Shown: one piece after another, positions 1-64,000 of the stretch | Layout of the letters: each line of letters begins with the position of its first letter | Numbering within the stretch: position 1 is the stretch's first letter | Source: Fodinibius halophilus | GTDB taxonomy: Bacteria; Bacteroidota; Rhodothermia; Balneolales; Balneolaceae | Assembly: GCF_011059105.1 (NCBI RefSeq) | Contig: NZ_JAALLS010000006.1 | Location: 1-64,000 of the forward strand | Direction of reading: 5' to 3' | DNA: 64,000 nt | Position numbers and translations under genes: made by a program | The notes under the pieces: generated by a model | Databases searched by the model: none | What the model was told of the DNA's origin: nothing | The model's input: the letters and a program-made list of their open reading frames with translations, nothing else

Positions 1-36
1 ATAAATCATACCCGGAAAGTCCGACAGACTCCTAGC

Positions 37-126
37 AATCTCAAATCTCACAGTCTCAATACTCACCATCTCACATCTCATAGTCTCATACCTCACAATC
101 TCAATACTCAAATCTCAAAATCTCAT
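37..126. repeat. Low-complexity CTCA-rich array, copy 1
   Basis: This stretch is built from degenerate 8 to 11 base units of the type AATCTCA, ATACTCA and CATCTCA. The stop codon of the adjacent minus-strand gene lies inside it, so the last few codons of that gene may derive from the repeat. Two similar arrays lie at 781-834 and 1852-1925. No coding potential is evident, and the function is unknown. Confidence 0.75.
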
Positions 127-711
127 CTCTTTATACTCTCGACATCGATAATATTTAGGCCTGCTATCAAGACGAACATGCAACCAAGCCACACCTCCGC
201 CGGCCGTGTTCAACCAAATGGGCTGATCTGATATCTCATCCTGAACCACCGCTCCCACCTTTTCCCAAAGGGTATGCTGTTGTTGTACCGGGGCCTCTTC
301 CAAAAACACACCGATATGAGAATAATTCAACCCTTCAGCTACAGGCTCAGGAGCAATCAATTTGGCATCCTTCCCAAGGTTATCAAAAACGGCTATTCCC
401 TCGTCAGTATAAGAATCATTAAAATAGGAGCGAAACGGCCCCGGATCAGGTGGTAGATCGATACCTGGGGTTCTGGTCACTACAAATTCAAAAGGTTGGT
501 CAACGATACTTTTGTTTAAGGGCGGGCACTCCCAGTGATAAGCACGGAATGGCACCTCTGCTAAGAGTTCTATTAAAAAAGAACGAAAAGCCTCATCCCG
601 TTGTAGCAAAAACAAAAAGTCCTGATATAAAATGGCTTTGTCACTATCATATATCTGAAACTTTATTGCAGGTGCTGTTGCCTCCAGTTCTGTCCGATCT
701 GCCTTATACAT
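115..711 (-). CDS. Conserved hypothetical protein, DUF6940-like
   Basis: This 198-residue soluble protein has no signal peptide or membrane segment. Its C-terminal half carries a glycine-rich block, NTAGGGVAWLHVRLD, at about residues 168-182, followed by a SRPKYY segment. From memory this is the hallmark of a small conserved family (DUF6940) found in scattered bacteria, with no known biochemical role. The middle of the protein has a second conserved-looking block around VFDNLGKDAKLIAP. The ATG start lies at 709-711, and the stop falls within the CTCA-rich low-complexity array, so the final residues (KEMRF) may be repeat-derived. It stands alone, next to a long repeat-filled gap, and no operon partner is visible. 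The family assignment is from memory; the function is unknown. Confidence 0.7.
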   Translation of the reverse strand: MYKADRTELEATAPAIKFQIYDSDKAILYQDFLFLLQRDEAFRSFLIELLAEVPFRAYHWECPPLNKSIVDQPFEFVVTRTPGIDLPPDPGPFRSYFNDSYTDEGIAVFDNLGKDAKLIAPEPVAEGLNYSHIGVFLEEAPVQQQHTLWEKVGAVVQDEISDQPIWLNTAGGGVAWLHVRLDSRPKYYRCREYKEMRF

Positions 712-780
712 CTGATCGTTAATACATTACATAAATTGAATCAACTTCCCACTGGTGATCACATTTTAATGAACTAATCC

Positions 781-834
781 CCCATCTCATAATCTGAATA
801 CTCACCATCCATACCTCATAATTTCCATACTCAA
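781..834. repeat. Low-complexity CTCA-rich array, copy 2
   Basis: This is a shorter stretch of the same degenerate CATCTCA/ATACTCA units found at 37-126 and 1852-1925. It directly precedes the first unit of the ~200-bp tandem array. No gene is visible. Confidence 0.6.
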
Positions 835-842
835 AAAAGACC

Positions 843-1800
843 GTCACTCCGAAGAATGCCACTAATGAGAAGTATCAAATCAGATAATTAGCAAGCAGCT
901 ACTGCAAAGATGCTGTGCTACTATTAGGAGTTGATACTCCTCACTACGTTCGGAGTGACAACTGAAGGAAGGACTAAAATAACGGTTTATAGTCACTCGC
1001 AGCTTCGCTTAACAGGGTTACACAACAAACCCTCAGCAAGTCACTCCGAGAAATGCGATGACGAGGAGTATCAAACCAAACTACAAGCACGCCGCCATAC
1101 CTAGAATTCTGTGCTACAATGCGGATTGAGACTCCTCACTACGTTCGGAGTGACAAAGAGCGGGGAAACATTAATAACACCTTGTCGTCACCGGCAGCTT
1201 CACATACCCGGCTATACGACAAAACCCCGCCCCCGTCAAGTCCCTCCGAGGAATGCCAATGACGAGGAGTATCACACCCAACACCAAGCAAAAACCCATA
1301 CGCAAGAATCCCCACCCCCAAAACAGATTTATACTCCTCACTCCGTTCGGAGTGACAAGAGCGGGGAAACATTAATAACACCTTGTCGTCACCGGCAGCT
1401 TCACATACCAGGCTATACGACAAAACCCCGCCCCCGTCAAGTCACTCCGAGGAATGCCAATGACGAGGAGTATCAAACCAAACAACAAGCAAAAACCCAT
1501 ACGCAAGAATCCCCACCCCCAAAACAGATTTATACTCCTCACTCCGTTCGGAGAGACAACCAAGGAAAAGAGCTATTACAAAACCCAGCCATCACCAGCA
1601 GCTTCGCTTATGCAGACAACACAACGTACCCCAATCCCCAGAATGTCACTCCGAGGAGCCCACGACGAGGAGTCTCAAACCAAACTACAAGCACTCCCCC
1701 ATACTAAGCCCTCCTGCCATAATACCGTTTGAGACTCCTCGCTGCACTCGGAGTGACAATGGGCCGGTGGACTATAATAACGGTTTATCGTCACCGGTAA
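843..1800. repeat. Five-copy tandem array of a ~200-bp palindromic unit
   Basis: The non-coding gap between the DUF6940-like gene and metG holds five direct copies of a unit about 200 bp long. Each copy has a 115-119 bp imperfect palindrome: 843-961, 1040-1156, 1240-1358, 1441-1559 and 1645-1759. Each palindrome starts with GTCACTCCGA and a GAGGAGTATC-type box, and ends with the reverse form, ACTCCTCACT followed by CGGAGTGACAA. A spacer of about 80 bp with a conserved GTCACCGGCAGCTTC-type segment separates the palindromes. Start-to-start distances are 197, 200, 201 and 204 bp. Copies three and four are nearly identical, indicating a recent duplication. Open frames here look like artefacts of the repeat, with no ribosome binding site or recognisable domain. 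Confidence 0.85.
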
Positions 1801-1851
1801 CTTCGCTCCTAAAATAAAATCACCTTCAACCATGCCACCCAATGAGTTTCA

Positions 1852-1925
1852 CTCCCCACATCTCACATTCTCAATACTCACAATCTCACATCTCATAATC
1901 TCAAATCTCCCAATCTCAAGTTCTC
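1852..1925. repeat. Low-complexity CTCA-rich array, copy 3
   Basis: This is a third run of degenerate CATCTCA, ATTCTCA and ATACTCA units, closing the repeat region about 85 bases before metG. Together with the arrays at 37-126 and 781-834 it frames the five-copy palindromic array. Confidence 0.7.
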
Positions 1926-2009
1926 TACTGAAAACCCAATCCATTTTGTTATTTTAGGAGCGATACTCTTATTTTCGACGTCCGAAAATTAACTGCGAAA
2001 TTATTATTT

Positions 2010-4040
2010 ATGTCTAAACGTACGCTTGTTACTTCTGCACTGCCCTATGCCAACGGACCAATACATTTGGGCCACCTGGCCGGAGCTTATCTGCCCGCCG
2101 ATCTGTATGTACGCTATAAACGACTTACCGATCAGGATGTCATTCATATTTGTGGCTCAGACGAACACGGAGTTCCCATTACTATAGCAGCAGAAAAAGA
2201 TGGGGTAAGCCCCCAGGATATTGTGGATGAGTATCATAACCGCAACAAAAAAATATTTGAAGAGTTTGGAATCAACTTTGATTACTACGGGCGCACGAGC
2301 TCCGAAGTGCATCACGAAACATCACAAGCATTTTTCAAGAAGCTTTATGGGGATGGGGTTTTCGTGCAAAAAACACAGGAGCAGCTCTATGATCCCGAAG
2401 CAGAGATGTTTCTGCCCGACCGTTATGTAAAAGGCACCTGTCCCAATTGTGGATACAATGAAGCGTACGGAGATCAATGTGAAAGCTGCGGCAAGTCGCT
2501 CTCTCCTACAGAACTGATCGATCCCAAAAGTGCTATCACCGGCGATACACCCGAAACCAAAGAAACCGAACACTGGTACCTGCCTCTTGGTGATTTTCAA
2601 GAAGATCTGGAAAAATGGCTGGAGACCCGCGAAAACTGGAAGCCCAACGTAGCCGGACAGGTTAAAAGCTGGCTCAATGATGGACTGGCTGACCGAGCGG
2701 TGACCCGCGACTTAACCTGGGGAGTACCTGTACCTATTGAAGGCGCCGAAGGCAAAGTACTGTATGTATGGTTCGATGCCCCTATCGGCTATATCTCTGC
2801 CACCAAAGAATGGGCCGAAGAGCAAGGAGATCCCGAACGGTGGAAAACCTACTGGCAAGATGAAGAGACCGATCTCATCCACTTTATTGGTAAAGACAAC
2901 ATCGTTTTCCACTGTATCATGTTCCCCGCCACGCTCATGGCGCACGGCGACTATGTGCTACCCAAAAATGTACCTGCTAATGAGTTTCTGAATCTGGAAG
3001 GCAAAAAGCTATCGACCTCTCGAGGCTGGGCCGTTTGGCTGGATGAGTACCTCGAAGATTTTGATGCCGACCTGCTACGTTATGTGTTAGGTACGACACT
3101 TCCCGAAACAAAAGATTCCGACTTTTCCTGGGAAGACTTCCAGAACAAAGTAAACAGTGAGCTGGCAGATATCCTCGGTAATTTTGTCTATCGAACCACC
3201 TCATTTACCGAAAATTACTTTGAAGGCACGGTTCCCGAGCTTATCAATCCCACCGAAAAGGATATGGAAACGCTCAGCCAGATCAACAAACAGAAAGAAA
3301 AGATCAGCGAAGCCTACGAAAACTTTAAGCTGCGCGAAGCCATTACCCAGACAATGAATTTGGCACGGATCGGCAATAAATACTTTACAGAGATGGAACC
3401 ATGGCAGACTCGCAAAGAGGAGCGCCAAATCTGCGGAAACACCCTACATATATGCCTGCAAATTACAGCAGCACTGAGCATCCTCTTCGATCCCATTTTG
3501 CCAAATAAAATGGCCGAACTGCGAAATGAGCTTAACATCACAGAAAAACCAAATCTCAATCAAATATCGGGTAGTATTCTTCAGAGTGGATCCACTATTA
3601 ATAAAGGAGCTATTCTGTTTAAAAAAATTGAAGATGAAGAAGTAGAAGAGCAACTTGAAAAACTAAAAGAACGGACTATGGAAGACGAAGCCGACCAAAA
3701 AGAATACGAACCGTTAAAAGAGAATATGCAGTTCGATGATTTCATGAAGATGGATCTTCGTGCCGGTGAAATTGTAGAGGCTGCTGCTATCGAAAAAGCC
3801 GACAAACTGCTTAAACTGAGTGTAGATCTTGGTTTTGAGACCCGTACAATTGTATCGGGCATTGCTAATGATTTTGACCCCGAAGAAATTGTTGGCCAAA
3901 AAGTTTGTGTGGTGGCAAATCTCGCTCCCAAAAAACTAATGGGGGTAGAAAGTAATGGCATGATACTGATGGGAGAAGAGGAAGACGGATCCTTAAAATT
4001 TGTTGGAACCGAGGCTACACCCGGCAGTCCAATAACCTAA
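2010..4040 (+). CDS. metG: Methionine-tRNA ligase (MetG), dimeric type with C-terminal tRNA-binding domain
   Basis: This enzyme charges tRNA-Met with methionine in the cytoplasm for both initiation and elongation. The 676-residue protein has the class I signature HLGH at residues 19-22, preceded by PYANGPI. It has a zinc knuckle of two CxxC pairs (C144, C147, C157, C160) and a KLSTS form of the KMSKS loop at 333-337. The anticodon-binding helical domain fills about 370-530. The last ~105 residues form a Trbp111-like OB fold (FMKMDLRAGEIVEA...), as in long dimeric MetG proteins. Length and domain order match the E. coli-type enzyme. It appears monocistronic: repeats lie upstream, and a MITE-like element plus a strong hairpin lie downstream. 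Confidence 0.97.
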   Translation: MSKRTLVTSALPYANGPIHLGHLAGAYLPADLYVRYKRLTDQDVIHICGSDEHGVPITIAAEKDGVSPQDIVDEYHNRNKKIFEEFGINFDYYGRTSSEVHHETSQAFFKKLYGDGVFVQKTQEQLYDPEAEMFLPDRYVKGTCPNCGYNEAYGDQCESCGKSLSPTELIDPKSAITGDTPETKETEHWYLPLGDFQEDLEKWLETRENWKPNVAGQVKSWLNDGLADRAVTRDLTWGVPVPIEGAEGKVLYVWFDAPIGYISATKEWAEEQGDPERWKTYWQDEETDLIHFIGKDNIVFHCIMFPATLMAHGDYVLPKNVPANEFLNLEGKKLSTSRGWAVWLDEYLEDFDADLLRYVLGTTLPETKDSDFSWEDFQNKVNSELADILGNFVYRTTSFTENYFEGTVPELINPTEKDMETLSQINKQKEKISEAYENFKLREAITQTMNLARIGNKYFTEMEPWQTRKEERQICGNTLHICLQITAALSILFDPILPNKMAELRNELNITEKPNLNQISGSILQSGSTINKGAILFKKIEDEEVEEQLEKLKERTMEDEADQKEYEPLKENMQFDDFMKMDLRAGEIVEAAAIEKADKLLKLSVDLGFETRTIVSGIANDFDPEEIVGQKVCVVANLAPKKLMGVESNGMILMGEEEDGSLKFVGTEATPGSPIT

Positions 4041-4060
4041 AAAGTATCTGTATATCGTAT

Positions 4061-4200
4061 TATAAGAGGGCTTTGCAAAACCTTTGATTTCGTCATTCTG
4101 AGCTTGTCGAAGAATCTCCAGTATCCATCTGCTGCCGTTGAAAGGGAGATCCTTCATTACATTCAGGATGACTGCCTGGTTTTGCAAAGGTCCCTATAAG
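4061..4200. mobile_element. MITE-like element with terminal inverted repeats and 6-bp flanking direct repeat
   Basis: A 128-bp non-coding element (4067-4194) is bounded by inverted repeats. The left end is AGGGCTTTGCAAAACC (4067-4082), and the right end, read on the other strand, is GGGACCTTTGCAAAACC (4178-4194). Both sides are flanked by TATAAG (4061-4066 and 4195-4200), consistent with a target-site duplication. Inside is a second nested palindrome (4092-4172) starting GTCATTCTGAGC and GAAGAATCTC and ending in the reverse form. It has no transposase, so it would depend on an element elsewhere in the genome. It sits between metG and the hairpin that probably terminates metG. Confidence 0.65.
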
Positions 4201-4237
4201 GGGCAAAATCATTGTGTATGATTTATTTGCCCCTTAT
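4196..4237 (+). terminator. Probable metG terminator hairpin
   Basis: ATAAGGGGCAAA (4196-4207) pairs perfectly with TTTGCCCCTTAT (4226-4237), and an inner ATCA/TGAT pair extends the stem. The tract after the stem (TACTATTCC) is T-rich but not a clean run. It abuts the right end of the MITE-like element. It is read as the metG transcription terminator. The remaining bases to 4386 are AT-rich and presumably hold the promoter of the transporter. Confidence 0.55.
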
Positions 4238-4386
4238 TACTATTCCACACATTTAGTGAGATACAGGGATATTAACATATTTTCAAAAATTTGATTTGTA
4301 TGTGATCTTCTTGCATTACATTTTAAGGCAAAATTATTTACAACTAGTGTGAAGCACTCGATAATTAAAATTAACGGTGAATAACT

Positions 4387-5763
4387 TTGGCTCAGACAGA
4401 AACATCATCTCGGGGTAACTGGAATTCGAAAGTTGGGTTTATACTTGCGGCAGCAGGATCAGCTGTAGGGCTTGGCAACATTTGGCGATTCCCTACAGAA
4501 GTAGCTTCTAACGGCGGGGGCGCTTTTCTTCTCATCTATCTTATCTGCTGCTTTGCCATCGGGTTTCCCGTTATGGTTGCAGAGCTGAGTATCGGCCGAA
4601 AAACAGACCGTAACCCTGTTGGAGCTTTCAAAGCGTTAAGTTCTAATAAATTCTACCCTCTCATTGGATTCTGGGGCGTTCTCTGTGGTGTCATGATCCT
4701 CTCTTTCTACACCGTTGTTGCCGGCTGGACCTTCAGCTACGTTTTTGAAGAGATATTCTTTTTTATGGGACTCGAAAGCTGGGCCAACTATTTTGCTGAA
4801 GTCTCCAATGGCGTAAAAAATGGAATCTTTTCTACCATATTTATGGGTGCCACGGTGTCAATTATTCTGGGCGGTGTAAGCGATGGTATTGAACGGGCCA
4901 CCAAATTTTTGATGCCTGTTCTTATAGGTATTTTAATTATTATGATTGGATATGTTTCCTTTCAACCGGGTGCTGGCACTGGTTTTGCCGAATATCTGAA
5001 ACCGGATTTTTCTCAAATTTCTGCTCCCCTGATCTTTAGTGCAATGGGGCAAGCTTTCTTCTCTCTTTCTTTGGGGATGGGAGCTCTTATAACCTATGGG
5101 TCTTACCTAAGTAAAAAAGAAAATATCCCTGAAGCAGCCGCTTATGTAACTTTGGCCGATGTGGGTATTGCCTTTTTAGCTGGACTACTCATTATGCCTG
5201 CAATGTATATGGCCGAATCGTTTGGAGTAAGTATTTTCAGTGAGTCTGGAGAACTATTGGCCAGTACTGATCTTATTTTCCAGGTGTTACCTGCACTCTT
5301 TCACAGTTTAAGCACTACGGCCGGAATGATCTTCGGTGTTAGCTTTTTCTTACTTCTTTCAATGGCAGCGTTAACCTCTACCATTTCACTGCTCGAGGTC
5401 CCTACCTCCTACGTTATTGATGAATATAATGTAAAGCGTAAAAAAGCCGCTATGATGATCGGTGGCGGAATACTGATTATCTCGCTTATTATCTCATTTG
5501 ATATTTCTTTAATAGGAACCATCGACTTTATCTTTAGTACCGTTGGCCTGCCGCTCGGTGGTTTCCTGATCTGTTACTTCCTGGGCTATGTATGGACCGT
5601 TGAAAATGCCCTTGAAGAACTTGAGCATGGTTATCCAGCTCTTGACAGCTCAATCTTTAAAGCAGTATGGCCAATTTTCATTAAGTTTCTGGCACCGCTC
5701 GCAATTTTATACAACCTGTTAGAAGCAATAGGCCTTGTATCGTACATAGAACAACTATTTTAA
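4387..5763 (+). CDS. Sodium-dependent transporter, neurotransmitter:sodium symporter (NSS/SNF) family
   Basis: This inner-membrane protein of 458 residues has about 11-12 membrane helices and belongs to the LeuT-fold NSS family. Members couple sodium entry to uptake of amino acids or related small molecules; the substrate cannot be read here. The family signature is clear at the N-terminus: KVGFILAAAGSAVGLGNIWR with RFP following, the unwound TM1 segment that builds the sodium site. The only plausible start is TTG at 4387-4389, with a GGTGA-like ribosome site about 7 bases upstream. A second, distinct family member lies at 44895-46400. The gene stands alone between metG and efp. Confidence 0.92.
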   Translation: MAQTETSSRGNWNSKVGFILAAAGSAVGLGNIWRFPTEVASNGGGAFLLIYLICCFAIGFPVMVAELSIGRKTDRNPVGAFKALSSNKFYPLIGFWGVLCGVMILSFYTVVAGWTFSYVFEEIFFFMGLESWANYFAEVSNGVKNGIFSTIFMGATVSIILGGVSDGIERATKFLMPVLIGILIIMIGYVSFQPGAGTGFAEYLKPDFSQISAPLIFSAMGQAFFSLSLGMGALITYGSYLSKKENIPEAAAYVTLADVGIAFLAGLLIMPAMYMAESFGVSIFSESGELLASTDLIFQVLPALFHSLSTTAGMIFGVSFFLLLSMAALTSTISLLEVPTSYVIDEYNVKRKKAAMMIGGGILIISLIISFDISLIGTIDFIFSTVGLPLGGFLICYFLGYVWTVENALEELEHGYPALDSSIFKAVWPIFIKFLAPLAILYNLLEAIGLVSYIEQLF

Positions 5764-5831
5764 TGCTTGTTATCCTTCATCCGACATGGTATTTTTGTGC
5801 CACTAAATTTGAAGAATTATAAAACAGATTT

Positions 5832-6407
5832 ATGGCAAAAGTTTCGACCTCAAATTTCCGAACCGGAATGGTGATAAAAATCGACAATGAGTTATACTCC
5901 GTTGTCGATTACCAACACGTTAAACCGGGTAAAGGCGGGGCATTTCTCCGCACCAAATTAAAAGGCGTCGTCAGCGACAAAAATATCGAAAAGAAGTTTC
6001 GATCCGGTGAGGATGTTGAAGAAGTTCGGGTTGAGCACCAACCCTACCAGTTCTTATACAGAGATGGTAATCTATACTACTTTATGCATCAGGAAACCTA
6101 TGAACAGATTCCTGTTGAAGAAGAAAATATCAACAAGGCTGAATTTATTGCAGAAGGCCAGGTATGTACCCTGGTTGTAGATGTGGATAACGAAAAAATA
6201 TTGTATGCTCACCCGCCAGATCAGCTTATAGCTAAAGTAGCAGATACCCGACCCGGTCTTAAAGGCGACACTGCCCAGGGAGGCAGTAAACCTGCAACCC
6301 TAGAGTCTGGTGCTACCATTCAAGTACCATTATTTATTGATGAAGGCGAAGAAATAAAAGTAGATACTCGCACTTCCGAATATATTGAACGTGTAACGTC
6401 AAACTAA
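5832..6407 (+). CDS. efp: Translation elongation factor P
   Basis: EF-P binds between the P and E sites of stalled ribosomes and helps form bonds at polyproline stretches. The 191-residue protein has the usual three-barrel length. The tip loop reads VKPGKGGAF, placing a lysine at residue 34, the residue that is lysylated in many bacteria; no modification gene is seen in this window. The C-terminal domain ends with the family signature ATIQVPLFIDEGEEIKVDTR. It is followed after only 9 bases by accB, so efp, accB, accC and gcvH probably form one transcript. An efp-accB-accC order is also known from Gram-positive bacteria. Confidence 0.97.
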   Translation: MAKVSTSNFRTGMVIKIDNELYSVVDYQHVKPGKGGAFLRTKLKGVVSDKNIEKKFRSGEDVEEVRVEHQPYQFLYRDGNLYYFMHQETYEQIPVEEENINKAEFIAEGQVCTLVVDVDNEKILYAHPPDQLIAKVADTRPGLKGDTAQGGSKPATLESGATIQVPLFIDEGEEIKVDTRTSEYIERVTSN

Positions 6408-6416
6408 TTTTATATC

Positions 6417-6917
6417 ATGGATTTAAAAGTCATTGAAAATCTTCTTGATCTCATTGCTGAAAGTGAAGTCAATGAAGTATCAATAGAAGAAGGAGATTTC
6501 AAAATTAAGGTTAAAAAGAAGCCTGATGTTAAAGAATCATCAGCGCCGCAAATGCCGGTACAATATCAAATGCCTGCGCAACCGCAGCAGCCGCAACAAC
6601 CCCAACCGGCGGCCCAACAACAGCCACAACAGGCGCAACAACCGGCTTCTGGTGAAGAATCATCCGGCGGTGGTGAACCTTCCGGAGAAACCGTAACCTC
6701 TCCTATTGTAGGGACCTTCTATCGGGCCCCTTCTCCTGATGATGATCCCTTTGTTTCTGTGGGAGACAACGTAGAAAAGGGTGAAACCCTCTGCATTGTA
6801 GAAGCAATGAAGATTATGAATGAAATTGAATCTGAATACTCCGGTGAAGTAAAAAAGATCCTTGTTGAGGATGGCGAACCGGTTGAATACAACCAACCTT
6901 TATTTATCATCGGATAA
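6417..6917 (+). CDS. accB: Biotin carboxyl carrier protein of acetyl-CoA carboxylase
   Basis: AccB carries carboxybiotin between the biotin carboxylase and carboxyltransferase components in the first step of fatty acid synthesis. The 166-residue protein has a short helical N-terminal region, a flexible linker rich in proline and glutamine (about residues 40-80), and a C-terminal biotinyl domain. The biotin attachment motif is EAMKIMNE, with lysine at residue 132. The thumb-like segment [13 protein letters not shown] is also present, typical of true acetyl-CoA carboxylase BCCP. The gene lies 9 bases after efp and 20 bases before accC, consistent with an operon. Confidence 0.97.
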
Positions 6918-6937
6918 ATCAGAAAAAAATATAATTC

Positions 6938-8284
6938 ATGTTTAACAAAATTCTTATCGCCAACCGCGGCGAAATTGCACTTAGAGTTATTCGTACATGC
7001 AAAGAGATGGGGATTAACACGGTAGCCGTGTATTCCAAAGCTGACGAGGATAGTCTCCACGTCAAGTTTGCTGATGAGGCTGTATGTATCGGCCCTCCCC
7101 CTAGCAACGAAAGCTATCTTAAAATTCCCCGTATCCTTGCTGCTGCTGAAATTACCAATGCCGAGGCTATCCATCCCGGCTATGGCTTCTTGTCGGAAAA
7201 GGCCGAATTTTCTCGGATATGCGCCGAACACGACATTAAGTTTATAGGTCCATCTGCTGATAGTATTGCCCGTATGGGTAACAAAACGATGGCCAAAGAA
7301 ACAATGATTGATAGTGGTGTTCCCGTAGTGCCCGGCAGTGATGGTGTTGTTGAAAGCTATGAAGAAGCTCGAGAAATTTGTGACGATATTGGCTATCCCG
7401 TTATTGTTAAAGCTGCCTCAGGTGGTGGTGGACGTGGTATGCGGATTGTTCACGAGGCCGAAAATCTGCAGAAGTCGTACAGTATGTGTAAGACCGAAGC
7501 GGAATCAGCTTTTGACGATCCCGACGTGTATATCGAAAAATTCGTTGAAGACCCCCATCACGTCGAAATTCAGGTGCTCGGAGACCAACACGGCAATGTT
7601 ATTCACCTTGGAGAACGTGACTGTTCCCTACAGCGGCGTCACCAAAAGATCTTGGAAGAAGCTCCCTCTCCCCTTATGACTCCTGAACTCCGGGAAGAGA
7701 TGGGACAGGCAGCGATTGATGCCTCTAAAGCAGTAGACTATGAGGGGGCGGGTACCGTAGAGTTTCTCGTCGATAAAGACCTAAACTTCTACTTTATGGA
7801 GATGAATACTCGTATCCAGGTAGAACATCCCGTTACTGAAGAAGTAACCAATTACGATTTGGTTGCAGAACAGATTAAGGCTGCCGCCGGACACGAGCTG
7901 GAAAAGAAAGAGCTTAAAATGCGCGGACATGCGATCGAATGTCGTATTAACGCCGAAGATCCGGAACACAATTTCCGCCCCTCTGCCGGTATGATTGATG
8001 TCTTCCATACGCCCGGGGGCCATAGCGTACGAGTTGATACCCATGCCTATGCGGGATATCGCATTCCGCCCCACTACGATTCTATGATCGCAAAACTTAT
8101 TGTAAGCGCCCCTACTCGGGAAGATGCTATAAAACGCATGAAGCGATCACTGGAAGAGTTTATTGTAGAAGGCATTAAAACAACCATCCCTTACCATATT
8201 CAGCTTATGGACGATGAGAATTTCAAGAAGGGAACCTTTAATACAAAGTATCTCGAAGAGTTTACATTTAATCCGGAAAAATAG
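6938..8284 (+). CDS. accC: Acetyl-CoA carboxylase, biotin carboxylase subunit
   Basis: AccC uses ATP and bicarbonate to carboxylate the biotin of AccB. The 448-residue length is standard for the stand-alone subunit. Landmarks are the N-terminal [16 protein letters not shown], the ATP-grasp glycine-rich loop [12 protein letters not shown] (about residues 159-170), and the catalytic segment [14 protein letters not shown] (about 290-303). The C-terminal domain includes ECRINAEDP. It follows accB by 20 bases and precedes gcvH by 12. No accA or accD is in the window. The carboxyltransferase at 57139-58767 is of the propionyl/methylcrotonyl-CoA type and belongs to another enzyme. Confidence 0.97.
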
Positions 8285-8296
8285 ATTAATCACATT

Positions 8297-8677
8297 ATGA
8301 GCTATCCCAGCGATCTAAAATACACCAAAGAACACGAATGGATCCGAGACAATGACGACGGTACCGCTACCGTGGGCGTAACTGATTTTGCTCAAAGCGA
8401 ACTCGGCGACATCGTTTTTGTTGAAATTGAACCCGAAGGGTTTGAATTTGAACAGGATGAAGTATTTGGAACTGTTGAAGCGGTAAAAACAGTATCAGAG
8501 CTTTACGCTCCCGTAGCAGGAGAAGTGGCTGAAATTAATGAAGAGCTTGAAATGGAACCCGAACTCGTTAACGACGACCCCTACGGTGATGGCTGGATGG
8601 CAAAAATAAAGCTCAGCGATGACTCGCAGCTCGATGAGCTAATGACCGCGGATGAATACAAAGAAATCGTAGCCTAA
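8297..8677 (+). CDS. gcvH: Glycine cleavage system H protein
   Basis: GcvH is the lipoyl carrier that shuttles the aminomethyl group in the glycine cleavage system and can also relay lipoate to other enzymes. The 126-residue protein has the family opening YTKEHEWI and the lipoylation motif GTVEAVKTVSE, with lysine at residue 64. The C-terminal PYGDGWMAKIK block is also standard. It is unusual in sitting 12 bases after accC with no gcvT or gcvP nearby, so it is probably co-transcribed with efp-accBC. A strong terminator follows immediately. Confidence 0.95.
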   Translation: MSYPSDLKYTKEHEWIRDNDDGTATVGVTDFAQSELGDIVFVEIEPEGFEFEQDEVFGTVEAVKTVSELYAPVAGEVAEINEELEMEPELVNDDPYGDGWMAKIKLSDDSQLDELMTADEYKEIVA

Positions 8678-8687
8678 ATTAATACCG

Positions 8688-8718
8688 GGCATCCGTACAA
8701 ACGGATGCCTTTTCTTTT
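8688..8718 (+). terminator. Rho-independent terminator after gcvH
   Basis: A perfect 9-bp stem, GGCATCCGT (8688-8696) with ACGGATGCC (8701-8709), encloses a 4-base loop and is followed by a T-rich tract (TTTTCTTTT). It closes the efp-accB-accC-gcvH unit and separates it from guaA. Confidence 0.9.
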
Positions 8719-8739
8719 ATACATACCTCTCTACTTTTT

Positions 8740-10290
8740 ATGCAACATCGACCAGAAGATTGGATTCTAATTCTAGACTTTGGCTCTCAGTATACACAGC
8801 TTATTGCTCGCAGAGTCAGAGAGTTTAACGTCTACTGCGAAATCCACCCTTTCAACAAAGATCTTAACGATTTTAACGGTAATCGCCCTGCCGGTATCAT
8901 TTTATCGGGTGGCCCCAGCAGCGTAAACGACAACGGCGCTCCTGAACTCAATACCGATATCTTCAACTGGGATACCCCCATTCTCGGTATCTGCTATGGA
9001 CTGCAGATTTTAGCTCATAACGAAATTCCGGGCAGCGTTGAAAAAGCCGAACGCCGAGAGTTTGGCCGCTCAGATCTTATTATTGACGACCGCAGTGATC
9101 TGTTTAAGGAGATCCCTGAAGAATCAGTGGTTTGGATGAGTCATGGCGACCATATAAAAGAACTTCCCGCGCAATACGAAATTATCGGTCATACCGACAA
9201 TGCAAAGGTTGCTGCCGTTCGCCATGTTGATAAACAGATTTTCGGAGTCCAATTTCATCCCGAAGTAGTACATACGGTCTACGGCAAACAGATTCTTGGT
9301 AACTTTGTTTCTAATATCTGTAATCTGGAAGGAAGTTGGACGGCAAAATCATTTATTGAATCTACAATCACCGAAATTCGTGAAAAAGTAGGCGATGACC
9401 GCGTAGTATGCGGGCTGAGTGGTGGAGTAGACTCTACCGTTGTGGCCACCCTCGTACACGAAGCTATTGGCGATCAGCTGCAATGTATTTTTGTGGATAA
9501 TGGTCTGCTTCGGAAAAACGAATTCCAGAATGTATTAGATATCTACGAAGACAAACTACACCTCCCTGTTAAAGGCATTGATGCCAGTGAGCAGTTTCTC
9601 GAAAATCTGGAAGGGGTTTTTGATCCCGAAAAGAAACGAAAAATTATCGGTAATACCTTTATCGACGTTTTCGATGAGGCCATATCGCATGATGATACCT
9701 TTAAATACCTGGCCCAGGGCACGCTTTATCCGGATGTGATCGAAAGTATCTCTTTTAAAGGACCTTCGGCAACGATCAAGTCGCACCACAACGTTGGTGG
9801 CTTGCCCGAAGAGATGAATCTTGACCTGGTAGAACCGGTTCGTGAACTTTTTAAAGATGAAGTTCGAAATGTAGGCCGCGAACTGGGAATCCCCGATGAA
9901 TTTATTAAACGTCACCCCTTCCCCGGACCCGGCTTGGGAATTCGCGTAATATCTGACGTAGATAAAACTAAGTTGAATATGCTGCGCGAAGCGGATGACA
10001 TCTTTATTAGCGAGCTCAGAAAACAAGATTTGTACGATGAAGTGTGGCAAGCCCTTGTAGCTCTGCTGCCTGTTCAAACGGTAGGTGTTATGGGCGATGA
10101 ACGCACCTACGAATATACAGCAGCACTGCGGGCAGTAACAAGTGTAGACGGAATGACAGCCGACTGGGCACACCTTCCACATCCATTTTTGAGCCATGTT
10201 TCTAACCGGATCATCAATGAAGTTCCCGGGATAAATCGGGTGGTATACGATGTTAGTTCAAAACCGCCCTCAACTATTGAGTGGGAATAA
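8740..10290 (+). CDS. guaA: GMP synthase (glutamine-hydrolysing)
   Basis: GuaA converts XMP to GMP using ATP and glutamine-derived ammonia, the last step of guanine nucleotide synthesis. The 516-residue protein has the class I glutamine amidotransferase domain first, with nucleophile C85 in GICYGLQ and the FHPEV histidine-glutamate segment. The ATP pyrophosphatase domain has the P-loop GLSGGVDST. The C-terminal dimerisation domain ends with the family-specific PPSTIEWE. It is preceded by the gcvH terminator, so it has its own promoter. A short gap separates it from the unrelated gene downstream. Confidence 0.97.
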
Positions 10291-10361
10291 ACAAGAGAAC
10301 ATTTTTACTTCGTATCAGTTAGTATCAACGAATCTCATTCGTTAATTCATCTTTACGCTAT

Positions 10362-12131
10362 ATGGAATCTATATCAAAACGGCAGCAGTTCTTCTTACCA
10401 CTAAGTGTACTGCTGCTACTCCCCTTATTCGTGCTGCTTCCTTTCAATGCTGAGGCCCAATCTTTTGATGAAGGGCTGAAACTATATCAACAGGGAAAGT
10501 ATGAAGAAGCGGCTTCAATATTTACCCAACTGAAAACAAAACGTGGCTATCTTTTTTCAGGCAAATCCTATTTTGGGTTGGGTAAATACCTAACTGCCAA
10601 ATCATATTTAGAACAACTTAGCGCTAAAGATAACTCGGAACTCTATCTGGAGGCGCAATATAATTTAGCGTTGACAGATTTCCAGCTCGGTCAGTATGGA
10701 AATGCATTAAATCGGTTATATCCCTTTAAAGATCAGCAGCGCAAAACACAGCTCGTTACCGATGCTATACATTTCTATGACGATATTTTGCACTTCCTGA
10801 CGATGAACCAGCGGAAAAATGCCTTCCAACAGGCAGAGAATGCTCAAATAAAATATGATCTGGTCAAGGCTGCCTTTAGCAATGTGGATTATCCCATTGC
10901 TAAAATGCTGTACAATCAGTTGGTGCAAACGAAGATAGATACCACCATTCCGGCCATGCAGAAGTTATCGAAAATGATTCGGGATTCTGTTAGTTATGCC
11001 GTTGAAAAATCATATAACAGCCGACCGAATACGCCCAGCGGGATGACATATAATATTGGCGCCGCACTGCCCTCCTATGATAATGAATCAGCTGAATTTG
11101 AAGTTGCCCGCAACTTATATTTTGGATTTGTCTTGGCAGCCGAGACATTTAATCAGCACCACACCGATAAAAAAGCATTTATCAGGTTCCAAAATACGGC
11201 TGCTAATAAAGATACAGCAGCATTTGCTATGACTAACTTTGCATGGAATGTAAATGCTGATGCAGTTTTGGGTCCGCTTTTTTCAGAACCGGCCAAGCGG
11301 ATGACCGAATATGCCGAACAGTATCAGATTCCGATGCTGGCACCACTGGCCAATTCCGGTTCTCTTAATACCGATAACCCTTATGTCTTTCAGGCTAACC
11401 CAACGCTTGGAGCACATGGTAAACAGATGGCTGAATATGCCGTAAATACCCTTAATATGGATACCCTGGCTGTAATAGCTGAAAAAAACACGCTGGGCGT
11501 AAATTCTGCTTATACTTTCCGTGACCATGCAGAACGATTAGGAGCACGGGTCTCTTACTTTTTTGTTGAAGATTTCGCATCCCAAGGTTTTGATTTAACC
11601 GATTATACCAAATACTTTACTACTGATACGGTCAAGATTGACAGCCTCCGGTACCATCATGTTGATGGCATTTACGCCCCCTTCACCGGACAGGCTGCCC
11701 CCACCCTTGCCGAACTCCTGTGGGTTGATCTGGAAGGCATGAATAGCTCTATACCCGTTCTTGGTTCTCAAGTTTGGGGAGATGCAAACATCCCGAAAGA
11801 ACAACTTGATAATCGAGAAATCTATTTCTCTGAAAGTTTCTACCTCAATAAAAAAAGTCAGAAGGTAGAACAGTTTAGCGAACGTTTTAAAAAACGCTTT
11901 GATATAGAGGCTAATCGATTTTCTATGATCGGTTATGACACAGCAGAGTATATTCTCCGCACGTTAAATAGAGTAGGTAATCCTGCCCTGTTGAAAGACG
12001 CCCTGAAACATCAGCCGCTCTATGAGGGCTTAATAAGCAACATCTCTTTCGAAGGGACCCATGTGAATCAACAGGTTAAAATCTTTACCGTCTCAAAAGC
12101 AGGCGTACAACCGGTGCTTGAATACCGGTAA
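10362..12131 (+). CDS. Periplasmic TPR plus type-I substrate-binding-like protein; possible penicillin-binding protein activator
   Basis: This exported protein of 589 residues has a signal peptide ending near AEAQS (about residue 34) and no lipobox. Residues ~35-190 are helical repeats of TPR type (QQGKYEEAASIFTQL, GKYLTAKSYLEQL, QLGQYGNALNRLY). Residues ~230-589 resemble a type-I periplasmic binding protein of the branched-chain amino acid receptor class. It has segments such as DAVLGPLFSEPAKRMTEYAE and IPMLAPLANSGSL, and a second lobe from about 380. TPR followed by this fold is the layout of LpoA-type activators of class A penicillin-binding proteins, whereas transport receptors lack the TPR part and have permease genes nearby; none are seen. 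It converges with the cell-wall gene mltG. A role in peptidoglycan synthesis is inferred. Confidence 0.75.
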   Translation: MESISKRQQFFLPLSVLLLLPLFVLLPFNAEAQSFDEGLKLYQQGKYEEAASIFTQLKTKRGYLFSGKSYFGLGKYLTAKSYLEQLSAKDNSELYLEAQYNLALTDFQLGQYGNALNRLYPFKDQQRKTQLVTDAIHFYDDILHFLTMNQRKNAFQQAENAQIKYDLVKAAFSNVDYPIAKMLYNQLVQTKIDTTIPAMQKLSKMIRDSVSYAVEKSYNSRPNTPSGMTYNIGAALPSYDNESAEFEVARNLYFGFVLAAETFNQHHTDKKAFIRFQNTAANKDTAAFAMTNFAWNVNADAVLGPLFSEPAKRMTEYAEQYQIPMLAPLANSGSLNTDNPYVFQANPTLGAHGKQMAEYAVNTLNMDTLAVIAEKNTLGVNSAYTFRDHAERLGARVSYFFVEDFASQGFDLTDYTKYFTTDTVKIDSLRYHHVDGIYAPFTGQAAPTLAELLWVDLEGMNSSIPVLGSQVWGDANIPKEQLDNREIYFSESFYLNKKSQKVEQFSERFKKRFDIEANRFSMIGYDTAEYILRTLNRVGNPALLKDALKHQPLYEGLISNISFEGTHVNQQVKIFTVSKAGVQPVLEYR

Positions 12132-12136
12132 AAAGA

Positions 12137-13201
12137 TTAGCGAGAATTTTCTTTCCGTTTTTCTTTAATGCGATACTGTTTTTGTAGCCATTTTCTCCAT
12201 TTGGCACTTTTTCGCTTGTGCTCTTCAAATGTTTTAGAAAAGGCATGGCTACCATCCGGACTGGCTACCATATATAAATAATCATGCTCTTCTGGATATA
12301 AAGTAGCTTTAATTGCATCTAAGCTCGGGTTTGTAATTGGACCCGGCGGTAATCCACGGTATTGATAGGTGTTATAGGGATGATCTATTCGGTAATCCTC
12401 ATATAGCAATCGACGTCGTTCCCCAATGGCAAAATTCACAGTAGGATCAGCCTGCAGCCTCATGCCTCTCTTCAACCGATTCCAATACAAGCCACTAATG
12501 GTTGCCTGTTCGGCTTTCGATTTCGCCTCCCACTCCACTATCGAAGCAAGGGTAATAATTTCATCAATAGAATAATCAAGCGTTTTAAACTGGGCCTTAT
12601 GAGGGTTAATAACTGCCTTTTCAAATTCATTGAGAATTCGTTTAAAGACTTTCTTTGGCGTTGCTGTCCAAAATAATGAATAAGTATTTGGATACAACCG
12701 GCCAATCACACCATGGGTATCCACCTTTCCAGCACTTAAAATGGTACTATCGGTTAATACTTTTCGAAATGAAAGTGAATCAAACTGCATATTTTTTGAG
12801 ACCATAGCAGCAATTGATCCCATATCTTTCCCCGGCAATATTGTGACCGAAACAGGATCCTGAATTCCACGCGCTAATTTTGAAAGAAAAGCGTCATAAG
12901 TATACTTTTGGTCAATAAGATAATGTCCCTCACGAAAACGTTTCCACCCTAAGAGCTCGGCGGCCCACCGAAGCTCTTCCCTACTTTTAACGATCCCTGC
13001 TTGGATAAGTGAATCACTTAACTCAGCAAGGTCTGTTTTTTTATCTAGATAGAGGTGGTAGGGCGAGTCCGATGCTATTGCCTGTTCGCTATTTAAGCGC
13101 GACCAGCGCGACTCTGCCACCAAAAAGGCAGATATGAAGAGTACTAAAAGCCCAAAGATGAACTCATCACTGGAAACAGCAATATGAGGCTTAATATTCA
13201 A
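12137..13201 (-). CDS. mltG: Endolytic murein transglycosylase MltG
   Basis: MltG cuts nascent glycan strands in the inner membrane and so sets glycan chain length. The 354-residue protein has one N-terminal membrane anchor (about residues 12-28) and then the YceG domain. The catalytic region reads TLASIVEWEAKSKAEQ, whose first glutamate corresponds to the known catalytic residue. The block GMRLQADPTVNFAIG and the PYNTYQYRGLPPGPI segment are both typical of the family. The start is TTG (13199-13201) with a GGA-containing ribosome site; no ATG precedes the anchor. It is 18 bases downstream of the BI-1 gene and probably in one transcript with it. Confidence 0.94.
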   Translation of the reverse strand: MNIKPHIAVSSDEFIFGLLVLFISAFLVAESRWSRLNSEQAIASDSPYHLYLDKKTDLAELSDSLIQAGIVKSREELRWAAELLGWKRFREGHYLIDQKYTYDAFLSKLARGIQDPVSVTILPGKDMGSIAAMVSKNMQFDSLSFRKVLTDSTILSAGKVDTHGVIGRLYPNTYSLFWTATPKKVFKRILNEFEKAVINPHKAQFKTLDYSIDEIITLASIVEWEAKSKAEQATISGLYWNRLKRGMRLQADPTVNFAIGERRRLLYEDYRIDHPYNTYQYRGLPPGPITNPSLDAIKATLYPEEHDYLYMVASPDGSHAFSKTFEEHKRKSAKWRKWLQKQYRIKEKRKENSR

Positions 13202-13219
13202 AATAATTCCGTCTTAGAA

Positions 13220-13939
13220 CTAACGATTCTGTAGCTTAGAAAGTAAGCGTAAAATTTCGATATACAGCCATACAAGAGTAATCATAAGGCTAAAAGAAGC
13301 ATACCATTCGAAATATTTTGGTGCACCAGCCTGAGCTCCTTTCTCAATCATGTCAAAATCGAGTACCAGGTTTAAGGCAGCTACCCCAACAATAATCAAA
13401 CTAAAACCAATACCCATTAATCCGCTACCGTGAATAAGGCTAACATTAATCCCGAAAAAGCCTAACACAAAGCTAGCAAGGTACACCAGAAAGATACCTC
13501 CTGTGGCAGCCACTACGCCCATCTTAAAGCGTTTTGTTACCTGGATAAGCCCCGATCGGTAGGCTATCAGCATAGCTGCAAAAACTCCTAATGTTAATAT
13601 TACGGCATTAAATACAATACCTCCATAGGCCTGGGCATACATTAAAGAAATGCCCCCAAGAAAAAGTCCCTCCAATCCGGCATAAATTGGCGCTGTTATC
13701 GGTGCCCATTCCTTTTTGAAAATTGTGACCATGGCCATAATAAATCCTCCTATGGCTCCTCCCCACACAAATATAGATGAAGGAGTATACCAGCTTATAG
13801 AAGCACCTATCAGTAAAATTAAAAACAGTATACCTGTTTTGTTTATGGTGCCTTCAATGGTCATTCGTTGATGGGCAGACTGTATTTGGCCTGCCTCTTG
13901 AAAAGTCTTTTCACTTAACGTTGGGTTTCCAGAAATCAT
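13220..13939 (-). CDS. Bax inhibitor-1/YccA family membrane protein
   Basis: This is an inner-membrane protein of 239 residues (from the chosen start) with about seven helices, in the BI-1/YccA family. Bacterial members have been linked to calcium or proton leak and to protection of membrane proteins; the exact role here is unknown. The segment MTIEGTINKTGILFL at the first helix and the C-terminal FEWYASFSLMITLVWLYIEI are characteristic. The ATG at 13937-13939 is chosen because AAAAAGGAC lies just upstream and the protein then starts like its relatives. An in-frame ATG at 14011 would add 24 unlikely residues. It is probably co-transcribed with mltG. Confidence 0.92.
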   Translation of the reverse strand: MISGNPTLSEKTFQEAGQIQSAHQRMTIEGTINKTGILFLILLIGASISWYTPSSIFVWGGAIGGFIMAMVTIFKKEWAPITAPIYAGLEGLFLGGISLMYAQAYGGIVFNAVILTLGVFAAMLIAYRSGLIQVTKRFKMGVVAATGGIFLVYLASFVLGFFGINVSLIHGSGLMGIGFSLIIVGVAALNLVLDFDMIEKGAQAGAPKYFEWYASFSLMITLVWLYIEILRLLSKLQNR

Positions 13940-14106
13940 AATTTTGTCCTTTTTAAAATTCGAAGATAAATATACCGTCTTCGGAGTAGGATTAACAGAA
14001 TTATTTCTCAAAAAAAATCCAATTAATCTGTAACAATCATTTTAGTTGTTCGTAAAGGTTACCGGAAGAGCAACAATTTGGATGCTTCTCAAGCTCCAAA
14101 TGCCCT

Positions 14107-14143
14107 AAAGAAAAAGCTCCCAACTTTGAACGGTTGGGAGCTT
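14107..14143 (-). terminator. Terminator downstream of the Omp85-like gene
   Basis: A perfect 11-bp stem, AAGCTCCCAAC (14114-14124) with GTTGGGAGCTT (14133-14143), has an 8-base loop. On the minus strand it is followed by a T-rich tract (complement of 14107-14113). It fits as the terminator of the minus-strand outer-membrane gene ending at 14212. The plus-strand side also has a T-rich tail, but no plus-strand gene ends nearby. Confidence 0.85.
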
Positions 14144-14211
14144 CTTTTATTTATCAATATTACTTCTTTTAACTCCGTATTTCTAACATTAGTTTCTTTA
14201 TTTTTTGTGCA

Positions 14212-15609
14212 TCAGAATGTTGGATTAAACCTAATCCAAAATACCGGAGCCCGACTGGTTCTATTTAAATCCCAGGCCAGTTCTGCACGTATCAAGCTCG
14301 ATCCTACCCCTATTCCCCCATTATGTTTTAGTTCAGAAATAGCGAAATCGCTGAATCCTCCGATCGGACTGTTTGCATCAACTAGCTTCGGGTTATAATT
14401 AACCCACCCCGAATCCAGAAATAAGCTCAAATAGAAATCATCAAAATCGATCCATTCTTTAGATTCGAAATCAGGTTCTCCAAAATGGATCTCAAAGTTA
14501 TTTAGAATCATTTCGTTACCACCTCCCAGCGATTTATAAGGCAATGCGCGTAAGCTGCCTATACCCCCTAAGTATAACTGCTTAAAACGAGGTGCATTCC
14601 CGTTTATACCTGATAATCGTAAACGGTGTTTTATAACTCCCCCCGGTTCAAAATTGAGATATGATATGAGCTCACCCGTAAACTTCGTATAATCAAATTC
14701 TGAAGACCCAAAACTTGGATCCGCATATTCACTAATCCCGTTAAAGGAAACGGAAAAATGCCGGGTTAACAATAACTGTTTGGGATTGAAAGAAGCCGAA
14801 ATATAAATACTGGAAAGGTTAACTTTATCGACCGGACTCCTGTTCTGAATATCAACCGGCGGATTGGATCTATATCGCCCACCTGCCCCAAATAAAGCCC
14901 AGCCCGTTTCTCTTTTGATACTGCTAAACTGGTCATCTGCGAAGGCCACTCCTCCCTCAAAATATTGCCTTGAACGTGCAAGCAGGTATGCTCCCCATCC
15001 GCGCTGATTATAATAGTCAAGATAGTCGTACCCGGCGGCAAATGACGTTAAAGAGGTTTCGTTAAGTCCTACCCGCCAGCTGTCGTTGGTTGTGGTTGCA
15101 TTATGATATTCACCGCCGATAATAATATAGTCCCGTTCACCAATTGCTTTCTCAAGACCCAGTGAATATTGCCAGTCTTTCTGTCCCGTTGAATACCCCA
15201 ACAATCCATGCATGCGGATATTAGGAATATCAAGCCAGTCGCCATCATCGTACCACTGCATACGCTCTTCTCGATATCCCAGGAATAATGAATTAACCCT
15301 GTTGAAATGGATCATGGGTAGATGAGGATATACAGCATACAGAGGATTCGAATTATAAGGACCTGCCTCAAACACCCCCTCAAAATCCAACCCTTCTGCA
15401 TTTAAATCTGTAAAGACATGATCATTGGTCTCAGAGTGGTTTTCGTCTTTATCTTCATCTGATCCCCCGAAGAACTTTTTGATAGGGTCATTAAAATAGG
15501 GATCATTTTTGAACGGATCTTGGGTCTTTTTAGAATCACTTGATGACTGTGCCTGAACGAAACCACAAAATCCTACTATGAAACAAATGGTTAATATAAA
15601 GCTACGCAT
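14212..15609 (-). CDS. Outer-membrane protein with Omp85/BamA-TamA-type C-terminal barrel
   Basis: This 465-residue exported protein has a signal peptide ending near VQAQ. An acidic, disordered stretch follows (GGSDEDKDENHSETND, about residues 50-65), and then a long beta-rich region. The C-terminal part looks like the surface-antigen barrel of the Omp85 superfamily: GGIGSLRALPYKSLGGGNEM, a GIGVGSSLIRAELAWDL strand pair, and a final strand ending in FNPTF. There is no array of POTRA domains of normal size, so it is not BamA itself. It is better seen as a short Omp85-like relative of unknown cargo. The start at 15607-15609 is chosen because GAGGAA lies about 6 bases upstream; an ATG at 15621 lacks a ribosome site. 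Confidence 0.8.
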   Translation of the reverse strand: MRSFILTICFIVGFCGFVQAQSSSDSKKTQDPFKNDPYFNDPIKKFFGGSDEDKDENHSETNDHVFTDLNAEGLDFEGVFEAGPYNSNPLYAVYPHLPMIHFNRVNSLFLGYREERMQWYDDGDWLDIPNIRMHGLLGYSTGQKDWQYSLGLEKAIGERDYIIIGGEYHNATTTNDSWRVGLNETSLTSFAAGYDYLDYYNQRGWGAYLLARSRQYFEGGVAFADDQFSSIKRETGWALFGAGGRYRSNPPVDIQNRSPVDKVNLSSIYISASFNPKQLLLTRHFSVSFNGISEYADPSFGSSEFDYTKFTGELISYLNFEPGGVIKHRLRLSGINGNAPRFKQLYLGGIGSLRALPYKSLGGGNEMILNNFEIHFGEPDFESKEWIDFDDFYLSLFLDSGWVNYNPKLVDANSPIGGFSDFAISELKHNGGIGVGSSLIRAELAWDLNRTSRAPVFWIRFNPTF

Positions 15610-15677
15610 TAGTTTCCTCATCTTTATTTGTTAAAAAGTCTGTAGATATTACGTAATCAAATGATCAAAAGTTACAG

Positions 15678-17750
15678 CTATTGTTTGGCTTTCATTACTA
15701 ATACCGTAATGTCATCCTCCTGATCTTTTGAGCCTGACCACTGGTCTTTTAATTTCGTTATTTGGGTTAAAATATCAGATGCTGAAGAATCAACCGTTTC
15801 CTTTATTGTACGTTTAATACGCTCTAAACCAAGCTGTTCACGGTCTTCATTAAAGAGTTCCATCAAACCATCCGACATCAACACTAATGTATCTCCTTCT
15901 TGTACCTGGAACTGCTTATTTTTATAGGGATATTTGACTTTGCTTCCCAGAGGCATCCCCTTCAGCAAAATCTCCTCTAATCTATTTTCTTTACCCCGAT
16001 ACCAAAGACAGGGTGGCATCCCCGCTGAGGTAATCTGTACCGTATCATCCTTGCATTTCATGAGCATCAAACCCATGTACATCATATGCAGATCCATATT
16101 GCGGATACCTGATGACATGCGTTCAATAATGCCCAAATTATCATGGTCATTGGCCAACGTATGAAAGTAACTCTTCGCTGTTGCTACCATGATTCCCGCT
16201 TTCATTCCATGCCCGGTAGCATCTCCTAAAGCAACGGTAAGAGTTCCGTCATTAGATATACTAAAGTCGTAATAATCGCCCCCTACCTCTTGTGCTGTTT
16301 CCATAAATACGGCGATATCCCATTTTTCAGTTTGCGGAATCTGTTTGGGCAGCATCGAAAGCTGAAGCGTTCGGGCTTTTTCTAACTCTTGGGATTTTCG
16401 TTCATTTTCAGCTTCCAAGAGTTTCCGCTCAAGTTCTTTTTGCTTATTTATTCGTTCCTGTTTGAGGGATTTTTCAGATAGGCGTTGTACCTCTTTAAGC
16501 TTTTCTTTGAGATGTTGTTGAGTCTGCGCAAAATCGCGTGACAAATATATCGACATAGAAAGAATTAGCACCGACGATCCCACAATATTTCCCCAAACCG
16601 GGTCGCCAGTAGCAATATCAAGATTGGTTAAGACAGTATAAAAAATACCACCCGCAAAACCGGCAAGACCGCCCCCAATAATTAAAACCCCTTTTTTATT
16701 ATTGGAGAAAAGCTTTGTCAATACTCTTGATATTTCAACCAATGTTATCAGCACAAATAATTCACGAAAAAGACTGAGTTCCCCGGCATTAAACCAAGTG
16801 CCAACAGCCAGTAAGAGTCCAACCCCCAAAAATACCCAGAACTGCCTTGGAGTTTGGTCAGATAATAGACTGTAAGAAAAACGTAATGCATAAATCACTG
16901 ACAGTAACCATGATACCAGGGAAAATCGGAAAAGAGTTATTGCCATTAACGGAGACTCTGAATAGTTACTTTTTACCAAGGAATAGGTTAATGCAGCAAG
17001 AAAAAAAGTAAATATTGCAAAATATAAGTGCTGTTTTTCTGACGGATAGAATACATATAACAAAAAATGGATCACGGTAAATGCTATCAACCCCCCGGCA
17101 AAAAACAATTGCCACCATGGTGAATTTATTGTTGACTCAATAGTAGCATCAATAGCGTGTTCTAAATCACCTATCAGAAAACGAAATCCTGCGGTGCTAT
17201 TATACTCTTCAAAAGTTGAAGCCTCGTAATTAGCAAAACGAACAGCTAATACATGACGAGCCGTATCCGGTATTATTAAGGGGCGAGGTTTATTATCTCG
17301 CTTTGGGATATTTTTTTCTGGATATGTTGACACCTCCCCAATTTCATAGAGCAACTGTCCGTCTAAGTATATTTCTGAGGCCCCATTATGCTGTTCCATT
17401 ATCAATGCCAAGGGATGGTTAACGAGTGAACTGTCGACTTTAAAATGAAAGCGGAACCACCCAATTCCATTCCAGTCAATAAGCCCGAGTTCAGAAGATC
17501 CCAAATAGGTACTGGCCTTTTGCCATGTTGTATCGGTAAAAGACGGTGATGCCCACTCTTCGTTATCTCCCGATTTAAATAACCAACTGTCTGTAATATA
17601 AATGATCTTTTCATCTGTACTAATGTCAGACTGACTGATTTCTACGACATTATCAGAAGTTTGAGCATAGCTCTTATGCGAAGATAAAAGCATAAAAACT
17701 GATAGCACGACTACTCCCAAACAGTAAATATGTGGAACGAAATCCCTCAA
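15678..17750 (-). CDS. Seven-helix membrane receptor with SpoIIE/PP2C serine phosphatase output
   Basis: This is a sensor phosphatase of 690 residues. A signal peptide (about 1-29) leads into a periplasmic jelly-roll domain (about 40-190) with the pattern of carbohydrate-binding modules (GWFRFHFKVD, EIYLDGQLLYEIGE). A block of about seven membrane helices (215-410) is followed by a coiled coil (410-485) and a C-terminal PP2C/SpoIIE phosphatase domain. The phosphatase has EVGGDYYDF and GDATGHGMKAG, carrying the metal-binding aspartates. Such proteins usually dephosphorylate an anti-sigma-factor antagonist; no such partner is in the window. The start is TTG (17748-17750) with AAGGG 7 bases upstream. 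It follows the DUF4097 gene by 13 bases. Confidence 0.9.
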   Translation of the reverse strand: MRDFVPHIYCLGVVVLSVFMLLSSHKSYAQTSDNVVEISQSDISTDEKIIYITDSWLFKSGDNEEWASPSFTDTTWQKASTYLGSSELGLIDWNGIGWFRFHFKVDSSLVNHPLALIMEQHNGASEIYLDGQLLYEIGEVSTYPEKNIPKRDNKPRPLIIPDTARHVLAVRFANYEASTFEEYNSTAGFRFLIGDLEHAIDATIESTINSPWWQLFFAGGLIAFTVIHFLLYVFYPSEKQHLYFAIFTFFLAALTYSLVKSNYSESPLMAITLFRFSLVSWLLSVIYALRFSYSLLSDQTPRQFWVFLGVGLLLAVGTWFNAGELSLFRELFVLITLVEISRVLTKLFSNNKKGVLIIGGGLAGFAGGIFYTVLTNLDIATGDPVWGNIVGSSVLILSMSIYLSRDFAQTQQHLKEKLKEVQRLSEKSLKQERINKQKELERKLLEAENERKSQELEKARTLQLSMLPKQIPQTEKWDIAVFMETAQEVGGDYYDFSISNDGTLTVALGDATGHGMKAGIMVATAKSYFHTLANDHDNLGIIERMSSGIRNMDLHMMYMGLMLMKCKDDTVQITSAGMPPCLWYRGKENRLEEILLKGMPLGSKVKYPYKNKQFQVQEGDTLVLMSDGLMELFNEDREQLGLERIKRTIKETVDSSASDILTQITKLKDQWSGSKDQEDDITVLVMKAKQ

Positions 17751-17763
17751 AAGAGTGCCCTTA

Positions 17764-18753
17764 TTATTTAATTTCTAACATAATTTTTCCGGCATATGTG
17801 CGAAGCTCTATTGGCGGACCAGAATCTCCATAGCGACCCTTTATATGATCCGTTTCTATTTGTCCATCTACTTCATCTGATTCAGCGAATTGTATTTTAG
17901 ATCCTCTTAGCATCAACTGATAACCAGTTCTATTCGGGACCTCAACATCTATATCACCCGCTGTAGTCTCCAGATTAATTCCTTTACCAACACGAATAAA
18001 TCTAGCACTAATATCTCCGTTTTTAACGCGGCCGAGCATGGTCCCGGATATACGTTCAGATAATATATTCCCCTCTTTCGTCCGCAAGCGAAATTCTCCA
18101 CTGCTACGGTCAATCCTAATATCGCCACTTTCTGACTGAGCATAAATAGTACCTTGACTATCTTTAATCTCAATATTGCCTGCCGAAGTATACCCTTTAA
18201 ACTGTCCACTGGCATCAGTTACACTAATATGTCCCCCTCCTGTTTTAACCATCTGCTGGCCATGCACTTCAGCCAAAGAGATATCACCGGAAAGGGTCTT
18301 TAATTCAGAAGACATTGACTCAGGTACATATATTTTAAATGAAAAGCTAATACTCCCGCTAAAAAGCCCAGTATCTCTTTTTTTACGTTCAACAGAAGCA
18401 ACAATTTCATTATCTCTTTTAAGTATTGTGATTCTGAAATTGTCAAGGTTGTTAGCATTAGACCAAAAGGAAAATCCCCTGTCTACATACAGCTCAACTG
18501 TCACCTGATCTATGGAAGAAGATGGGAGAACATCAATATTACCATTAGCTGTAAATGCTTTTAATGCTCCTGCCCCCGAAATGGAAAACTCCTTCGTAAT
18601 GTAAGGTTTACTAGTGCTCGGTCGTCCATTTTCTGTGGTAGTAATTGAATCTACAACTCCACCATTAAATGAATAGGTTGGTATCACAAAGAAAAGGTAA
18701 ATGGCCAAAAAACAACCTAACCGCCTTATAAATGTAGTAGCAATATTCAGCAC
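17764..18753 (-). CDS. Exported DUF4097 beta-strand repeat protein
   Basis: This is a secreted or periplasmic protein of 329 residues with an N-terminal hydrophobic signal (about 10-30). The rest is a right-handed beta-helix-like repeat region. Successive turns carry a recurring pattern such as SGDISLAEVHG, TSAGNIEIKDSQG, SESGDIRIDRSSG and KEGNILSERISG, the sign of the DUF4097/head-GIN type domain. The biochemical function is unknown; members often sit with sigma factors or anti-sigma factors. The start is GTG at 18751-18753. It is divergent from the ECF sigma gene at 18969 and heads a transcript with the SpoIIE-type phosphatase. Confidence 0.85.
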   Translation of the reverse strand: MLNIATTFIRRLGCFLAIYLFFVIPTYSFNGGVVDSITTTENGRPSTSKPYITKEFSISGAGALKAFTANGNIDVLPSSSIDQVTVELYVDRGFSFWSNANNLDNFRITILKRDNEIVASVERKKRDTGLFSGSISFSFKIYVPESMSSELKTLSGDISLAEVHGQQMVKTGGGHISVTDASGQFKGYTSAGNIEIKDSQGTIYAQSESGDIRIDRSSGEFRLRTKEGNILSERISGTMLGRVKNGDISARFIRVGKGINLETTAGDIDVEVPNRTGYQLMLRGSKIQFAESDEVDGQIETDHIKGRYGDSGPPIELRTYAGKIMLEIK

Positions 18754-18886
18754 AGCTATTTTCCAAGGTTTAAAATTAACTAAAGTCTTTAAAGCATACG
18801 GACTTCGTTAAGTGCATGTTACAAACGAAATTACAAAAGAGTTGCTAAACTAAAGATGACAGATTTCATATGCAGAAAATATTTCT

Positions 18887-18925
18887 AAGGAGGCAACCCT
18901 TTACCCTCAAATATTGTACAGTTAA
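18887..18925 (+). promoter_or_regulatory. Candidate ECF-type promoter upstream of the sigma factor gene
   Basis: The sequence AAGGAGGCAACCCTTT begins at 18887, about 80 bases upstream of the sigma factor start. It contains GGCAACC, which resembles the GGAACC/GCAACC type minus-35 element of ECF promoters. The spacing to TGTACA (about 18915-18920) is compatible with a minus-10 region. It also contains a perfect AAGGAGG, but no start codon follows at a usable distance, which argues against a ribosome site. A GGCAACCCT also occurs at 46474-46482. This rests on pattern similarity alone. Confidence 0.3.
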
Positions 18926-18968
18926 GTAGAGAATAGTCATATGAGCTTAATTACACTAAAACCCGGGT

Positions 18969-19499
18969 TTGATTAAAGAAATAATAAAAGGCTGTCAGAA
19001 ACGACGCCGTAAAAGCCAGAAAAAGCTCTACCGGATGTTCTATGCCTATGGTATGAGTATTACGTTGAGGTACGCCGATTCACGGGGACAAGCGGCCGAA
19101 ATACTTAACGATTCCTTTATGAAAGTCTTTAACAACATTAGTTCATACGACACTAAAAGGCCCTTCAAACCCTGGCTTCGCAGAATTATCGTTAATACCT
19201 CCATTAATCACTACCACAAACATAAAAAGGACCGTCAACTGGTAGAGCTAGATCTTGTTAAACATAAGATGAGTCAAAGACCAGAAATATTAAGTGGTAT
19301 ATCCTATGATGAGGTTGTAGATATGGTACAACAACTTTCTCCTGCATATCGCACCGTATTTAACCTGCACGTTATCGAGGGGTTCAAACATAAAGAAATT
19401 GCTGATATGCTGGATATCACTGTAGGTACTTCAAAATCTAATTTGTCTAAAGCCAAGAAAAATCTACAGTCGATTGTTGAAAAGAATTTTAGTCAATAA
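18969..19499 (+). CDS. ECF-family RNA polymerase sigma factor
   Basis: This alternative sigma factor of 176 residues has the two ECF regions. Region 2 contains the core-binding helix AAEILNDSFMKVFNNISSYD, and the PFKPWLRRIIVNTSINHYHK block is typical of Bacteroidota ECF factors. Region 4 contains LSPAYRTVFNLHVIEGFKHK and the helix-turn-helix EIADMLDITVGTSKSNLSKA. The only in-frame start before a stop is TTG at 18969-18971. An 11-codon reading frame from ATG 18941 overlaps this start and could couple translation. The next gene, 6 bases downstream, is a membrane-anchored barrel protein that is a likely anti-sigma partner. A GGCAACC promoter-like element upstream suggests self-regulation. Confidence 0.93.
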   Translation: MIKEIIKGCQKRRRKSQKKLYRMFYAYGMSITLRYADSRGQAAEILNDSFMKVFNNISSYDTKRPFKPWLRRIIVNTSINHYHKHKKDRQLVELDLVKHKMSQRPEILSGISYDEVVDMVQQLSPAYRTVFNLHVIEGFKHKEIADMLDITVGTSKSNLSKAKKNLQSIVEKNFSQ

Positions 19500-19505
19500 A
19501 GTGTT

Positions 19506-20747
19506 ATGAGTAAACAAAACAATAATAATAGTGATCCTTTGGAAGATTTTTTCAGGAAAAAATCCCAGGATTACAATATCGAATACCGCGAAGAAGACTG
19601 GGAAAAATTGGAAGCACGTCTCGATAAAGCGGACCAAATTCACCAACAACGACGAAATCGGTGGATTGCAGCTGCCGTAATTGCCTTGTTATTTGCTGTG
19701 CTAAGCTACATAACGTACGACCAACAGGTGAAAATAAATAAACTGACTAATCAGCTAAATAGTAAAGAGCAGCTATCTCCCCCTGGCAAGTCACCTTCTG
19801 GCGAAGGTCCTAATACTGTAAAAGATGAGAAACATCACAATCAGATAGTCGAAGAGCATGAACAACCAACGAATCCCCCTCCAACAACTGAGAAGAAGCA
19901 ACTAAAATCACAAGATGGGTTGGCTCTTGATGATGAACAGAAAAGCAAAAAAACGGACCAGACTAATAAGCAAAAACTAGCTATATCAGCTAAAGATTTT
20001 GCAGAGAAAGATCCGCAGGTTGCTAAAATTTCTACAGGTTTTAATGATCTTTCGCTCTCAATTTCAACTATTGAGCCTATCAGTTCTAACACCATGACAC
20101 ATAAAAGATCATCAAACCAGGCCAGCAGCCCTAACCTACAGAACTCACGGCAATCATCTCGATTTACGTTTGGTTTTCTGGCGGGTCCTGACCTAAGTAC
20201 CGTGGGATCAATATCCAATTTTCACAGTCCCGGCTATAAACTTGGGGCATCGATAGAATACGATATCACACAGAATCTGGCTGTCTCTGTGGGTATTCAG
20301 CGAACAACAGTACATTATCGGGCTAGTGGTAATCAATATTCACCTCCGCAGGGATACTGGTCTTATGGAGTTGTACCAAATGAAACGGTAGGTACCTGTA
20401 TCCTGCTTGATATCCCGGTCAACGTGAAATATAACTTCATGTTTTTTAAAAATTCACGACTCTATGCTTCAGCCGGACTTTCATCCTATATCATGCTCGA
20501 TGAAGATTATCAGTTCAATTATACAAACTATCAACCTGGTCTAAAAAAGCGCTGGCACCAACGAACCGGCACTGTTCACTGGATAAGCAATGCTACTCTT
20601 TCTGTAGGTTATGAGCTTGATTTTACGGATAAACTGAGCTTAAGAGCCCAACCATTTGTTAAAGTTCCCCTCAAAAAGGTGGGGTGGGCAAATGTCAGTC
20701 TCTATTCGCTGGGCAGTATGTTCTCTATTAATTATAAAATTAATTAA
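19506..20747 (+). CDS. Putative anti-sigma factor with inner-membrane helix, long linker and outer-membrane barrel-like domain
   Basis: This 413-residue protein, 6 bases behind the sigma gene, has three parts. A charged cytoplasmic N-terminus (1-46) contains an EEDWEKLEARLDKA helix like those at the start of many Bacteroidota anti-sigma proteins. One membrane helix follows (about 48-68), and then a low-complexity periplasmic linker of about 140 residues rich in K, Q, S and P. The C-terminal ~200 residues have the alternating pattern of a small porin-like barrel (FGFLAGPDLSTVG, YKLGASIEYDITQNLAVSVG, LSVGYELDFTDKLSLRAQPF), ending in a typical terminal strand. The gene order implies sigma-factor control; the anti-sigma role is inferred. 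Confidence 0.7.
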   Translation: MSKQNNNNSDPLEDFFRKKSQDYNIEYREEDWEKLEARLDKADQIHQQRRNRWIAAAVIALLFAVLSYITYDQQVKINKLTNQLNSKEQLSPPGKSPSGEGPNTVKDEKHHNQIVEEHEQPTNPPPTTEKKQLKSQDGLALDDEQKSKKTDQTNKQKLAISAKDFAEKDPQVAKISTGFNDLSLSISTIEPISSNTMTHKRSSNQASSPNLQNSRQSSRFTFGFLAGPDLSTVGSISNFHSPGYKLGASIEYDITQNLAVSVGIQRTTVHYRASGNQYSPPQGYWSYGVVPNETVGTCILLDIPVNVKYNFMFFKNSRLYASAGLSSYIMLDEDYQFNYTNYQPGLKKRWHQRTGTVHWISNATLSVGYELDFTDKLSLRAQPFVKVPLKKVGWANVSLYSLGSMFSINYKIN

Positions 20748-20830
20748 CCCCAATCTGTTATGAGAGTAATTACGTAGTATGTTATCTAATGATAGTTTAA
20801 ATTTTCAAATATTAATGCAAGGTAATAATC

Positions 20831-21280
20831 ATGCGTCATTCTAAAATCACACAAAGATACCTTCGACCAATAATCATTTGTGCACTCGGACTTTTTCTCA
20901 TTTCGTGTAGTAGTTCTACAGGACCACAAGATGATGATGATAATAATCCTCCGCCCGATGATCCTGATCGGCTTGTTAGCTATTCTGAGGATATCCAGCC
21001 CATATTTAGCGGCAACTGCGCAACCAGCGGATGCCATGATGCTGGATCGCAAAAAAGTGGCGTAAACTTGAGCTCCTATAATGCGGCCTTAAACAGTACA
21101 GGAAATCAATATGGAAAAAAGGTCATAGATCCAGGCAGTCCTGATAACAGTCCGCTGATGGATAAAATTGAAGATAATCCGGATGAAGGAAGCCGTATGC
21201 CCCCAAATGGGAGTGCACTTGCCCAAGCTGAGATAGACTCAATCAGGGCATGGATTGAAGATGATGCTCCCGACAATTAA
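20831..21280 (+). CDS. Lipoprotein with a cytochrome-c-like domain carrying a CX4CH motif
   Basis: This is an outer-envelope lipoprotein of 149 residues. The signal peptide ends in a lipobox LISC (C26), followed by an acidic low-complexity tether (GPQDDDDNNPPPDDPD). The domain that follows has DIQPIFSGNCATSGCHDAG, with C63, C68 and H69, a CxxxxCH spacing rather than CxxCH. Further on, SRMPPNG supplies a methionine that could be the distal haem ligand. This pattern recalls the planctomycete-type cytochrome C family and similar Bacteroidota lipoproteins; haem binding is not proven. It probably starts an operon with the YceI-like and DUF5777 genes. Confidence 0.75.
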   Translation: MRHSKITQRYLRPIIICALGLFLISCSSSTGPQDDDDNNPPPDDPDRLVSYSEDIQPIFSGNCATSGCHDAGSQKSGVNLSSYNAALNSTGNQYGKKVIDPGSPDNSPLMDKIEDNPDEGSRMPPNGSALAQAEIDSIRAWIEDDAPDN

Positions 21281-21292
21281 AAAACTATTGTT

Positions 21293-21874
21293 ATGAATAT
21301 ATCTGATCCCCCTGTGAAAAAGTTATATTACATTTTTGCCGGACTGTTTCTACTCCTGCTTGTGCCAAACGAAGGTATAAGCCAGAGCTACTTAACCAAA
21401 TCGGGACATGTAGAATTTGACTCTTCTGTACCTCTCCATTCTTTTACGGGTGTCTCAGACCGGCTTGTGGGTAAAATAGACCTACAAAATTCTACAATCG
21501 ATTTCTATGTGGATGTACACACCATAGAAACGGGAATCGGCAAACGGGATCGGGATATGTTAGAAACACTCGATGCTGAGAACCACCCTTTTGCAGAGTT
21601 CTATGGCAAATTAGTTTCTGACTTTAATCCCCAAAACAGCCAACCTCAAAATGTAACCGTTGAGGGTGAGTTTACTGTACATGGGGTTTCACAACCGTTA
21701 ACAATCAACGGAACACTTCAAAAAAACAGCAACGGCCTACATGTAGAAGCCAGCTGGACCCTTAATATGAAAGACTATAACATCAAACCACCAGGAATTC
21801 TATTTTACCGGGTGAGCGAAAAAATTGATGTCTCTATTTCTGCAACATTACCACCGAAAACAAAAACCAAATAA
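21293..21874 (+). CDS. YceI-family periplasmic protein
   Basis: This exported protein of 193 residues has a hydrophobic signal region (about 10-31, ending near GISQS). It carries the lipocalin-like YceI fold: GHVEFDSSVPLHSFTGVSDRL near the start, then RDRDMLETLDAENHPFAEF and the VTVEGEFTVHGVSQPLTING strand pair. Family members bind long isoprenoid or other hydrophobic ligands in the periplasm. It is 12 bases after the cytochrome-like lipoprotein and 3 bases before the DUF5777 gene. This order recurs, as far as I recall, in other Bacteroidota, suggesting a shared redox or lipid-related role. Confidence 0.9.
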   Translation: MNISDPPVKKLYYIFAGLFLLLLVPNEGISQSYLTKSGHVEFDSSVPLHSFTGVSDRLVGKIDLQNSTIDFYVDVHTIETGIGKRDRDMLETLDAENHPFAEFYGKLVSDFNPQNSQPQNVTVEGEFTVHGVSQPLTINGTLQKNSNGLHVEASWTLNMKDYNIKPPGILFYRVSEKIDVSISATLPPKTKTK

Positions 21875-21877
21875 TTT

Positions 21878-22720
21878 ATGAGATTTTTAAAAGAAATTAT
21901 TCTGTTCGTCTTATTTTTGCTTTTCATATCTGTAAGGGGCAATGCCCAAATGGAGCGTCAACGAGCAAATGTAACAGAACCGGTAGAAACGTTTTGGACT
22001 CCTACCCTGATTTCACAAACTACAACAGAAACTCTGCAAGCACGGAATCTCAATTCCACCATCATGCACAGTTTCGGTATTGCAACAACTAATGCAATAC
22101 AAAATTTCTTTGGGCTAGATAATATTCAAAATGTCCGTTTGGGATTAGATTATGGAATAACCGATCAGTGGGCTGTAGGAATTGGGCGCTCTTCCCGATT
22201 CAATGTAGTTGACATACGTACTAAATATGCTATCATGCAACAAACTACAGATAACTCAAAACCTCTGAGTGTTGCCCTCAAGGGAGATTTGGGCATTATT
22301 ACCCAAGAAAACAGGCAACCTTTCAAAGATGATGTCAGTATCCTACTATCAGCAATTGTTTCTAAGAAATTTAATCAAACTCTTAGTCTACAGTTATCCC
22401 CGATGTATGGATATTATAGCTCTGTGGGCGCAGGGCAAGAGAATCATCTCTTCTCTTTGGGGGTGGGCTCTCGTATTACCCTTTCGGAACGTTATTCCCT
22501 TATTGCTGAATACTACCCAGTCATTGGTAAACGAAATAGTGATACTAATAACGCTTTTTCACTGGGTTTAAATATTCAAACCGGCGGCCATGTTTTTCAG
22601 TTATTCTTCGCCTCTACACGTTGGCATCTTGAACAATATGTTATTGCTAACAATAGAGAGCAGTTTTGGGCCGGTGACTTTCGATTCGGTTTCAATGTTA
22701 ACCGTATATTTGGCCTCTAA
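21878..22720 (+). CDS. Outer-membrane beta-barrel protein, DUF5777 family
   Basis: This 280-residue outer-membrane protein has a signal peptide ending near GNAQM. The rest is amphipathic beta strands: ARNLNSTIMHSFGIATT near the start, VRLGLDYGITDQWAVGIG in the middle, and a terminal strand ending in FNVNRIFGL. These match the DUF5777 family as I remember it. It is the last gene of the cytochrome-YceI-DUF5777 set, starting 3 bases after the YceI stop. Its end overlaps the convergent TM2 gene by 4 bases. The function is not known; a channel or an assembly partner for the lipoprotein are both possible. Confidence 0.85.
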   Translation: MRFLKEIILFVLFLLFISVRGNAQMERQRANVTEPVETFWTPTLISQTTTETLQARNLNSTIMHSFGIATTNAIQNFFGLDNIQNVRLGLDYGITDQWAVGIGRSSRFNVVDIRTKYAIMQQTTDNSKPLSVALKGDLGIITQENRQPFKDDVSILLSAIVSKKFNQTLSLQLSPMYGYYSSVGAGQENHLFSLGVGSRITLSERYSLIAEYYPVIGKRNSDTNNAFSLGLNIQTGGHVFQLFFASTRWHLEQYVIANNREQFWAGDFRFGFNVNRIFGL

Positions 22721-23061
22721 TCAAGAAGGGCAACTACATCTTGTGCAACACCTCTATTGTACTCAAAGGCTAAATTTTTGTAGTTAATAATATCCACAAT
22801 GGTACCAATACCACAAAGACCAACTGTTAAAAGATAAAGAATACCCATACCAATCTGGCCAATAATAAAACGATGCACACCAGCTGCTCCAAAAAAACCA
22901 ACAAGAGCAGTAAATAAAATAATCTGAGGTTCTTTGCGGCGGGCTCTATAAACGCGGGCAAAACGCTGTGCTCGTTCATCATCCATCGACGATAAAAGCT
23001 TAGCAATATATGCTCCTTCATCGCCCTCTAATTCAGGTAAATAATCAATCATTCGAGCCAT
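22717..23061 (-). CDS. TM2 domain-containing membrane protein
   Basis: This 114-residue membrane protein has a charged N-terminal ~45 residues and then the TM2 domain. Two helices are separated by a short turn, with the recognisable GFFGAAGVHRFIIGQIGMGI start and LLTVGLCGIGTIVDIINYK end. The function of bacterial TM2 proteins is not established. The gene overlaps the end of the DUF2752 gene by 17 bases, so the two are translationally coupled. TM2 and DUF2752 proteins frequently travel together in this phylum, as far as I recall. Confidence 0.9.
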   Translation of the reverse strand: MARMIDYLPELEGDEGAYIAKLLSSMDDERAQRFARVYRARRKEPQIILFTALVGFFGAAGVHRFIIGQIGMGILYLLTVGLCGIGTIVDIINYKNLAFEYNRGVAQDVVALLD

Positions 23062-23374
23062 AATAACTGTTGTTTGTTTCGTTAGGTGTGACTTTAGTAT
23101 ATATCAAATATCCTATTCTTCCAATTAAAATAATAATAGCAAACGGGCCTAATATATTTGACTGCATGGCATTATCGATATTTCCATCAAAAGTATAAGC
23201 GATAGAATGCCCCAACCCATCACCCGGACAAAACGAAATTCCGAGCTGCTCAAAAACACATAATCCGGGTCCGTTTGCTATTTCAGGATCCATAAAAGCA
23301 AGTAAAAGTAAGCCCGCGGTAAAAGCGGCTATTTCAAAGTAATTTTTAAAAAGATATTTGAGCTGTTCTTTCAT
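23045..23374 (-). CDS. DUF2752 membrane protein
   Basis: This is a small membrane protein of 109 residues with two to three helices. The central block GPGLCVFEQLGISFCPGDGLGHS holds a pair of cysteines and the C-P-G-D-G-L-G-H-S motif of DUF2752. The second helical part (LGPFAIIILIGRIGYLIY) is also typical. The function is unknown. It overlaps TM2 and starts 44 bases after the end of the large Pel-type lipoprotein gene. It could be the tail of that transcript or a separate two-gene unit. Confidence 0.88.
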   Translation of the reverse strand: MKEQLKYLFKNYFEIAAFTAGLLLLAFMDPEIANGPGLCVFEQLGISFCPGDGLGHSIAYTFDGNIDNAMQSNILGPFAIIILIGRIGYLIYTKVTPNETNNSYYGSND

Positions 23375-23417
23375 AGCTTTTTAAGCTTACGCTTTGGGCT
23401 CTTTCAATGTTTCATAT

Positions 23418-26400
23418 TTATTTATCCAACGCTCGGGGGAAAATATATGAAATACTCAAACTCAAGCTATTATAGCGATATATCTTGCTTGTAGAAAGAT
23501 ATCCATTCAACGAAAGACTCCAATAATCATTAACCTGGGCTTTAACGGTTCCCGTGGCAGCTAAAAAGGTGCCATCCCTGTTACTATGTTTTCCCAGAAT
23601 CTCGATTCGACTTGTAAAGGACGGATCAGTACGCTCATTTTTATAATTCAAGTCTATTCCCACTCCTTTTACGAAAAGATTGTCAGGTGTATAGTATGGT
23701 ACTCCCCTAAGATAACCTACCTTTGAATTAGCATACGAGATATCTGCCAGCGGTCGTATCCCAGCCAAGTCATTTGCAAACGGAATTTCATAATAAAGCT
23801 TCAACAGCCCTTCATAGGAATAGTTATTGTCACTGTACCAATTCGCATTCAGTGAAAGAGTTGTCTGGAAACGGTTACTAATCCAGTAATCTTCCCGATA
23901 GATAGCCCCTTTTATTTTATTGATATCCTGCTGTAATCCCGAATTAGTAAATACCGGCTGAAACTCCAGATCAATAGAGGTATACGTAGAATCTTCTGCG
24001 AACCAATATCCTGCCTGTAAACCCGGTTTAATAGCATTGTTTTCACTATATATTCCACCTCCTATTTTTAATTGACTGGCTTGACTATTAAAACTCTTTC
24101 GCCACTGATATTTAACATTATATAAATAGTCTAATCTATTGTTATTTAATGTCTTAGAACTTACGTATCGATCATTTAGAGATACCTTATGAATAACATT
24201 TCTCCGATCACCCCATTCTCCGAAAAGGCCTAGTGACCCAGTGTTATTATCAAAGTTATCGGATGTAAATGATGCTTCAGACCCAGCTCGAAACCCTTCA
24301 TTCTTTCGATAGTTATCTGATATTGATTGGGCTAAACTATCAGAAAAGAAAGCAGGATATTGCCTGTAGAAAGACTTTTGCTTTTCATATCCCATATAAC
24401 CGACTTCATTGTGTACCAGCTGCCGACTCTGTTGTGAAGCTTTATTCTTAGTAAAAAGGGGATACAGCGTACTATATCCCTTATCCCTGAACTCTGCATA
24501 GATAAGCTGTTGCCCAACGTATGTACGCAGTGAATCGTTTTCCGGTGATTGTTCCAGGTATTGAGTGCTACGATCTATAAATGCTTTATACCGCTGTTGC
24601 TGCATCAACCACCCGAGCTCTGTTTCTTTAGCAATACTATCAGTTTTTTGCGCCCACATGCCGGCCCGGGTCAACTGGTTTTTCTCTGCATATCGATACG
24701 CAATCTGGTCGGCATATGTATCTAACTGCTCCTCAACAAAGGCTGAATCCGGAAAAGACTGTAATAATGTAATGGTCTGATCTGCATCGGCGTAAAAAAT
24801 TGATTGTTCAATGGCGTAACCGTACAATGAATCAGAATTGGGATTCAGCTCAATTAATTCTTTAATATATTTTTTCCGCTTTTCCCATGTATCGGACTCT
24901 TGCAACAACGTTTTTAGTAGTTCAGGATCATCAGGTGACAGATTATAGGCCCTTTGCAACCATTGGTCCTGAAACTTTTGATCCGGTATCCCAAACCGAT
25001 CAGTAACCATATCTTTAAACTTCAGTATTGATGAATCCCGGTACTTTTCCCAAAGCTTTTCTGTAAACGTATACGCCCGATCAGCAGCTCCCTCCCATCC
25101 GTAGTACTTCAGTAACCTGGCAATATCCTTCGTATACCAATTCCCATCATTCATCAACTGCCGTTCTAATACGGTAATCGCTAATGGTGTTCTATCAAAT
25201 TCAATAGCCAAAGAAATAACCTTTTCTTTTAGCTTGCGATTATTGGGCTTATTACTATAAGCTGCTAATGCCTTATCCAAACGTTCATCTCTCCACTGCT
25301 GAGTCTCTTCTATTTCGTCGGCGGGAGGATTCAAATACTCCTCATACTCCTTCTTTATATTAGAGACGAGTTGCTCCCTGTTGGTACTGTCCCCGGACTC
25401 TAAGACAGGCATTTCAAGGGTATCAGCAGTTGTTTTAAACTGATATAAGACCCCATCCCACAATGGCGAGCGTTCAAATGTTATGTTTGAAGCAGCCAAT
25501 GCATTCTCTACGGTAGATTGGTTCTCTTCACTCACATAACTAAACCAATATTGTACCTTATTTTTGGCAAACCTCCGGTCCAGGGGAAGGGTTGAAACCT
25601 TTAACACATTATCTGAAAATTCATATCGACTATATGTATTCAACCAACGTTGTGCAATCGGAGCCGCATCTTTTACAGCTCGAAACCTGGAAAGAGGGTA
25701 TCGCTCCAGGGTTTCATCCAAACGACGTTTAAACACCTCATATAATCCAAAATCATACTCTTCATTACTGTGCCACCCCAATCCCCGTGGATTTCTACTG
25801 CGGAACTTATCGTAAGAGCGTTTTTTTACTTGGAATACATCATCAGGATGGACAAAATGGGTCCATATACCGGTAATAAGAAAGAGATTATTCTGATTAA
25901 AATTGGATGCATCGCTATTCACATAACCACTTGTTATTCGGGGGTAATCAAAGAGCTCAGGTGCAAAGGGTTCCGGTCCGAACTCACGATCGCCCCCTTC
26001 CTCAAAGCTACCCAGGTAGATTGAACTCATATATTTGACACTCGGCAACGTCAGAGAAACAGCTTGTAACCCCAATGAATCAATATTATTGGTCGGCGGT
26101 ACATACGATACGGGAAAATCTCCCAGATTATCTATCCGCCAGCGCTTTTTTACGGCCTGGAGAGAGGCCTGCATAAACTGAATATTATCCCAATCCTCTT
26201 TCCAAAGAGAAAAGTGGTTATACCCATGCAATCCCAGTTCGTGGCGGGAGTCACGAATATCACGGGCGATCCAGGCACTGGCATTCTGCTGTTCTCCGTC
26301 AACCATTAACTTCCCGAATTTCCACTCTTTAAAATCGAAAGGCGGTACAACAACTGCATTGTAGTTAAACGCTATTACCGCTGTATAGTCCATATCATAG

Positions 26401-27281
26401 TTATTAGCCAACTCCTTCATCTCCGGCCACCATATACGTGCTACAAAATCAGCATGTGTTGTATCATATTCCTCATCTACAGGTTCTAACTTTTCGTTAT
26501 ACAGCGGGGCCGGGAAGTCATCCAAAAATATGGTACTTACATTTGCAACCCGGTAGGGTATGCCTTCTAGGGCTTTTAATCCTGTAGAAAACAATAATCC
26601 CCTGTAGCTTTTATCCGTCATTACCGTAGTATTAAAGTAGATAGCGCGCCCTTTCCCTACCTCTCTTTCTATAATAGCGGGATAATCCCGATCGGATGAT
26701 GCTGTGGCCAACACCGCCTTTTCATCAACGAAGTATTCCCCACCAAAACCATTATGAATAAAGGTAGCCCTGTTTTGATATTGCTCACCTTTGTAATGGG
26801 GAAAGATATGTTCCTGAAATACAAACCCTTCGGCTTGTTTATTCAGCTGTGGATCGGTTCTTGGATCGATACCGGTAAAATATTGAAACCGTTCATCGTA
26901 CAGGGGAGTTAATATTACTATCTCTCCCCCTTCGGCCACAAACTGCAGTAGTCGTTCAACTTCCTGATCCTCGATCTGTTCAACACGATCCGTTGTAAGA
27001 TATAATAGCTTTATGGATTCCGGGATTGTTAATTGCGAAGCTCCCAAAGTAAAATCAAAGGTTTGGTAGGGTATTTTAGCATACTCCAATGCATGGGTTA
27101 CATTGGAATTAATTGAGATGGAGGATGAATCAAACCGGTTTTTTACGACCATTGCCAATGGCTCCGACTCCTCAAAGTTCGGTATTTCCGTTTTCGAGTC
27201 CGATGAACATCCCCATCGGCAGCCACTTATAGTAGCTACAATCAAAATAACGGCACACAAATGAGGGCCTAGCCTATTCAT
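23418..27281 (-). CDS. Pel-type lipoprotein: PelA-like deacetylase module fused to TPR and outer-membrane barrel (PelA/PelB-like fusion)
   Basis: This lipoprotein of 1287 residues (ATG at 27279-27281) has the lipobox ISGC near residue 21. Residues ~35-245 form a Rossmann-like domain (KLLYLTTDRVEQIED, GRAIYFNTT). Residues ~250-540 form a deacetylase-like NodB fold, with LDDFPAP giving D254/D255, HGYNH giving H352/H356, and WTHFVHPDD giving H475/H478. A beta-rich part (~550-630) follows, and then TPR-like helices (~660-960). The last ~280 residues look like an outer-membrane barrel ending in SISYIFPRALDK. This combines the PelA deacetylase half (DUF2194/CE18-like) with the PelB TPR-porin. It would deacetylate the polymer and export it through one polypeptide. 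Family roles are known; the fusion reading is inferred. Confidence 0.8.
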   Translation of the reverse strand: MNRLGPHLCAVILIVATISGCRWGCSSDSKTEIPNFEESEPLAMVVKNRFDSSSISINSNVTHALEYAKIPYQTFDFTLGASQLTIPESIKLLYLTTDRVEQIEDQEVERLLQFVAEGGEIVILTPLYDERFQYFTGIDPRTDPQLNKQAEGFVFQEHIFPHYKGEQYQNRATFIHNGFGGEYFVDEKAVLATASSDRDYPAIIEREVGKGRAIYFNTTVMTDKSYRGLLFSTGLKALEGIPYRVANVSTIFLDDFPAPLYNEKLEPVDEEYDTTHADFVARIWWPEMKELANNYDMDYTAVIAFNYNAVVVPPFDFKEWKFGKLMVDGEQQNASAWIARDIRDSRHELGLHGYNHFSLWKEDWDNIQFMQASLQAVKKRWRIDNLGDFPVSYVPPTNNIDSLGLQAVSLTLPSVKYMSSIYLGSFEEGGDREFGPEPFAPELFDYPRITSGYVNSDASNFNQNNLFLITGIWTHFVHPDDVFQVKKRSYDKFRSRNPRGLGWHSNEEYDFGLYEVFKRRLDETLERYPLSRFRAVKDAAPIAQRWLNTYSRYEFSDNVLKVSTLPLDRRFAKNKVQYWFSYVSEENQSTVENALAASNITFERSPLWDGVLYQFKTTADTLEMPVLESGDSTNREQLVSNIKKEYEEYLNPPADEIEETQQWRDERLDKALAAYSNKPNNRKLKEKVISLAIEFDRTPLAITVLERQLMNDGNWYTKDIARLLKYYGWEGAADRAYTFTEKLWEKYRDSSILKFKDMVTDRFGIPDQKFQDQWLQRAYNLSPDDPELLKTLLQESDTWEKRKKYIKELIELNPNSDSLYGYAIEQSIFYADADQTITLLQSFPDSAFVEEQLDTYADQIAYRYAEKNQLTRAGMWAQKTDSIAKETELGWLMQQQRYKAFIDRSTQYLEQSPENDSLRTYVGQQLIYAEFRDKGYSTLYPLFTKNKASQQSRQLVHNEVGYMGYEKQKSFYRQYPAFFSDSLAQSISDNYRKNEGFRAGSEASFTSDNFDNNTGSLGLFGEWGDRRNVIHKVSLNDRYVSSKTLNNNRLDYLYNVKYQWRKSFNSQASQLKIGGGIYSENNAIKPGLQAGYWFAEDSTYTSIDLEFQPVFTNSGLQQDINKIKGAIYREDYWISNRFQTTLSLNANWYSDNNYSYEGLLKLYYEIPFANDLAGIRPLADISYANSKVGYLRGVPYYTPDNLFVKGVGIDLNYKNERTDPSFTSRIEILGKHSNRDGTFLAATGTVKAQVNDYWSLSLNGYLSTSKIYRYNSLSLSISYIFPRALDK

Positions 27282-29328
27282 CAAACATTGTATTTCTTTT
27301 TCCTGGGTAAATATGAAACAAAATATCTTTCACTTTTGATTCGGTGGGACGATTTATGATTTCGTACACCCTTGTAGAAGGCCCATCATAAAAAACACTG
27401 ACCTTTCTGTCAGGCAATTTTTCAAAATCTGCCAGCCACTGCTCTAAATCACGCATTACTGCCGGTGAATCGTATAAAATACCCTGCTGAATATTTCCAT
27501 AAGGGGCTTTTTCTGTAAACACAAATATTGAGGCCGGGGGTACCACCTCAACAGACGTTGAGGTTAACTGTTGTTGGTACAACGAGTCGATAGCGCCGTA
27601 TTCATCAAGAAAATATTCATAATCCATATAAAAGTGCCTGTTTTTGGCCTGTATCCTCTGTACTTCGGGCCCCACCGTAGCATAAGAGTACGGTAATCGC
27701 TCATCAATAACCTGGTAATAGGCTTCAAAAAAACCATTGGGCATGGTAGAAGGTAATACTCTACTTACTCTAATCCCACCCTGCAAGTAGATTAGGCTTG
27801 CGATCATCCCCACTAATAACACCCATGATATACTATAAACGGTGGATTCTGCAAGGTTGATCAATCGATCACATATCTCAAAAACTACTGCTATCATTAA
27901 ACATGCCAGAACCCCTATCATGAGGGCATATAGCTCGTTCAGTTGGGCCGTATCAAGCCAAAAGAGTGCCGCAAAATCAAGCACCGGGGTATATCGTAAG
28001 GCGATAACAATAAAAACCAGTACGAAAATGATTTCATCGCGAACCGAAGAACTATCTTTTAAGAAATAATCAATGATATAATAGCCCAATAGTCCACCCG
28101 CAATCATTATGTACACCTTACTTAGCTCCTGAATGGGAGAGATCAATTCCGGGAAATAGCTGTAGGCCTGAATGTCGTAAAGTTGAGATAATAAAAAGGA
28201 TTGGGGCTCGGTGCCCTGAAAGTAGCCATAGATGATAAATGGCAACAAAATGATAATTACCAAGCTTACCAGATATAAGGAAAGCCTCAAAAAGGATTTA
28301 AAATATCTTCTTCGGGGCAAGGTCAATAATCCCAGAAATGAAAGGGGTAAGAGTATAACAAAGGCAACAAACAAATTAGTAAATCCCGTTGCTATAAAGC
28401 CAGAAAAGATGTAGAACCATGGACTTTTATAGGTGGCCCGGAGGTTTCGGATAAAAATAGTGAGCGTTGGCAATGCAAAACAAAGAGCTAAATCAACGCT
28501 ACTGGCTTCTACCTGTTGATCTAAAGAAACAGGTAAGAATAACATTGGAACTACAGCATACAGTGACATCCCAATAATGGGTGCAAAGGGATACCTGTTT
28601 TTAGTGATGTCCCGGGAAATCCAATAGACAATAATACACAGGAAAAAACTTGTGAGTGCACCCAGCAGATGCAATATCATTTCCGGGCTTACCTGCGTTA
28701 ACATACTAAAAACGCTGACCAAGGAATGCATCCCACCCGGCACAGGGGCCTCGGTGAAATAGTTCTGCAACCTCATTTCCTTGATGCGATTAAGCTGATC
28801 AAACCACCCCCGGCTAAAAGGAGAAGCATTTTGCAGGGCCGGATACATCCGAATAAGACCACCTGCAAGGGCGATACCAAACACCAAAAACCAATGCCCT
28901 CCCTCACTGACCTCAATGGTGAATATATTTTTTACCTTCGCCTTAAGAACCTGCCAATAAGAGTTTTGATCGTCTTCAATTACTTGCACCTGCCTGATGA
29001 GGGATTGCAGTTCCCAATTTTGAATATACTCACTTAGGCTGTTGGCATCACTACGATACAGGTGCACAATAAACGGAACCAGCAGTAACATGACTGCCAA
29101 GCTTATAAAATCATATATGTGAAATATGGTGAGAATAAAAACCGAAATAATAATCCCCCCTCCGAGTCCAATCCATGAATAGATAAGCTTTTCAATATTG
29201 GGCAGTGTTTTAGTGTGGGATAAAAAAAGTGGGGCGATAAAACCAAACAGCAACACGAATGCAATTACAATGCGCCCTGCTGCAAATAAAGCTTCTACCA
29301 CATATGGCAACTGAGTAAATACGTCCAC
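27274..29328 (-). CDS. Multipass membrane protein of the Pel-like locus, possibly GT-C type
   Basis: This inner-membrane protein of 684 residues has roughly 13-14 helices, followed by a soluble C-terminal region of ~140 residues (about 545-684) on the periplasmic side. I do not recognise a named family. The large loop SRGWFDQLNRIKEMRLQNYF and the general plan of many helices plus a C-terminal soluble domain recall GT-C glycosyltransferases or O-antigen-type modifying enzymes. The start is GTG at 29326-29328. It overlaps the PelA/PelB-like gene by 8 bases and follows the hydrolase gene by 31. It occupies the place where PelD/PelE membrane components would be expected, but no similarity to them is evident. 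Confidence 0.6.
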   Translation of the reverse strand: MDVFTQLPYVVEALFAAGRIVIAFVLLFGFIAPLFLSHTKTLPNIEKLIYSWIGLGGGIIISVFILTIFHIYDFISLAVMLLLVPFIVHLYRSDANSLSEYIQNWELQSLIRQVQVIEDDQNSYWQVLKAKVKNIFTIEVSEGGHWFLVFGIALAGGLIRMYPALQNASPFSRGWFDQLNRIKEMRLQNYFTEAPVPGGMHSLVSVFSMLTQVSPEMILHLLGALTSFFLCIIVYWISRDITKNRYPFAPIIGMSLYAVVPMLFLPVSLDQQVEASSVDLALCFALPTLTIFIRNLRATYKSPWFYIFSGFIATGFTNLFVAFVILLPLSFLGLLTLPRRRYFKSFLRLSLYLVSLVIIILLPFIIYGYFQGTEPQSFLLSQLYDIQAYSYFPELISPIQELSKVYIMIAGGLLGYYIIDYFLKDSSSVRDEIIFVLVFIVIALRYTPVLDFAALFWLDTAQLNELYALMIGVLACLMIAVVFEICDRLINLAESTVYSISWVLLVGMIASLIYLQGGIRVSRVLPSTMPNGFFEAYYQVIDERLPYSYATVGPEVQRIQAKNRHFYMDYEYFLDEYGAIDSLYQQQLTSTSVEVVPPASIFVFTEKAPYGNIQQGILYDSPAVMRDLEQWLADFEKLPDRKVSVFYDGPSTRVYEIINRPTESKVKDILFHIYPGKRNTMFDE

Positions 29329-29359
29329 AAGAATCAGTTTTTATTAGGCTACCCACCAA

Positions 29360-30208
29360 TTATTGCTGCGTGCTGGATATACCCTTTGAGATATCGTTTA
29401 ACTCTATTGTACTTATAAAATAAGGCATGCCTAATGTATCTAATCTATTTCGTGCCATTCTTTTAAGATCATTAGTTTTAGCAAAATCAACTATCAAAAA
29501 CGGCAGATTATATTTTTGCTTTAACGTAGTGATTTTATCTGCTTTTTCTTGATAAGATTCTTTTGGTCGTAGATGATAATCTTTTCTTTCAAAATTATAT
29601 GCAGTTGCCACATCTTCAATGAGTACTGCATCAATATATTTATGGGTTTTATCGAGCATAAACAGTCCTGCATTTTGTATAACTATAGCCTCCGGATATC
29701 GCTCTTTAATACCTGCAATTACCTCAAGCATGTATGGTTGCAGATGACTGCGTTCTGTATAAGGTGCAACATCATCAACGGTATCTAAAAACAATCCGTC
29801 GTAGCCCTTGACCATGATGTTGGGTAAAACCTTATCAAGTAGAATAGAGCGAGTTGTAGAGTCAGCCAGATTAAGGTAGGGACTGTCCCAGTTTTCATTC
29901 ATCCCGATGAATCCCTGCTCCTCCATCAGAGGATAGTACCACCGATACTTATTAACCTCTCCCAATGATATGTAACCCAACAACGTATTCTCAGAGGTAT
30001 TTAACGTATCAACAGCTGCTTTTGTGTAATTTTCCGGCTCTACAATTAACAGATCATATTTTGAAGCTACCTTTTCGAGAGAAGAGATATGTTCATAACT
30101 GACTGCAAACGGTTCAGGATCTAAGGATTTTCTTGCGGAATCAGTATTCTTACAAGCATCCACTAAAATAGTGATAGCACAAAAAACAATAACTAGCTGT
30201 CGTATCAT
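29360..30208 (-). CDS. PelA-type glycoside hydrolase lipoprotein (endo-alpha-1,4-polygalactosaminidase-like)
   Basis: This exported TIM-barrel hydrolase of 282 residues resembles the N-terminal hydrolase domain of PelA and GH114 enzymes, which cut alpha-1,4-linked galactosaminoglycan. The landmarks are LLIVEPENY, LGYISLGEVNKYRWYYP, KGYDGLFLDTVDD with candidate catalytic D142, and DAVLIEDVATAY with candidate E198. The signal peptide ends in LVDAC (C19), a plausible though imperfect lipobox. The start ATG at 30206-30208 is chosen because it begins at the signal peptide, follows the HD-gene stop by one base and has GAGGG upstream; the longer in-frame ATG at 30256 would not. In classic Pel systems this domain is fused to the deacetylase; here it is separate. 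Confidence 0.85.
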   Translation of the reverse strand: MIRQLVIVFCAITILVDACKNTDSARKSLDPEPFAVSYEHISSLEKVASKYDLLIVEPENYTKAAVDTLNTSENTLLGYISLGEVNKYRWYYPLMEEQGFIGMNENWDSPYLNLADSTTRSILLDKVLPNIMVKGYDGLFLDTVDDVAPYTERSHLQPYMLEVIAGIKERYPEAIVIQNAGLFMLDKTHKYIDAVLIEDVATAYNFERKDYHLRPKESYQEKADKITTLKQKYNLPFLIVDFAKTNDLKRMARNRLDTLGMPYFISTIELNDISKGISSTQQ

Positions 30209-30209
30209 T

Positions 30210-31808
30210 CTAGGTACCCTCACCCAATTCACAAAGGTCATTCCAGCTAAAGTCATTAAGCATTTCTACTGCTGTAGGTATCAGAATCATATCAAACTGG
30301 ATATCAGCCCGCTCTATAAGCATAGATGTCAGTTCATCCAGCCAATCTTCGCCTGTTTTAGAATCGTTACCTTTATTGCTTTCGATAAACTGTGCGATAA
30401 ACTCAAACAATCCAACGACTTTACCCGTCCATACAATTTCATCGCCTTCAATACCATTGGGGGTTCCCGAACCATCAACCCATTCATGGTGGGTGCTTAT
30501 ACCCTGCTTTATATTTTCGTTCAGCGATAAATGTCTCACAAGCTTATATCCCAGCACGGGATGTTCCAGATCTGATCCTACAGTTCGTTTTTTAGCGTTT
30601 TGACGAAGACTCAAATACCCAATATCGTGTAGTTTAGCTGTCATCAGTATATTTTCTTTTTCCTCTTCTCCCATTCCAAAATAATCACCAAACGCATTAC
30701 ATAGAGCCATCACCCGGTCGGTATGATGGGCCGTTTTATCTCTTTTCTGCTCAATTTCTCTGAGCATTTGATAATAAGTTTCGGTGATTCGACTGGTGAT
30801 GTGTTTATTTTGATCCTGATAACGAAGTAGCTGCAACAGGGTTTCTATAATAACATCATAGTTTACCGATGATTTAAACGTCTCTTTCTGCTCTCCCTTG
30901 AGTGTAAGAACCAAAAATACACTCGGTGACAGCGTATTCAACGGCTCAATAACCAACTGATCCTCTCCATCATGCAGATCCAACTGATCTTCCAGATAGT
31001 CCGTAAGATCCTCGACACTTTCTTTATCCCCATCGAAATACTGAATATTGGCAACAAAGTTATCAGCCATATTCGCTTTTGCCACTACCTTTGGCTCGCT
31101 GAGATCGACCAAGGCCGCCGATTCCGCCCCTTTAACGCCTGTTAGGTGCCCAAGCAATACATTGGCATAGCCAGTAATTTCAAGCCCCTCAGACTCCAAA
31201 GAGCTAAGCTCTTCCTCTAATCCCCTTCCCGTTGTCTCCGTTTTGGCATCTTGTTTATCACACTCAGTCAACCATTTCGAAAGAATACGTCCAATTATAG
31301 AGAGACGCGGAATGATACCACTGGGATTCTCCACATACGGCCCCGTGCAATACATCCCACAGAATTCATCCTCATTAAAGAGGGGAATACGGTGACAGTG
31401 TCCGATGGGAAAAGAGGCCCCTCCCATCTCTTTCATCTCCTCACTGATAACTACCCTTTTCTCCAGGTTATCGAGACGGCGTTCAAATTGTGCAACCTTT
31501 TCACTTCTTTCAGTGCTGTTCAGCTTACTAAGTGAAAATTTACTTTCCAGGTTTTCAGTAAGTACCGAACGGTGCTGAAGTTTTAACTTTCCCTTTTCGT
31601 CTTTGAGATATACAAAGTGAACAGGAGCATTGTACAATATATCCATCCACTCAGCAGTTTCATGAAATTTTGGGCTATCACTTCGTGATAAATACTCAGC
31701 TGCTAAAGCCCAAAACTCCAGTTCATCTTCCAACTCAAAATCTTCAAGTGAAAAAGCGGAACCTAATCTCTTGGCAATGGTCTGTACGTAGCTTTTAACA
31801 TCTTTCAT
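30210..31808 (-). CDS. GAF-like / HD-GYP-like regulator of the Pel-type locus
   Basis: This is a cytoplasmic protein of 532 residues. Residues ~1-190 and ~195-340 look like two GAF-type sensor modules (GHCHRIPLFNEDEFCGMY in the first). Residues ~355-500 form an HD domain with KLHDIGY (H394, D395) and HHEWVDGSGTP (H440, H441, E442), close to the HHExxDGSGYP signature of cyclic-di-GMP phosphodiesterases. The GYP triplet is GTP here. The later VxDxxDAL-type segment is replaced by VVGLFEFIAQF, and the RPYR-like motif is missing, so catalysis may be altered. Pel synthesis is classically switched on by cyclic-di-GMP through PelD, which is absent here. A regulatory role for this protein is inferred. 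Confidence 0.8.
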   Translation of the reverse strand: MKDVKSYVQTIAKRLGSAFSLEDFELEDELEFWALAAEYLSRSDSPKFHETAEWMDILYNAPVHFVYLKDEKGKLKLQHRSVLTENLESKFSLSKLNSTERSEKVAQFERRLDNLEKRVVISEEMKEMGGASFPIGHCHRIPLFNEDEFCGMYCTGPYVENPSGIIPRLSIIGRILSKWLTECDKQDAKTETTGRGLEEELSSLESEGLEITGYANVLLGHLTGVKGAESAALVDLSEPKVVAKANMADNFVANIQYFDGDKESVEDLTDYLEDQLDLHDGEDQLVIEPLNTLSPSVFLVLTLKGEQKETFKSSVNYDVIIETLLQLLRYQDQNKHITSRITETYYQMLREIEQKRDKTAHHTDRVMALCNAFGDYFGMGEEEKENILMTAKLHDIGYLSLRQNAKKRTVGSDLEHPVLGYKLVRHLSLNENIKQGISTHHEWVDGSGTPNGIEGDEIVWTGKVVGLFEFIAQFIESNKGNDSKTGEDWLDELTSMLIERADIQFDMILIPTAVEMLNDFSWNDLCELGEGT

Positions 31809-31819
31809 AATTATAAAAT

Positions 31820-33448
31820 CTAAAATGCAGAATAGTAGTAGTAATCTAAGTTTTGAAAAAATCTCTTGGCCATTATGCCGGATACGAGCGCAAAACAGAT
31901 TGCCCCGGCCAACAAACCGATGGCAGCATATTCGAGCGCAAAAATTCGGCTACAGATATATCCGACAAAAAAGTTTGCCGCTAATCCTGCCAACATTGAA
32001 TACATCGAATATTTGGGTTTATGTAAGGTGAAAAAGAATAGAGTATGCAGCAAGCCAATATTTAAAAAAATATATGATATACTGGCAATCCAGAACACCT
32101 TGGTTGTCATAGGGTTCGCAAAAAAGTCACGGATTTCCGGAATTTCATTTTCAAAAACCCGTAAACTTATTACGGAATAATAGGTAAGGGCTATTGAAAC
32201 TGCGCTCACTATTAATAATAGTAATACTTGACGAAAATAAAACCTCTTGTAGAATTTATTAAACGAATTTAGTTCACTGAATTTTGCTTTCTTTTGTAAC
32301 GGCACTAAGTAGTTAGAAAATGCTTCTACGCTATATTCCAGTACTGCCACGCTTAAAACAAGAGTCAATAGTGCCCAATCCATCCCCAGTTCATAGGGAG
32401 TGTTAAACCAGATAATATATGGCGGAGGTGGTGGACCGGCCGACCATGCCAGAATTCGATCCAGAAAAAGAAAGAGAAAATATCCCAATCCATAAACAAA
32501 ATAGCGATAGTTAATATAATAGCGTACCTCCGGTTTGGTTAGCGACTGTTCAATATTCTCATCGGCACTAAACCGTATTTTGAGCTTAAAAAAGAGGTAG
32601 GCATAGCCATATAACATGGCTGTGGTTAATGCCATAGCCAACCACTGAGAGAGATATATGCCCATATCCATTACCTCCATATTGAATAGGACAACAAAAG
32701 TTCCAACTACAATAATTACTAATATTGGTATTTGCTGTTGCAAGGCATATAAAACACCGGATCCCAGCAGAAGCAGGCTAATCAAGACCATATAGATTAG
32801 TCCCAATAAAATCATGGCCTGGGGGTAAAAAGGGATAAGTAAATTAATTATGAAAAAGACCAAAGAAGCAATAAAAACCGTTGCAACACCCACACTCAAG
32901 ATCTGTTTGGCTGCTTCAAAAGCCAAAAGATAGTTATTATTACTCTTATGGGTTGTAACAGATCTACCTAATACCTGGATAAATCCACCGGTAATTACAA
33001 AGGCGGTAATAGTACCAAAAGCAACAACAGTGGCCTGGGCTTCATTGAACTCCAACCATGCCCATAATGAATATCTGAAAATAATAACCGCTGCAATCTG
33101 GCTCAGCATGGGCAACGAAAAGAGTAATCCCTTACCATAATAAAAGCAAAAGAATTTTAGCTGCTCCCAAAAACCGGTCGTTCCTATCTTTGCATCCAGT
33201 TCCTCATCTACTTCTTCCTCACTTTGCCGCGCTTCCTTTTTCAGTTCGTCATAAATTTCATCGGCAAGCTCAAATATAGAATCATAACCGAAATCTTGCT
33301 TTACATCTACCTCGCGAACCCCGATAGATTCAATTGTTGCAGCTACTGCCCGGGTGCTTAGCGGATTACCAAGCAGATCTTTAACCTCCTTTTTGAGCTC
33401 ATCAACCGAATCAATGGTTGCGCTTTCTATGTCGGGGGATTCAGCCAT
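31820..33448 (-). CDS. pelG: PelG, Pel exopolysaccharide inner-membrane transporter
   Basis: PelG is the membrane protein thought to move the growing Pel polymer across the inner membrane. This copy has 542 residues with about 12 helices. The C-terminus LDYYYYSAF is a strong PelG hallmark, and KFFCFYYGKGLLFSLPM near the first helix also fits. An extra cytoplasmic N-terminal stretch of about 110 residues (two helical blocks around KKEVKDLLGNPLSTRAVAAT and GYDSIFELADEIYDELKKEA) is longer than expected for PelG. ATG at 33446-33448 is chosen because GAGGAGG lies about 9 bases upstream. It overlaps pelF by 8 bases and precedes the HD gene by 11. Confidence 0.92.
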   Translation of the reverse strand: MAESPDIESATIDSVDELKKEVKDLLGNPLSTRAVAATIESIGVREVDVKQDFGYDSIFELADEIYDELKKEARQSEEEVDEELDAKIGTTGFWEQLKFFCFYYGKGLLFSLPMLSQIAAVIIFRYSLWAWLEFNEAQATVVAFGTITAFVITGGFIQVLGRSVTTHKSNNNYLLAFEAAKQILSVGVATVFIASLVFFIINLLIPFYPQAMILLGLIYMVLISLLLLGSGVLYALQQQIPILVIIVVGTFVVLFNMEVMDMGIYLSQWLAMALTTAMLYGYAYLFFKLKIRFSADENIEQSLTKPEVRYYINYRYFVYGLGYFLFLFLDRILAWSAGPPPPPYIIWFNTPYELGMDWALLTLVLSVAVLEYSVEAFSNYLVPLQKKAKFSELNSFNKFYKRFYFRQVLLLLIVSAVSIALTYYSVISLRVFENEIPEIRDFFANPMTTKVFWIASISYIFLNIGLLHTLFFFTLHKPKYSMYSMLAGLAANFFVGYICSRIFALEYAAIGLLAGAICFALVSGIMAKRFFQNLDYYYYSAF

Positions 33449-35012
33449 ATTCCACAACCTCCTCTAATAATCTATTCACAGAAGGCAATTGCACCTCATT
33501 ATATTTGGGAATATGCTTTTGTTCATGAAAAGACTGGTAGAGATTGCGATAGTTTGTTACAGATTTCGAAATGGTGTACTTGAGCAGTACTCTTGACCGG
33601 GCCTTTTGCCCAAGTTCTATTCGAAGGTCATCATCTTCTAAAAGTTTTATAACTCCATCTGCTAAATCCCTGGCATTTCTAGGTTTACACAAAACGCCGC
33701 ATCCCTCAACTGCTTCTCTTACCCCCCCCACATCGGTTGCCACCACAGGACGTGAACAGCTCATAGATTCTAGCACCGTGTATGGAAACCCTTCTGATAT
33801 TGAGCTTAAAATTGATATATCTCCCTCGTTAAATATTTTACTGGGGGTATCGTGATACCCTCCAAATTCAAAATGGTCTTCCAGATCCAGTTCTTCAACC
33901 AAGTCTTTGCACTTCTGTACATAGGCCTTATCGACCTCTAAACTACCATAAATAATATATTGGACATTCGGCACATCGCGACGAACAAGCTCACAAGATC
34001 GAATCATCGTTTCAATATCTTTCAACGGAAACACATGTGCCACGGCAACAACGGTAGGGCGATCCCGGGTATGCTTTGGCTTTTCTTTCGGCCTGAAGAG
34101 ATCAGCATCTACCCCATTATAGATAGGCCTGATGCGATTTTCTGTAGCTTCATATTTCTTCTCCCATTTTGCATTGATGGACGTTACCGGGGCAATACGG
34201 TCTGCAAAGTGATAAACTGTTCGCGTTATAAATGTAGCCATATTTATCAACAACCTTTTCGAAAAGTAAGAGATATCTGCTTGGCTAACATTGATTAAAC
34301 GCTCGCGAATGTATACCCCATGATCGGTGACCACCATGGGGGTACCATATTCAAATTTTGCTGCGATAGAAGAAATAGCCGGAAAACCCGCCATTGTCGC
34401 ATGCGTAGCACTTACCTCCGGTATATCTACTGCCAATGGCATCATGAAGTGATAGATCCAACGCATACCGAAAGTCACATCCAGCACTTTTGGATGTTCA
34501 CTCGGGCTATAATCACCCATCTCCTCAAAATGTTGTTTGAGCCGTTGTTTAAATATTTTCCATAATAACGGGTGCCCAAGGGTCTTTTTATAATCGTACC
34601 GTTGAAAAAACTTCCAAAATCCATAAATAAGCTCTCCTGATTCCCGGGCAGATTGAAAAGGATCAAAAAGGTGATCCAAAAAACGGCGATACATCGGCAA
34701 AAAGAGCTGCTTGATAACTTCGCTTGATGTTTGTGACTTCTTTAACAGATGTTCCGAAAATGGACGACTTTCATCAAAATAACTTACAGGCTCTTCAACT
34801 CCCCACAAAGGAACATGAATAATAGATTTTATATTAGACATTCTTCGATATCGAGGCTCTACATAAGGACTTCCTGTGAGGGCCATGATAACAAAATCAA
34901 TCTCATCCACTAATTCAGTACATAAAATATGGGCCCAGGTAGACACCCCTCCACCGGAATACGGATAGGAACCCTCAGTCTCGAGCAATATGGTAGGTTT
35001 AGATTTATCCAT
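33441..35012 (-). CDS. pelF: PelF, GT4 glycosyltransferase of Pel exopolysaccharide
   Basis: PelF is the cytosolic glycosyltransferase that polymerises the Pel backbone from a UDP-activated amino sugar. The 523-residue protein opens with ILLETEGSYPYSGGGVSTWA, the DUF3492-type PelF N-terminus. It has the GT-B fold with the retaining GT4 motif EGFPYTVLE (E407 and E415), followed by VVATDVGGVREAV. The length is close to known PelF proteins. It overlaps both neighbours (8 bases with pelG, 8 with the upstream glycosyltransferase gene), showing tight translational coupling. AAAGGAG lies 11 bases before the ATG. Confidence 0.93.
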   Translation of the reverse strand: MDKSKPTILLETEGSYPYSGGGVSTWAHILCTELVDEIDFVIMALTGSPYVEPRYRRMSNIKSIIHVPLWGVEEPVSYFDESRPFSEHLLKKSQTSSEVIKQLFLPMYRRFLDHLFDPFQSARESGELIYGFWKFFQRYDYKKTLGHPLLWKIFKQRLKQHFEEMGDYSPSEHPKVLDVTFGMRWIYHFMMPLAVDIPEVSATHATMAGFPAISSIAAKFEYGTPMVVTDHGVYIRERLINVSQADISYFSKRLLINMATFITRTVYHFADRIAPVTSINAKWEKKYEATENRIRPIYNGVDADLFRPKEKPKHTRDRPTVVAVAHVFPLKDIETMIRSCELVRRDVPNVQYIIYGSLEVDKAYVQKCKDLVEELDLEDHFEFGGYHDTPSKIFNEGDISILSSISEGFPYTVLESMSCSRPVVATDVGGVREAVEGCGVLCKPRNARDLADGVIKLLEDDDLRIELGQKARSRVLLKYTISKSVTNYRNLYQSFHEQKHIPKYNEVQLPSVNRLLEEVVEYG

Positions 35013-36207
35013 TATATAACGGGGACTCCTTTAACAACAAATCAAACACTCCGCGATATCGCTTAAAAATATTCTCCCAAGTATGCTGCTCAGCTAATAA
35101 CAGGGACTTTTCACGAATATATCTTTCCCATTTATATGGACGATACCATAACTCTAACGTTTTGCGCAGCAATTTATTAGAATCTACACCTTTATTTATT
35201 ATCAGGGCATATTTTTCTGTAACGTCACCTGCTTGCCATCCGATAGGCAACACTCTGCGTGCCAATGCCTCAAATAGTACCAATGGCTGTGATTCATTAT
35301 GGCTCGTTATGCATAGGGCATCCATTTCATCAATATAATTCTCAGTAGATTGATTCCAGATGAGTTCTAATTCGGAATATTGCTTACTTTTTTTCTTCAC
35401 CCCCCCTGCTAATTCCGGTTCATTAGCGTCGCAGCAGAGCATAAGAAACTGTATATCAGCAATCTCCATCTGGCGAGCGGCATCGACCAACTCAAAGAAC
35501 TTCATAGGATTCTTCATTTCAGCGCATCGCCCTACCCATCCTATTGTCAGGGGGTCCTGATGGCTTTTGTGCTCTTTTAACCAACTCGCTGGAATCCCGT
35601 TGGGAATATACATCACATCATCTGCCCCCATATTCTGTTGTTCCGTAATATTGCACTCTGAAACAGAAACAGTAATATCAGCTGCGAGATAGATATCCCT
35701 CGCCATGCTTTTAAACATTTGTACGTACTGTTCCTTCTTTCCCCTGTTATCGGGAATTTTATATCCACACTCCAGTGCAACGGCCCCCATATCAACCTCC
35801 TTCCAATAGAGGGCGTGTTCGGTAAGCAAAAGAGGTTTATTGGTATCTTCAGCCCACTCTTTTCCCAACCAGCCGGCAAAACCGGTATTAGCGATATGTA
35901 CAAAATCACATTGATTTACCAGCCGACTCGTTTTTTCCCTTAGCCGGTTTTTCCACCGGTACGACTCAACCTGCCAGTCTTTCCGCAAATCCGGGGGCGG
36001 AATACGACAAAAGGAATGCACATGCTCCGGAATTTGATATAATGCTTCTGAGACCTGGGCATTTAGATACTGGTCTGTTGCAACCTGCAGAATATGAAAG
36101 TTCTGGTTTGGGCAGTTTTGAATATATTGGTGAACCCATTCGCTCACGCCCCCCCGGTACCAAGGATAAGTTCCTTCTATAACCAATAATATATCCGTGT
36201 TGCTCAT
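35005..36207 (-). CDS. Second PelF-like GT4 glycosyltransferase
   Basis: This cytosolic GT-B glycosyltransferase of 400 residues is a shorter paralogue of the adjacent PelF. Both start with the same type of block (LLVIEGTYPWYRGGVSEWVH here), and both have the GT4 glutamate pair, ESQPLVLFE (E305 and E313). It lacks about 120 residues of the PelF middle region. Because catalytic glutamates and the donor-side block IGWVGRCAEMKNP are present, it is probably active, perhaps adding a second sugar type. Its stop overlaps the PelF start by 8 bases, and it begins 27 bases after the response regulator gene. The donor and acceptor are unknown. Confidence 0.85.
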   Translation of the reverse strand: MSNTDILLVIEGTYPWYRGGVSEWVHQYIQNCPNQNFHILQVATDQYLNAQVSEALYQIPEHVHSFCRIPPPDLRKDWQVESYRWKNRLREKTSRLVNQCDFVHIANTGFAGWLGKEWAEDTNKPLLLTEHALYWKEVDMGAVALECGYKIPDNRGKKEQYVQMFKSMARDIYLAADITVSVSECNITEQQNMGADDVMYIPNGIPASWLKEHKSHQDPLTIGWVGRCAEMKNPMKFFELVDAARQMEIADIQFLMLCCDANEPELAGGVKKKSKQYSELELIWNQSTENYIDEMDALCITSHNESQPLVLFEALARRVLPIGWQAGDVTEKYALIINKGVDSNKLLRKTLELWYRPYKWERYIREKSLLLAEQHTWENIFKRYRGVFDLLLKESPLYNG

Positions 36208-36234
36208 AAATAAGGCCCACTGTAAATGAAAAAG

Positions 36235-37167
36235 CTACGACTTGGAATGCATTCGCCATAAAACAGAACCAGTTTGAACTAACAACCGGGAAACCATTTG
36301 ATACTCTTCGGTGGTAAACAATTTGTTTCTTTTTAAAACGAATAGCCCAAACATCTCTGCATCTTCTGGCACTTTCATTTTATTCATCAGTAGCCTTTTT
36401 TCATCCGCAGCAAAAAGGGGAACCGTAATCTCAGAGGAGAGATCATATTTTTTTGAATATTCCTGCATAATTCCCTCTCCTTCTCCAAACACATTATTTG
36501 AAAGATAGGCCTCCCCTTCACTTTGTAATCTTATAAATGTCTCTTCATTCAGCAGATCCTTAGAAAAGTCATATCCATTGGGAGAATAATTATATAAATC
36601 ACAAATAAGTTGGGGAACGCCATCTCCCGTTATTTCACAGAAAGCGATATAATCTAAATTGAACTGCTCAAAAATATCGCGGCAAAGATCCTTAACAAGC
36701 GTCTGAAAGTCGCTATTCCGGGCATCAGACATAATTTTTTTGATTAATCTATTCTTCCGTTGTACCAGATCACCCACTTCCGGAACAACTACATTAGTAA
36801 TCAGTTGTAGTTTTATGGTCTCGAGCAATTCATCGTGATTATTAATGACTTCAGATTTGTTAATTACTTCAGCTGCCCCATAATCCAAAGCCTTCTTCTT
36901 TTTCTCTTCTGTAGGCAAATTACTCATTACTAACACCGGAATCTGCTTCTTAAGCGAATCTTTTTTCAAGACCTGTACAAAATCCAGGCCATTTAACCCC
37001 GGCATATATATATCAGCAATTACAAGGTTTATCGGTTCTTTCGATAAAATATCGATACCTTCTTGTGCATCGTAGACATGAATTACCTTATAATCATCGG
37101 ATAAAACTTTATCGATGAAAATATGCATTGGTTTATCATCATCGATTACTAATATTTGATAATCCAT
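36235..37167 (-). CDS. Response regulator with receiver and GAF-like domains, first gene of the Pel-type locus
   Basis: This two-component receiver protein has 310 residues. The N-terminal receiver (1-125) has the acidic triad DDD at 9-11, the phosphoacceptor D52 in IADIYMPGLNG, VLVMSNLP and the K of VINKSE. The second half (about 130-305) looks like a GAF domain (LVKDLCRDIFEQFNLDYIAF, EITVPLFAADE, FGLFVLKRN). There is no DNA-binding or GGDEF domain, so the output is probably protein-protein. It leads the minus-strand gene row and is divergent from the TonB receptor. It may connect a histidine kinase to the HD-domain protein or the synthase; no kinase is in the window. Confidence 0.88.
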   Translation of the reverse strand: MDYQILVIDDDKPMHIFIDKVLSDDYKVIHVYDAQEGIDILSKEPINLVIADIYMPGLNGLDFVQVLKKDSLKKQIPVLVMSNLPTEEKKKKALDYGAAEVINKSEVINNHDELLETIKLQLITNVVVPEVGDLVQRKNRLIKKIMSDARNSDFQTLVKDLCRDIFEQFNLDYIAFCEITGDGVPQLICDLYNYSPNGYDFSKDLLNEETFIRLQSEGEAYLSNNVFGEGEGIMQEYSKKYDLSSEITVPLFAADEKRLLMNKMKVPEDAEMFGLFVLKRNKLFTTEEYQMVSRLLVQTGSVLWRMHSKS

Positions 37168-37194
37168 TTTATTTATATTTTAAAACCCTTAATA

Positions 37195-37214
37195 TTTTTT
37201 GCGTTAAAAACGCT
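37195..37214. promoter_or_regulatory. T-tract plus GCGTT-AAA-AACGC inverted repeat in the divergent Pel/TonB-receptor region
   Basis: TTTTTT followed by GCGTTAAAAACGC (core 37201-37213) lies 34 bases upstream of the response regulator start and 120 bases before the TonB receptor start. An almost identical element lies at 46522-46541 in another divergent region. It may be an operator, or a remnant of a dispersed repeat. Confidence 0.3.
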
Positions 37215-37333
37215 ACACTAACCCAAGTTTGTCATCTATAGACCATCTGGTTTAGCATCCTATTAATGGTACTGAACTATTAATAGTACAGTAACTACTA
37301 ATAAATCGATCCAACAATATACTTATCGTCCAA

Positions 37334-39394
37334 ATGATTGTTTTACTAAGTATAGAAAATTTTAATAAACTTTTTATTAAAGCGTTAATCTTATTCAGTA
37401 TATCAGTTCTTTGCTATCACAATGCCTTTAGCCAATCAAATAAAGACAGCTTAACGGTAAAGCTAGATCCCATTACCATAACAGCAATTCAATCTACCAT
37501 TAGTACAGAAGCTGCCCCACTCTCTTTCACTACGGCAATCAGGAATAACCGAGAGCTCAACCAATCGGCCTCGCTTTCGCTTAAGACCGTTACCACTCAG
37601 CTACCCGGACTTTGGGTAGGTGACCGAAATAATTACGCCCTCGGTGAAAAATTGACCATTCGAGGTATAGGATGGCGAGCAGCTTATGGCGTCCGGGGTA
37701 TACAGGTTATTCTCAATGGGATTCCCCTCACTGTAGCAGATGGACAGACCATGATTAATATTGTAGATCCTGCTTTTATTCGTCGTGCTGAAGTCGTAAG
37801 AGGACCTGCAGCTACATACTGGGGAAACAGCAGCGGCGGTGTACTTTACCTTTCTACAACGCCATCACACAACAACGATTCTCACCTAAGAATGCGTACC
37901 ATGGGCGGTTCTTTTGGCATGCGAAAAGCTGAAGTGGAATACTCGATCTCTAACCCCGACCATCAAATGGCGATTCATTCAAGCTATTTAACTTCTGATG
38001 GGTTCCGTAATTACAGTGGCGTTAAGATGCTTCGGTCAGGTATTACCGGAAAAACAACTTTGACATCTAAAAGTCAACTCAAATACCAAGCAGGGGCTAT
38101 TTATATGCCCAAGGCTCAACATCCCAGCAGCTTAAAAAAGCAACAGGCCAAGGAAACTCCAACAATGGCCAGATCTCTCTTTGCTGATTCTGCCAAAGCC
38201 GGCAAAACCATTGGCCAGGGCCAAGCCGGACTTTCATACATTCTTAACACCCCGGCAGGACTTCTCAACATAACCGGCTATGGCATCTACAGAGATTTAA
38301 GTAATCCCCTCCCCTTTGGCATTATCACGGTTAACCGCTGGGCAGGCGGCCTCCGAGCTACTATCGATAAAAGCTGGGAAAACCTTGATCTGCAAATGGG
38401 GCTCGAATCTAAATTACAAAACGATGACCGTACGGAATTCGAAAATATCGGAAACGCCCAACGCGGTACTGTTACAGTGGACCAAATTGAACGCGTATGG
38501 AATCAGGCAGCCTTTATAAATAGCACCTACTCATTAGGAAACATAAACTTCATGGGCGGTATTCGTTTTGATCGCCTAACCTTCGAGGCAGATGCCGACA
38601 CAAATCAACAAGCGGGTAAACGTACTTTCCAATCACTTAGCCCCAGTATAGGAATAAGCTACACCCCCTCAACACATACCATTTTTACAAACATAAGTAC
38701 CTCTTTTGAAGCTCCCACAACAACGGAATTAGTAAACCGCCCCGGTAATGGCAACGGCTTTAATCCATCCCTAAAACCTGAAAAAACATTGGGACTGGAA
38801 GTTGGCATCCGAAATACCAAAAGCAGTTCTCCAATAATTTATGATATTGCCACATACAGGCTCTGGGTTAAGGACATGCTTCTCCCTTATAAACTAAGTT
38901 CTGACGGACCTACCTACTACCGTAATCAAGGCCAAACAACTCATACGGGTGTTGAGGGACGTGTTGCAGTACAATTCAACCCCAGCTGGCAATTCAGCAC
39001 AACAGCAAATGTTACCAAAGCTATTTTTAAAGATGCCTTAAACGATGATATCACCGGAAATGAAGTACCCGGGATTCCTAAATTCAGACTAAATAATAAA
39101 CTTAAATGGACATCCGGAACATTTTCCGGGGACCTAACCTATATATACAATAGCGGGTATGCTGCTAATAATAAAAATAGTGCGTATAATGATCGTTACG
39201 GGGTAGTAAATATTAAGTTGAGCTATTTGCGATCGATAACAGACCATAATGTGAGGTTTCAACCATTTATAAATATTGAGAACCTGTTAAATACCCGATA
39301 CAACGGTTCTGTTGTAGTTAATGCCTATAAAGGAAGATATTATGAACCTGCCCCCGGCCGAAACTGGCAATTGGGCGTATCAATAGCTTTTTAA
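37334..39394 (+). CDS. TonB-dependent outer-membrane receptor
   Basis: This 686-residue outer-membrane receptor has a signal sequence ending near AFSQS (about residue 34). A plug domain follows (about 50-170), with LPGLWVGDRNNYALGEKLTI, the IRGIG block and VRGPAATYWGNSSGGVL. A 22-strand-type barrel fills the rest, including LKPEKTLGLEVGIRNTK, and ends GRNWQLGVSIAF. It lacks the carboxypeptidase-like N-terminal extension of SusC proteins, and no SusD partner follows. It therefore resembles iron-siderophore or vitamin receptors more than glycan receptors. The ligand is not identifiable. No TonB-ExbBD or Fur box was recognised nearby. It is transcribed away from the Pel-type locus. Confidence 0.92.
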   Translation: MIVLLSIENFNKLFIKALILFSISVLCYHNAFSQSNKDSLTVKLDPITITAIQSTISTEAAPLSFTTAIRNNRELNQSASLSLKTVTTQLPGLWVGDRNNYALGEKLTIRGIGWRAAYGVRGIQVILNGIPLTVADGQTMINIVDPAFIRRAEVVRGPAATYWGNSSGGVLYLSTTPSHNNDSHLRMRTMGGSFGMRKAEVEYSISNPDHQMAIHSSYLTSDGFRNYSGVKMLRSGITGKTTLTSKSQLKYQAGAIYMPKAQHPSSLKKQQAKETPTMARSLFADSAKAGKTIGQGQAGLSYILNTPAGLLNITGYGIYRDLSNPLPFGIITVNRWAGGLRATIDKSWENLDLQMGLESKLQNDDRTEFENIGNAQRGTVTVDQIERVWNQAAFINSTYSLGNINFMGGIRFDRLTFEADADTNQQAGKRTFQSLSPSIGISYTPSTHTIFTNISTSFEAPTTTELVNRPGNGNGFNPSLKPEKTLGLEVGIRNTKSSSPIIYDIATYRLWVKDMLLPYKLSSDGPTYYRNQGQTTHTGVEGRVAVQFNPSWQFSTTANVTKAIFKDALNDDITGNEVPGIPKFRLNNKLKWTSGTFSGDLTYIYNSGYAANNKNSAYNDRYGVVNIKLSYLRSITDHNVRFQPFINIENLLNTRYNGSVVVNAYKGRYYEPAPGRNWQLGVSIAF

Positions 39395-39486
39395 AAGCTC
39401 CATTAGAGGCATTCAAAAAAAATTTGTAACATTTAATAGTTTTCTTCTCTTGTTTATAAGGGATAACTAATAAGGAGACGGCAAAC

Positions 39487-40074
39487 ATGCTAAAGCATCT
39501 ACTGATTGTAGTATTAATTGCAGGAGGTCTATATTACTATTGGACTACCCGACCGGTAACACATGGGCCAGGTGTTGTTGCACCTGAAACGCCTGTTCAA
39601 AAAACCACCTACAATAGGGATAAAATTGACTATAAGGAGTTTACAATAATCCCTAAGGCCAAACTCAAGCTCGAAGCTCGTATTCTATCTATTCAACAAT
39701 ATTACTTCGACAAATACACAGATTTAACACCTACTGATGTTGTTTTTGGCTGGGGACCGATGTCTGATGAGACCAACCTTGAATCTCTGATGGTACGTCA
39801 GTCGGAACGTAGCTTTTACTGGGAGATGGCCCGCCCTCCGCTCAAACAACAAAAAATGTGGAAACATGCAGCCAACATGCATCTTATCGGATCTACCCAA
39901 AAAATTCGTGATAAAATAAGTTCACTGCGGCAGGGCCAAATCGTACAAGTAAAAGGATTTCTCGTTAATGTGAGCTCACCGGAAGGGTGGGAACTTAAAA
40001 CATCTTTAACCCGAGATGACATTGGAGACGATTCCAGCGAAGTAGTTTGGATAAAGAGTCTTACAATTCTTTAA
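39487..40074 (+). CDS. Conserved hypothetical protein with N-terminal membrane anchor
   Basis: This 195-residue protein has one N-terminal hydrophobic helix (about 4-19) and a soluble domain outside. Distinctive segments are LTPTDVVFGWGPMSDE, ANMHLIGS, SLRQGQIVQVKGFLVNV and the SLTRDD near the C-terminus. I recall similar proteins without an assigned domain in several Gram-negative groups, where this layout of DLTPxDVVxGWGPMSD and SSLTRxDTG is conserved. The function is unknown. A good ribosome site (AAGGAGAC) precedes the ATG. It may be co-transcribed with the small membrane protein 50 bases downstream. Confidence 0.75.
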   Translation: MLKHLLIVVLIAGGLYYYWTTRPVTHGPGVVAPETPVQKTTYNRDKIDYKEFTIIPKAKLKLEARILSIQQYYFDKYTDLTPTDVVFGWGPMSDETNLESLMVRQSERSFYWEMARPPLKQQKMWKHAANMHLIGSTQKIRDKISSLRQGQIVQVKGFLVNVSSPEGWELKTSLTRDDIGDDSSEVVWIKSLTIL

Positions 40075-40124
40075 TTAGGGGCGGTACAGTTCGAATCCAA
40101 TTAAAGAATATTTAAATAACTTAT

Positions 40125-40451
40125 ATGTCCTGGTTTAAAGATGTAATTGTTGATATTACGGTAACTGCCACAATTATTGCTACTGTCTTAATTGAACATT
40201 CCCTGCTGTTCTGGCTTCTTTGGGGATATACCGGCCTTTTACTTTTAGTGAAACTGATTGTTCTCGTCGGCGACGATTTCCTAAACATGATGAACAAAGC
40301 TAAAACAGAAGCACCCAAGTGGTTTAGCCATTTGTTATATGCTATCAATACCGGCACCCTGGCTTACTTTCAGCAGTGGTACCTGGCCGGTGCATGGTTA
40401 CTGATATGGACCTTATCTTTTATCACCCAACGAAAACTGGATCGTGGTTAA
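40125..40451 (+). CDS. Small membrane protein of unknown function
   Basis: This 108-residue protein has about three predicted membrane helices (roughly 5-22, 25-43 and 65-100) and a short basic tail (TQRKLDRG). No family is recognised. The reading frame is maintained in a genuinely hydrophobic pattern, and it follows the unknown anchored protein by 50 bases, so it is probably a real gene. Nothing more can be said of its role. Confidence 0.65.
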   Translation: MSWFKDVIVDITVTATIIATVLIEHSLLFWLLWGYTGLLLLVKLIVLVGDDFLNMMNKAKTEAPKWFSHLLYAINTGTLAYFQQWYLAGAWLLIWTLSFITQRKLDRG

Positions 40452-40610
40452 AACTACAGATGCTCCTTTAAAAGGGTACTTTCTGCCGAACTAACGTTTT
40501 TCAAAAAAAATGCCTTTCTTATTTGTGTATCTGTAGCTTCCATATATCATAGATGTTTGAAATAGTATACACTTGCTGATCTCACACCAACTCAAAGTTT
40601 AATATACAAC

Positions 40611-41891
40611 ATGATACGCTCAGTTAATTACCTTCTTTTATTGATAACAGTTGTTTCACTCGGGGCATGTAGCAGCCAAACCGGTTCTGAGATTAACTTT
40701 TCTGATAATAACGGGGACATCAGCCTGCCGGATGGTTTTAAAGCAACGGTTGTAGCCGATAGCATAGGTCAAGCCAGACATATAACAGTAAATAATAATG
40801 GCAATATTTATGTTGCCCTGCGCGAACCTCATAACGGAAATGGAGTTGTTGCTTTGGCAGATGAGGATAATGATGGCCAAGCAGACATCACGAAATACTT
40901 CGGAAATTATAGTGGTACAGGAATTCAGGTTTATAATGGCTATCTGTACTTTGGATCTAATACTGAAATCGTTCGTTACAAACTGGGTGCAGATAAGCTG
41001 GTACCCAGCGGTAATGCCGAAGTCGTTGTTGAAGGATTTCCACAGCAACGCCAACATGCTGCCAAATCCATTACATTTGATCAGGATGGCCACCTTTATG
41101 TTAACATAGGAGGACCATCAAATGCATGCCAGGAAGAGATGCGTACTCCCGGCTCTCCGGGTATGGCCCCCTGCCCTCAACTCGAAAGTCATGGCGGCAT
41201 CTGGCAATTCGATGCTAACCAAACAGGACAATCGCTGCAAGAAGATGGAAAACGATATACCACCGGAATTCGCAATGCCGTAGCTCTTGATTGGAATACC
41301 CACACCGATCGTCTTTATGTAGTACAGCATGGCCGCGACCAACTGCACACCTTGTGGCCAGATTATTTTACAGCAGAACAAAATGCTGCTCTACCTGCAG
41401 AAGAGTTCTTTGAAGTGCAGGAAGGCGATAACTTTGGATGGCCCTATACTTATTATGATCAACAAAAAGAAGAAAAAATGCTCGCCCCGGAATATGGTGG
41501 GGATGGACAAACAGTAGCAGAAGAAGGAAAATATGAAGACCCCATCTTGGCTTTTCCAGGTCACTGGGCCCCTAATGATGTGCTCTTTTATGGAGGGGCA
41601 CAATTTCCCGATAAATACAAAAATGGAGCATTTATTGCATTCCACGGCAGCTGGAACCGGGCACCAGAACCCCAACAGGGATATAAAGTAGTATTTGCGC
41701 CTTTTGATAATACTGAACCTACAGGTGATTATTGGGAGTTTGCCGATGGCTTTGCAGGTAAAGACAGCCTTCAGTCTCCCGGAAATGCCGAATACCGACC
41801 AATGGGATTAGCTACTTATAACGACGGCTCGTTATTAATTACAGATTCTCGAAAAGGAAAAATCTGGCGCGTTGTGTACACAGGGAACTAA
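40611..41891 (+). CDS. Lipoprotein of the sorbosone/glucose dehydrogenase beta-propeller family
   Basis: This exported lipoprotein of 426 residues has a lipobox LGAC (C20). A six-bladed beta-propeller of the PQQ-type sugar dehydrogenase group (COG2133-like) follows. Recognisable parts are ARHITVNNNGNIYVAL, KSITFDQDGHLYVNIGGPSN, YTTGIRNAVALDWN, QHGRDQLHTLWP, and GDNFGWPYTYYDQQ. The tail RPMGLATYNDGSLLITDSRK is also typical. The GWPY and GRDQL segments are typical of sorbosone-dehydrogenase-like proteins. Whether it uses PQQ and which sugar it oxidises cannot be told. It stands alone with its own upstream gap of about 160 bases. Confidence 0.85.
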   Translation: MIRSVNYLLLLITVVSLGACSSQTGSEINFSDNNGDISLPDGFKATVVADSIGQARHITVNNNGNIYVALREPHNGNGVVALADEDNDGQADITKYFGNYSGTGIQVYNGYLYFGSNTEIVRYKLGADKLVPSGNAEVVVEGFPQQRQHAAKSITFDQDGHLYVNIGGPSNACQEEMRTPGSPGMAPCPQLESHGGIWQFDANQTGQSLQEDGKRYTTGIRNAVALDWNTHTDRLYVVQHGRDQLHTLWPDYFTAEQNAALPAEEFFEVQEGDNFGWPYTYYDQQKEEKMLAPEYGGDGQTVAEEGKYEDPILAFPGHWAPNDVLFYGGAQFPDKYKNGAFIAFHGSWNRAPEPQQGYKVVFAPFDNTEPTGDYWEFADGFAGKDSLQSPGNAEYRPMGLATYNDGSLLITDSRKGKIWRVVYTGN

Positions 41892-41972
41892 CCTGTATAC
41901 ATCACGGTTTCCAATCCATAGATTCCAATAATAACCCAACCCTTAAATAGATATCTCAACATCAAGTAACCC

Positions 41973-42884
41973 ATGGCTTCATCATCTAAAAAAGTAATCT
42001 ACGCCGCATTAATAGGAAATGGTCTAATATCAATTACGAAATTTTTTGCTGCTTTCTTTACCGGCAGTGCAGCAATGATGTCAGAAGGGATTCACTCTGT
42101 TGTTGATACCGGGAATCAGCTGTTACTCCTTTTGGGGCTTAAAAAAGCAAAGAAACCTGCTGACAAGGAATTTCCTTTCGGCCATGGTAAGGAAATATAC
42201 TTTTGGAGCTTTGTGGTGGCAATAATGATTTTTGCAGTAGGAGCCGGTATCTCAATCTATGAGGGTATTCACAGCCTCTCCGATCCCCATCCGATAGAAA
42301 ACCCATTAATCAATTATATTGTTCTGGGCTTAGCAATGGTTTTTGAGGGCTTTGCCTGGTATTTTGCGTGGAAAGAATTTAACGCTGCTCGCGGCGAACG
42401 CGGTTACTATGAAGCGGTCCGCAAAGAGAAAAATCCCACTACATTTGTAGTCCTTTTTGAAGATACAGCAGCAATGCTTGGGTTGGTTGTAGCATTTATT
42501 GGTATTGGGCTGGGACAAATTACCGGACTCCATTTTTTTGATGGCATAGCTTCTATTATTATTGGGCTCATACTTGGTTGTACCGCCGCTTGGCTAGCCT
42601 ACGAAACAAAGGGTTTACTTATTGGAGAAAGCGCCGATAAAGAGATCATCAAAGGCATCCATGCTATAGCTTCTGATCATGACGCAATTATCAAAGTAAA
42701 CGAAGCATTAACTATGCACATGGGACCAGAATACATATTGGTAAATATTAGTGTAGACTTTAGTGATTCTTTGGGGGTATCCACTTTAGAAAATGATATA
42801 TCGAGGATCACGAAAGAAATAAAAACACAATTTCCACTCGTTAAACGAGTTTTTATCGAAGCCGAAGACGCCTCTGAACATTAG
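41973..42884 (+). CDS. Cation diffusion facilitator (CDF) family metal exporter
   Basis: This inner-membrane transporter of 303 residues has six helices and a cytoplasmic C-terminal domain (about 215-303). CDF proteins export divalent metals such as zinc, iron, cobalt or manganese in exchange for protons. The family markers are GSAAMMSEGIHSVVDTGNQ in helix 2, with the metal-site His and Asp, then FPFGHGKEIYFWSF after it. The fifth helix carries FDGIASIIIGLILG, with a second Asp. The loop between helices 3 and 5 contains FVVLFEDTAAMLGL, placing Glu-Asp in the membrane. The metal is not identifiable. It is 28 bases upstream of a PagL-like gene. Confidence 0.93.
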   Translation: MASSSKKVIYAALIGNGLISITKFFAAFFTGSAAMMSEGIHSVVDTGNQLLLLLGLKKAKKPADKEFPFGHGKEIYFWSFVVAIMIFAVGAGISIYEGIHSLSDPHPIENPLINYIVLGLAMVFEGFAWYFAWKEFNAARGERGYYEAVRKEKNPTTFVVLFEDTAAMLGLVVAFIGIGLGQITGLHFFDGIASIIIGLILGCTAAWLAYETKGLLIGESADKEIIKGIHAIASDHDAIIKVNEALTMHMGPEYILVNISVDFSDSLGVSTLENDISRITKEIKTQFPLVKRVFIEAEDASEH

Positions 42885-42912
42885 TATTAATCAATTTTAG
42901 TAAATCACGGTT

Positions 42913-43587
42913 ATGTTTAATCGTTTTCTAATTCTAATAGTACTGCTTCTCTTGGCAAGTGGTATATATTCAGCTTCGGCACAAGCAGATAAAAATACTC
43001 CACCCCCTTCATCTGCTTCCCAAAAAAAGTTCTTCGACCATTTTAACTGGATCCCCGCCGATGCTAATAATGTCCACGAATTTCATATTGTCGGGGGCTA
43101 TTCATTTCACTCTAGCCGAGGGTTTTGGGGAAAAATACCAAAAGGTGAACTCCAGGTTTTTGGGTTACGATACAATCGCAAAATACTAGAGCTCAATAAT
43201 AAGCACCTCATTGAATATGTTACTGAGCTAAACCTATCTGTGGATTATACCTTGGTACCCACCAAGTATGATTATGGGGCAGGTCACTTTTGGGGATTCG
43301 GGGCTACCCCCTTGGGGTTTCAACTCAACTTTAATGAAATAAATACGTTACAGCCTTTCTTAAAAACGTCTACGGGCTTCATGTACTTTAGAAAACGCTT
43401 CCCCAGCGAAGAAGGAATGAGATTCAACTTTACCCTGGAATTAGGAGGTGGCGTAGAATTATTATTAACTGATAATATTTCTTTTACCCTAGGCTATAAA
43501 TATCATCACATGTCCAACTTCTTTTTTGGTACTATCAATCCCGGTATCGACTCCAACATTTTTTATACCGGGATCACAATTTTCTAG
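42913..43587 (+). CDS. Lipid A 3-O-deacylase (PagL)-like outer-membrane enzyme
   Basis: This 224-residue outer-membrane barrel has a signal peptide ending near SASAQ (about 24). The C-terminal block YKYHHMSNFFFGTINPGID is the PagL active-site signature, with candidate H199 and S201 and the NPGID loop that follows. PagL removes the 3-O acyl chain from lipid A and so reduces the inflammatory and charge properties of LPS. Many Bacteroidota proteins of this acyloxyacyl hydrolase family are longer than the Pseudomonas enzyme, as here. It lies 28 bases after the CDF gene. Confidence 0.88.
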   Translation: MFNRFLILIVLLLLASGIYSASAQADKNTPPPSSASQKKFFDHFNWIPADANNVHEFHIVGGYSFHSSRGFWGKIPKGELQVFGLRYNRKILELNNKHLIEYVTELNLSVDYTLVPTKYDYGAGHFWGFGATPLGFQLNFNEINTLQPFLKTSTGFMYFRKRFPSEEGMRFNFTLELGGGVELLLTDNISFTLGYKYHHMSNFFFGTINPGIDSNIFYTGITIF

Positions 43588-43661
43588 GAAATGTAATACA
43601 ATCCGAATGCCACGGGAATACGTATTGTTAACCAAAGGCAATTTGAAACAAACTACCCGTC

Positions 43662-44243
43662 ATGAAATATCTGGTAACTTTATCGTTTAGCATTGTTTTA
43701 ATTTTAGGATGTCGTAGTTCTGACCAAGATCAAAAAGTAAATGTGCAATCTGCATCCCTGAATACAAATCACCCGCATACAGCTCAAGCGGATACCATAG
43801 ATAAGTACGAAGTTCAAAAAACAAAAGAGGAATGGAAACAAATATTGACCTCCTCTGAATACCGCATTTTACGGGGTCGGGGCACAGAACTCCCCTACGT
43901 CAATAAGTATTATGACAACAAAAAAGAAGGAGTTTACTACTGTGCGGCCTGTGGTCAGCCTATTTTTACATCAAAAACAAAATATGCCTCCGGTACTGGA
44001 TGGCCCAGCTTCTGGAAACCCATAAAACCATCAGCGATAGGTGAAAGAGAAGACAATAGTTTTTTCATGACCCGTACCGAGGTTGTTTGTGGTCGCTGTG
44101 GCTCTCACCTGGGACATGTTTTTGAAGACGGTCCCGAACCCACCGGATTGCGCTACTGTCTTAACTCCCTGGCATTAGATTTTGAAGAAAGAGATTTATC
44201 TGAAACTGATGTTCAAAACTTACCCATTAAAGATGGTAGATGA
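43662..44243 (+). CDS. msrB: Peptide-methionine (R)-S-oxide reductase, lipoprotein form
   Basis: MsrB reduces methionine-R-sulfoxide in oxidised proteins. The 193-residue protein has an N-terminal signal with lipobox LILGC (C17), so it acts in the envelope rather than the cytoplasm. The domain shows zinc ligands C94/C97 (CAAC) and C143/C146 (CGRC). SGTGWPSFWKP and GSHLGHVF follow the family pattern, and the catalytic cysteine C166 lies in RYCLNSLAL. The length beyond the ~130-residue catalytic domain is the signal and a linker. A terminator hairpin follows, so it ends a transcript. Confidence 0.95.
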   Translation: MKYLVTLSFSIVLILGCRSSDQDQKVNVQSASLNTNHPHTAQADTIDKYEVQKTKEEWKQILTSSEYRILRGRGTELPYVNKYYDNKKEGVYYCAACGQPIFTSKTKYASGTGWPSFWKPIKPSAIGEREDNSFFMTRTEVVCGRCGSHLGHVFEDGPEPTGLRYCLNSLALDFEERDLSETDVQNLPIKDGR

Positions 44244-44272
44244 GCACAACTAAGTAACCACTATTTCGTAGC

Positions 44273-44305
44273 AAAGGACAGATTTAAAACATCTGTCCTT
44301 TTTTT
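44273..44305 (+). terminator. Rho-independent terminator after msrB
   Basis: A perfect 11-bp stem, AAAGGACAGAT (44273-44283) with ATCTGTCCTTT (44291-44301), encloses a 7-base loop and runs into a T tract (to 44305). It terminates msrB. Confidence 0.9.
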
Positions 44306-44361
44306 ATGGACCTAATTTTCATTAATTGCCGTTAACCATCCAACTTAAAAAAGACGATTTT

Positions 44362-44898
44362 ATGGCCAAATCAGAAAATAGAGTAATACTCGAGGGGAAA
44401 TTTAACCCCAAGATAAAAATATACTTACTGGTCTACCTCTCACTGATATTAACTGTTACTGTTTTTGGAATTTTATTGCTCCCTGTTTTATGGATCGTGG
44501 GATGGACTTTCGTTAAACGTTACTTTAACCGTTTAAGTGCTGAACTCACAGACCGGGCATTACGATTCGAAAAAGGACTTCTCTTTCATGTCGAACGTAC
44601 TATTCCGCTGGACAAGATCCAGGATCTTACCTTTAAAGAAGGTCCCCTGTTGCGTTTCTTCGGGCTCAGTATCTTAAAAGTTGAAACAGCCGGCAGTAGT
44701 GGAGCAGGTCAAGCCGATCTTACCCTTATCGGTATTCAAGATGCATCAGCTTTTCGTAACAAAGTGCTAGAACAGCGCGACATGGTGACCGAAAGTAAAT
44801 ACAGTACCGGCAGTGCTGAAGCAGATGCCTCGACACTGTCAGTACTTAAAGAGATCCGTGACTCAATTCAAGTTATTGAACAAAAGATAGATGGTTAG
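44362..44898 (+). CDS. PH-domain (YdbS-like bPH2) membrane protein
   Basis: This membrane protein of 178 residues has two close hydrophobic helices (about 22-55) and then a bacterial PH domain (bPH2). The PH part has the sequence ELTDRALRFEKGLLFHVERT and IPLDKIQDLTFKEGPLLRFF, the usual YdbS/YdbT pattern, and KVETAGSSG. A short alpha-helical tail follows. The function is unclear; relatives may sense or scaffold at the membrane. The ATG at 44362 is preferred over a TTG 36 bases upstream. The end overlaps the convergent NSS transporter gene by 4 bases. Confidence 0.85.
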   Translation: MAKSENRVILEGKFNPKIKIYLLVYLSLILTVTVFGILLLPVLWIVGWTFVKRYFNRLSAELTDRALRFEKGLLFHVERTIPLDKIQDLTFKEGPLLRFFGLSILKVETAGSSGAGQADLTLIGIQDASAFRNKVLEQRDMVTESKYSTGSAEADASTLSVLKEIRDSIQVIEQKIDG

Positions 44899-46400
44899 TT
44901 TTTATCAGCAGCTATAGTTTTTTCTGCAATTTTACCATTGTAGAGATAGAAAACGCCCATCGCTATTCCCCACTGTACGGCTATTGTTGCCACTGAAAAT
45001 GCACTCAGTGGATTATACCAGCTTTCTGGGGCATAGGAAGTAATACTGAGGTAGATCCACCAGACGAGAAGTGATATCACTTCTACGGGTACCACATATT
45101 TGATAATGACCGTCCACCATTTACCGAGCTGTACTTTACTTTCCTCATTATTGACAATCTGCCGACGGAACTCATCGGGATTGAATTTAATAATCGCAAA
45201 CGACATAAAAGCCCCGGATACCATCAATCCTACTGCCCATACGAAATCCTGGTTGGCCAGAATATCCGTGGAAATTGCAGAAGGCATCCCCAGAAAAAAG
45301 CCAGTTACACAAATTGCAATGGTTGCATTCTTTCGGGGAAATCCCATATCTACCAATACCCTGCTGGCCAGTTCAATCATCGAAAGCAGGGAACTAAAAG
45401 CGGCAAAGGTTAATCCCAGGAAAAATAAGATAGCAAAAACAGTACCTCCGGCCATTTCATTGAAAAGCTGAGGCATCCACATAAAGGTGAGTCCCGTAGA
45501 GGCGGGTCCGGAGGTTTTCATAATATCCAGTATTTCACCATTGCCCATGGTACTGCCCAGAGTTCCGAAAACAGTAGCAAAGATCGTCATTGCTGCCAGT
45601 AACGAAACTATATTATTTCCAATACCCGTCTGGAAAGCACTTATAGTCACATCATCCTTTGCACGCATATATGCCCCGTAAGTAAGTATAAGTCCCCATG
45701 CAGCCCCGGTATCCCAGGCATTCTGTGTTAAGGCCTCTAACCAGAGACTCGGCTCACTTAGCATCGACCAGTCAGGGGTAAACAGGTACTCAAGTCCCTG
45801 CCCGCTGCCCTCTAATGTAACGGCCCGAATTAGTGATATTACAACCACCAGCAGTAATGAAGGGATCAACACCTTATTGATGCGCTCGATAGATGAGATA
45901 CCTTTCACAACGATAAAGCCGCCCAGTCCCATCATCACTGCATGAAAAACAGAGGGCCAGGCCGACCCTTGGAAACCATACCACACGGCTTCGGCCTGTT
46001 GTATATTGGCAGGCAAACTGCTGGTTATTGATTCAATCAAATAGTACAAACACCAACCGGCCACAACGCTGTAGTAAAACATTATTGCCGTTGCCACAAA
46101 ACCGATAAAGCTACCCATCCAGGCATACTTTTTACCGACTAATTTTATAAAGGAACCTACAACCCCTTTGCGACCGTGCCGACCTATTCCATATTCTGCA
46201 ATTATCAGGGGGATAGAGAACAAGAACAGGCAACAGATCCAGGCAACAAGAAAAGCACCCGCGCCCTCTTGCCCCCCATTTTGTGCTGCAATACGTGGGA
46301 AGCGCCAAATATTACCTGTCCCAACAGCAATACCCAGTACACTGAGGATTAACCCCAGCTTTGATGAAAATAATTCGGTGCCTTTATTCTTGGAGCCCAT
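44895..46400 (-). CDS. Sodium-dependent transporter, NSS/SNF family, second copy
   Basis: This inner-membrane symporter of 501 residues with about 12 helices has the NSS signature SKLGLILSVLGIAVGTGNIWRF at the N-terminus (first 20 residues of it: SKLGLILSVLGIAVGTGNIW). It differs from the transporter at 4387-5763 in the sodium-site region (VGTGN in place of VGLGN) and by extra C-terminal sequence, so it is not a recent duplicate. Members import amino acids or related compounds with sodium. It is convergent with the PH-domain gene and divergent from the DUF2723 gene, with its own promoter in the 250-bp gap upstream. Confidence 0.9.
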   Translation of the reverse strand: MGSKNKGTELFSSKLGLILSVLGIAVGTGNIWRFPRIAAQNGGQEGAGAFLVAWICCLFLFSIPLIIAEYGIGRHGRKGVVGSFIKLVGKKYAWMGSFIGFVATAIMFYYSVVAGWCLYYLIESITSSLPANIQQAEAVWYGFQGSAWPSVFHAVMMGLGGFIVVKGISSIERINKVLIPSLLLVVVISLIRAVTLEGSGQGLEYLFTPDWSMLSEPSLWLEALTQNAWDTGAAWGLILTYGAYMRAKDDVTISAFQTGIGNNIVSLLAAMTIFATVFGTLGSTMGNGEILDIMKTSGPASTGLTFMWMPQLFNEMAGGTVFAILFFLGLTFAAFSSLLSMIELASRVLVDMGFPRKNATIAICVTGFFLGMPSAISTDILANQDFVWAVGLMVSGAFMSFAIIKFNPDEFRRQIVNNEESKVQLGKWWTVIIKYVVPVEVISLLVWWIYLSITSYAPESWYNPLSAFSVATIAVQWGIAMGVFYLYNGKIAEKTIAADKN

Positions 46401-46521
46401 ATAGTAGTTCGTTTTAGTTACTTTTTATGATAGATCTCTATTGCGCCTATTTTTAAGGAATTTTTCGTGGAGTGGCAACCCTCAAATGCAAATGTTACCA
46501 GATTTTAAAAATATTTGATTT

Positions 46522-46541
46522 TTTTTTGCGTTAAAGACGCA
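46522..46541. promoter_or_regulatory. T-tract plus GCGTT-AAAG-ACGC inverted repeat, second copy
   Basis: TTTTTTGCGTTAAAGACGCA lies in the divergent gap between the NSS gene (start 46400) and the DUF2723 gene (start 46654). Its core (46528-46540) differs by one base from the element at 37201-37213. A nearby GGCAACCCT (46474-46482) resembles the element upstream of the ECF sigma gene. It also resembles a cross-phylum low-complexity repeat of the AACGCAAAGACGC type, so a repeat remnant is an alternative. Confidence 0.3.
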
Positions 46542-46653
46542 GAGAAATTGATCTATCCTATGGGATATCGATATTTTGATTCTATCACACCTATGGCTAT
46601 TATTGCCTGCTACAGAACAGAAACTTAATTGTCTTTAAACAATATAGGCGCGA

Positions 46654-49629
46654 ATGTTTTCGAACCATACCTCGACCAACCGTACTTTAGCCCTATTTAC
46701 TTTTTTAGCTTCTCTCATTTTATACATGTTCACAATGGCTCCCACGGCTAGTTTTTGGGATGCCGGTGAATTTATTGCTGTTGCTCACGGCTTGCAAGTG
46801 AACCACCCGCCGGGGGCACCTTTCTATTCACTGTTGGGTCGCCTGTTTTCTATGTTTATGCCAACTTCATATGTGGCCGTAAGCATTAATTTTATTAGTG
46901 CCCTCAGTTCGGCCCTGACGGTGATGCTGCTTTATCTTATCAGTGTTCGACTTGTCCGCGAATGGAAAGGCGCACCAGAAGATATGATCTCCATTGATAA
47001 GATTGGAATGTATGGGGGCTCACTGCTGGGCGCATTAACCTTTGCTGTTACCGATACCTTCTGGTTTAATGCTGTTGAAGCAGAAGTTTACGCAATATCC
47101 CTCTTCTTTACTGCAATGGTGGTCTGGCTTGCATTGGTATGGGCCGAAAACCATGACGCCCCTCACAATGAGCGCTGGTTAATTCTTATTTCTTATTTGT
47201 TTGGACTTGCTTTGGGGGTCCACCTATTAAACCTACTCGCTCTTTTCTTTGTTGCTCTTATTATTTATTTCAAAAAGAAAGAGTTTGACTGGGTCTCCTT
47301 TTCGCTCATGGCTGGTTTGGCATCCGTCTCCTTTTTACTGATATATCCCTTTACCCTGCAATCCATTCCCTCTATCATGGAGAGCATCACAAAGGCCAGT
47401 TACGGTCTTATTGGGCCGATGAGTTTTATCGTAATGGTTCTTCTAGCTATTACATGGGGACTGTACTATACGCATAAGAACAACCATCGCATGGCTAACA
47501 TTATGATATTATGCTATACGATGATTTTAATCGGCTACTCTTCTTATGCCCTGATCTTTATTCGTTCATCTGCCGACCCACCCATTGACGAAAACGATCC
47601 GGAAACTGTTGAGTCATTCATCGATTACCTCGAACGCAAACAGTATGGAGATACTCCCCTGTTAACCGGCTATACCTATGATAATAGTAAAGGGAATATC
47701 AACAGAGAAGATGAATCTTTCTTTCCACGACGATATTCTACCGCGCCACGACATATTCGGCAATATTCCCAATACTCCAGTGACCTGGATTTCTTCCTGG
47801 ATTACCAGCTCAAACATATGTATTGGCGATATTTTGCCTGGAACTTTATTGGCCGCGATGCTGATATTCAAGATGCCGGATGGCAGGCTGGATTTGTAGA
47901 TACCGAACACGAAGATAATCCCGCTCACAACAGCTACTACTATATCCCATTTTTACTGGGGCTTTTTGGAATGCTCTTTCACTTCCAAAATGACTGGAAA
48001 CGCGCACTGTCTGTATTTGCGCTCTTTGCATTTACCGGGCTGGCCATTATCGTATTTCTAAATCAAACTCCCATGCAGCCGCGTGAACGCGACTATGCCT
48101 ATGTGGGCTCGTTCTTTGCCTTCTCCATATGGATTGGTATGGGGGGCATGGGACTTATAGAATTGATCAAAGAATACCTGAACAGTAATAAAATAGCAGC
48201 CTATGGCACCATAGGAACGTTACTGTTGGCTGCTCCCGTACTGGTAGGCGTACAAAATTTTCACGATCACGATCGCAGCGAACGCTATGTAGCCCCCGAT
48301 TATGCCTATAACCTTTTACAATCGGCTGCACCCAACGCTATTCTCTTTACGAATGGTGACAACGATACTTTCCCCCTTTGGTACCTTCAAGAGGTTGAAG
48401 GTGTTCGTACCGATGTGCGTATTGTTTGCTTAAGTCTGCTCAACACCGATTGGTATATAAAACAATTGCGCGACCAGTGGTCGCATGAATCAGCTCCGCT
48501 ACCGATTTCTCTTTCTGATGATGAGATTGAACAGATGACCCAGAATTACAATCTGCATGAGCCGGATACTATTTCCATACCGGTTAATAAAGATCTTTTG
48601 CGCAGTGCATTCTCCGGAGACAACAAATACAAAGAAAAGATAGGAGTTAAACCTGATACGTCTTTGGAAATCTATTCCAAAGGGGTTGATTATAACATAC
48701 CGGTAGATTCTCTTGATAATGAAGTTTCATGGTATTACAAGGGACGTTCGTTAGGCAAAGGACGTGACGGCAAACAGCGCCATTATACACAGGTCCAAGA
48801 TGAAGTTATCCTGGACATCCTTAAAACGAACCGCTGGTTACGCCCGGTATATTTTGCCAATACGGTCTCGCGACAAAGCCAGCTAAACTTGCAACCTTAC
48901 TTCCGATTTGAAGGCAAAGCCTACCGGGTAGTACCCGACAGGCATCAGGGAGATCGATACGGCTGGATCAATCCTCAAATTCATGCTAAGCGTCTTAAAA
49001 AGTTCCGGTTCCGCCAGTGGAATAATCCCGATACCTACCTGGACGAAAATATTCGTCGCATGCTAAGCAACTACCAGGTAAGTATCACAGAATTAGCAAA
49101 CAAGTATAAAGAGCTTGGCAAGCCCGACAGTGCCCGATACTGGCTAAAATGGGGACAAGAACGCATTCCCTTCCTTAAAGCCTCTTCTGGGTTATATCCC
49201 CTGGTGATGTATGCCTACAACTATGCTGATGTTGGCGGAACTACCGAAGCTTTAAAATTGGCAGAAAAAGCAGAAAAAAAAGCAATAAAGATGCTTGAAG
49301 AAAACATGGTGAAGTTTACAAATCTGCGCCAAGAAATTGATCAGCTCAATCAAGAAACCGAAGAAGCTCGTAAAAATGCTAATATGAGTAAGCAGCAACA
49401 ACTGCGTGGGCGTATTCAAAATGTGATGCAGCGCCGACAAACAATTTCTCGAAACTTATCCCGAAGTAGAGACTTCCTTGTTATCATCCAGCGAATCTAC
49501 TATATAACAGGAAATGACGAAAAGGCCACAGCGCTTTATGAAACCGTAAATAATCTCTCGGGTGGACAACTTCCCTTCCCCGATTCTAAAGAAGCCAGTA
49601 AATCTAAGATTAAGCAGTATGGCCTTTAA
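46654..49629 (+). CDS. DUF2723-family membrane protein, probable GT-C protein glycosyltransferase
   Basis: This large inner-membrane protein of 991 residues has about 13 helices in the first ~540 residues. It opens with the DUF2723 pattern (MAPTASFWDAGEFIAVAHGL, with acidic residues after the first helix; NHPPGAPFYSLLGRLFSMF). The first loop holds the Asp-Glu pair seen in GT-C enzymes. The ~450-residue C-terminal part is periplasmic and helical, with a coiled coil at about 860-930. The human relative TMEM260 is a protein O-mannosyltransferase, and Bacteroidota carry general O-glycosylation systems. A role in protein O-glycosylation is therefore plausible but inferred. It is divergent from the NSS gene. 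Confidence 0.85.
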   Translation: MFSNHTSTNRTLALFTFLASLILYMFTMAPTASFWDAGEFIAVAHGLQVNHPPGAPFYSLLGRLFSMFMPTSYVAVSINFISALSSALTVMLLYLISVRLVREWKGAPEDMISIDKIGMYGGSLLGALTFAVTDTFWFNAVEAEVYAISLFFTAMVVWLALVWAENHDAPHNERWLILISYLFGLALGVHLLNLLALFFVALIIYFKKKEFDWVSFSLMAGLASVSFLLIYPFTLQSIPSIMESITKASYGLIGPMSFIVMVLLAITWGLYYTHKNNHRMANIMILCYTMILIGYSSYALIFIRSSADPPIDENDPETVESFIDYLERKQYGDTPLLTGYTYDNSKGNINREDESFFPRRYSTAPRHIRQYSQYSSDLDFFLDYQLKHMYWRYFAWNFIGRDADIQDAGWQAGFVDTEHEDNPAHNSYYYIPFLLGLFGMLFHFQNDWKRALSVFALFAFTGLAIIVFLNQTPMQPRERDYAYVGSFFAFSIWIGMGGMGLIELIKEYLNSNKIAAYGTIGTLLLAAPVLVGVQNFHDHDRSERYVAPDYAYNLLQSAAPNAILFTNGDNDTFPLWYLQEVEGVRTDVRIVCLSLLNTDWYIKQLRDQWSHESAPLPISLSDDEIEQMTQNYNLHEPDTISIPVNKDLLRSAFSGDNKYKEKIGVKPDTSLEIYSKGVDYNIPVDSLDNEVSWYYKGRSLGKGRDGKQRHYTQVQDEVILDILKTNRWLRPVYFANTVSRQSQLNLQPYFRFEGKAYRVVPDRHQGDRYGWINPQIHAKRLKKFRFRQWNNPDTYLDENIRRMLSNYQVSITELANKYKELGKPDSARYWLKWGQERIPFLKASSGLYPLVMYAYNYADVGGTTEALKLAEKAEKKAIKMLEENMVKFTNLRQEIDQLNQETEEARKNANMSKQQQLRGRIQNVMQRRQTISRNLSRSRDFLVIIQRIYYITGNDEKATALYETVNNLSGGQLPFPDSKEASKSKIKQYGL

Positions 49630-49736
49630 GAATGCTTAATATTTATTGCATTAAAGAAATCTAAAATTTCTTATTCTTGATTCGGAATAGTATATTTCAT
49701 CGTAATTGAAACTACCTCTACTTAAGTTAGTACTCA

Positions 49737-50201
49737 ATGGTTCACCAGTTTACAAAAGAAAATATTGATGCTATCGCCAATGTGCTCAAAACGGAGGCGA
49801 AACCGTTAGGTAATGATGTCTATCGCCTTGAAGTTTCAAATGATGAGGAAGGTCGAAAACTGGCCCTCGAGATTCATCTGGGCCTTGATATTCATGGCGA
49901 TAATATGAATATGGTTTCGGTATATGCCCAAAATACCTTTTTACAGCTTCACAACTGTACCGCTTTTATAGCCAGCGATATGCTCAAACAGGTTACGTTT
50001 TTTGGAAAAGAGCAAGAGCGTACTTCCGGCCTCATTGTTGAACAAACAGCGGGTTGTAGCCTATATGCTAATGTAGGTGATGCCATACTCAACAGTGATT
50101 TTACCCAGCTGCCTGAAGACTTGATGATGTGTGCCGTTGCCCTTTCTCTTACAGAATCGGTCGACCTGGATGACTTTTCATTTGAGGAAGATGACCAGTA
50201 A
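49737..50201 (+). CDS. Hypothetical protein coupled to ybeY
   Basis: This is a soluble, acidic protein of 154 residues without signal peptide or membrane segment. No family is recognised. Its pattern is a mixed alpha/beta fold, with LALEIHLGLDIHGDNMNMVS, LQLHNCTAFIASDMLKQ and an acidic tail DDFSFEEDDQ. Its stop codon TAA overlaps the ybeY ATG by one base, so the two are translationally coupled. That suggests a role near ribosome maturation, but it is only context. Confidence 0.75.
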   Translation: MVHQFTKENIDAIANVLKTEAKPLGNDVYRLEVSNDEEGRKLALEIHLGLDIHGDNMNMVSVYAQNTFLQLHNCTAFIASDMLKQVTFFGKEQERTSGLIVEQTAGCSLYANVGDAILNSDFTQLPEDLMMCAVALSLTESVDLDDFSFEEDDQ

Positions 50202-50638
50202 TGGCATCCCCATCAGCTGATATTCAGGTTTTCAACCAAACAGAATCTGATATTCCAATCGCTGCTGAAAAATACAGTTCAGTAGCTTCCACCCTTTTTG
50301 AATCAGAAGGTTGTGCATTCAACTTTGTAGAAGTTGTTTATGTGGATGAAAACGAAATTGTCCGTATTAACAAAGAGTATCTCGAACGAGATTATGTGAC
50401 CGACATCATCACCTTTCGTTATGATGAATCTCCTGACAACCAAGCCATTGAAGGCACCATGTTCTGTTGTGCTCCCCGCATTCGCCAACAAGCCGCAGAG
50501 TTCAACGAATCCCCAAAAGAAGAGTTTTTACGGATTTATATTCATGGTTTACTACACCTTGCAGGCTATGAAGATAAAACGGACAAACAAAAACAACAGA
50601 TGACCGCCAAGGAGAATGAATACCTTGGCAAGAGCTAA
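50201..50638 (+). CDS. ybeY: Endoribonuclease YbeY, 16S rRNA maturation factor
   Basis: YbeY is a metal-dependent RNase involved in 16S rRNA 3' end processing and ribosome quality control. The 145-residue protein is normal in length. The conserved core IHGLLHLAGYEDK corresponds to the HGxLHLxGYxH motif. H115 and H119 are present, but the third ligand position (125) is aspartate, a replacement that I recall as usual in Bacteroidota. EFLRIYIHG precedes it. TFRYDESP matches the TFxF motif upstream. It is coupled to the unknown gene before it. Confidence 0.93.
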   Translation: MASPSADIQVFNQTESDIPIAAEKYSSVASTLFESEGCAFNFVEVVYVDENEIVRINKEYLERDYVTDIITFRYDESPDNQAIEGTMFCCAPRIRQQAAEFNESPKEEFLRIYIHGLLHLAGYEDKTDKQKQQMTAKENEYLGKS

Positions 50639-50727
50639 TTGGTCCTGAAAAAATCTTGTTCCCTTCTAACTACTTCGCCATATTTTCGTATAGGGTTTCT
50701 GTGAGTAATATATAACCGGATTGTACT

Positions 50728-51891
50728 ATGGAAAAACAACAGTTAGAGGCCGATAAGAATAACAAAAAAGCACTTGATGTAGCTAAAGATAAAACACGGG
50801 AACATGCCCGGCATCTTTGGCAAATCATTGCACGGCACAGTAGAATTGAAGATCTCACTAAATCCACGCCCCCCTCAAAGAGTACCCCGAAACGTAAAAG
50901 ACTCTACAGTTCCACCCTCATCAATATTCTGTCTGCTGTACCCTACCTGCTGGGCATCATGTTTTTAGTATCCTTTTTTTGGGATTTTAACGGAGTTTCG
51001 ACCGAACTTTGGGGAATTACCTTACAATACGAAGGCCTTCTGAAAATTGTGAGTGTCAGTGGGCTAATAGGCTTTTTTACCAACTGGCTAGCTATTACCA
51101 TGCTTTTTAAGCCGGCCGAAAAACGCCCCATTTTGGGTCACGGTCTTATTCCTGCACAAAAAAACCGTATTGCTTACCGCCTTTCTCAAGCCGTATCCGA
51201 GGATCTGATAAATCCCGAAATCATTAAAAAGAAAATTACCGAATCCAATGTAATAAGCCGGTATCGGGAGCAATCCACAGAATATATCAAAAGCATCATT
51301 GATGATCCGCAGTTTAGGGATGAGCTCAAAGAATGGGTTATTGTATACCTGGATGAAATGATCGCTGATCCAGAAATTCGCGGGGCTATTGCCGAACGTA
51401 TTTTGGTACAAATTGAGGATGCAATTCACGATAAATCATTCGAAAAAGTAGCATTGAAAGCCTATTCTTTCATAAAGGGACAAGAAATGCAGCATATTAT
51501 TGAGGAAGCACTGATACAGATTCCAACCTCAGTCGAAAGCGGGCTTAATAAAATGGATGACCTACTGGATGAGCTTCCTAAAAAAATTGATAACAACAGT
51601 GATGCCATTGAAAACATCGTAACTTCACTGCTTTATAAACTCATTAATCAACTAAATGTCCAGAAGTTGGTAGAAGAAAACCTACGCAGTTATGACGAAC
51701 AGCATATCTCAAATATTATAAAGTCTGCCACCAACGAACAGTTACGCTATATCCAATATTTAGGAGCCATATTGGGACTTATAGGTGGATTCATTATCTG
51801 GGAGCCCCTTCTCAGTATTTTAATACTTGCTGTTTTATCCGGAAGTTTGCTCATGCTTGATACTCTTCTAATGCAACGGGCAAAAGAGTAG
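50728..51891 (+). CDS. DUF445 family membrane protein
   Basis: This membrane protein of 387 residues has a charged helical N-terminus (1-60) and two N-terminal helices (about 68-85 and 105-130). A long alpha-helical cytoplasmic or periplasmic region follows, with a last pair of hydrophobic helices at the C-terminus (about 350-380). The motif SGLIGFFTNWLAITMLFKP followed by GLIPAQKNRIAYRLSQAV marks DUF445. Relatives such as Bacillus YheB/YtxN-type proteins are poorly understood. Ribosome maturation genes lie upstream, but a link is not implied. It converges with the nitrilase gene, 11 bases away. Confidence 0.88.
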   Translation: MEKQQLEADKNNKKALDVAKDKTREHARHLWQIIARHSRIEDLTKSTPPSKSTPKRKRLYSSTLINILSAVPYLLGIMFLVSFFWDFNGVSTELWGITLQYEGLLKIVSVSGLIGFFTNWLAITMLFKPAEKRPILGHGLIPAQKNRIAYRLSQAVSEDLINPEIIKKKITESNVISRYREQSTEYIKSIIDDPQFRDELKEWVIVYLDEMIADPEIRGAIAERILVQIEDAIHDKSFEKVALKAYSFIKGQEMQHIIEEALIQIPTSVESGLNKMDDLLDELPKKIDNNSDAIENIVTSLLYKLINQLNVQKLVEENLRSYDEQHISNIIKSATNEQLRYIQYLGAILGLIGGFIIWEPLLSILILAVLSGSLLMLDTLLMQRAKE

Positions 51892-51902
51892 ATCAGTAGC
51901 CG

Positions 51903-52715
51903 TTATAGCCTGCGGTGTTTTAGCGATGGAATGTTACTCCGAACATGTTTTAGTTTATCAGGATCAATCTGCCCGTAGGCAACCCCGATATCAGTTCCGG
52001 CATTGGCAATAACCTCCCCCCAGGGATCTACAATTATAGCATGGCCCCAGGTTTTGCGGTTCGGACCGTGCATGCCTGTTTGGGCCGGTGCAAAAACATA
52101 AGCTGTATTTTCTATTGCCCGTGCCCGAAGTAGCACCTTCCAATGATCTTGTCCTGTAGTGTAAGTAAATGCCGAGGGTACTGATAGCACCTGTGACTTA
52201 CCGGCCAGCGCCCTGTATAATTCCGGGAAGCGAAGATCATAACAAACCGTTAGCCCCCATCCTCCGATAGTTTCATCTTCATAAAAAGTCGGTTCTGCCA
52301 TTCCGGGCTCCACATAATCCGATTCACGATATGACTCTTCATCCCCCAAATCTACATCAAAAAGATGAATCTTATTATATGATATTTTTTCGGTACCATC
52401 GGGACCGTACAGGGTAGAATGGTTAAACACCTTCCCTCCTTCGGCAGGAACAGGATAACTTCCTCCCATCAGGTAAATTTCAAACTCTTTCGCTATTTCT
52501 GATAAAAATTGCGGCAGGCGTTCAGCGATCTCATCAGCGCGTTCCATTCGCATCGATAATCCACCGAGAAATGCAAAGTTCTCTGGTAAGCCCACTACTA
52601 ACGCACCATTTTTTGAAGCTTCTTTGACGAGATCATAGGCTTGTTCCAGGTTCGCATCCAAATCCGTTTGGCTATTCATCTGGATGACAGCTGCTTTATA
52701 CGATGATGAAAACAT
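51903..52715 (-). CDS. Carbon-nitrogen hydrolase family amidase (Nit1/Nit2-like)
   Basis: This cytosolic enzyme of 270 residues belongs to the nitrilase superfamily. The catalytic triad is visible: E45 in GLPENFAFLG, K115 in YNKIHLFDVDL, and C158 in LTVCYDLRFPELYRAL. The length and the KIHLFD and YDLRFPE blocks match Nit1/Nit2-like amidases. Those enzymes deamidate glutathione or act as omega-amidases on alpha-ketoglutaramate; the exact substrate cannot be fixed. It is a single gene with a hairpin between it and the amidohydrolases, and it converges with the DUF445 gene. Confidence 0.9.
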   Translation of the reverse strand: MFSSSYKAAVIQMNSQTDLDANLEQAYDLVKEASKNGALVVGLPENFAFLGGLSMRMERADEIAERLPQFLSEIAKEFEIYLMGGSYPVPAEGGKVFNHSTLYGPDGTEKISYNKIHLFDVDLGDEESYRESDYVEPGMAEPTFYEDETIGGWGLTVCYDLRFPELYRALAGKSQVLSVPSAFTYTTGQDHWKVLLRARAIENTAYVFAPAQTGMHGPNRKTWGHAIIVDPWGEVIANAGTDIGVAYGQIDPDKLKHVRSNIPSLKHRRL

Positions 52716-52774
52716 AACAATAACTCATTTATTGGGTTCTAATTAATCCCACCGACTAAACATACACTCATAAA

Positions 52775-52809
52775 CATAAAAAGGTGTGACACTTTCATGC
52801 CACACCTTT
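52775..52809 (-). terminator. Terminator of the amidohydrolase operon
   Basis: AAAGGTGTG (52780-52788) pairs with CACACCTTT (52801-52809) across a 12-base loop. On the minus strand the stem is followed by a T-rich tract (complement of 52772-52780). It terminates the minus-strand amidohydrolase genes ending at 52844. Confidence 0.75.
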
Positions 52810-52843
52810 AGAGTAAATTTTTGTCGGGGTAAAATCTACTATA

Positions 52844-54163
52844 TCAGTTGTTTGATTTTGCTCCCCGGTTCAAGTACTCATCATACAGCTGAGTATGGCG
52901 ACTTATCATCGGGATTTTATACCCACGGATAAACACCTGCTCAATATGATTCATCGGTTCAAAGGGGTCCCCATCCGAGATAAAGAGGTTTGCTTGTTTT
53001 CCTTTTTCAATACTGCCCAGCTTATCATCAACACCAAATATCTCTGCAGAATTAAGTGTAATAGCCTTGAGCGCCTCTTCCTTACCCAACCCATAGGTTG
53101 CTGCATATCCGGCATGGTAAGGAGCGTTACGAACATTCTCAACGCCACCGGTAGCAATAGCTACTTTAACACCGGCTTCGTGCAGCTTCCCGGGATTTTG
53201 GTACGGGCGTTGATAATTATCATAATCTCTTTCGGGAGTATAGAGCGTAGAGACCAAACACGGGAGACCGGCTTCCGCAATCTCTTCTGCTACACGCCAT
53301 CCATCCTGAACACCGGCCAAAATAAAGCGGGCATCGGGATGTTCTTTGGTCCATTCTATCGCATTTAAGATATCTTTTTTGGCATCAACAGAGATTATTA
53401 CCGGTATTTTGCCCGTAATAACTTCTCTCATCGCCTGCATTTTTTTATTTCCGTCGGGCTTACTCTTATTCTCAGGATTTTTTTCATAAGCCGACATCAT
53501 CTTGTGGTAAAACTCAGCCTTTGACCAAAGATCGTTTAGTGTCTTGAGCCTTTTCTCATATTGTTCTTTAATCTTTTTATCGCTGCGATCATCCCACCAG
53601 CCTCCCTTTTGGGCACTGGGCCAGTTTAAATGCAAGCCTGCATTTGCAGATACAGCCATTGAATCCGGAGAGTAACCATATAGATCTATCAGAGTACTTT
53701 TTCCAGAAATTAATCCTGAAACCGGGAGAGAAACCACATGGGTAACGCCATTTACCCGGGTTACAGGGATACTAACACTGCTGGGATTAATAGCAGTAAA
53801 TGCTCTTACATGAGGATTGAGGTTACCCAGTTCGGCCTGGTCATTTGTTACCGCTACAGCCCCGATCTCCTGGAGCCCCAGTTGCGTTCCTGCATCCATA
53901 AATCCGGGATATATATGCTTTCCGGTGGCATCAATACGCTGGTAATCGGCGGTTATTTTGGCATTTTGACCGACGTGAACGATCTTTTCACCGTCAATTA
54001 ATACCACACCATTTTCAATTACCCCATTGCTTACGGTATGGATAGTAGCATTTGTAATCGCAAACTTGCCATATTCAGCTTTTTCGGTAATTTGAGCCTC
54101 AACGTTCATCCCGATAACAAAAACCAACAGGCACGTTGTCAATAATGATTTGAAATACTTCAT
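52844..54163 (-). CDS. Secreted amidohydrolase-like protein, metal site degenerate
   Basis: This exported protein of 439 residues is in the amidohydrolase (imidazolonepropionase-like) superfamily, with signal peptide end near VEAQI. The composite domain opening (ITNATIHTVSNGVIENGVVL) and the closing block KAITLNSAEIFGVDDKLGSI are clear. The expected HxH metal motif after the first strand is replaced by YPGFMDAGTQLGLQE, which lacks both histidines. The aspartate after the last barrel strand is replaced by TGGVEN. It is probably a non-catalytic partner of the active neighbour. ATG at 54161-54163 is chosen because AGGA lies 6 bases upstream. Confidence 0.85.
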   Translation of the reverse strand: MKYFKSLLTTCLLVFVIGMNVEAQITEKAEYGKFAITNATIHTVSNGVIENGVVLIDGEKIVHVGQNAKITADYQRIDATGKHIYPGFMDAGTQLGLQEIGAVAVTNDQAELGNLNPHVRAFTAINPSSVSIPVTRVNGVTHVVSLPVSGLISGKSTLIDLYGYSPDSMAVSANAGLHLNWPSAQKGGWWDDRSDKKIKEQYEKRLKTLNDLWSKAEFYHKMMSAYEKNPENKSKPDGNKKMQAMREVITGKIPVIISVDAKKDILNAIEWTKEHPDARFILAGVQDGWRVAEEIAEAGLPCLVSTLYTPERDYDNYQRPYQNPGKLHEAGVKVAIATGGVENVRNAPYHAGYAATYGLGKEEALKAITLNSAEIFGVDDKLGSIEKGKQANLFISDGDPFEPMNHIEQVFIRGYKIPMISRHTQLYDEYLNRGAKSNN

Positions 54164-54190
54164 AAGAATTCCTGCGTCTTTCAATTTCAA

Positions 54191-55597
54191 TTAATTTCTA
54201 CTCTGATTGAGCTTCATGCCCTGCTTGGTAAAACGAATTTCAGCTCCTCGCAGACATGTATTATTCTGGCGGCCGTTTTCATTATACCAACGGCTGCGAC
54301 CTTCATCAAAATCCGTTTCGGCGTCTGCCTCCAATCGCATATCGTCTTTATCTTCGGAACGATCAAAGTATTTCTTACCGTCTACGAAGGTTTTCTCTGC
54401 AATACTGTAGATGCTCAGAGGATGACCATCCCATATAGCCACATCTCCATGCTTTCCTTCTTCAATGCTGCCTACCTTGTCATCGATACCCAGCTGCATA
54501 GCAGGGTTAATGGTAATCATCTTTAGCGCATCCTGCTTGGAGGTCCCACCATAATGTACCGCCTTTGCGGCCTCATGGTTAAGGTGACGAATAAGCTCAC
54601 CACTGTCGGAGTTAATACTGTTTCTGACGCCATTAGCGTTGAGTATAGAGGCGTTATAAGCCGTAGAATAGTAGACCTCAAACTTATAGGCCCACCAGTC
54701 TGCAAATACCGAGGTATAAGCATTATTCTTTTTCAGTTCCGGCGCCACTTTAAAGGCTTCATTCGCATGCTGGAACGTAAAGTTTTCGATGCCGTAATCG
54801 TTGAAAACGCGCATCAGCATTACAATTTCATCAGCACGGTACGAATGTGTATGCACCCAAACCTCACCTTCGATAATATCGACTAGAACCTCTAAGCGTT
54901 CGTTTTTAGCTACAGGTACAGGAGGAGTATCCAGGTTGCCGTTTTCATAAGCTTTCTTGGCATCCAGGTATTCCTGTCGATTTCGTCTATAATCGAGAGC
55001 AGCATCAAAATGGTCACGAATAACTTGCTCAACACCCATGCGAGTACGGGGCTTTACATCAAAACCCTGTCCATGCACACGAGTGGGATTCTCCCCCAGG
55101 GCAAATTTAATCGTCCGCGGTGCTCCTTCGAACCGCATCCCATCCATATTGGAACCATACCGAAGCTTCAGGGTCTCATTTTGTCCACCAATAACATTTG
55201 CCGAGCCGTGCATCAGGTGAATAGAGGTTACGCCACCGGCCAGTGCCCAATAGATATTGATATCTGTGGGATCGATCGATTCCTCCATCGATACTTCTGC
55301 CGTTACTGGGTTTGTCCACTCATTAACGTCTACAGCAGCAATATGCGAATGGGCATCAATAATACCCGGCATCACATATTTTCCACTGGCATCAACAGTC
55401 TTGACGCCTCGCGGAGCTGAAAGGTCTTTTCCAATATCCGTGATAACTCCATCTTCAATCAAAACATCAGTATCGGCCTTATTGCCATCGGTGATGGTCA
55501 TTACCGTACCATTTTTGATCAAAACAGAGCCTGTTTCCTGTGCATATCCGCTAATGCTAATACACAGTGCTATGGTTAATAATAATATCTTCTTCAT
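54191..55597 (-). CDS. Secreted amidohydrolase with intact metal ligands
   Basis: This exported enzyme of 468 residues has a signal peptide ending near GYAQ (about 20). It shows the catalytic pattern of metal-dependent amidohydrolases: PGIIDAHSHIAAVD with H83 and H85, EGEVWVHTHSYRADEI with further histidines, FTFQHANEAF, and NSDSGELIRHLNHEA supplying the terminal aspartate. It resembles imidazolonepropionase- or prolidase-like secreted amidohydrolases; the substrate (a peptide or an amide) is unknown. It is the middle gene of three tandem family members and the only one with a full metal-binding set. Confidence 0.88.
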   Translation of the reverse strand: MKKILLLTIALCISISGYAQETGSVLIKNGTVMTITDGNKADTDVLIEDGVITDIGKDLSAPRGVKTVDASGKYVMPGIIDAHSHIAAVDVNEWTNPVTAEVSMEESIDPTDINIYWALAGGVTSIHLMHGSANVIGGQNETLKLRYGSNMDGMRFEGAPRTIKFALGENPTRVHGQGFDVKPRTRMGVEQVIRDHFDAALDYRRNRQEYLDAKKAYENGNLDTPPVPVAKNERLEVLVDIIEGEVWVHTHSYRADEIVMLMRVFNDYGIENFTFQHANEAFKVAPELKKNNAYTSVFADWWAYKFEVYYSTAYNASILNANGVRNSINSDSGELIRHLNHEAAKAVHYGGTSKQDALKMITINPAMQLGIDDKVGSIEEGKHGDVAIWDGHPLSIYSIAEKTFVDGKKYFDRSEDKDDMRLEADAETDFDEGRSRWYNENGRQNNTCLRGAEIRFTKQGMKLNQSRN

Positions 55598-55605
55598 AAT
55601 GTGTA

Positions 55606-56949
55606 CTAGTTGGAAGATTTTGATTCAAATTCTGTGAGCTCGCCATCAGTAACAGAGTAAAGGGCCTTGGCCTTTTCCTCAGAAAATGGTTTAGAAAATA
55701 CCGTGAAACTGGCCATGTTGCCGGTCGCGACATCTCCCATCTTTTGACCGTACCCCAGAATTTCTGCTGTTGTCTGCGACAGCATTTCCAGGATTTCTTC
55801 TTCTGAGAGGTTCCCCTCTTCTTTAAGCGTTGTGATATTGTCTTGAATATCAGCAAGCTTAAAACCATTAGAGGCATAACCGACCTTTACACCGGCATCA
55901 AGCAGTTTCCGAATGTTTTGGATATCTGCCTTATAAGCTGTTAACTGACGTTCCCGAAATACGCGCATCTCTTCGGTTACCTCTTCGAGCTCTTCTCGGG
56001 GTTCGCTTTCCTCTTTCTTCTCTTCAGCCTTTTTCCATTCGGGCTTTTCAGGGAGGTCGATACTTGCCAATACCGAAATGTTGCGTTTCTTCAACTCATC
56101 AGCCTTTTTGTAAGCTTCTTTTCCGGATACGATCACAACCTCAAATCCTAATTCATCTTGCAACCAAAAAAGGCGTTCGATGTTTTCTTTGCTGTCAACT
56201 ACAAAGTAAAAAGGCTGATCTTGGTCCATCACCGGATACAATGTCTCCAACACCTTGTCTTTTTCCGGTGCTGAATAGTTCCCGGAGGTTGATGCATAAT
56301 ATCTCTGTTGCTGACGTAACGCTTTGGCATCATTAAAAAGCTGGCGAAAAGTCGTCATCACCCCCATTGTTGTGGAAGGATAAGCCGTGCCCCCTGCCTC
56401 TTCGAACTGGGCTAAAATACCAATTCCATTTTCAAGAACGTTGTCTTTTGTGTTCTCACCATCAATTGAGAACAGGTCCACTTGTCCGGCCAACATTCTT
56501 CCCTTGAGCCCAATAGCAGCCGTTGTAAATCCATGTTTCGGTGCTTCCTCAAGCACTTTGTCATCAAACTTCAACTGGTCTGCAGGTACCCTATCGGGTT
56601 GTATTCCTGCCCTGGCATAACTGGGATTTCCGGGTTCATCCGGTTTTTTTGAATCATTTTCAATGTCCGGACTTCCCCATAATGCCAAACCATCAATAAA
56701 GCCGGGATATACGTGAAGGCTGTCGCCGCCATCACGAACATAGGCATCAAAAGGAATGTTAGCATTTTTGCCCAGCGAGGTAATAACCCCGTTGCGCCAA
56801 ACAATTGTTCCACTTTTAATGGTCTCTCCATCTGCAGTATGGATCGTCACATTTTTAAAAGCCTCAGCAGGTGAGGACTGTGACCAGCCTTGCAGTGAAC
56901 ATACCATCAGAAGAAGGATACATAAAACAGTAGTACGCACTGACTTCAT
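55606..56949 (-). CDS. Secreted amidohydrolase-like protein, metal site degenerate
   Basis: This exported protein of 447 residues has a signal peptide ending near GWSQ. The N-terminal VTIHTADGETIKSGTIVW and C-terminal LGYGQKMGDVATGNMASFTV segments are those of the amidohydrolase superfamily. However, the HxH position reads YPGFIDGLALWGSPD with no histidine, and the later barrel histidines are also missing. A charged insertion rich in K and E lies at about residues 300-325. It is 8 bases upstream of the active family member and so is the first gene of the three-gene unit. A structural partner role in a hetero-complex is a reasonable guess. Confidence 0.85.
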   Translation of the reverse strand: MKSVRTTVLCILLLMVCSLQGWSQSSPAEAFKNVTIHTADGETIKSGTIVWRNGVITSLGKNANIPFDAYVRDGGDSLHVYPGFIDGLALWGSPDIENDSKKPDEPGNPSYARAGIQPDRVPADQLKFDDKVLEEAPKHGFTTAAIGLKGRMLAGQVDLFSIDGENTKDNVLENGIGILAQFEEAGGTAYPSTTMGVMTTFRQLFNDAKALRQQQRYYASTSGNYSAPEKDKVLETLYPVMDQDQPFYFVVDSKENIERLFWLQDELGFEVVIVSGKEAYKKADELKKRNISVLASIDLPEKPEWKKAEEKKEESEPREELEEVTEEMRVFRERQLTAYKADIQNIRKLLDAGVKVGYASNGFKLADIQDNITTLKEEGNLSEEEILEMLSQTTAEILGYGQKMGDVATGNMASFTVFSKPFSEEKAKALYSVTDGELTEFESKSSN

Positions 56950-57065
56950 AAGATAGGTATTGGATTATTGTTTAGATTTCGAAATGAAATAATAACATTC
57001 TGATAACGATATAAAAGACCCAAAACGATAAAAGATGTAAAGGGAAAACAGCTTGTTTTTTATAC

Positions 57066-57104
57066 CATCAAGGGGGTAATGTCAACCATTCCCCTCCCTT
57101 GATG
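57066..57104. other. Inverted repeat between the carboxylase and amidohydrolase genes
   Basis: CATCAAGGG (57066-57074) pairs with CCCTTGATG (57096-57104), with further near-pairing inside. There is no clear T run on either strand, so it is a weak terminator candidate for the carboxyltransferase gene or a regulatory structure. Confidence 0.4.
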
Positions 57105-57138
57105 TCACTGACCTTAAACCAACTCTAGTGCTGCCTAA

Positions 57139-58767
57139 TTAGACCTGCATTACACCCGTTTTGAAATCTTCAATCTCAGGATTGTGATCAGCACATTTTA
57201 TCGAATGAGAAATTCTATCGCGGGTATCAAGGGGATTAATAATACCATCTACCCACAGGCGTGCCGCAGCATAACGGGCATCTGTCTGATGGTCATACCG
57301 CTCGCTGATCTCTTTCATAATTTTTTGCTCCTCCTCTTCGGTAATCTCCTTACCCTGCTTTTCGAGTGATGATACCCGAATTTGGGTCAATACTTTCGCA
57401 GCCTGTGTTCCACCCATTACTGCAATTTGGGCCGATGGCCAGGCATACATAAAACGAGGATCGTAGGCACGGCCACACATCGCATAGTTTCCGGCCCCAT
57501 AACTGTTTCCTACTACAATTGTGATCTTCGGAACGGTACTGTTTGAAACGGCATTCACCATTTTAGCACCGTCTTTTATGATGCCGCCATGCTCTGCGCG
57601 TTTACCAATCATAAATCCGGAGACATCCTGCAAAAAGACCAATGGTATTTTTTTCTGATTACAGTTCATAATAAAACGTGCGGCTTTGTCAGCCGAATCA
57701 GAATAGATTACCCCACCGACCTGCATTTCTCCTTTCTTGGTGCGCGTTATTTTACGCTGATTGGCGACTATCCCCACACTCCAGCCATCAACACGAGCAA
57801 AACCGGTAATTAACGTTTGCCCATACCCTTCTTTAAACTCCGTAAAGGAGTCTTCATCCACGATACACTCCAAGACTTCATGCATATCGTAGGGCTTGGT
57901 TCTGTCATCAGGAAAAACGTCAAAAAGCTCTTCCGCATCTCGGGCCGGAGCTACAGGTTCTGTTCTATTGAAACCCGCCTTACCGAAAGGTCCCAATTTA
58001 TCTACTAAATCTCGTACGGTTTCCAGACACTCTTCATCATCTTTTACTTTATAATCTGTCACCCCACTTATTTCGGTATGGGTAGTAGCACCCCCAAGTG
58101 TTTCATTGTCTACATCCTCGCCTATAGCTGCTTTTACAAGGTAACTACCAGCCAAGAAAACACTACCGGTACCATCAACAATCAGTGCTTCATCACTCAT
58201 AATCGGCAGATACGCTCCCCCGGCCACACAACTGCCCATAATAGCTGCAATTTGTGGAATTCCTTCAGCACTTAATCGGGCATTATTCCGGAAAATGCGA
58301 CCAAAGTGTTCTTTATCGGGGAATATCTCATCCTGCATAGGCAAGTATACTCCTGCGGAGTCAACCAAGTAAAGGATCGGTAGCTTATTTTCCAGCGCAA
58401 TCTCTTGGGCCCGCAGATTTTTCTTTGCCGTAATAGGAAACCAGGCTCCTGCTTTAACGGTGGCATCATTGGCGACAATAATACAATCACGTCCCGATAC
58501 ACTTCCGATACCGGTAACTACGCCCCCAGAAGGGCATCCTCCTTCATCTTCATACATTTCATAGCCCGCCCACAGACCTAATTCATAGAGCTGCGAATCA
58601 TCATCAATCAACAGATCGATGCGTTCGCGTGCCGTAAGCTTTCCTTTGTTATGATGTTTGGCAATTCGTTTTTCTCCTCCTCCCTTTTTTATCTCTTTTT
58701 CAGTTTCATTAATCTGCTTAATAAGTGATGCTAGATCTTGAGGAGAACTGGAATTGCTGGAACTCAT
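57139..58767 (-). CDS. Acyl-CoA carboxylase carboxyltransferase (beta) subunit, methylcrotonyl/propionyl type
   Basis: This is the carboxyltransferase subunit of a biotin-dependent acyl-CoA carboxylase, 542 residues. Recognisable parts are GKLTARERIDLLIDD near the start, the crotonase-like oxyanion block of the N-half (YLVDSAGVYLPMQ), IAAIMGSCVAGGAYLP, and the C-half GNSYGAGNYAMCGRAYDP and AWPSAQIAVMGG. The AGVYLPMQ segment is closer to methylcrotonyl-CoA carboxylase beta than to propionyl-CoA carboxylase beta; substrate choice is not certain. No matching biotin/carboxylase alpha subunit is present here. It may be encoded elsewhere. The gene stands alone with upstream AT-rich DNA. Confidence 0.93.
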   Translation of the reverse strand: MSSSNSSSPQDLASLIKQINETEKEIKKGGGEKRIAKHHNKGKLTARERIDLLIDDDSQLYELGLWAGYEMYEDEGGCPSGGVVTGIGSVSGRDCIIVANDATVKAGAWFPITAKKNLRAQEIALENKLPILYLVDSAGVYLPMQDEIFPDKEHFGRIFRNNARLSAEGIPQIAAIMGSCVAGGAYLPIMSDEALIVDGTGSVFLAGSYLVKAAIGEDVDNETLGGATTHTEISGVTDYKVKDDEECLETVRDLVDKLGPFGKAGFNRTEPVAPARDAEELFDVFPDDRTKPYDMHEVLECIVDEDSFTEFKEGYGQTLITGFARVDGWSVGIVANQRKITRTKKGEMQVGGVIYSDSADKAARFIMNCNQKKIPLVFLQDVSGFMIGKRAEHGGIIKDGAKMVNAVSNSTVPKITIVVGNSYGAGNYAMCGRAYDPRFMYAWPSAQIAVMGGTQAAKVLTQIRVSSLEKQGKEITEEEEQKIMKEISERYDHQTDARYAAARLWVDGIINPLDTRDRISHSIKCADHNPEIEDFKTGVMQV

Positions 58768-58927
58768 AGAGCGGATTACTTTTTATAGATATTAAATTAT
58801 AGTTTCGAGCGTTACCAAAATAACGATTTTTAGCAATTGCCAAAGTAATGAATGTATCTATTTCGATTCAAGTTCATTACTTTGCACCTTGCTATGTAAA
58901 TAACATTTTTAATGAATCCGATAAGCT

Positions 58928-60340
58928 GTGAAATTATTTAAATTCTTTTTATCAACAGCGTTATTGTTCTTATGTCTGCTTTTCTTTTCTGATGCTGCAT
59001 ATGGCCAATGGAATAATGGATACCGGCAGTTGGCTAATCAGAAAGGGAAAAGTCCTGTTTCAATTGATATTATAACATTACCAACCAAGTCAGATTCTAC
59101 CGTAACCATGGGCGTTGTGTTTAATTTGCCCTACAGCTATCTGCCCTTCAAAAAGGCCAAACGAACAAATTCAAATGGCGAATTTTACAGTAATCTTGAA
59201 CTCAGTATCGAAATATTTAAAACAGACGGGCAAAAATCTTCTTCGAAGGATAAATTTTCAATCAAAGGACTGGAACCGATCGCCCGTGACTTTTTAAGTG
59301 ATACGGTTTATGCTGAGAATTACGAACAAAGTCAGTCAAAAAAAGAATTTTTAAACGGCTACCTGCAAACTTCTTTACCACCCGGTACTTACGATTATGT
59401 TTTACAAATAAAACGGGGACAAGAAGCCCAAAGCAGGATGTCTCGCAGACAAACTGTACATATTTCTTCTTTTAAAAATGGAACCCAAGATCATGTTACT
59501 TTTGGGAATAGTCTGACCACACAAAATGGTATCTCCTATGTCAGTTTATCCAAGCTGGGAGAAAACGTAGCCTATGGTAAAGATTTTTATATGCTGGCTC
59601 ATATCCCAAATTATGACCCATCAGCAAATTACAATCTGAAACTTGATAACCTTAAAGTTTCCGGCAAAGATACCACACAAAGCAGCACCGTTTATTCGTC
59701 TACACTTTCAGATGGTGATTTTAAAACTGATATACTGCCTACCCTCTCAAAAGCAAAGGATAATGATGTTCAGCTAAACCTAAAACATATTGAGAGTGGT
59801 TATACCTATGCCCTACTACAGATCCCTAATAAAAAATTACCCAACTCCTTATATCGCCTTACAATCTCAAAAACCGGTGACAGCAGCCCCGTAGTCAGCG
59901 AAACGTATCGCGCAGTTTGGGTAGATATGCCAAGGAGCCTACTCAGTTTAGACGTATCTATTGAAATGCTACACTATATTGTTGATGACAAAACACTGGA
60001 TCGTCTTTCAAGTGGTTCTAATGAAGAACGGGAACAAAAATTTCGCGAGTTTTGGGAAAAACGGGATCCAACCCCTGAAACAGATTATAATGAGCTAATG
60101 GCCGAATACTACCGGCGAATTGATTATGCGTATGATAAATTTTCAACCCAAAACAAGCTTGGTCATAAGAGCGATAGAGGGAACGTTTACATAAAGTTTG
60201 GTCCTCCCAAAAATACTAAGCGTAAATTCCCTACAAACGGGCCCACAACCGAGATCTGGACCTATCCTTCGACTAAATTTGTATTCCAAGCCACTACAGG
60301 ATTTGGAGATTTTAAGCTTGTCTCAAAAGAAAAATTATAG
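58928..60340 (+). CDS. GWxTD domain-containing exported protein
   Basis: This exported protein of 470 residues has a signal peptide ending near AYGQ (about 27). The C-terminal third carries the domain named for GWxTD: FREFWEKRDPTPETDYNE, YDKFSTQNKLGHKSDRGNVYI and KFGPPKNTKRKFP, ending with IWTYP. The central part is beta-rich. In relatives this domain sits in outer-envelope or secreted proteins of Bacteroidota-like and Acidobacteria-like bacteria and is of unknown function. The start is GTG at 58928-58930, as the ATG at 58912 is out of frame; no good ribosome site is visible. It leads a plus-strand set of genes, 12 bases before pdxA. Confidence 0.85.
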   Translation: MKLFKFFLSTALLFLCLLFFSDAAYGQWNNGYRQLANQKGKSPVSIDIITLPTKSDSTVTMGVVFNLPYSYLPFKKAKRTNSNGEFYSNLELSIEIFKTDGQKSSSKDKFSIKGLEPIARDFLSDTVYAENYEQSQSKKEFLNGYLQTSLPPGTYDYVLQIKRGQEAQSRMSRRQTVHISSFKNGTQDHVTFGNSLTTQNGISYVSLSKLGENVAYGKDFYMLAHIPNYDPSANYNLKLDNLKVSGKDTTQSSTVYSSTLSDGDFKTDILPTLSKAKDNDVQLNLKHIESGYTYALLQIPNKKLPNSLYRLTISKTGDSSPVVSETYRAVWVDMPRSLLSLDVSIEMLHYIVDDKTLDRLSSGSNEEREQKFREFWEKRDPTPETDYNELMAEYYRRIDYAYDKFSTQNKLGHKSDRGNVYIKFGPPKNTKRKFPTNGPTTEIWTYPSTKFVFQATTGFGDFKLVSKEKL

Positions 60341-60352
60341 TTTGTCTCAACC

Positions 60353-61357
60353 ATGAATTACCGAATAGCAATTAGCAGCGGCGATTTTAACGGTATTGGG
60401 CCGGAAGTCGTTTTAAAAACACTGGCCGCTCACCCACTCAATACTGTTACCCCCATTATACTTGGGAGCACAAAAGTCGTCGACTTTTACGCTAACCGAA
60501 TTACAGAAGAATTGAAATACCATCAAACCGATAGCACCGATGAACTAGTGGACGGGCAGATAAATATACTTGAGTGCTATAATAATGAAGTACCCAATAT
60601 TGCTCCGGGTTCTCTTACCGAACAGGCCGGGCTTTGTGCTATGCTTGCTGTTGAAAAAGGAATTGAACTGTGTAAAACCAAGGCTGTTGATGCGCTCGTA
60701 ACTGCTCCTATATCAAAAGAGGCTGTCAACCTTGCGGGCTATCAAATCCCCGGACATACCGAATTTTTAGCTGAGCATACCGATACCTCGGATTTTATGA
60801 TGATGCTGGTTAACAATGATCTGAGAGTGGGATTGACTTCAGTGCATATCCCCTTAGCCGAAGTGTCCGGTGCACTTTCCGAAGAAAAAATATTGAACGA
60901 TATTTCGATAATGGACCGAAGTCTCAAAAATGATTTTAACATTGGTGCCCCTAAGATAGCAGTACTGGGGCTGAATCCGCATGCCGGTGATGGAGGTATT
61001 ATTGGAAATGAAGAAATTGAATTGATTTCTCCTACAATTCAAAAAGCTCAACAAAACGGACATCTCGTAAGTGGCCCCCACCCTGCTGATGGCTTCTTTG
61101 GGAACAGGAAGTACAAAAACTATGACGGTATTTTAGCAATGTACCATGACCAGGGCCTTATCCCTTTTAAAACGCTTTCTTTTGGAGCCGGCGTTAACTT
61201 TACAGCCGGCCTGCCAATTGTTCGAACCTCTCCTGACCATGGCACTGCCTTCGACATTGCCGGAGCAGATAAAGCTAATTCCTCTTCGTTTACTCAAGCT
61301 TTTAATTTGGCAATAACATTGGCTAAGAATCGCCAAAAGGAGGCTTTACAAGCATGA
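60353..61357 (+). CDS. pdxA: 4-hydroxythreonine-4-phosphate dehydrogenase
   Basis: PdxA oxidises 4-phosphohydroxy-L-threonine in the DXP-dependent synthesis of pyridoxal phosphate. The 334-residue length is normal. The opening RIAISSGDFNGIGPEV is a clear PdxA block. Metal-site segments are present: PGHTEFLAEHT, LGLNPHAGDGG and AMYHDQGLIPFK, with their histidines, followed by VRTSPDHGTAFDIAG. It overlaps the downstream methyltransferase by 4 bases (ATGA), showing coupling, although no other PLP genes are in the window. Confidence 0.96.
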   Translation: MNYRIAISSGDFNGIGPEVVLKTLAAHPLNTVTPIILGSTKVVDFYANRITEELKYHQTDSTDELVDGQINILECYNNEVPNIAPGSLTEQAGLCAMLAVEKGIELCKTKAVDALVTAPISKEAVNLAGYQIPGHTEFLAEHTDTSDFMMMLVNNDLRVGLTSVHIPLAEVSGALSEEKILNDISIMDRSLKNDFNIGAPKIAVLGLNPHAGDGGIIGNEEIELISPTIQKAQQNGHLVSGPHPADGFFGNRKYKNYDGILAMYHDQGLIPFKTLSFGAGVNFTAGLPIVRTSPDHGTAFDIAGADKANSSSFTQAFNLAITLAKNRQKEALQA

Positions 61358-62142
61358 GCAATATCGAATATCCGGAATACTCGAAATTAGCCGATATCTA
61401 TGATTCGGTTATGAAAGACGTTAACTACGACCTTTGGGCTGATTTTATTGATGCCTTAATGTTAAACCATCATCCCAACCCCCAGACCATTATGGAACTG
61501 GCTTGCGGCACGGGTTCCCTGGCTCTTTCTCTTGATGAGTTGGAGTGCTATGATATTTTGGGAACCGATAAATCTCCACAGATGATTGCTAAAGCTCGTC
61601 AAAAAAATGAAGAAAAAAGATGCAACGTCGATTTTGAGGTGATGGACTTTCTCGATATCAACATGGACCGAACTTTTGATATCGTTGTTTCTGTGTTTGA
61701 CAGTATCAATTATTTGCATTCACCAGAAGAGGTCAAACAGTTTTTAGAAGAAGTTCAAAGCGTTTTGGGTCCACAAAGCCTGCTTATTTTTGACTTTACT
61801 ACCCCCAAGAACTCTATTCGAGCGATAGATTACCTGCACAACGAAGAAGGATATACCGAGGATGGCTATCACTTCTCGCGGAAAAGCACTTATGATTCTG
61901 CTGCTCAAATACATGTTAACAGTTTTAAAATCAAAAAGCTTGCCGATGACCAGCAAACAGTTTTAGAAGAGTATCAAGAATCTCACAGACAACGAGCATA
62001 TACGCTAGAACAAATGCTTGATATTATCGATCAAACAGCGTATAACTTAGTTGCAAAATACAGCGACTTCGAATTCGAAGAAGCTGACGAAAATAGTTTA
62101 CGAATCACAATGGTTTTACGATGTCCCAACACGCAGTCATAG
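61354..62142 (+). CDS. Class I SAM-dependent methyltransferase
   Basis: This cytosolic methyltransferase of 262 residues has the class I Rossmann motif I MELACGTGSLALSL (about residues 48-61), then DILGTDKSPQMI and DFEVMDFLDI as the ribose- and adenine-binding parts. The C-terminal half has the YHFSRKSTYD and LEQMLDIIDQTAYNL segments of small-molecule-type methyltransferases. The substrate is unknown. The start overlaps pdxA by 4 bases, and the end overlaps ftsE by 22 bases, so pdxA, this gene and ftsE form one tightly packed set. Confidence 0.9.
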   Translation: MSNIEYPEYSKLADIYDSVMKDVNYDLWADFIDALMLNHHPNPQTIMELACGTGSLALSLDELECYDILGTDKSPQMIAKARQKNEEKRCNVDFEVMDFLDINMDRTFDIVVSVFDSINYLHSPEEVKQFLEEVQSVLGPQSLLIFDFTTPKNSIRAIDYLHNEEGYTEDGYHFSRKSTYDSAAQIHVNSFKIKKLADDQQTVLEEYQESHRQRAYTLEQMLDIIDQTAYNLVAKYSDFEFEEADENSLRITMVLRCPNTQS

Positions 62143-62804
62143 AATTTCAAAATGTTAGTGTCTCTTATAATCATCAGCCCGTGCTGGATAATATTAACTT
62201 CAGCTTAGGCAATGGCGAATTCACTTATCTTATTGGCCAAACCGGGGCCGGAAAAAGCTCTTTCCTACGTCTTATTTACCGAGATTTATTGCCCGACAAC
62301 GGAACCGTATCAGTAGCAGGAATGGATGTTAGCTCCCTGAAAGATAAAAAAGTGCCCTACCTACGGCGAAGACTGGGTATTGTGTTCCAGGATTTTCAGC
62401 TTCTTCCCGACCGTACTGTTTATGAAAACGTGGCTTTTTCCCTTCAGGTCACCGGTGAAAAGAAAAGCTTTATCAAACAACGCGTGCTGGAGGTATTAGG
62501 AATGGTTGGATTAAGCCATAAACGGCGGAATATGCCCGAAGACCTATCCGGAGGAGAACAACAACGGGTTGTTATTGCACGAGCCTTAGCAAACGAACCT
62601 CGTATTATGTTGGCAGATGAACCTACCGGGAACCTTGACCCTGCTGCATCTGCTGAAATTATGGATCTGCTCAAACAGATTAATAACCGTGGTATGGCTG
62701 TTCTGATGGTTACCCATGATTATGATACCGTCAAACAATATCCATACCGGACCCTAAAATTAGCAGATGGGGAGATCAACGAAGTAGACACTGCTGCATT
62801 ATAA
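62121..62804 (+). CDS. ftsE: Cell-division ABC ATPase FtsE
   Basis: FtsE is the ATPase partner of FtsX and activates peptidoglycan hydrolases at the septum. The 227-residue protein has Walker A GQTGAGKSS, the Q-loop GIVFQDFQLLPDRTVYENVAF with the LLP wording typical of FtsE, the signature LSGGEQQRV, Walker B MLADEPTGN and the switch histidine in VTHDYD. No ftsX follows; instead queG comes after a 110-bp gap. FtsX is commonly unlinked in Bacteroidota. The start overlaps the methyltransferase gene by 22 bases; a frame shifted relative to it is used. Confidence 0.92.
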   Translation: MSQHAVIEFQNVSVSYNHQPVLDNINFSLGNGEFTYLIGQTGAGKSSFLRLIYRDLLPDNGTVSVAGMDVSSLKDKKVPYLRRRLGIVFQDFQLLPDRTVYENVAFSLQVTGEKKSFIKQRVLEVLGMVGLSHKRRNMPEDLSGGEQQRVVIARALANEPRIMLADEPTGNLDPAASAEIMDLLKQINNRGMAVLMVTHDYDTVKQYPYRTLKLADGEINEVDTAAL

Positions 62805-62917
62805 TGCTACCCCTTGAAATCATTTATTACCACTTTAGCAATGCTTACCTTTAAAGGCTGTTCTTATTAAAAAAACAGCTAACGCTTTCGTACTATAAAG
62901 ATATACACCTCAATTAC

Positions 62918-63865
62918 ATGAACCTGCACGATCGCACTCAAAAGGTACGTGAAAAAGCCCTGCGCCTGGGATTTAATGCCTGCGGTTTTGCTAAAGCCGG
63001 GCGTCTCGAAACCGAAGAACGTCGCCTGCGTGAGTGGTTAAACCAAGATCGTAATGGTAAAATGGGCTGGATGGAGAATCATTTCGAAAAGCGGGTAGAT
63101 CCTACCAAACTCGTGCCCGGGGCTAAATCTGTAGTATCTGTAATAGGCAGCTATTTCCACCCCCGCCACCGGAAACAGATGGCCAAAGACAACAGCCCTC
63201 AAATCGCTAAGTACGCACAAGGCCGAGACTATCACAAAGTATTCAAGCAAAAACTTAAAAGGCTTTTTGCGGAGACAGAAGAACTTTTAGGAGGATTGGA
63301 AGGCCGGGTTTTTGTCGATTCTGCTCCTGTATTAGATAAAGCGTGGGCCGTTCGTTCAGGGTTGGGCTGGATGGGTAAGAACTCGAACATCCTGAACAAA
63401 AATATGGGCTCATTCTTTTTTATCGGAGAGATGATCATTGACGCTGAGTTCCAATATGATGCCCCTATTACCGACCACTGTGGCAGTTGCACCCGATGTA
63501 TCGATTCGTGCCCTACCAATGCCATTTATGAGCCTTATCGTGTTGATGCCACAAAGTGTATCTCTTATTTGACTATTGAGCTAAAAGAGAGCATACCCGA
63601 AGACCAACGAGATGATGTAGGCGATTGGATGTTTGGATGCGATATCTGCCAGGATGTTTGTCCCTGGAATCGTGATGCTACCTATAGCCAGATGGAAGAT
63701 CTTGCTCCGCGTGAAAAACTTCTTGACCATGATATCAATTTCTGGGAAGAACTGGATATCGAAAAATATGATGAGCTTTTTGAAGGAACCCCTATTCGAC
63801 GGGCTAAATTTGAGAAATACAAGGACAATGTAGCAGCTGTTGCAACAAATATTAGGAAAAGCTGA
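62918..63865 (+). CDS. queG: Epoxyqueuosine reductase QueG
   Basis: QueG performs the last step of queuosine synthesis, reducing epoxyqueuosine in tRNA with a cobalamin and two [4Fe-4S] clusters. The 315-residue protein has DUF1730 sequence in the N-terminal half and FVDSAPVLDKAWAVRSGLGW in the middle, where the catalytic aspartate is found. The cluster-binding cysteines are in CGSCTRCIDSCPTNAI and CDICQDVCPWN, plus C at TKCISYL. Length and motif order are normal. It is preceded by a gap of about 110 bases and ends 135 bases before the window end. Confidence 0.96.
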   Translation: MNLHDRTQKVREKALRLGFNACGFAKAGRLETEERRLREWLNQDRNGKMGWMENHFEKRVDPTKLVPGAKSVVSVIGSYFHPRHRKQMAKDNSPQIAKYAQGRDYHKVFKQKLKRLFAETEELLGGLEGRVFVDSAPVLDKAWAVRSGLGWMGKNSNILNKNMGSFFFIGEMIIDAEFQYDAPITDHCGSCTRCIDSCPTNAIYEPYRVDATKCISYLTIELKESIPEDQRDDVGDWMFGCDICQDVCPWNRDATYSQMEDLAPREKLLDHDINFWEELDIEKYDELFEGTPIRRAKFEKYKDNVAAVATNIRKS

Positions 63866-64000
63866 TTCAATGGCGGCCTCCACTCAATCACATAAAAGAA
63901 ATGACTGAATTGCCGTTCTTATCCTTAATTGGAAAAATATTACAGCTACCTTAGAATGTGTTTAATCTATATCTGGCTCCCGCAATGTAACTCCTGTAAT

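Follow-up and report, generated by a model that had tools for sequence, protein, structure and literature searches.

A putative Pel/galactosaminogalactan-type exopolysaccharide locus of Fodinibius halophilus with a deacetylase joined to a predicted outer-membrane exporter

Results

Gene content and layout of the locus

The window analysed here, 64,000 nucleotides of the Fodinibius halophilus contig NZ_JAALLS010000006.1 (assembly GCF_011059105.1, positions 1 to 64,000), contains eight minus-strand genes which, according to its open reading frames, occupy 23418-37167, followed by genes encoding a DUF2752 protein and a TM2 protein (Table 1). Counted from the receiver gene, the spacing between neighbours is +27, -8, -17, +11, -47, +31, -11, +43 and -17 bases; the last two values involve the DUF2752 and TM2 genes, beyond the range considered by a first-pass annotation of this DNA, and the 47-base overlap probably reflects a hydrolase frame start called too early. 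The arrangement described in that annotation (one strand, small overlaps and gaps) is confirmed by the frames and their spacing, and the response regulator and the HD-domain protein that it listed as additions are borne out by their Pfam matches; its gene list was incomplete, as the 684-aa membrane protein had been overlooked. The GAF match at the C-terminus of the receiver protein is weak (PF01590, E 0.22).

Table 1 Features of the locus, from the first gene of the set onwards.
Feature	Position	Strand	Basis
Response-regulator receiver protein, 310 aa	36235..37167	-	PF00072, 65.5 bits
Short PelF-like GT4 glycosyltransferase, 400 aa	35005..36207	-	NF038011, 95.7 bits
PelF, GT4 polymerase candidate, 523 aa	33441..35012	-	NF038011, 164.3 bits (cut-off 100)
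PelG-like membrane exporter, 545 aa, extra N-terminal domain	31820..33457	-	PF16933, 33.2 bits
PelG N-terminal extension, about residues 16-75	33233..33412	-	hhalign profile comparison
HD-GYP-like protein, 532 aa, altered motif	30210..31808	-	PF13487, 46.1 bits
PelA-hydrolase-type glycoside hydrolase (GH114), exported, 298 aa	29360..30256	-	PDB profile matches
Polytopic membrane protein, 684 aa, predicted GT-C fold	27274..29328	-	Structure model
Fusion of DUF2194, TPR-like helices and 16-strand barrel, 1288 aa	23418..27284	-	DUF2194, 235.7 bits
DUF2194 region, CBM-like and deacetylase	25590..27194	-	Profile match, catalytic set
TPR-like helices, residues 636-996	24297..25379	-	DSSP of model
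16-stranded barrel, residues 999-1281	23442..24290	-	Model and fold search
DUF2752 small membrane protein	23045..23374	-	Pfam scan
TM2-domain protein	22717..23061	-	Pfam scan

Conservation in the phylum

The core of PelF, PelG-like protein, PelA-type hydrolase, 684-aa protein and 1288-aa protein is present in 18 of 198 genomes sampled from the larger phylum. These are exactly the genomes with PelF above the NF038011 cut-off; this family gives some match in all 198 (general GT4), and the cut-off alone separates the 18. The same 18 genomes are picked out by PelF over the cut-off, by the 684-aa protein and by DUF2194 matches above 200 bits. DUF2194 matches 27 of the 198 genomes at E<=0.001 (19 above its cut-off), the nine outside the 18 having short, weak matches of 19 to 31 bits. 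Fourteen genomes served as controls: that of Thermotoga maritima has matches to DUF3492 and to DUF2194, and that of Methanocaldococcus jannaschii matches DUF2194, with an ambiguous cut-off status.

The carriers comprise 14 loci of group f1, two of f12 and two of f21. Gene order is kept in the 17 other genomes, as far as the genes are present, and in 17/17 named loci from a scan of contigs with two short peptide patterns, a method that reaches close relatives and lets distant ones escape; nine of the named loci belong to sampled carriers, and two more nearly certainly do. The receiver protein has the same position in the other 13 f1 loci and in both f12 loci (where the match spans 104 residues only), and the short PelF-like glycosyltransferase is found at 16 of the 18 loci, the two f21 loci being those where it was not found. 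The DUF2752 and TM2 genes adjoin all 14 f1 loci and were not found at the f12 or f21 loci. There is no extra gene, lipoprotein or otherwise, within the core of the 18 loci. The neighbour-order survey suggested earlier was thus run, and the recurrence of a fixed order in 18/198 genomes supports the proposal of a distinct, rearranged Pel architecture in this phylum.

Glycosyltransferases and PelG-like protein

PelF scores above the family cut-off and its supposed paralogue, the short glycosyltransferase, just below it (95.7 bits against 100). Residues K331, E407 and E415 of PelF are invariant in 18/18 carriers; position 326 is H or Q in the 14 f1 rows and R in the four others. In a tree of hand-chosen rows (10/18 PelF, 5/16 short glycosyltransferases, 9/18 plasmid records), 10 Bacteroidota-type rows form one group with five rows from Deinococcus, Thermus, Streptomyces and Kocuria (support 100/99), apart from the PelF of Paraburkholderia, Sulfitobacter, Paracoccus and Cetobacterium; branches in this tree are long, its rows are heterogeneous in composition, and the program cautions against false joins.

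The earlier identification of PelG, made with the C-terminus LDYYYYSAF, corresponds to a marginal family match (PF16933, cut-off 29, residues 114-542), and comparison of its profile with four other PelG gave a probability of 4.5 (E 0.009). For the PelG of the f21 locus L064, a Pfam scan at E<=1 gave no match, and a profile from 11 of the 18 rows found no matches, missing even the PelG of L083, L085 and L087; the PelG alignment has 17 rows, L052 being omitted for its short frame. The N-terminal extension is common to the PelG-like proteins of Deinococcus, Thermus, Streptomyces and Kocuria (hhalign probability 94.7, E 5.8e-8, 125 columns).

Hydrolase and HD protein

The annotation of a PelA-type hydrolase as a separate gene holds: it has its own frame, and the best PDB matches of its profile are PelA chains (9cgy, E 3.2e-23; 5tcb, 4.4e-23), followed by TM1410 (from 1.1e-10). 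The designed TIM barrel 7mcd (E 1e-15) ranks between PelA and TM1410, so these E-values partly reflect the barrel fold. Residue E214, corresponding to that replaced by Ala in chain 5tsy, is invariant in 17/17 rows; the alignment omits L052 (G089), where the gene is split into two frames.

HD-GYP phosphodiesterases are characterised by HDIGK and GYP motifs and a full metal set with Asp as the last residue. In 16/16 rows the HD protein has Y or L after HDIG, shows G[TSAM]P, and carries E where the final metal Asp would be expected, with Q replacing one His in 3/16 rows; neither HDIGK, GYP nor the full HD-GYP metal set was found in this 16-row alignment. A relationship of the HD protein to PelD was considered and gained no support, all five PDB matches at E<=1 being HD-domain phosphohydrolases.

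Deacetylase-exporter fusion

The DUF2194 profile matches PDB 9zau (E 2.3e-62, profile positions 32-563), and its listed matches at E<=1 include neither PelA nor PgaB chains. The Bacillus cereus PelADA paper (PMC13254593) mentions 9ZAU twice and names nine residues of the PelADA catalytic set; the residues aligned to them (D255, D256, H353, H357, P397, R449, H479, D481 and D482) are invariant in 18/18 carriers. By these sequence comparisons the deacetylase is of the PelADA type, a family other than the CE21 domain of PelA.

An AlphaFold model of residues 89-1288 has TPR-like helices, a label based on fold context and weak PDB matches, and 16 strands. A fold search covering the barrel part alone (model residues 904-1196) retrieved 4y25, which we take to be PgaA (Z 23.5), BcsC 6tzk (22.3) and PelB 9h80 (20.9), the next unrelated barrel scoring 14.7. 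All three exporters have a 16-strand barrel behind TPRs, and the modelled barrel is of the PgaA/BcsC/PelB type; it is as close to PgaA and BcsC as to PelB, and therefore the fold alone names no substrate. To our knowledge, none of these three carries a deacetylase domain in its chain. Deacetylase and exporter share one frame in 18/18 carriers, and no earlier report of a deacetylase-TPR-barrel fusion was found in the open-access literature searched. The three domains previously assigned to this protein stand, and its description as a lipoprotein holds in part: judged by eye, the lipoprotein cysteine is present in only 12/18 homologues, which makes it a variable trait.

684-aa membrane protein

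For the 684-aa protein, Pfam gave no match at E<=1 and NCBIfam one at chance level; its profile against PDB sequences gave a single chance-level match. Its predicted structure (pLDDT 71.6, pTM 0.66) matches the folds of 8agb_A (Z 20.6 over 435 residues), 9i5l_A (17.1 over 346), 3rce_A (16.6 over 429) and 5ezm (15.9 over 413), presumably GT-C superfamily members (STT3, PglB, PMT, ArnT). The model thus predicts a GT-C fold covering residues 134-660. GT-C glycosyltransferases have a catalytic acidic residue in the first external loop, and the fold handles lipid-linked sugars in other systems. The resemblance to the superfamily is one of predicted fold, whereas the protein matched no sequence family and has no invariant acidic residue in loop 166-199 (18 rows; the loop placement is our own reading): E178 is present in 15/18 rows and is Q in F. 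halophilus, which has D177, and N in two f21 rows. Hypothetical proteins of ~700 aa encoded next to pelF in Deinococcus, Thermus, Streptomyces and Kocuria were considered as relatives but do not appear to be so, as Agd3 families match them, with scores above the cut-off in Deinococcus, partly so in Thermus, and below it in Streptomyces and Kocuria; the 684-aa profile found no match at E<=0.01 in two of those five loci (L084, L086).

PelC, PelD, PelE and c-di-GMP

PelC, PelD and PelE, not seen in the first-pass annotation, were likewise not found among the ten proteins scanned at the locus or within the core of the 18 loci, and none of the ten has the PelD layout of membrane helices, GAF and degenerate GGDEF. 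The canonical yardstick was the Paraburkholderia graminis plasmid locus L083, in which gene order, and not the record's annotation, served to name PelA, PelB, PelC and PelE. Weak, single-sequence searches with its PelC-place and PelE-place proteins gave no match in the F. halophilus genome at E<=1; PF16963, another weak search, found none in this genome, though it matched the P. graminis plasmid used as control, and it also misses a Cetobacterium record where a GAF protein occupies the PelD place. According to a passage in PMC7112168, the PelD of B. cereus is missed by sequence tools.

GGDEF matches occur in 2/18 carriers (both f12, six each) and EAL matches in 0/18, with positive controls for both. 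Because the 16 other carriers have neither match, control by c-di-GMP appears unlikely in them.

Discussion

The canonical pelABCDEFG system of Pseudomonas resembles this locus in PelF, PelG, the PelA-type hydrolase and the PelB-like TPR plus 16-strand barrel; it differs in that the locus studied here has no PelC, PelD or PelE gene, the hydrolase is separate and a PelADA-type deacetylase is joined to the exporter. A plain canonical Pel system was rejected on the missing PelC/D/E and the different deacetylase family. The Gram-positive pelDEADAFG plus pelAH system (B. cereus ATCC 10987), as described in passages of PMC7112168 and PMC12345266, already has separate enzymes, and therefore the split PelA, earlier held to be distinctive, is not novel. 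That system has a PelADA-type deacetylase, a PelAH-type hydrolase, PelF and PelG as here, but in F. halophilus the deacetylase shares its chain with TPR-like helices and a predicted outer-membrane barrel, there are extra GT-C-fold, HD and receiver proteins, and the locus has neither PelD nor PelE. Pel of Streptococcus intermedius, for whose group a passage in PMC12345266 reports no known diguanylate cyclase homologue, is a Pel without c-di-GMP, as is likely for most carriers here, but it requires PelD (without GGDEF) and PelE, neither of which is seen here. Novelty lies in the fused deacetylase-TPR-barrel chain, in the protein with a predicted GT-C fold, and in c-di-GMP control being probably missing. 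The original Pel-type reading keeps its enzymes and its rearrangement, while the deacetylase is of the PelADA and not the PelA type, the PelG match is marginal and PelF groups apart.

In the reading that we prefer, with a probability of roughly 0.72, the genes are a single operon specifying an exopolysaccharide of the alpha-1,4-galactosamine type; on sequence grounds the system is a variant of the Pel/galactosaminogalactan type, with a putative product. The genes would be co-transcribed. Polymerisation of UDP-GalNAc would be a cytoplasmic step carried out by PelF, perhaps assisted by the short glycosyltransferase, and the PelG-like protein would carry the chain over the inner membrane, possibly with the GT-C-fold protein alongside. 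Once in the periplasm, the chain would be deacetylated by the DUF2194 head of the fusion protein and exported through the outer membrane by the TPR stalk and barrel of this protein, so that a single polypeptide would serve both modification and export. The separate hydrolase may trim the polymer, and the receiver and altered HD proteins may regulate, replacing PelD and c-di-GMP.

A galactosaminogalactan-like or mixed polymer, made by a Bacteroidota branch of the broader PelF family of Deinococcus, Thermus, Streptomyces and Kocuria, is the strongest alternative, though we consider it the less probable one. It would account for the grouping of PelF with five such loci and for the shared PelG N-terminal domain; GH114 is annotated in 5/5 of those loci, the Streptomyces and Kocuria loci also have annotated spherulation-specific family 4 proteins, and matches to Agd3 families exceed the cut-off for both Deinococcus proteins and, with one family out of two, for the Thermus protein (Streptomyces and Kocuria proteins match below it). 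However, the deacetylase and hydrolase match Pel enzymes best, none of the ten proteins scanned at the locus has an Agd3-like or spherulin-4 match, and the tree grouping carries the false-join warning. Both readings concern alpha-1,4-galactosamine-type polymers and so overlap. Since PelF groups with loci having another, Agd3-like deacetylase, the polymer may differ from Pel.

That this is an ordinary pel operon, with PelC, PelD and PelE elsewhere in the genome or diverged past recognition, is improbable. The B. cereus-type PelD that escapes sequence searches (passage in PMC7112168) and the Cetobacterium record missed by PF16963 are what such divergence would look like; against it stand the absence of the PelD layout among the locus proteins, the unmatched PelC- and PelE-place queries, the 16/18 carriers without GGDEF matches and the single deacetylase-exporter frame in 18/18. 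A PNAG-like system with a borrowed PelF-like enzyme would fit 4y25 as top barrel match, but 4y25, BcsC and PelB differ little in Z, the polymerase candidates are GT4 PelF-type, the deacetylase matches 9zau with no PgaB chain listed at E<=1, and the hydrolase matches PelA; given what these three kinds of enzyme match, this reading was rejected as highly improbable.

We tentatively propose, at somewhat less than even odds, a third Pel architecture in which the exporter-fused deacetylase would dispense with the PelC ring, and a GT-C-fold membrane protein within the secretion complex, together with the receiver protein and an altered HD-domain receptor, would replace the PelD/PelE/c-di-GMP control unit. 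Passages of PMC12022489 and PMC12141448 describe it as unclear or puzzling how Pel deacetylation is coupled to export and why a PelC ring is required. A natural deacetylase-exporter fusion at a locus without PelC is an independent argument for joint action of the two, and the fused system offers a simpler test case for this coupling. The 684-aa protein is a new component, present in exactly the 18 sampled core carriers, and, to judge from the carriers in which neither GGDEF nor EAL matches, diderms too may make Pel-type polymers without c-di-GMP.

Organisation of the locus

The Pel-type locus is a real, conserved and coherent system and a new variant of the Pel/galactosaminogalactan-type systems; its polymer product and its regulation are what we infer. 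The first-pass annotation had described a rearranged locus with a split PelA and no obvious PelC, PelD or PelE, a description that stands as given except that it missed the gene encoding the 684-aa membrane protein. Open frames and family scans placed a DUF2752 protein and then a TM2 protein behind the 1288-aa gene, and there was no further gene inside the core. No exopolysaccharide-like genes were noticed elsewhere in the 64 kb (frame list, frame starts read by eye); by eye, the start of a 991-aa frame resembles a large multi-pass membrane glycosyltransferase-type protein.

Features of the locus, in gene order, and of compared loci
Feature	Position	Strand
Pel-type locus (eight genes)	37167-23418	minus
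Receiver protein		minus
Short PelF-like glycosyltransferase		minus
PelF		minus
PelG-like protein		minus
HD protein		minus
PelA-type hydrolase		minus
684-aa membrane protein	29328-27274	minus
1288-aa protein	27284-23418	minus
991-aa frame	46654-49629	
Second receiver gene, family relative	L049:1988-3127	
Broken hydrolase gene (genome G089)	L052:9454-10317	

Conservation and spread

The 684-aa protein is present in 18 of the 198 sampled phylum genomes, and the identical 18 are marked by DUF2194 (>200 bits) and by PelF (above cut-off). They comprise 14 genomes of the window's own family (f1) and two each of the families f12 and f21; since only 14 of the 26 sampled f1 genomes, and one of three in the window's genus, are carriers, the presence is patchy. 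The order PelF, PelG-like protein, HD protein where present, hydrolase, 684-aa protein, 1288-aa protein was kept in the 17 fetched relatives. Of the 18 loci, 16 carry the HD protein and the short glycosyltransferase, neither of which was detected in the two from f21; DUF2752/TM2 turned up in f1 alone, in all 14 loci. Named loci with the same set (Balneolaceae including Gracilimonas mengyeensis DSM 21985 and Balneola sp. EhC07; two 'Bacteroidetes bacterium' genomes; four Flavobacteriaceae) agree: the seven-gene set in 13 and the five-gene core in the four Flavobacteriaceae, which show a second GH gene (weak match) upstream. Nine of these 17 are the same genomes as sampled carriers, two nearly certainly so, and six are additional. 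The f21 loci appear to resemble the Flavobacteriaceae loci in gene content.

Ten of the other fetched f1 loci (13 in all) have a second receiver gene upstream, and in the remaining three the fetched stretch stops near its site. In the one of the ten that was scanned, L049, it encodes a receiver-histidine kinase hybrid; the window instead has a plus-strand gene starting at this site. One relative (L052) has a short PelG frame (435 aa) and a hydrolase gene broken into frames of 104 and 168 aa, reflecting either sequencing error or decay.

PelC, PelD, PelE and c-di-GMP

No protein at the locus showed a PelD or PelE layout in family and hydropathy scans. PelD_GGDEF (PF16963), detected in the P. 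graminis plasmid serving as yardstick, gave no match in the window's genome (98.6% complete), a weak test because the Cetobacterium record was missed too, though a GAF protein occupies the PelD place there. Queries with the proteins that occupy the PelC and PelE positions in P. graminis (LpoB and a hypothetical in the record) had no match at E<=1 in either the window's genome or the Cetobacterium record, also a weak test. The latter, a plasmid of Cetobacterium somerae (diderm Fusobacteriota), carries in order a GH114-type gene, the GAF protein, DUF2194, a hypothetical, PelF and PelG.

GGDEF was not matched in the window's genome nor in 16/18 carriers, the two f12 genomes having six matches each, and EAL in none of the 18; the controls were positive (8 and 6 of 14 known genomes, plus the Cetobacterium record). 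Other kinds of cyclase may be present. According to PMC12345266, Pel without c-di-GMP has already been proposed for Streptococcus intermedius, where it still requires PelD.

Hydrolase, glycosyltransferases, HD protein and 684-aa protein

The hydrolase profile best matched PelA chains (E 3.2e-23 and 4.4e-23), followed by a designed TIM barrel (1e-15) and TM1410 (from 1.1e-10); E214, at the position holding Ala in chain 5tsy, is invariant in 17/17 rows. In PelF (33441-35012), all 14 f1 rows carry H or Q at position 326, against R in f12 and f21; the short glycosyltransferase has an invariant GR preceding an invariant K. The HD protein matches HD-domain phosphohydrolases, including a cGAMP and a c-di-GMP phosphodiesterase, and deviates at three places in 16/16 rows from the HD-GYP motif.

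Pfam gave no match for the 684-aa protein. The predicted model (pLDDT 71.6, pTM 0.66) aligns across residues 134-660 to GT-C enzymes: the yeast oligosaccharyltransferase chain 8agb_A (Z 20.6, rmsd 4.6, 435 aligned), Pmt4 (Z 17.1), PglB (16.6) and ArnT (15.9). Helical models can score Z 13 or 14 through common arrangement alone (a warning of the tool), a level exceeded by the first ten rows, all oligosaccharyltransferases; Foldseek E-values were modest (best 3.7e-4; three matches at E<=0.001). E216 and D459 are invariant, and the loop 166-199 holds no invariant acidic residue. The protein may be a chain-decorating transferase or, slightly favoured, a component of the export complex without catalytic activity.

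Descent

In the PelF tree, the window group and plasmid loci of two Deinococcus, a Thermus, a Streptomyces and a Kocuria form one group (100/99), with Paraburkholderia, Sulfitobacter/Paracoccus and Cetobacterium lying apart, a topology to be read cautiously, as the tree is rooted at the midpoint, has several long branches and is uneven in make-up. The PelG-like proteins of the same group share an extra N-terminal domain (hhalign prob 94.7, E 5.8e-8); against four other PelG the window group matched poorly (prob 4.5, E 0.009), though the match is co-linear across 400 columns.

These five plasmid loci, which resemble the fungal galactosaminogalactan cluster, pair PelF and PelG-like genes with genes annotated as endo alpha-1,4 polygalactosaminidase; those of Streptomyces and Kocuria also carry spherulation-specific family 4 proteins. 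Agd3-like proteins were above the cut-off in Deinococcus, in one of two families in Thermus, and below it in Streptomyces and Kocuria.

One reading that fits gives the system a mixed origin, its polymerase and inner-membrane exporter sharing one branch, its deacetylase stemming from that of PelADA and its outer-membrane exporter from that of PgaA/BcsC/PelB.

A deacetylase-exporter fusion

The rest of the 1288-aa protein, beyond the DUF2194 that forms its first half, was predicted to form a series of TPR-like helices and then 16 strands (mean pLDDT 81.3; domain packing unsure, as pTM is 0.47). By structural alignment, the barrel matched PgaA 4y25 (Z 23.5, rmsd 3.0, 272 aligned), BcsC 6tzk (Z 22.3, rmsd 4.0, 307 aligned) and PelB 9h80 (Z 20.9, rmsd 3.8, 271 aligned), the next barrel being CymA (Z 14.7). 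Against the PDB, the protein's profile matched 9zau (E 2.3e-62, profile positions 32-563); its nine matches at E<=1 did not include PelA 9cgy.

A 2026 paper on B. cereus PelADA (PMC13254593), which contains the string 9ZAU twice, assigns that enzyme to the new families CE26 and CBM114 and discusses nine residues, D262, D263, H350, H354, P405, R458, H488, D490 and D491. Their counterparts in the window protein (D255, D256, H353, H357, P397, R449, H479, D481 and D482; constant offset of 25, counted in the printed alignment) are all invariant in 18/18 rows.

The 9zau match and the barrel alignment therefore join a deacetylase of the PelADA type to an exporter of the PelB type in one chain. PelA and PelB of P. 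aeruginosa are separate, interacting proteins whose interaction boosts deacetylation, according to PMC12022489. This fusion is the strongest and newest point of the locus.
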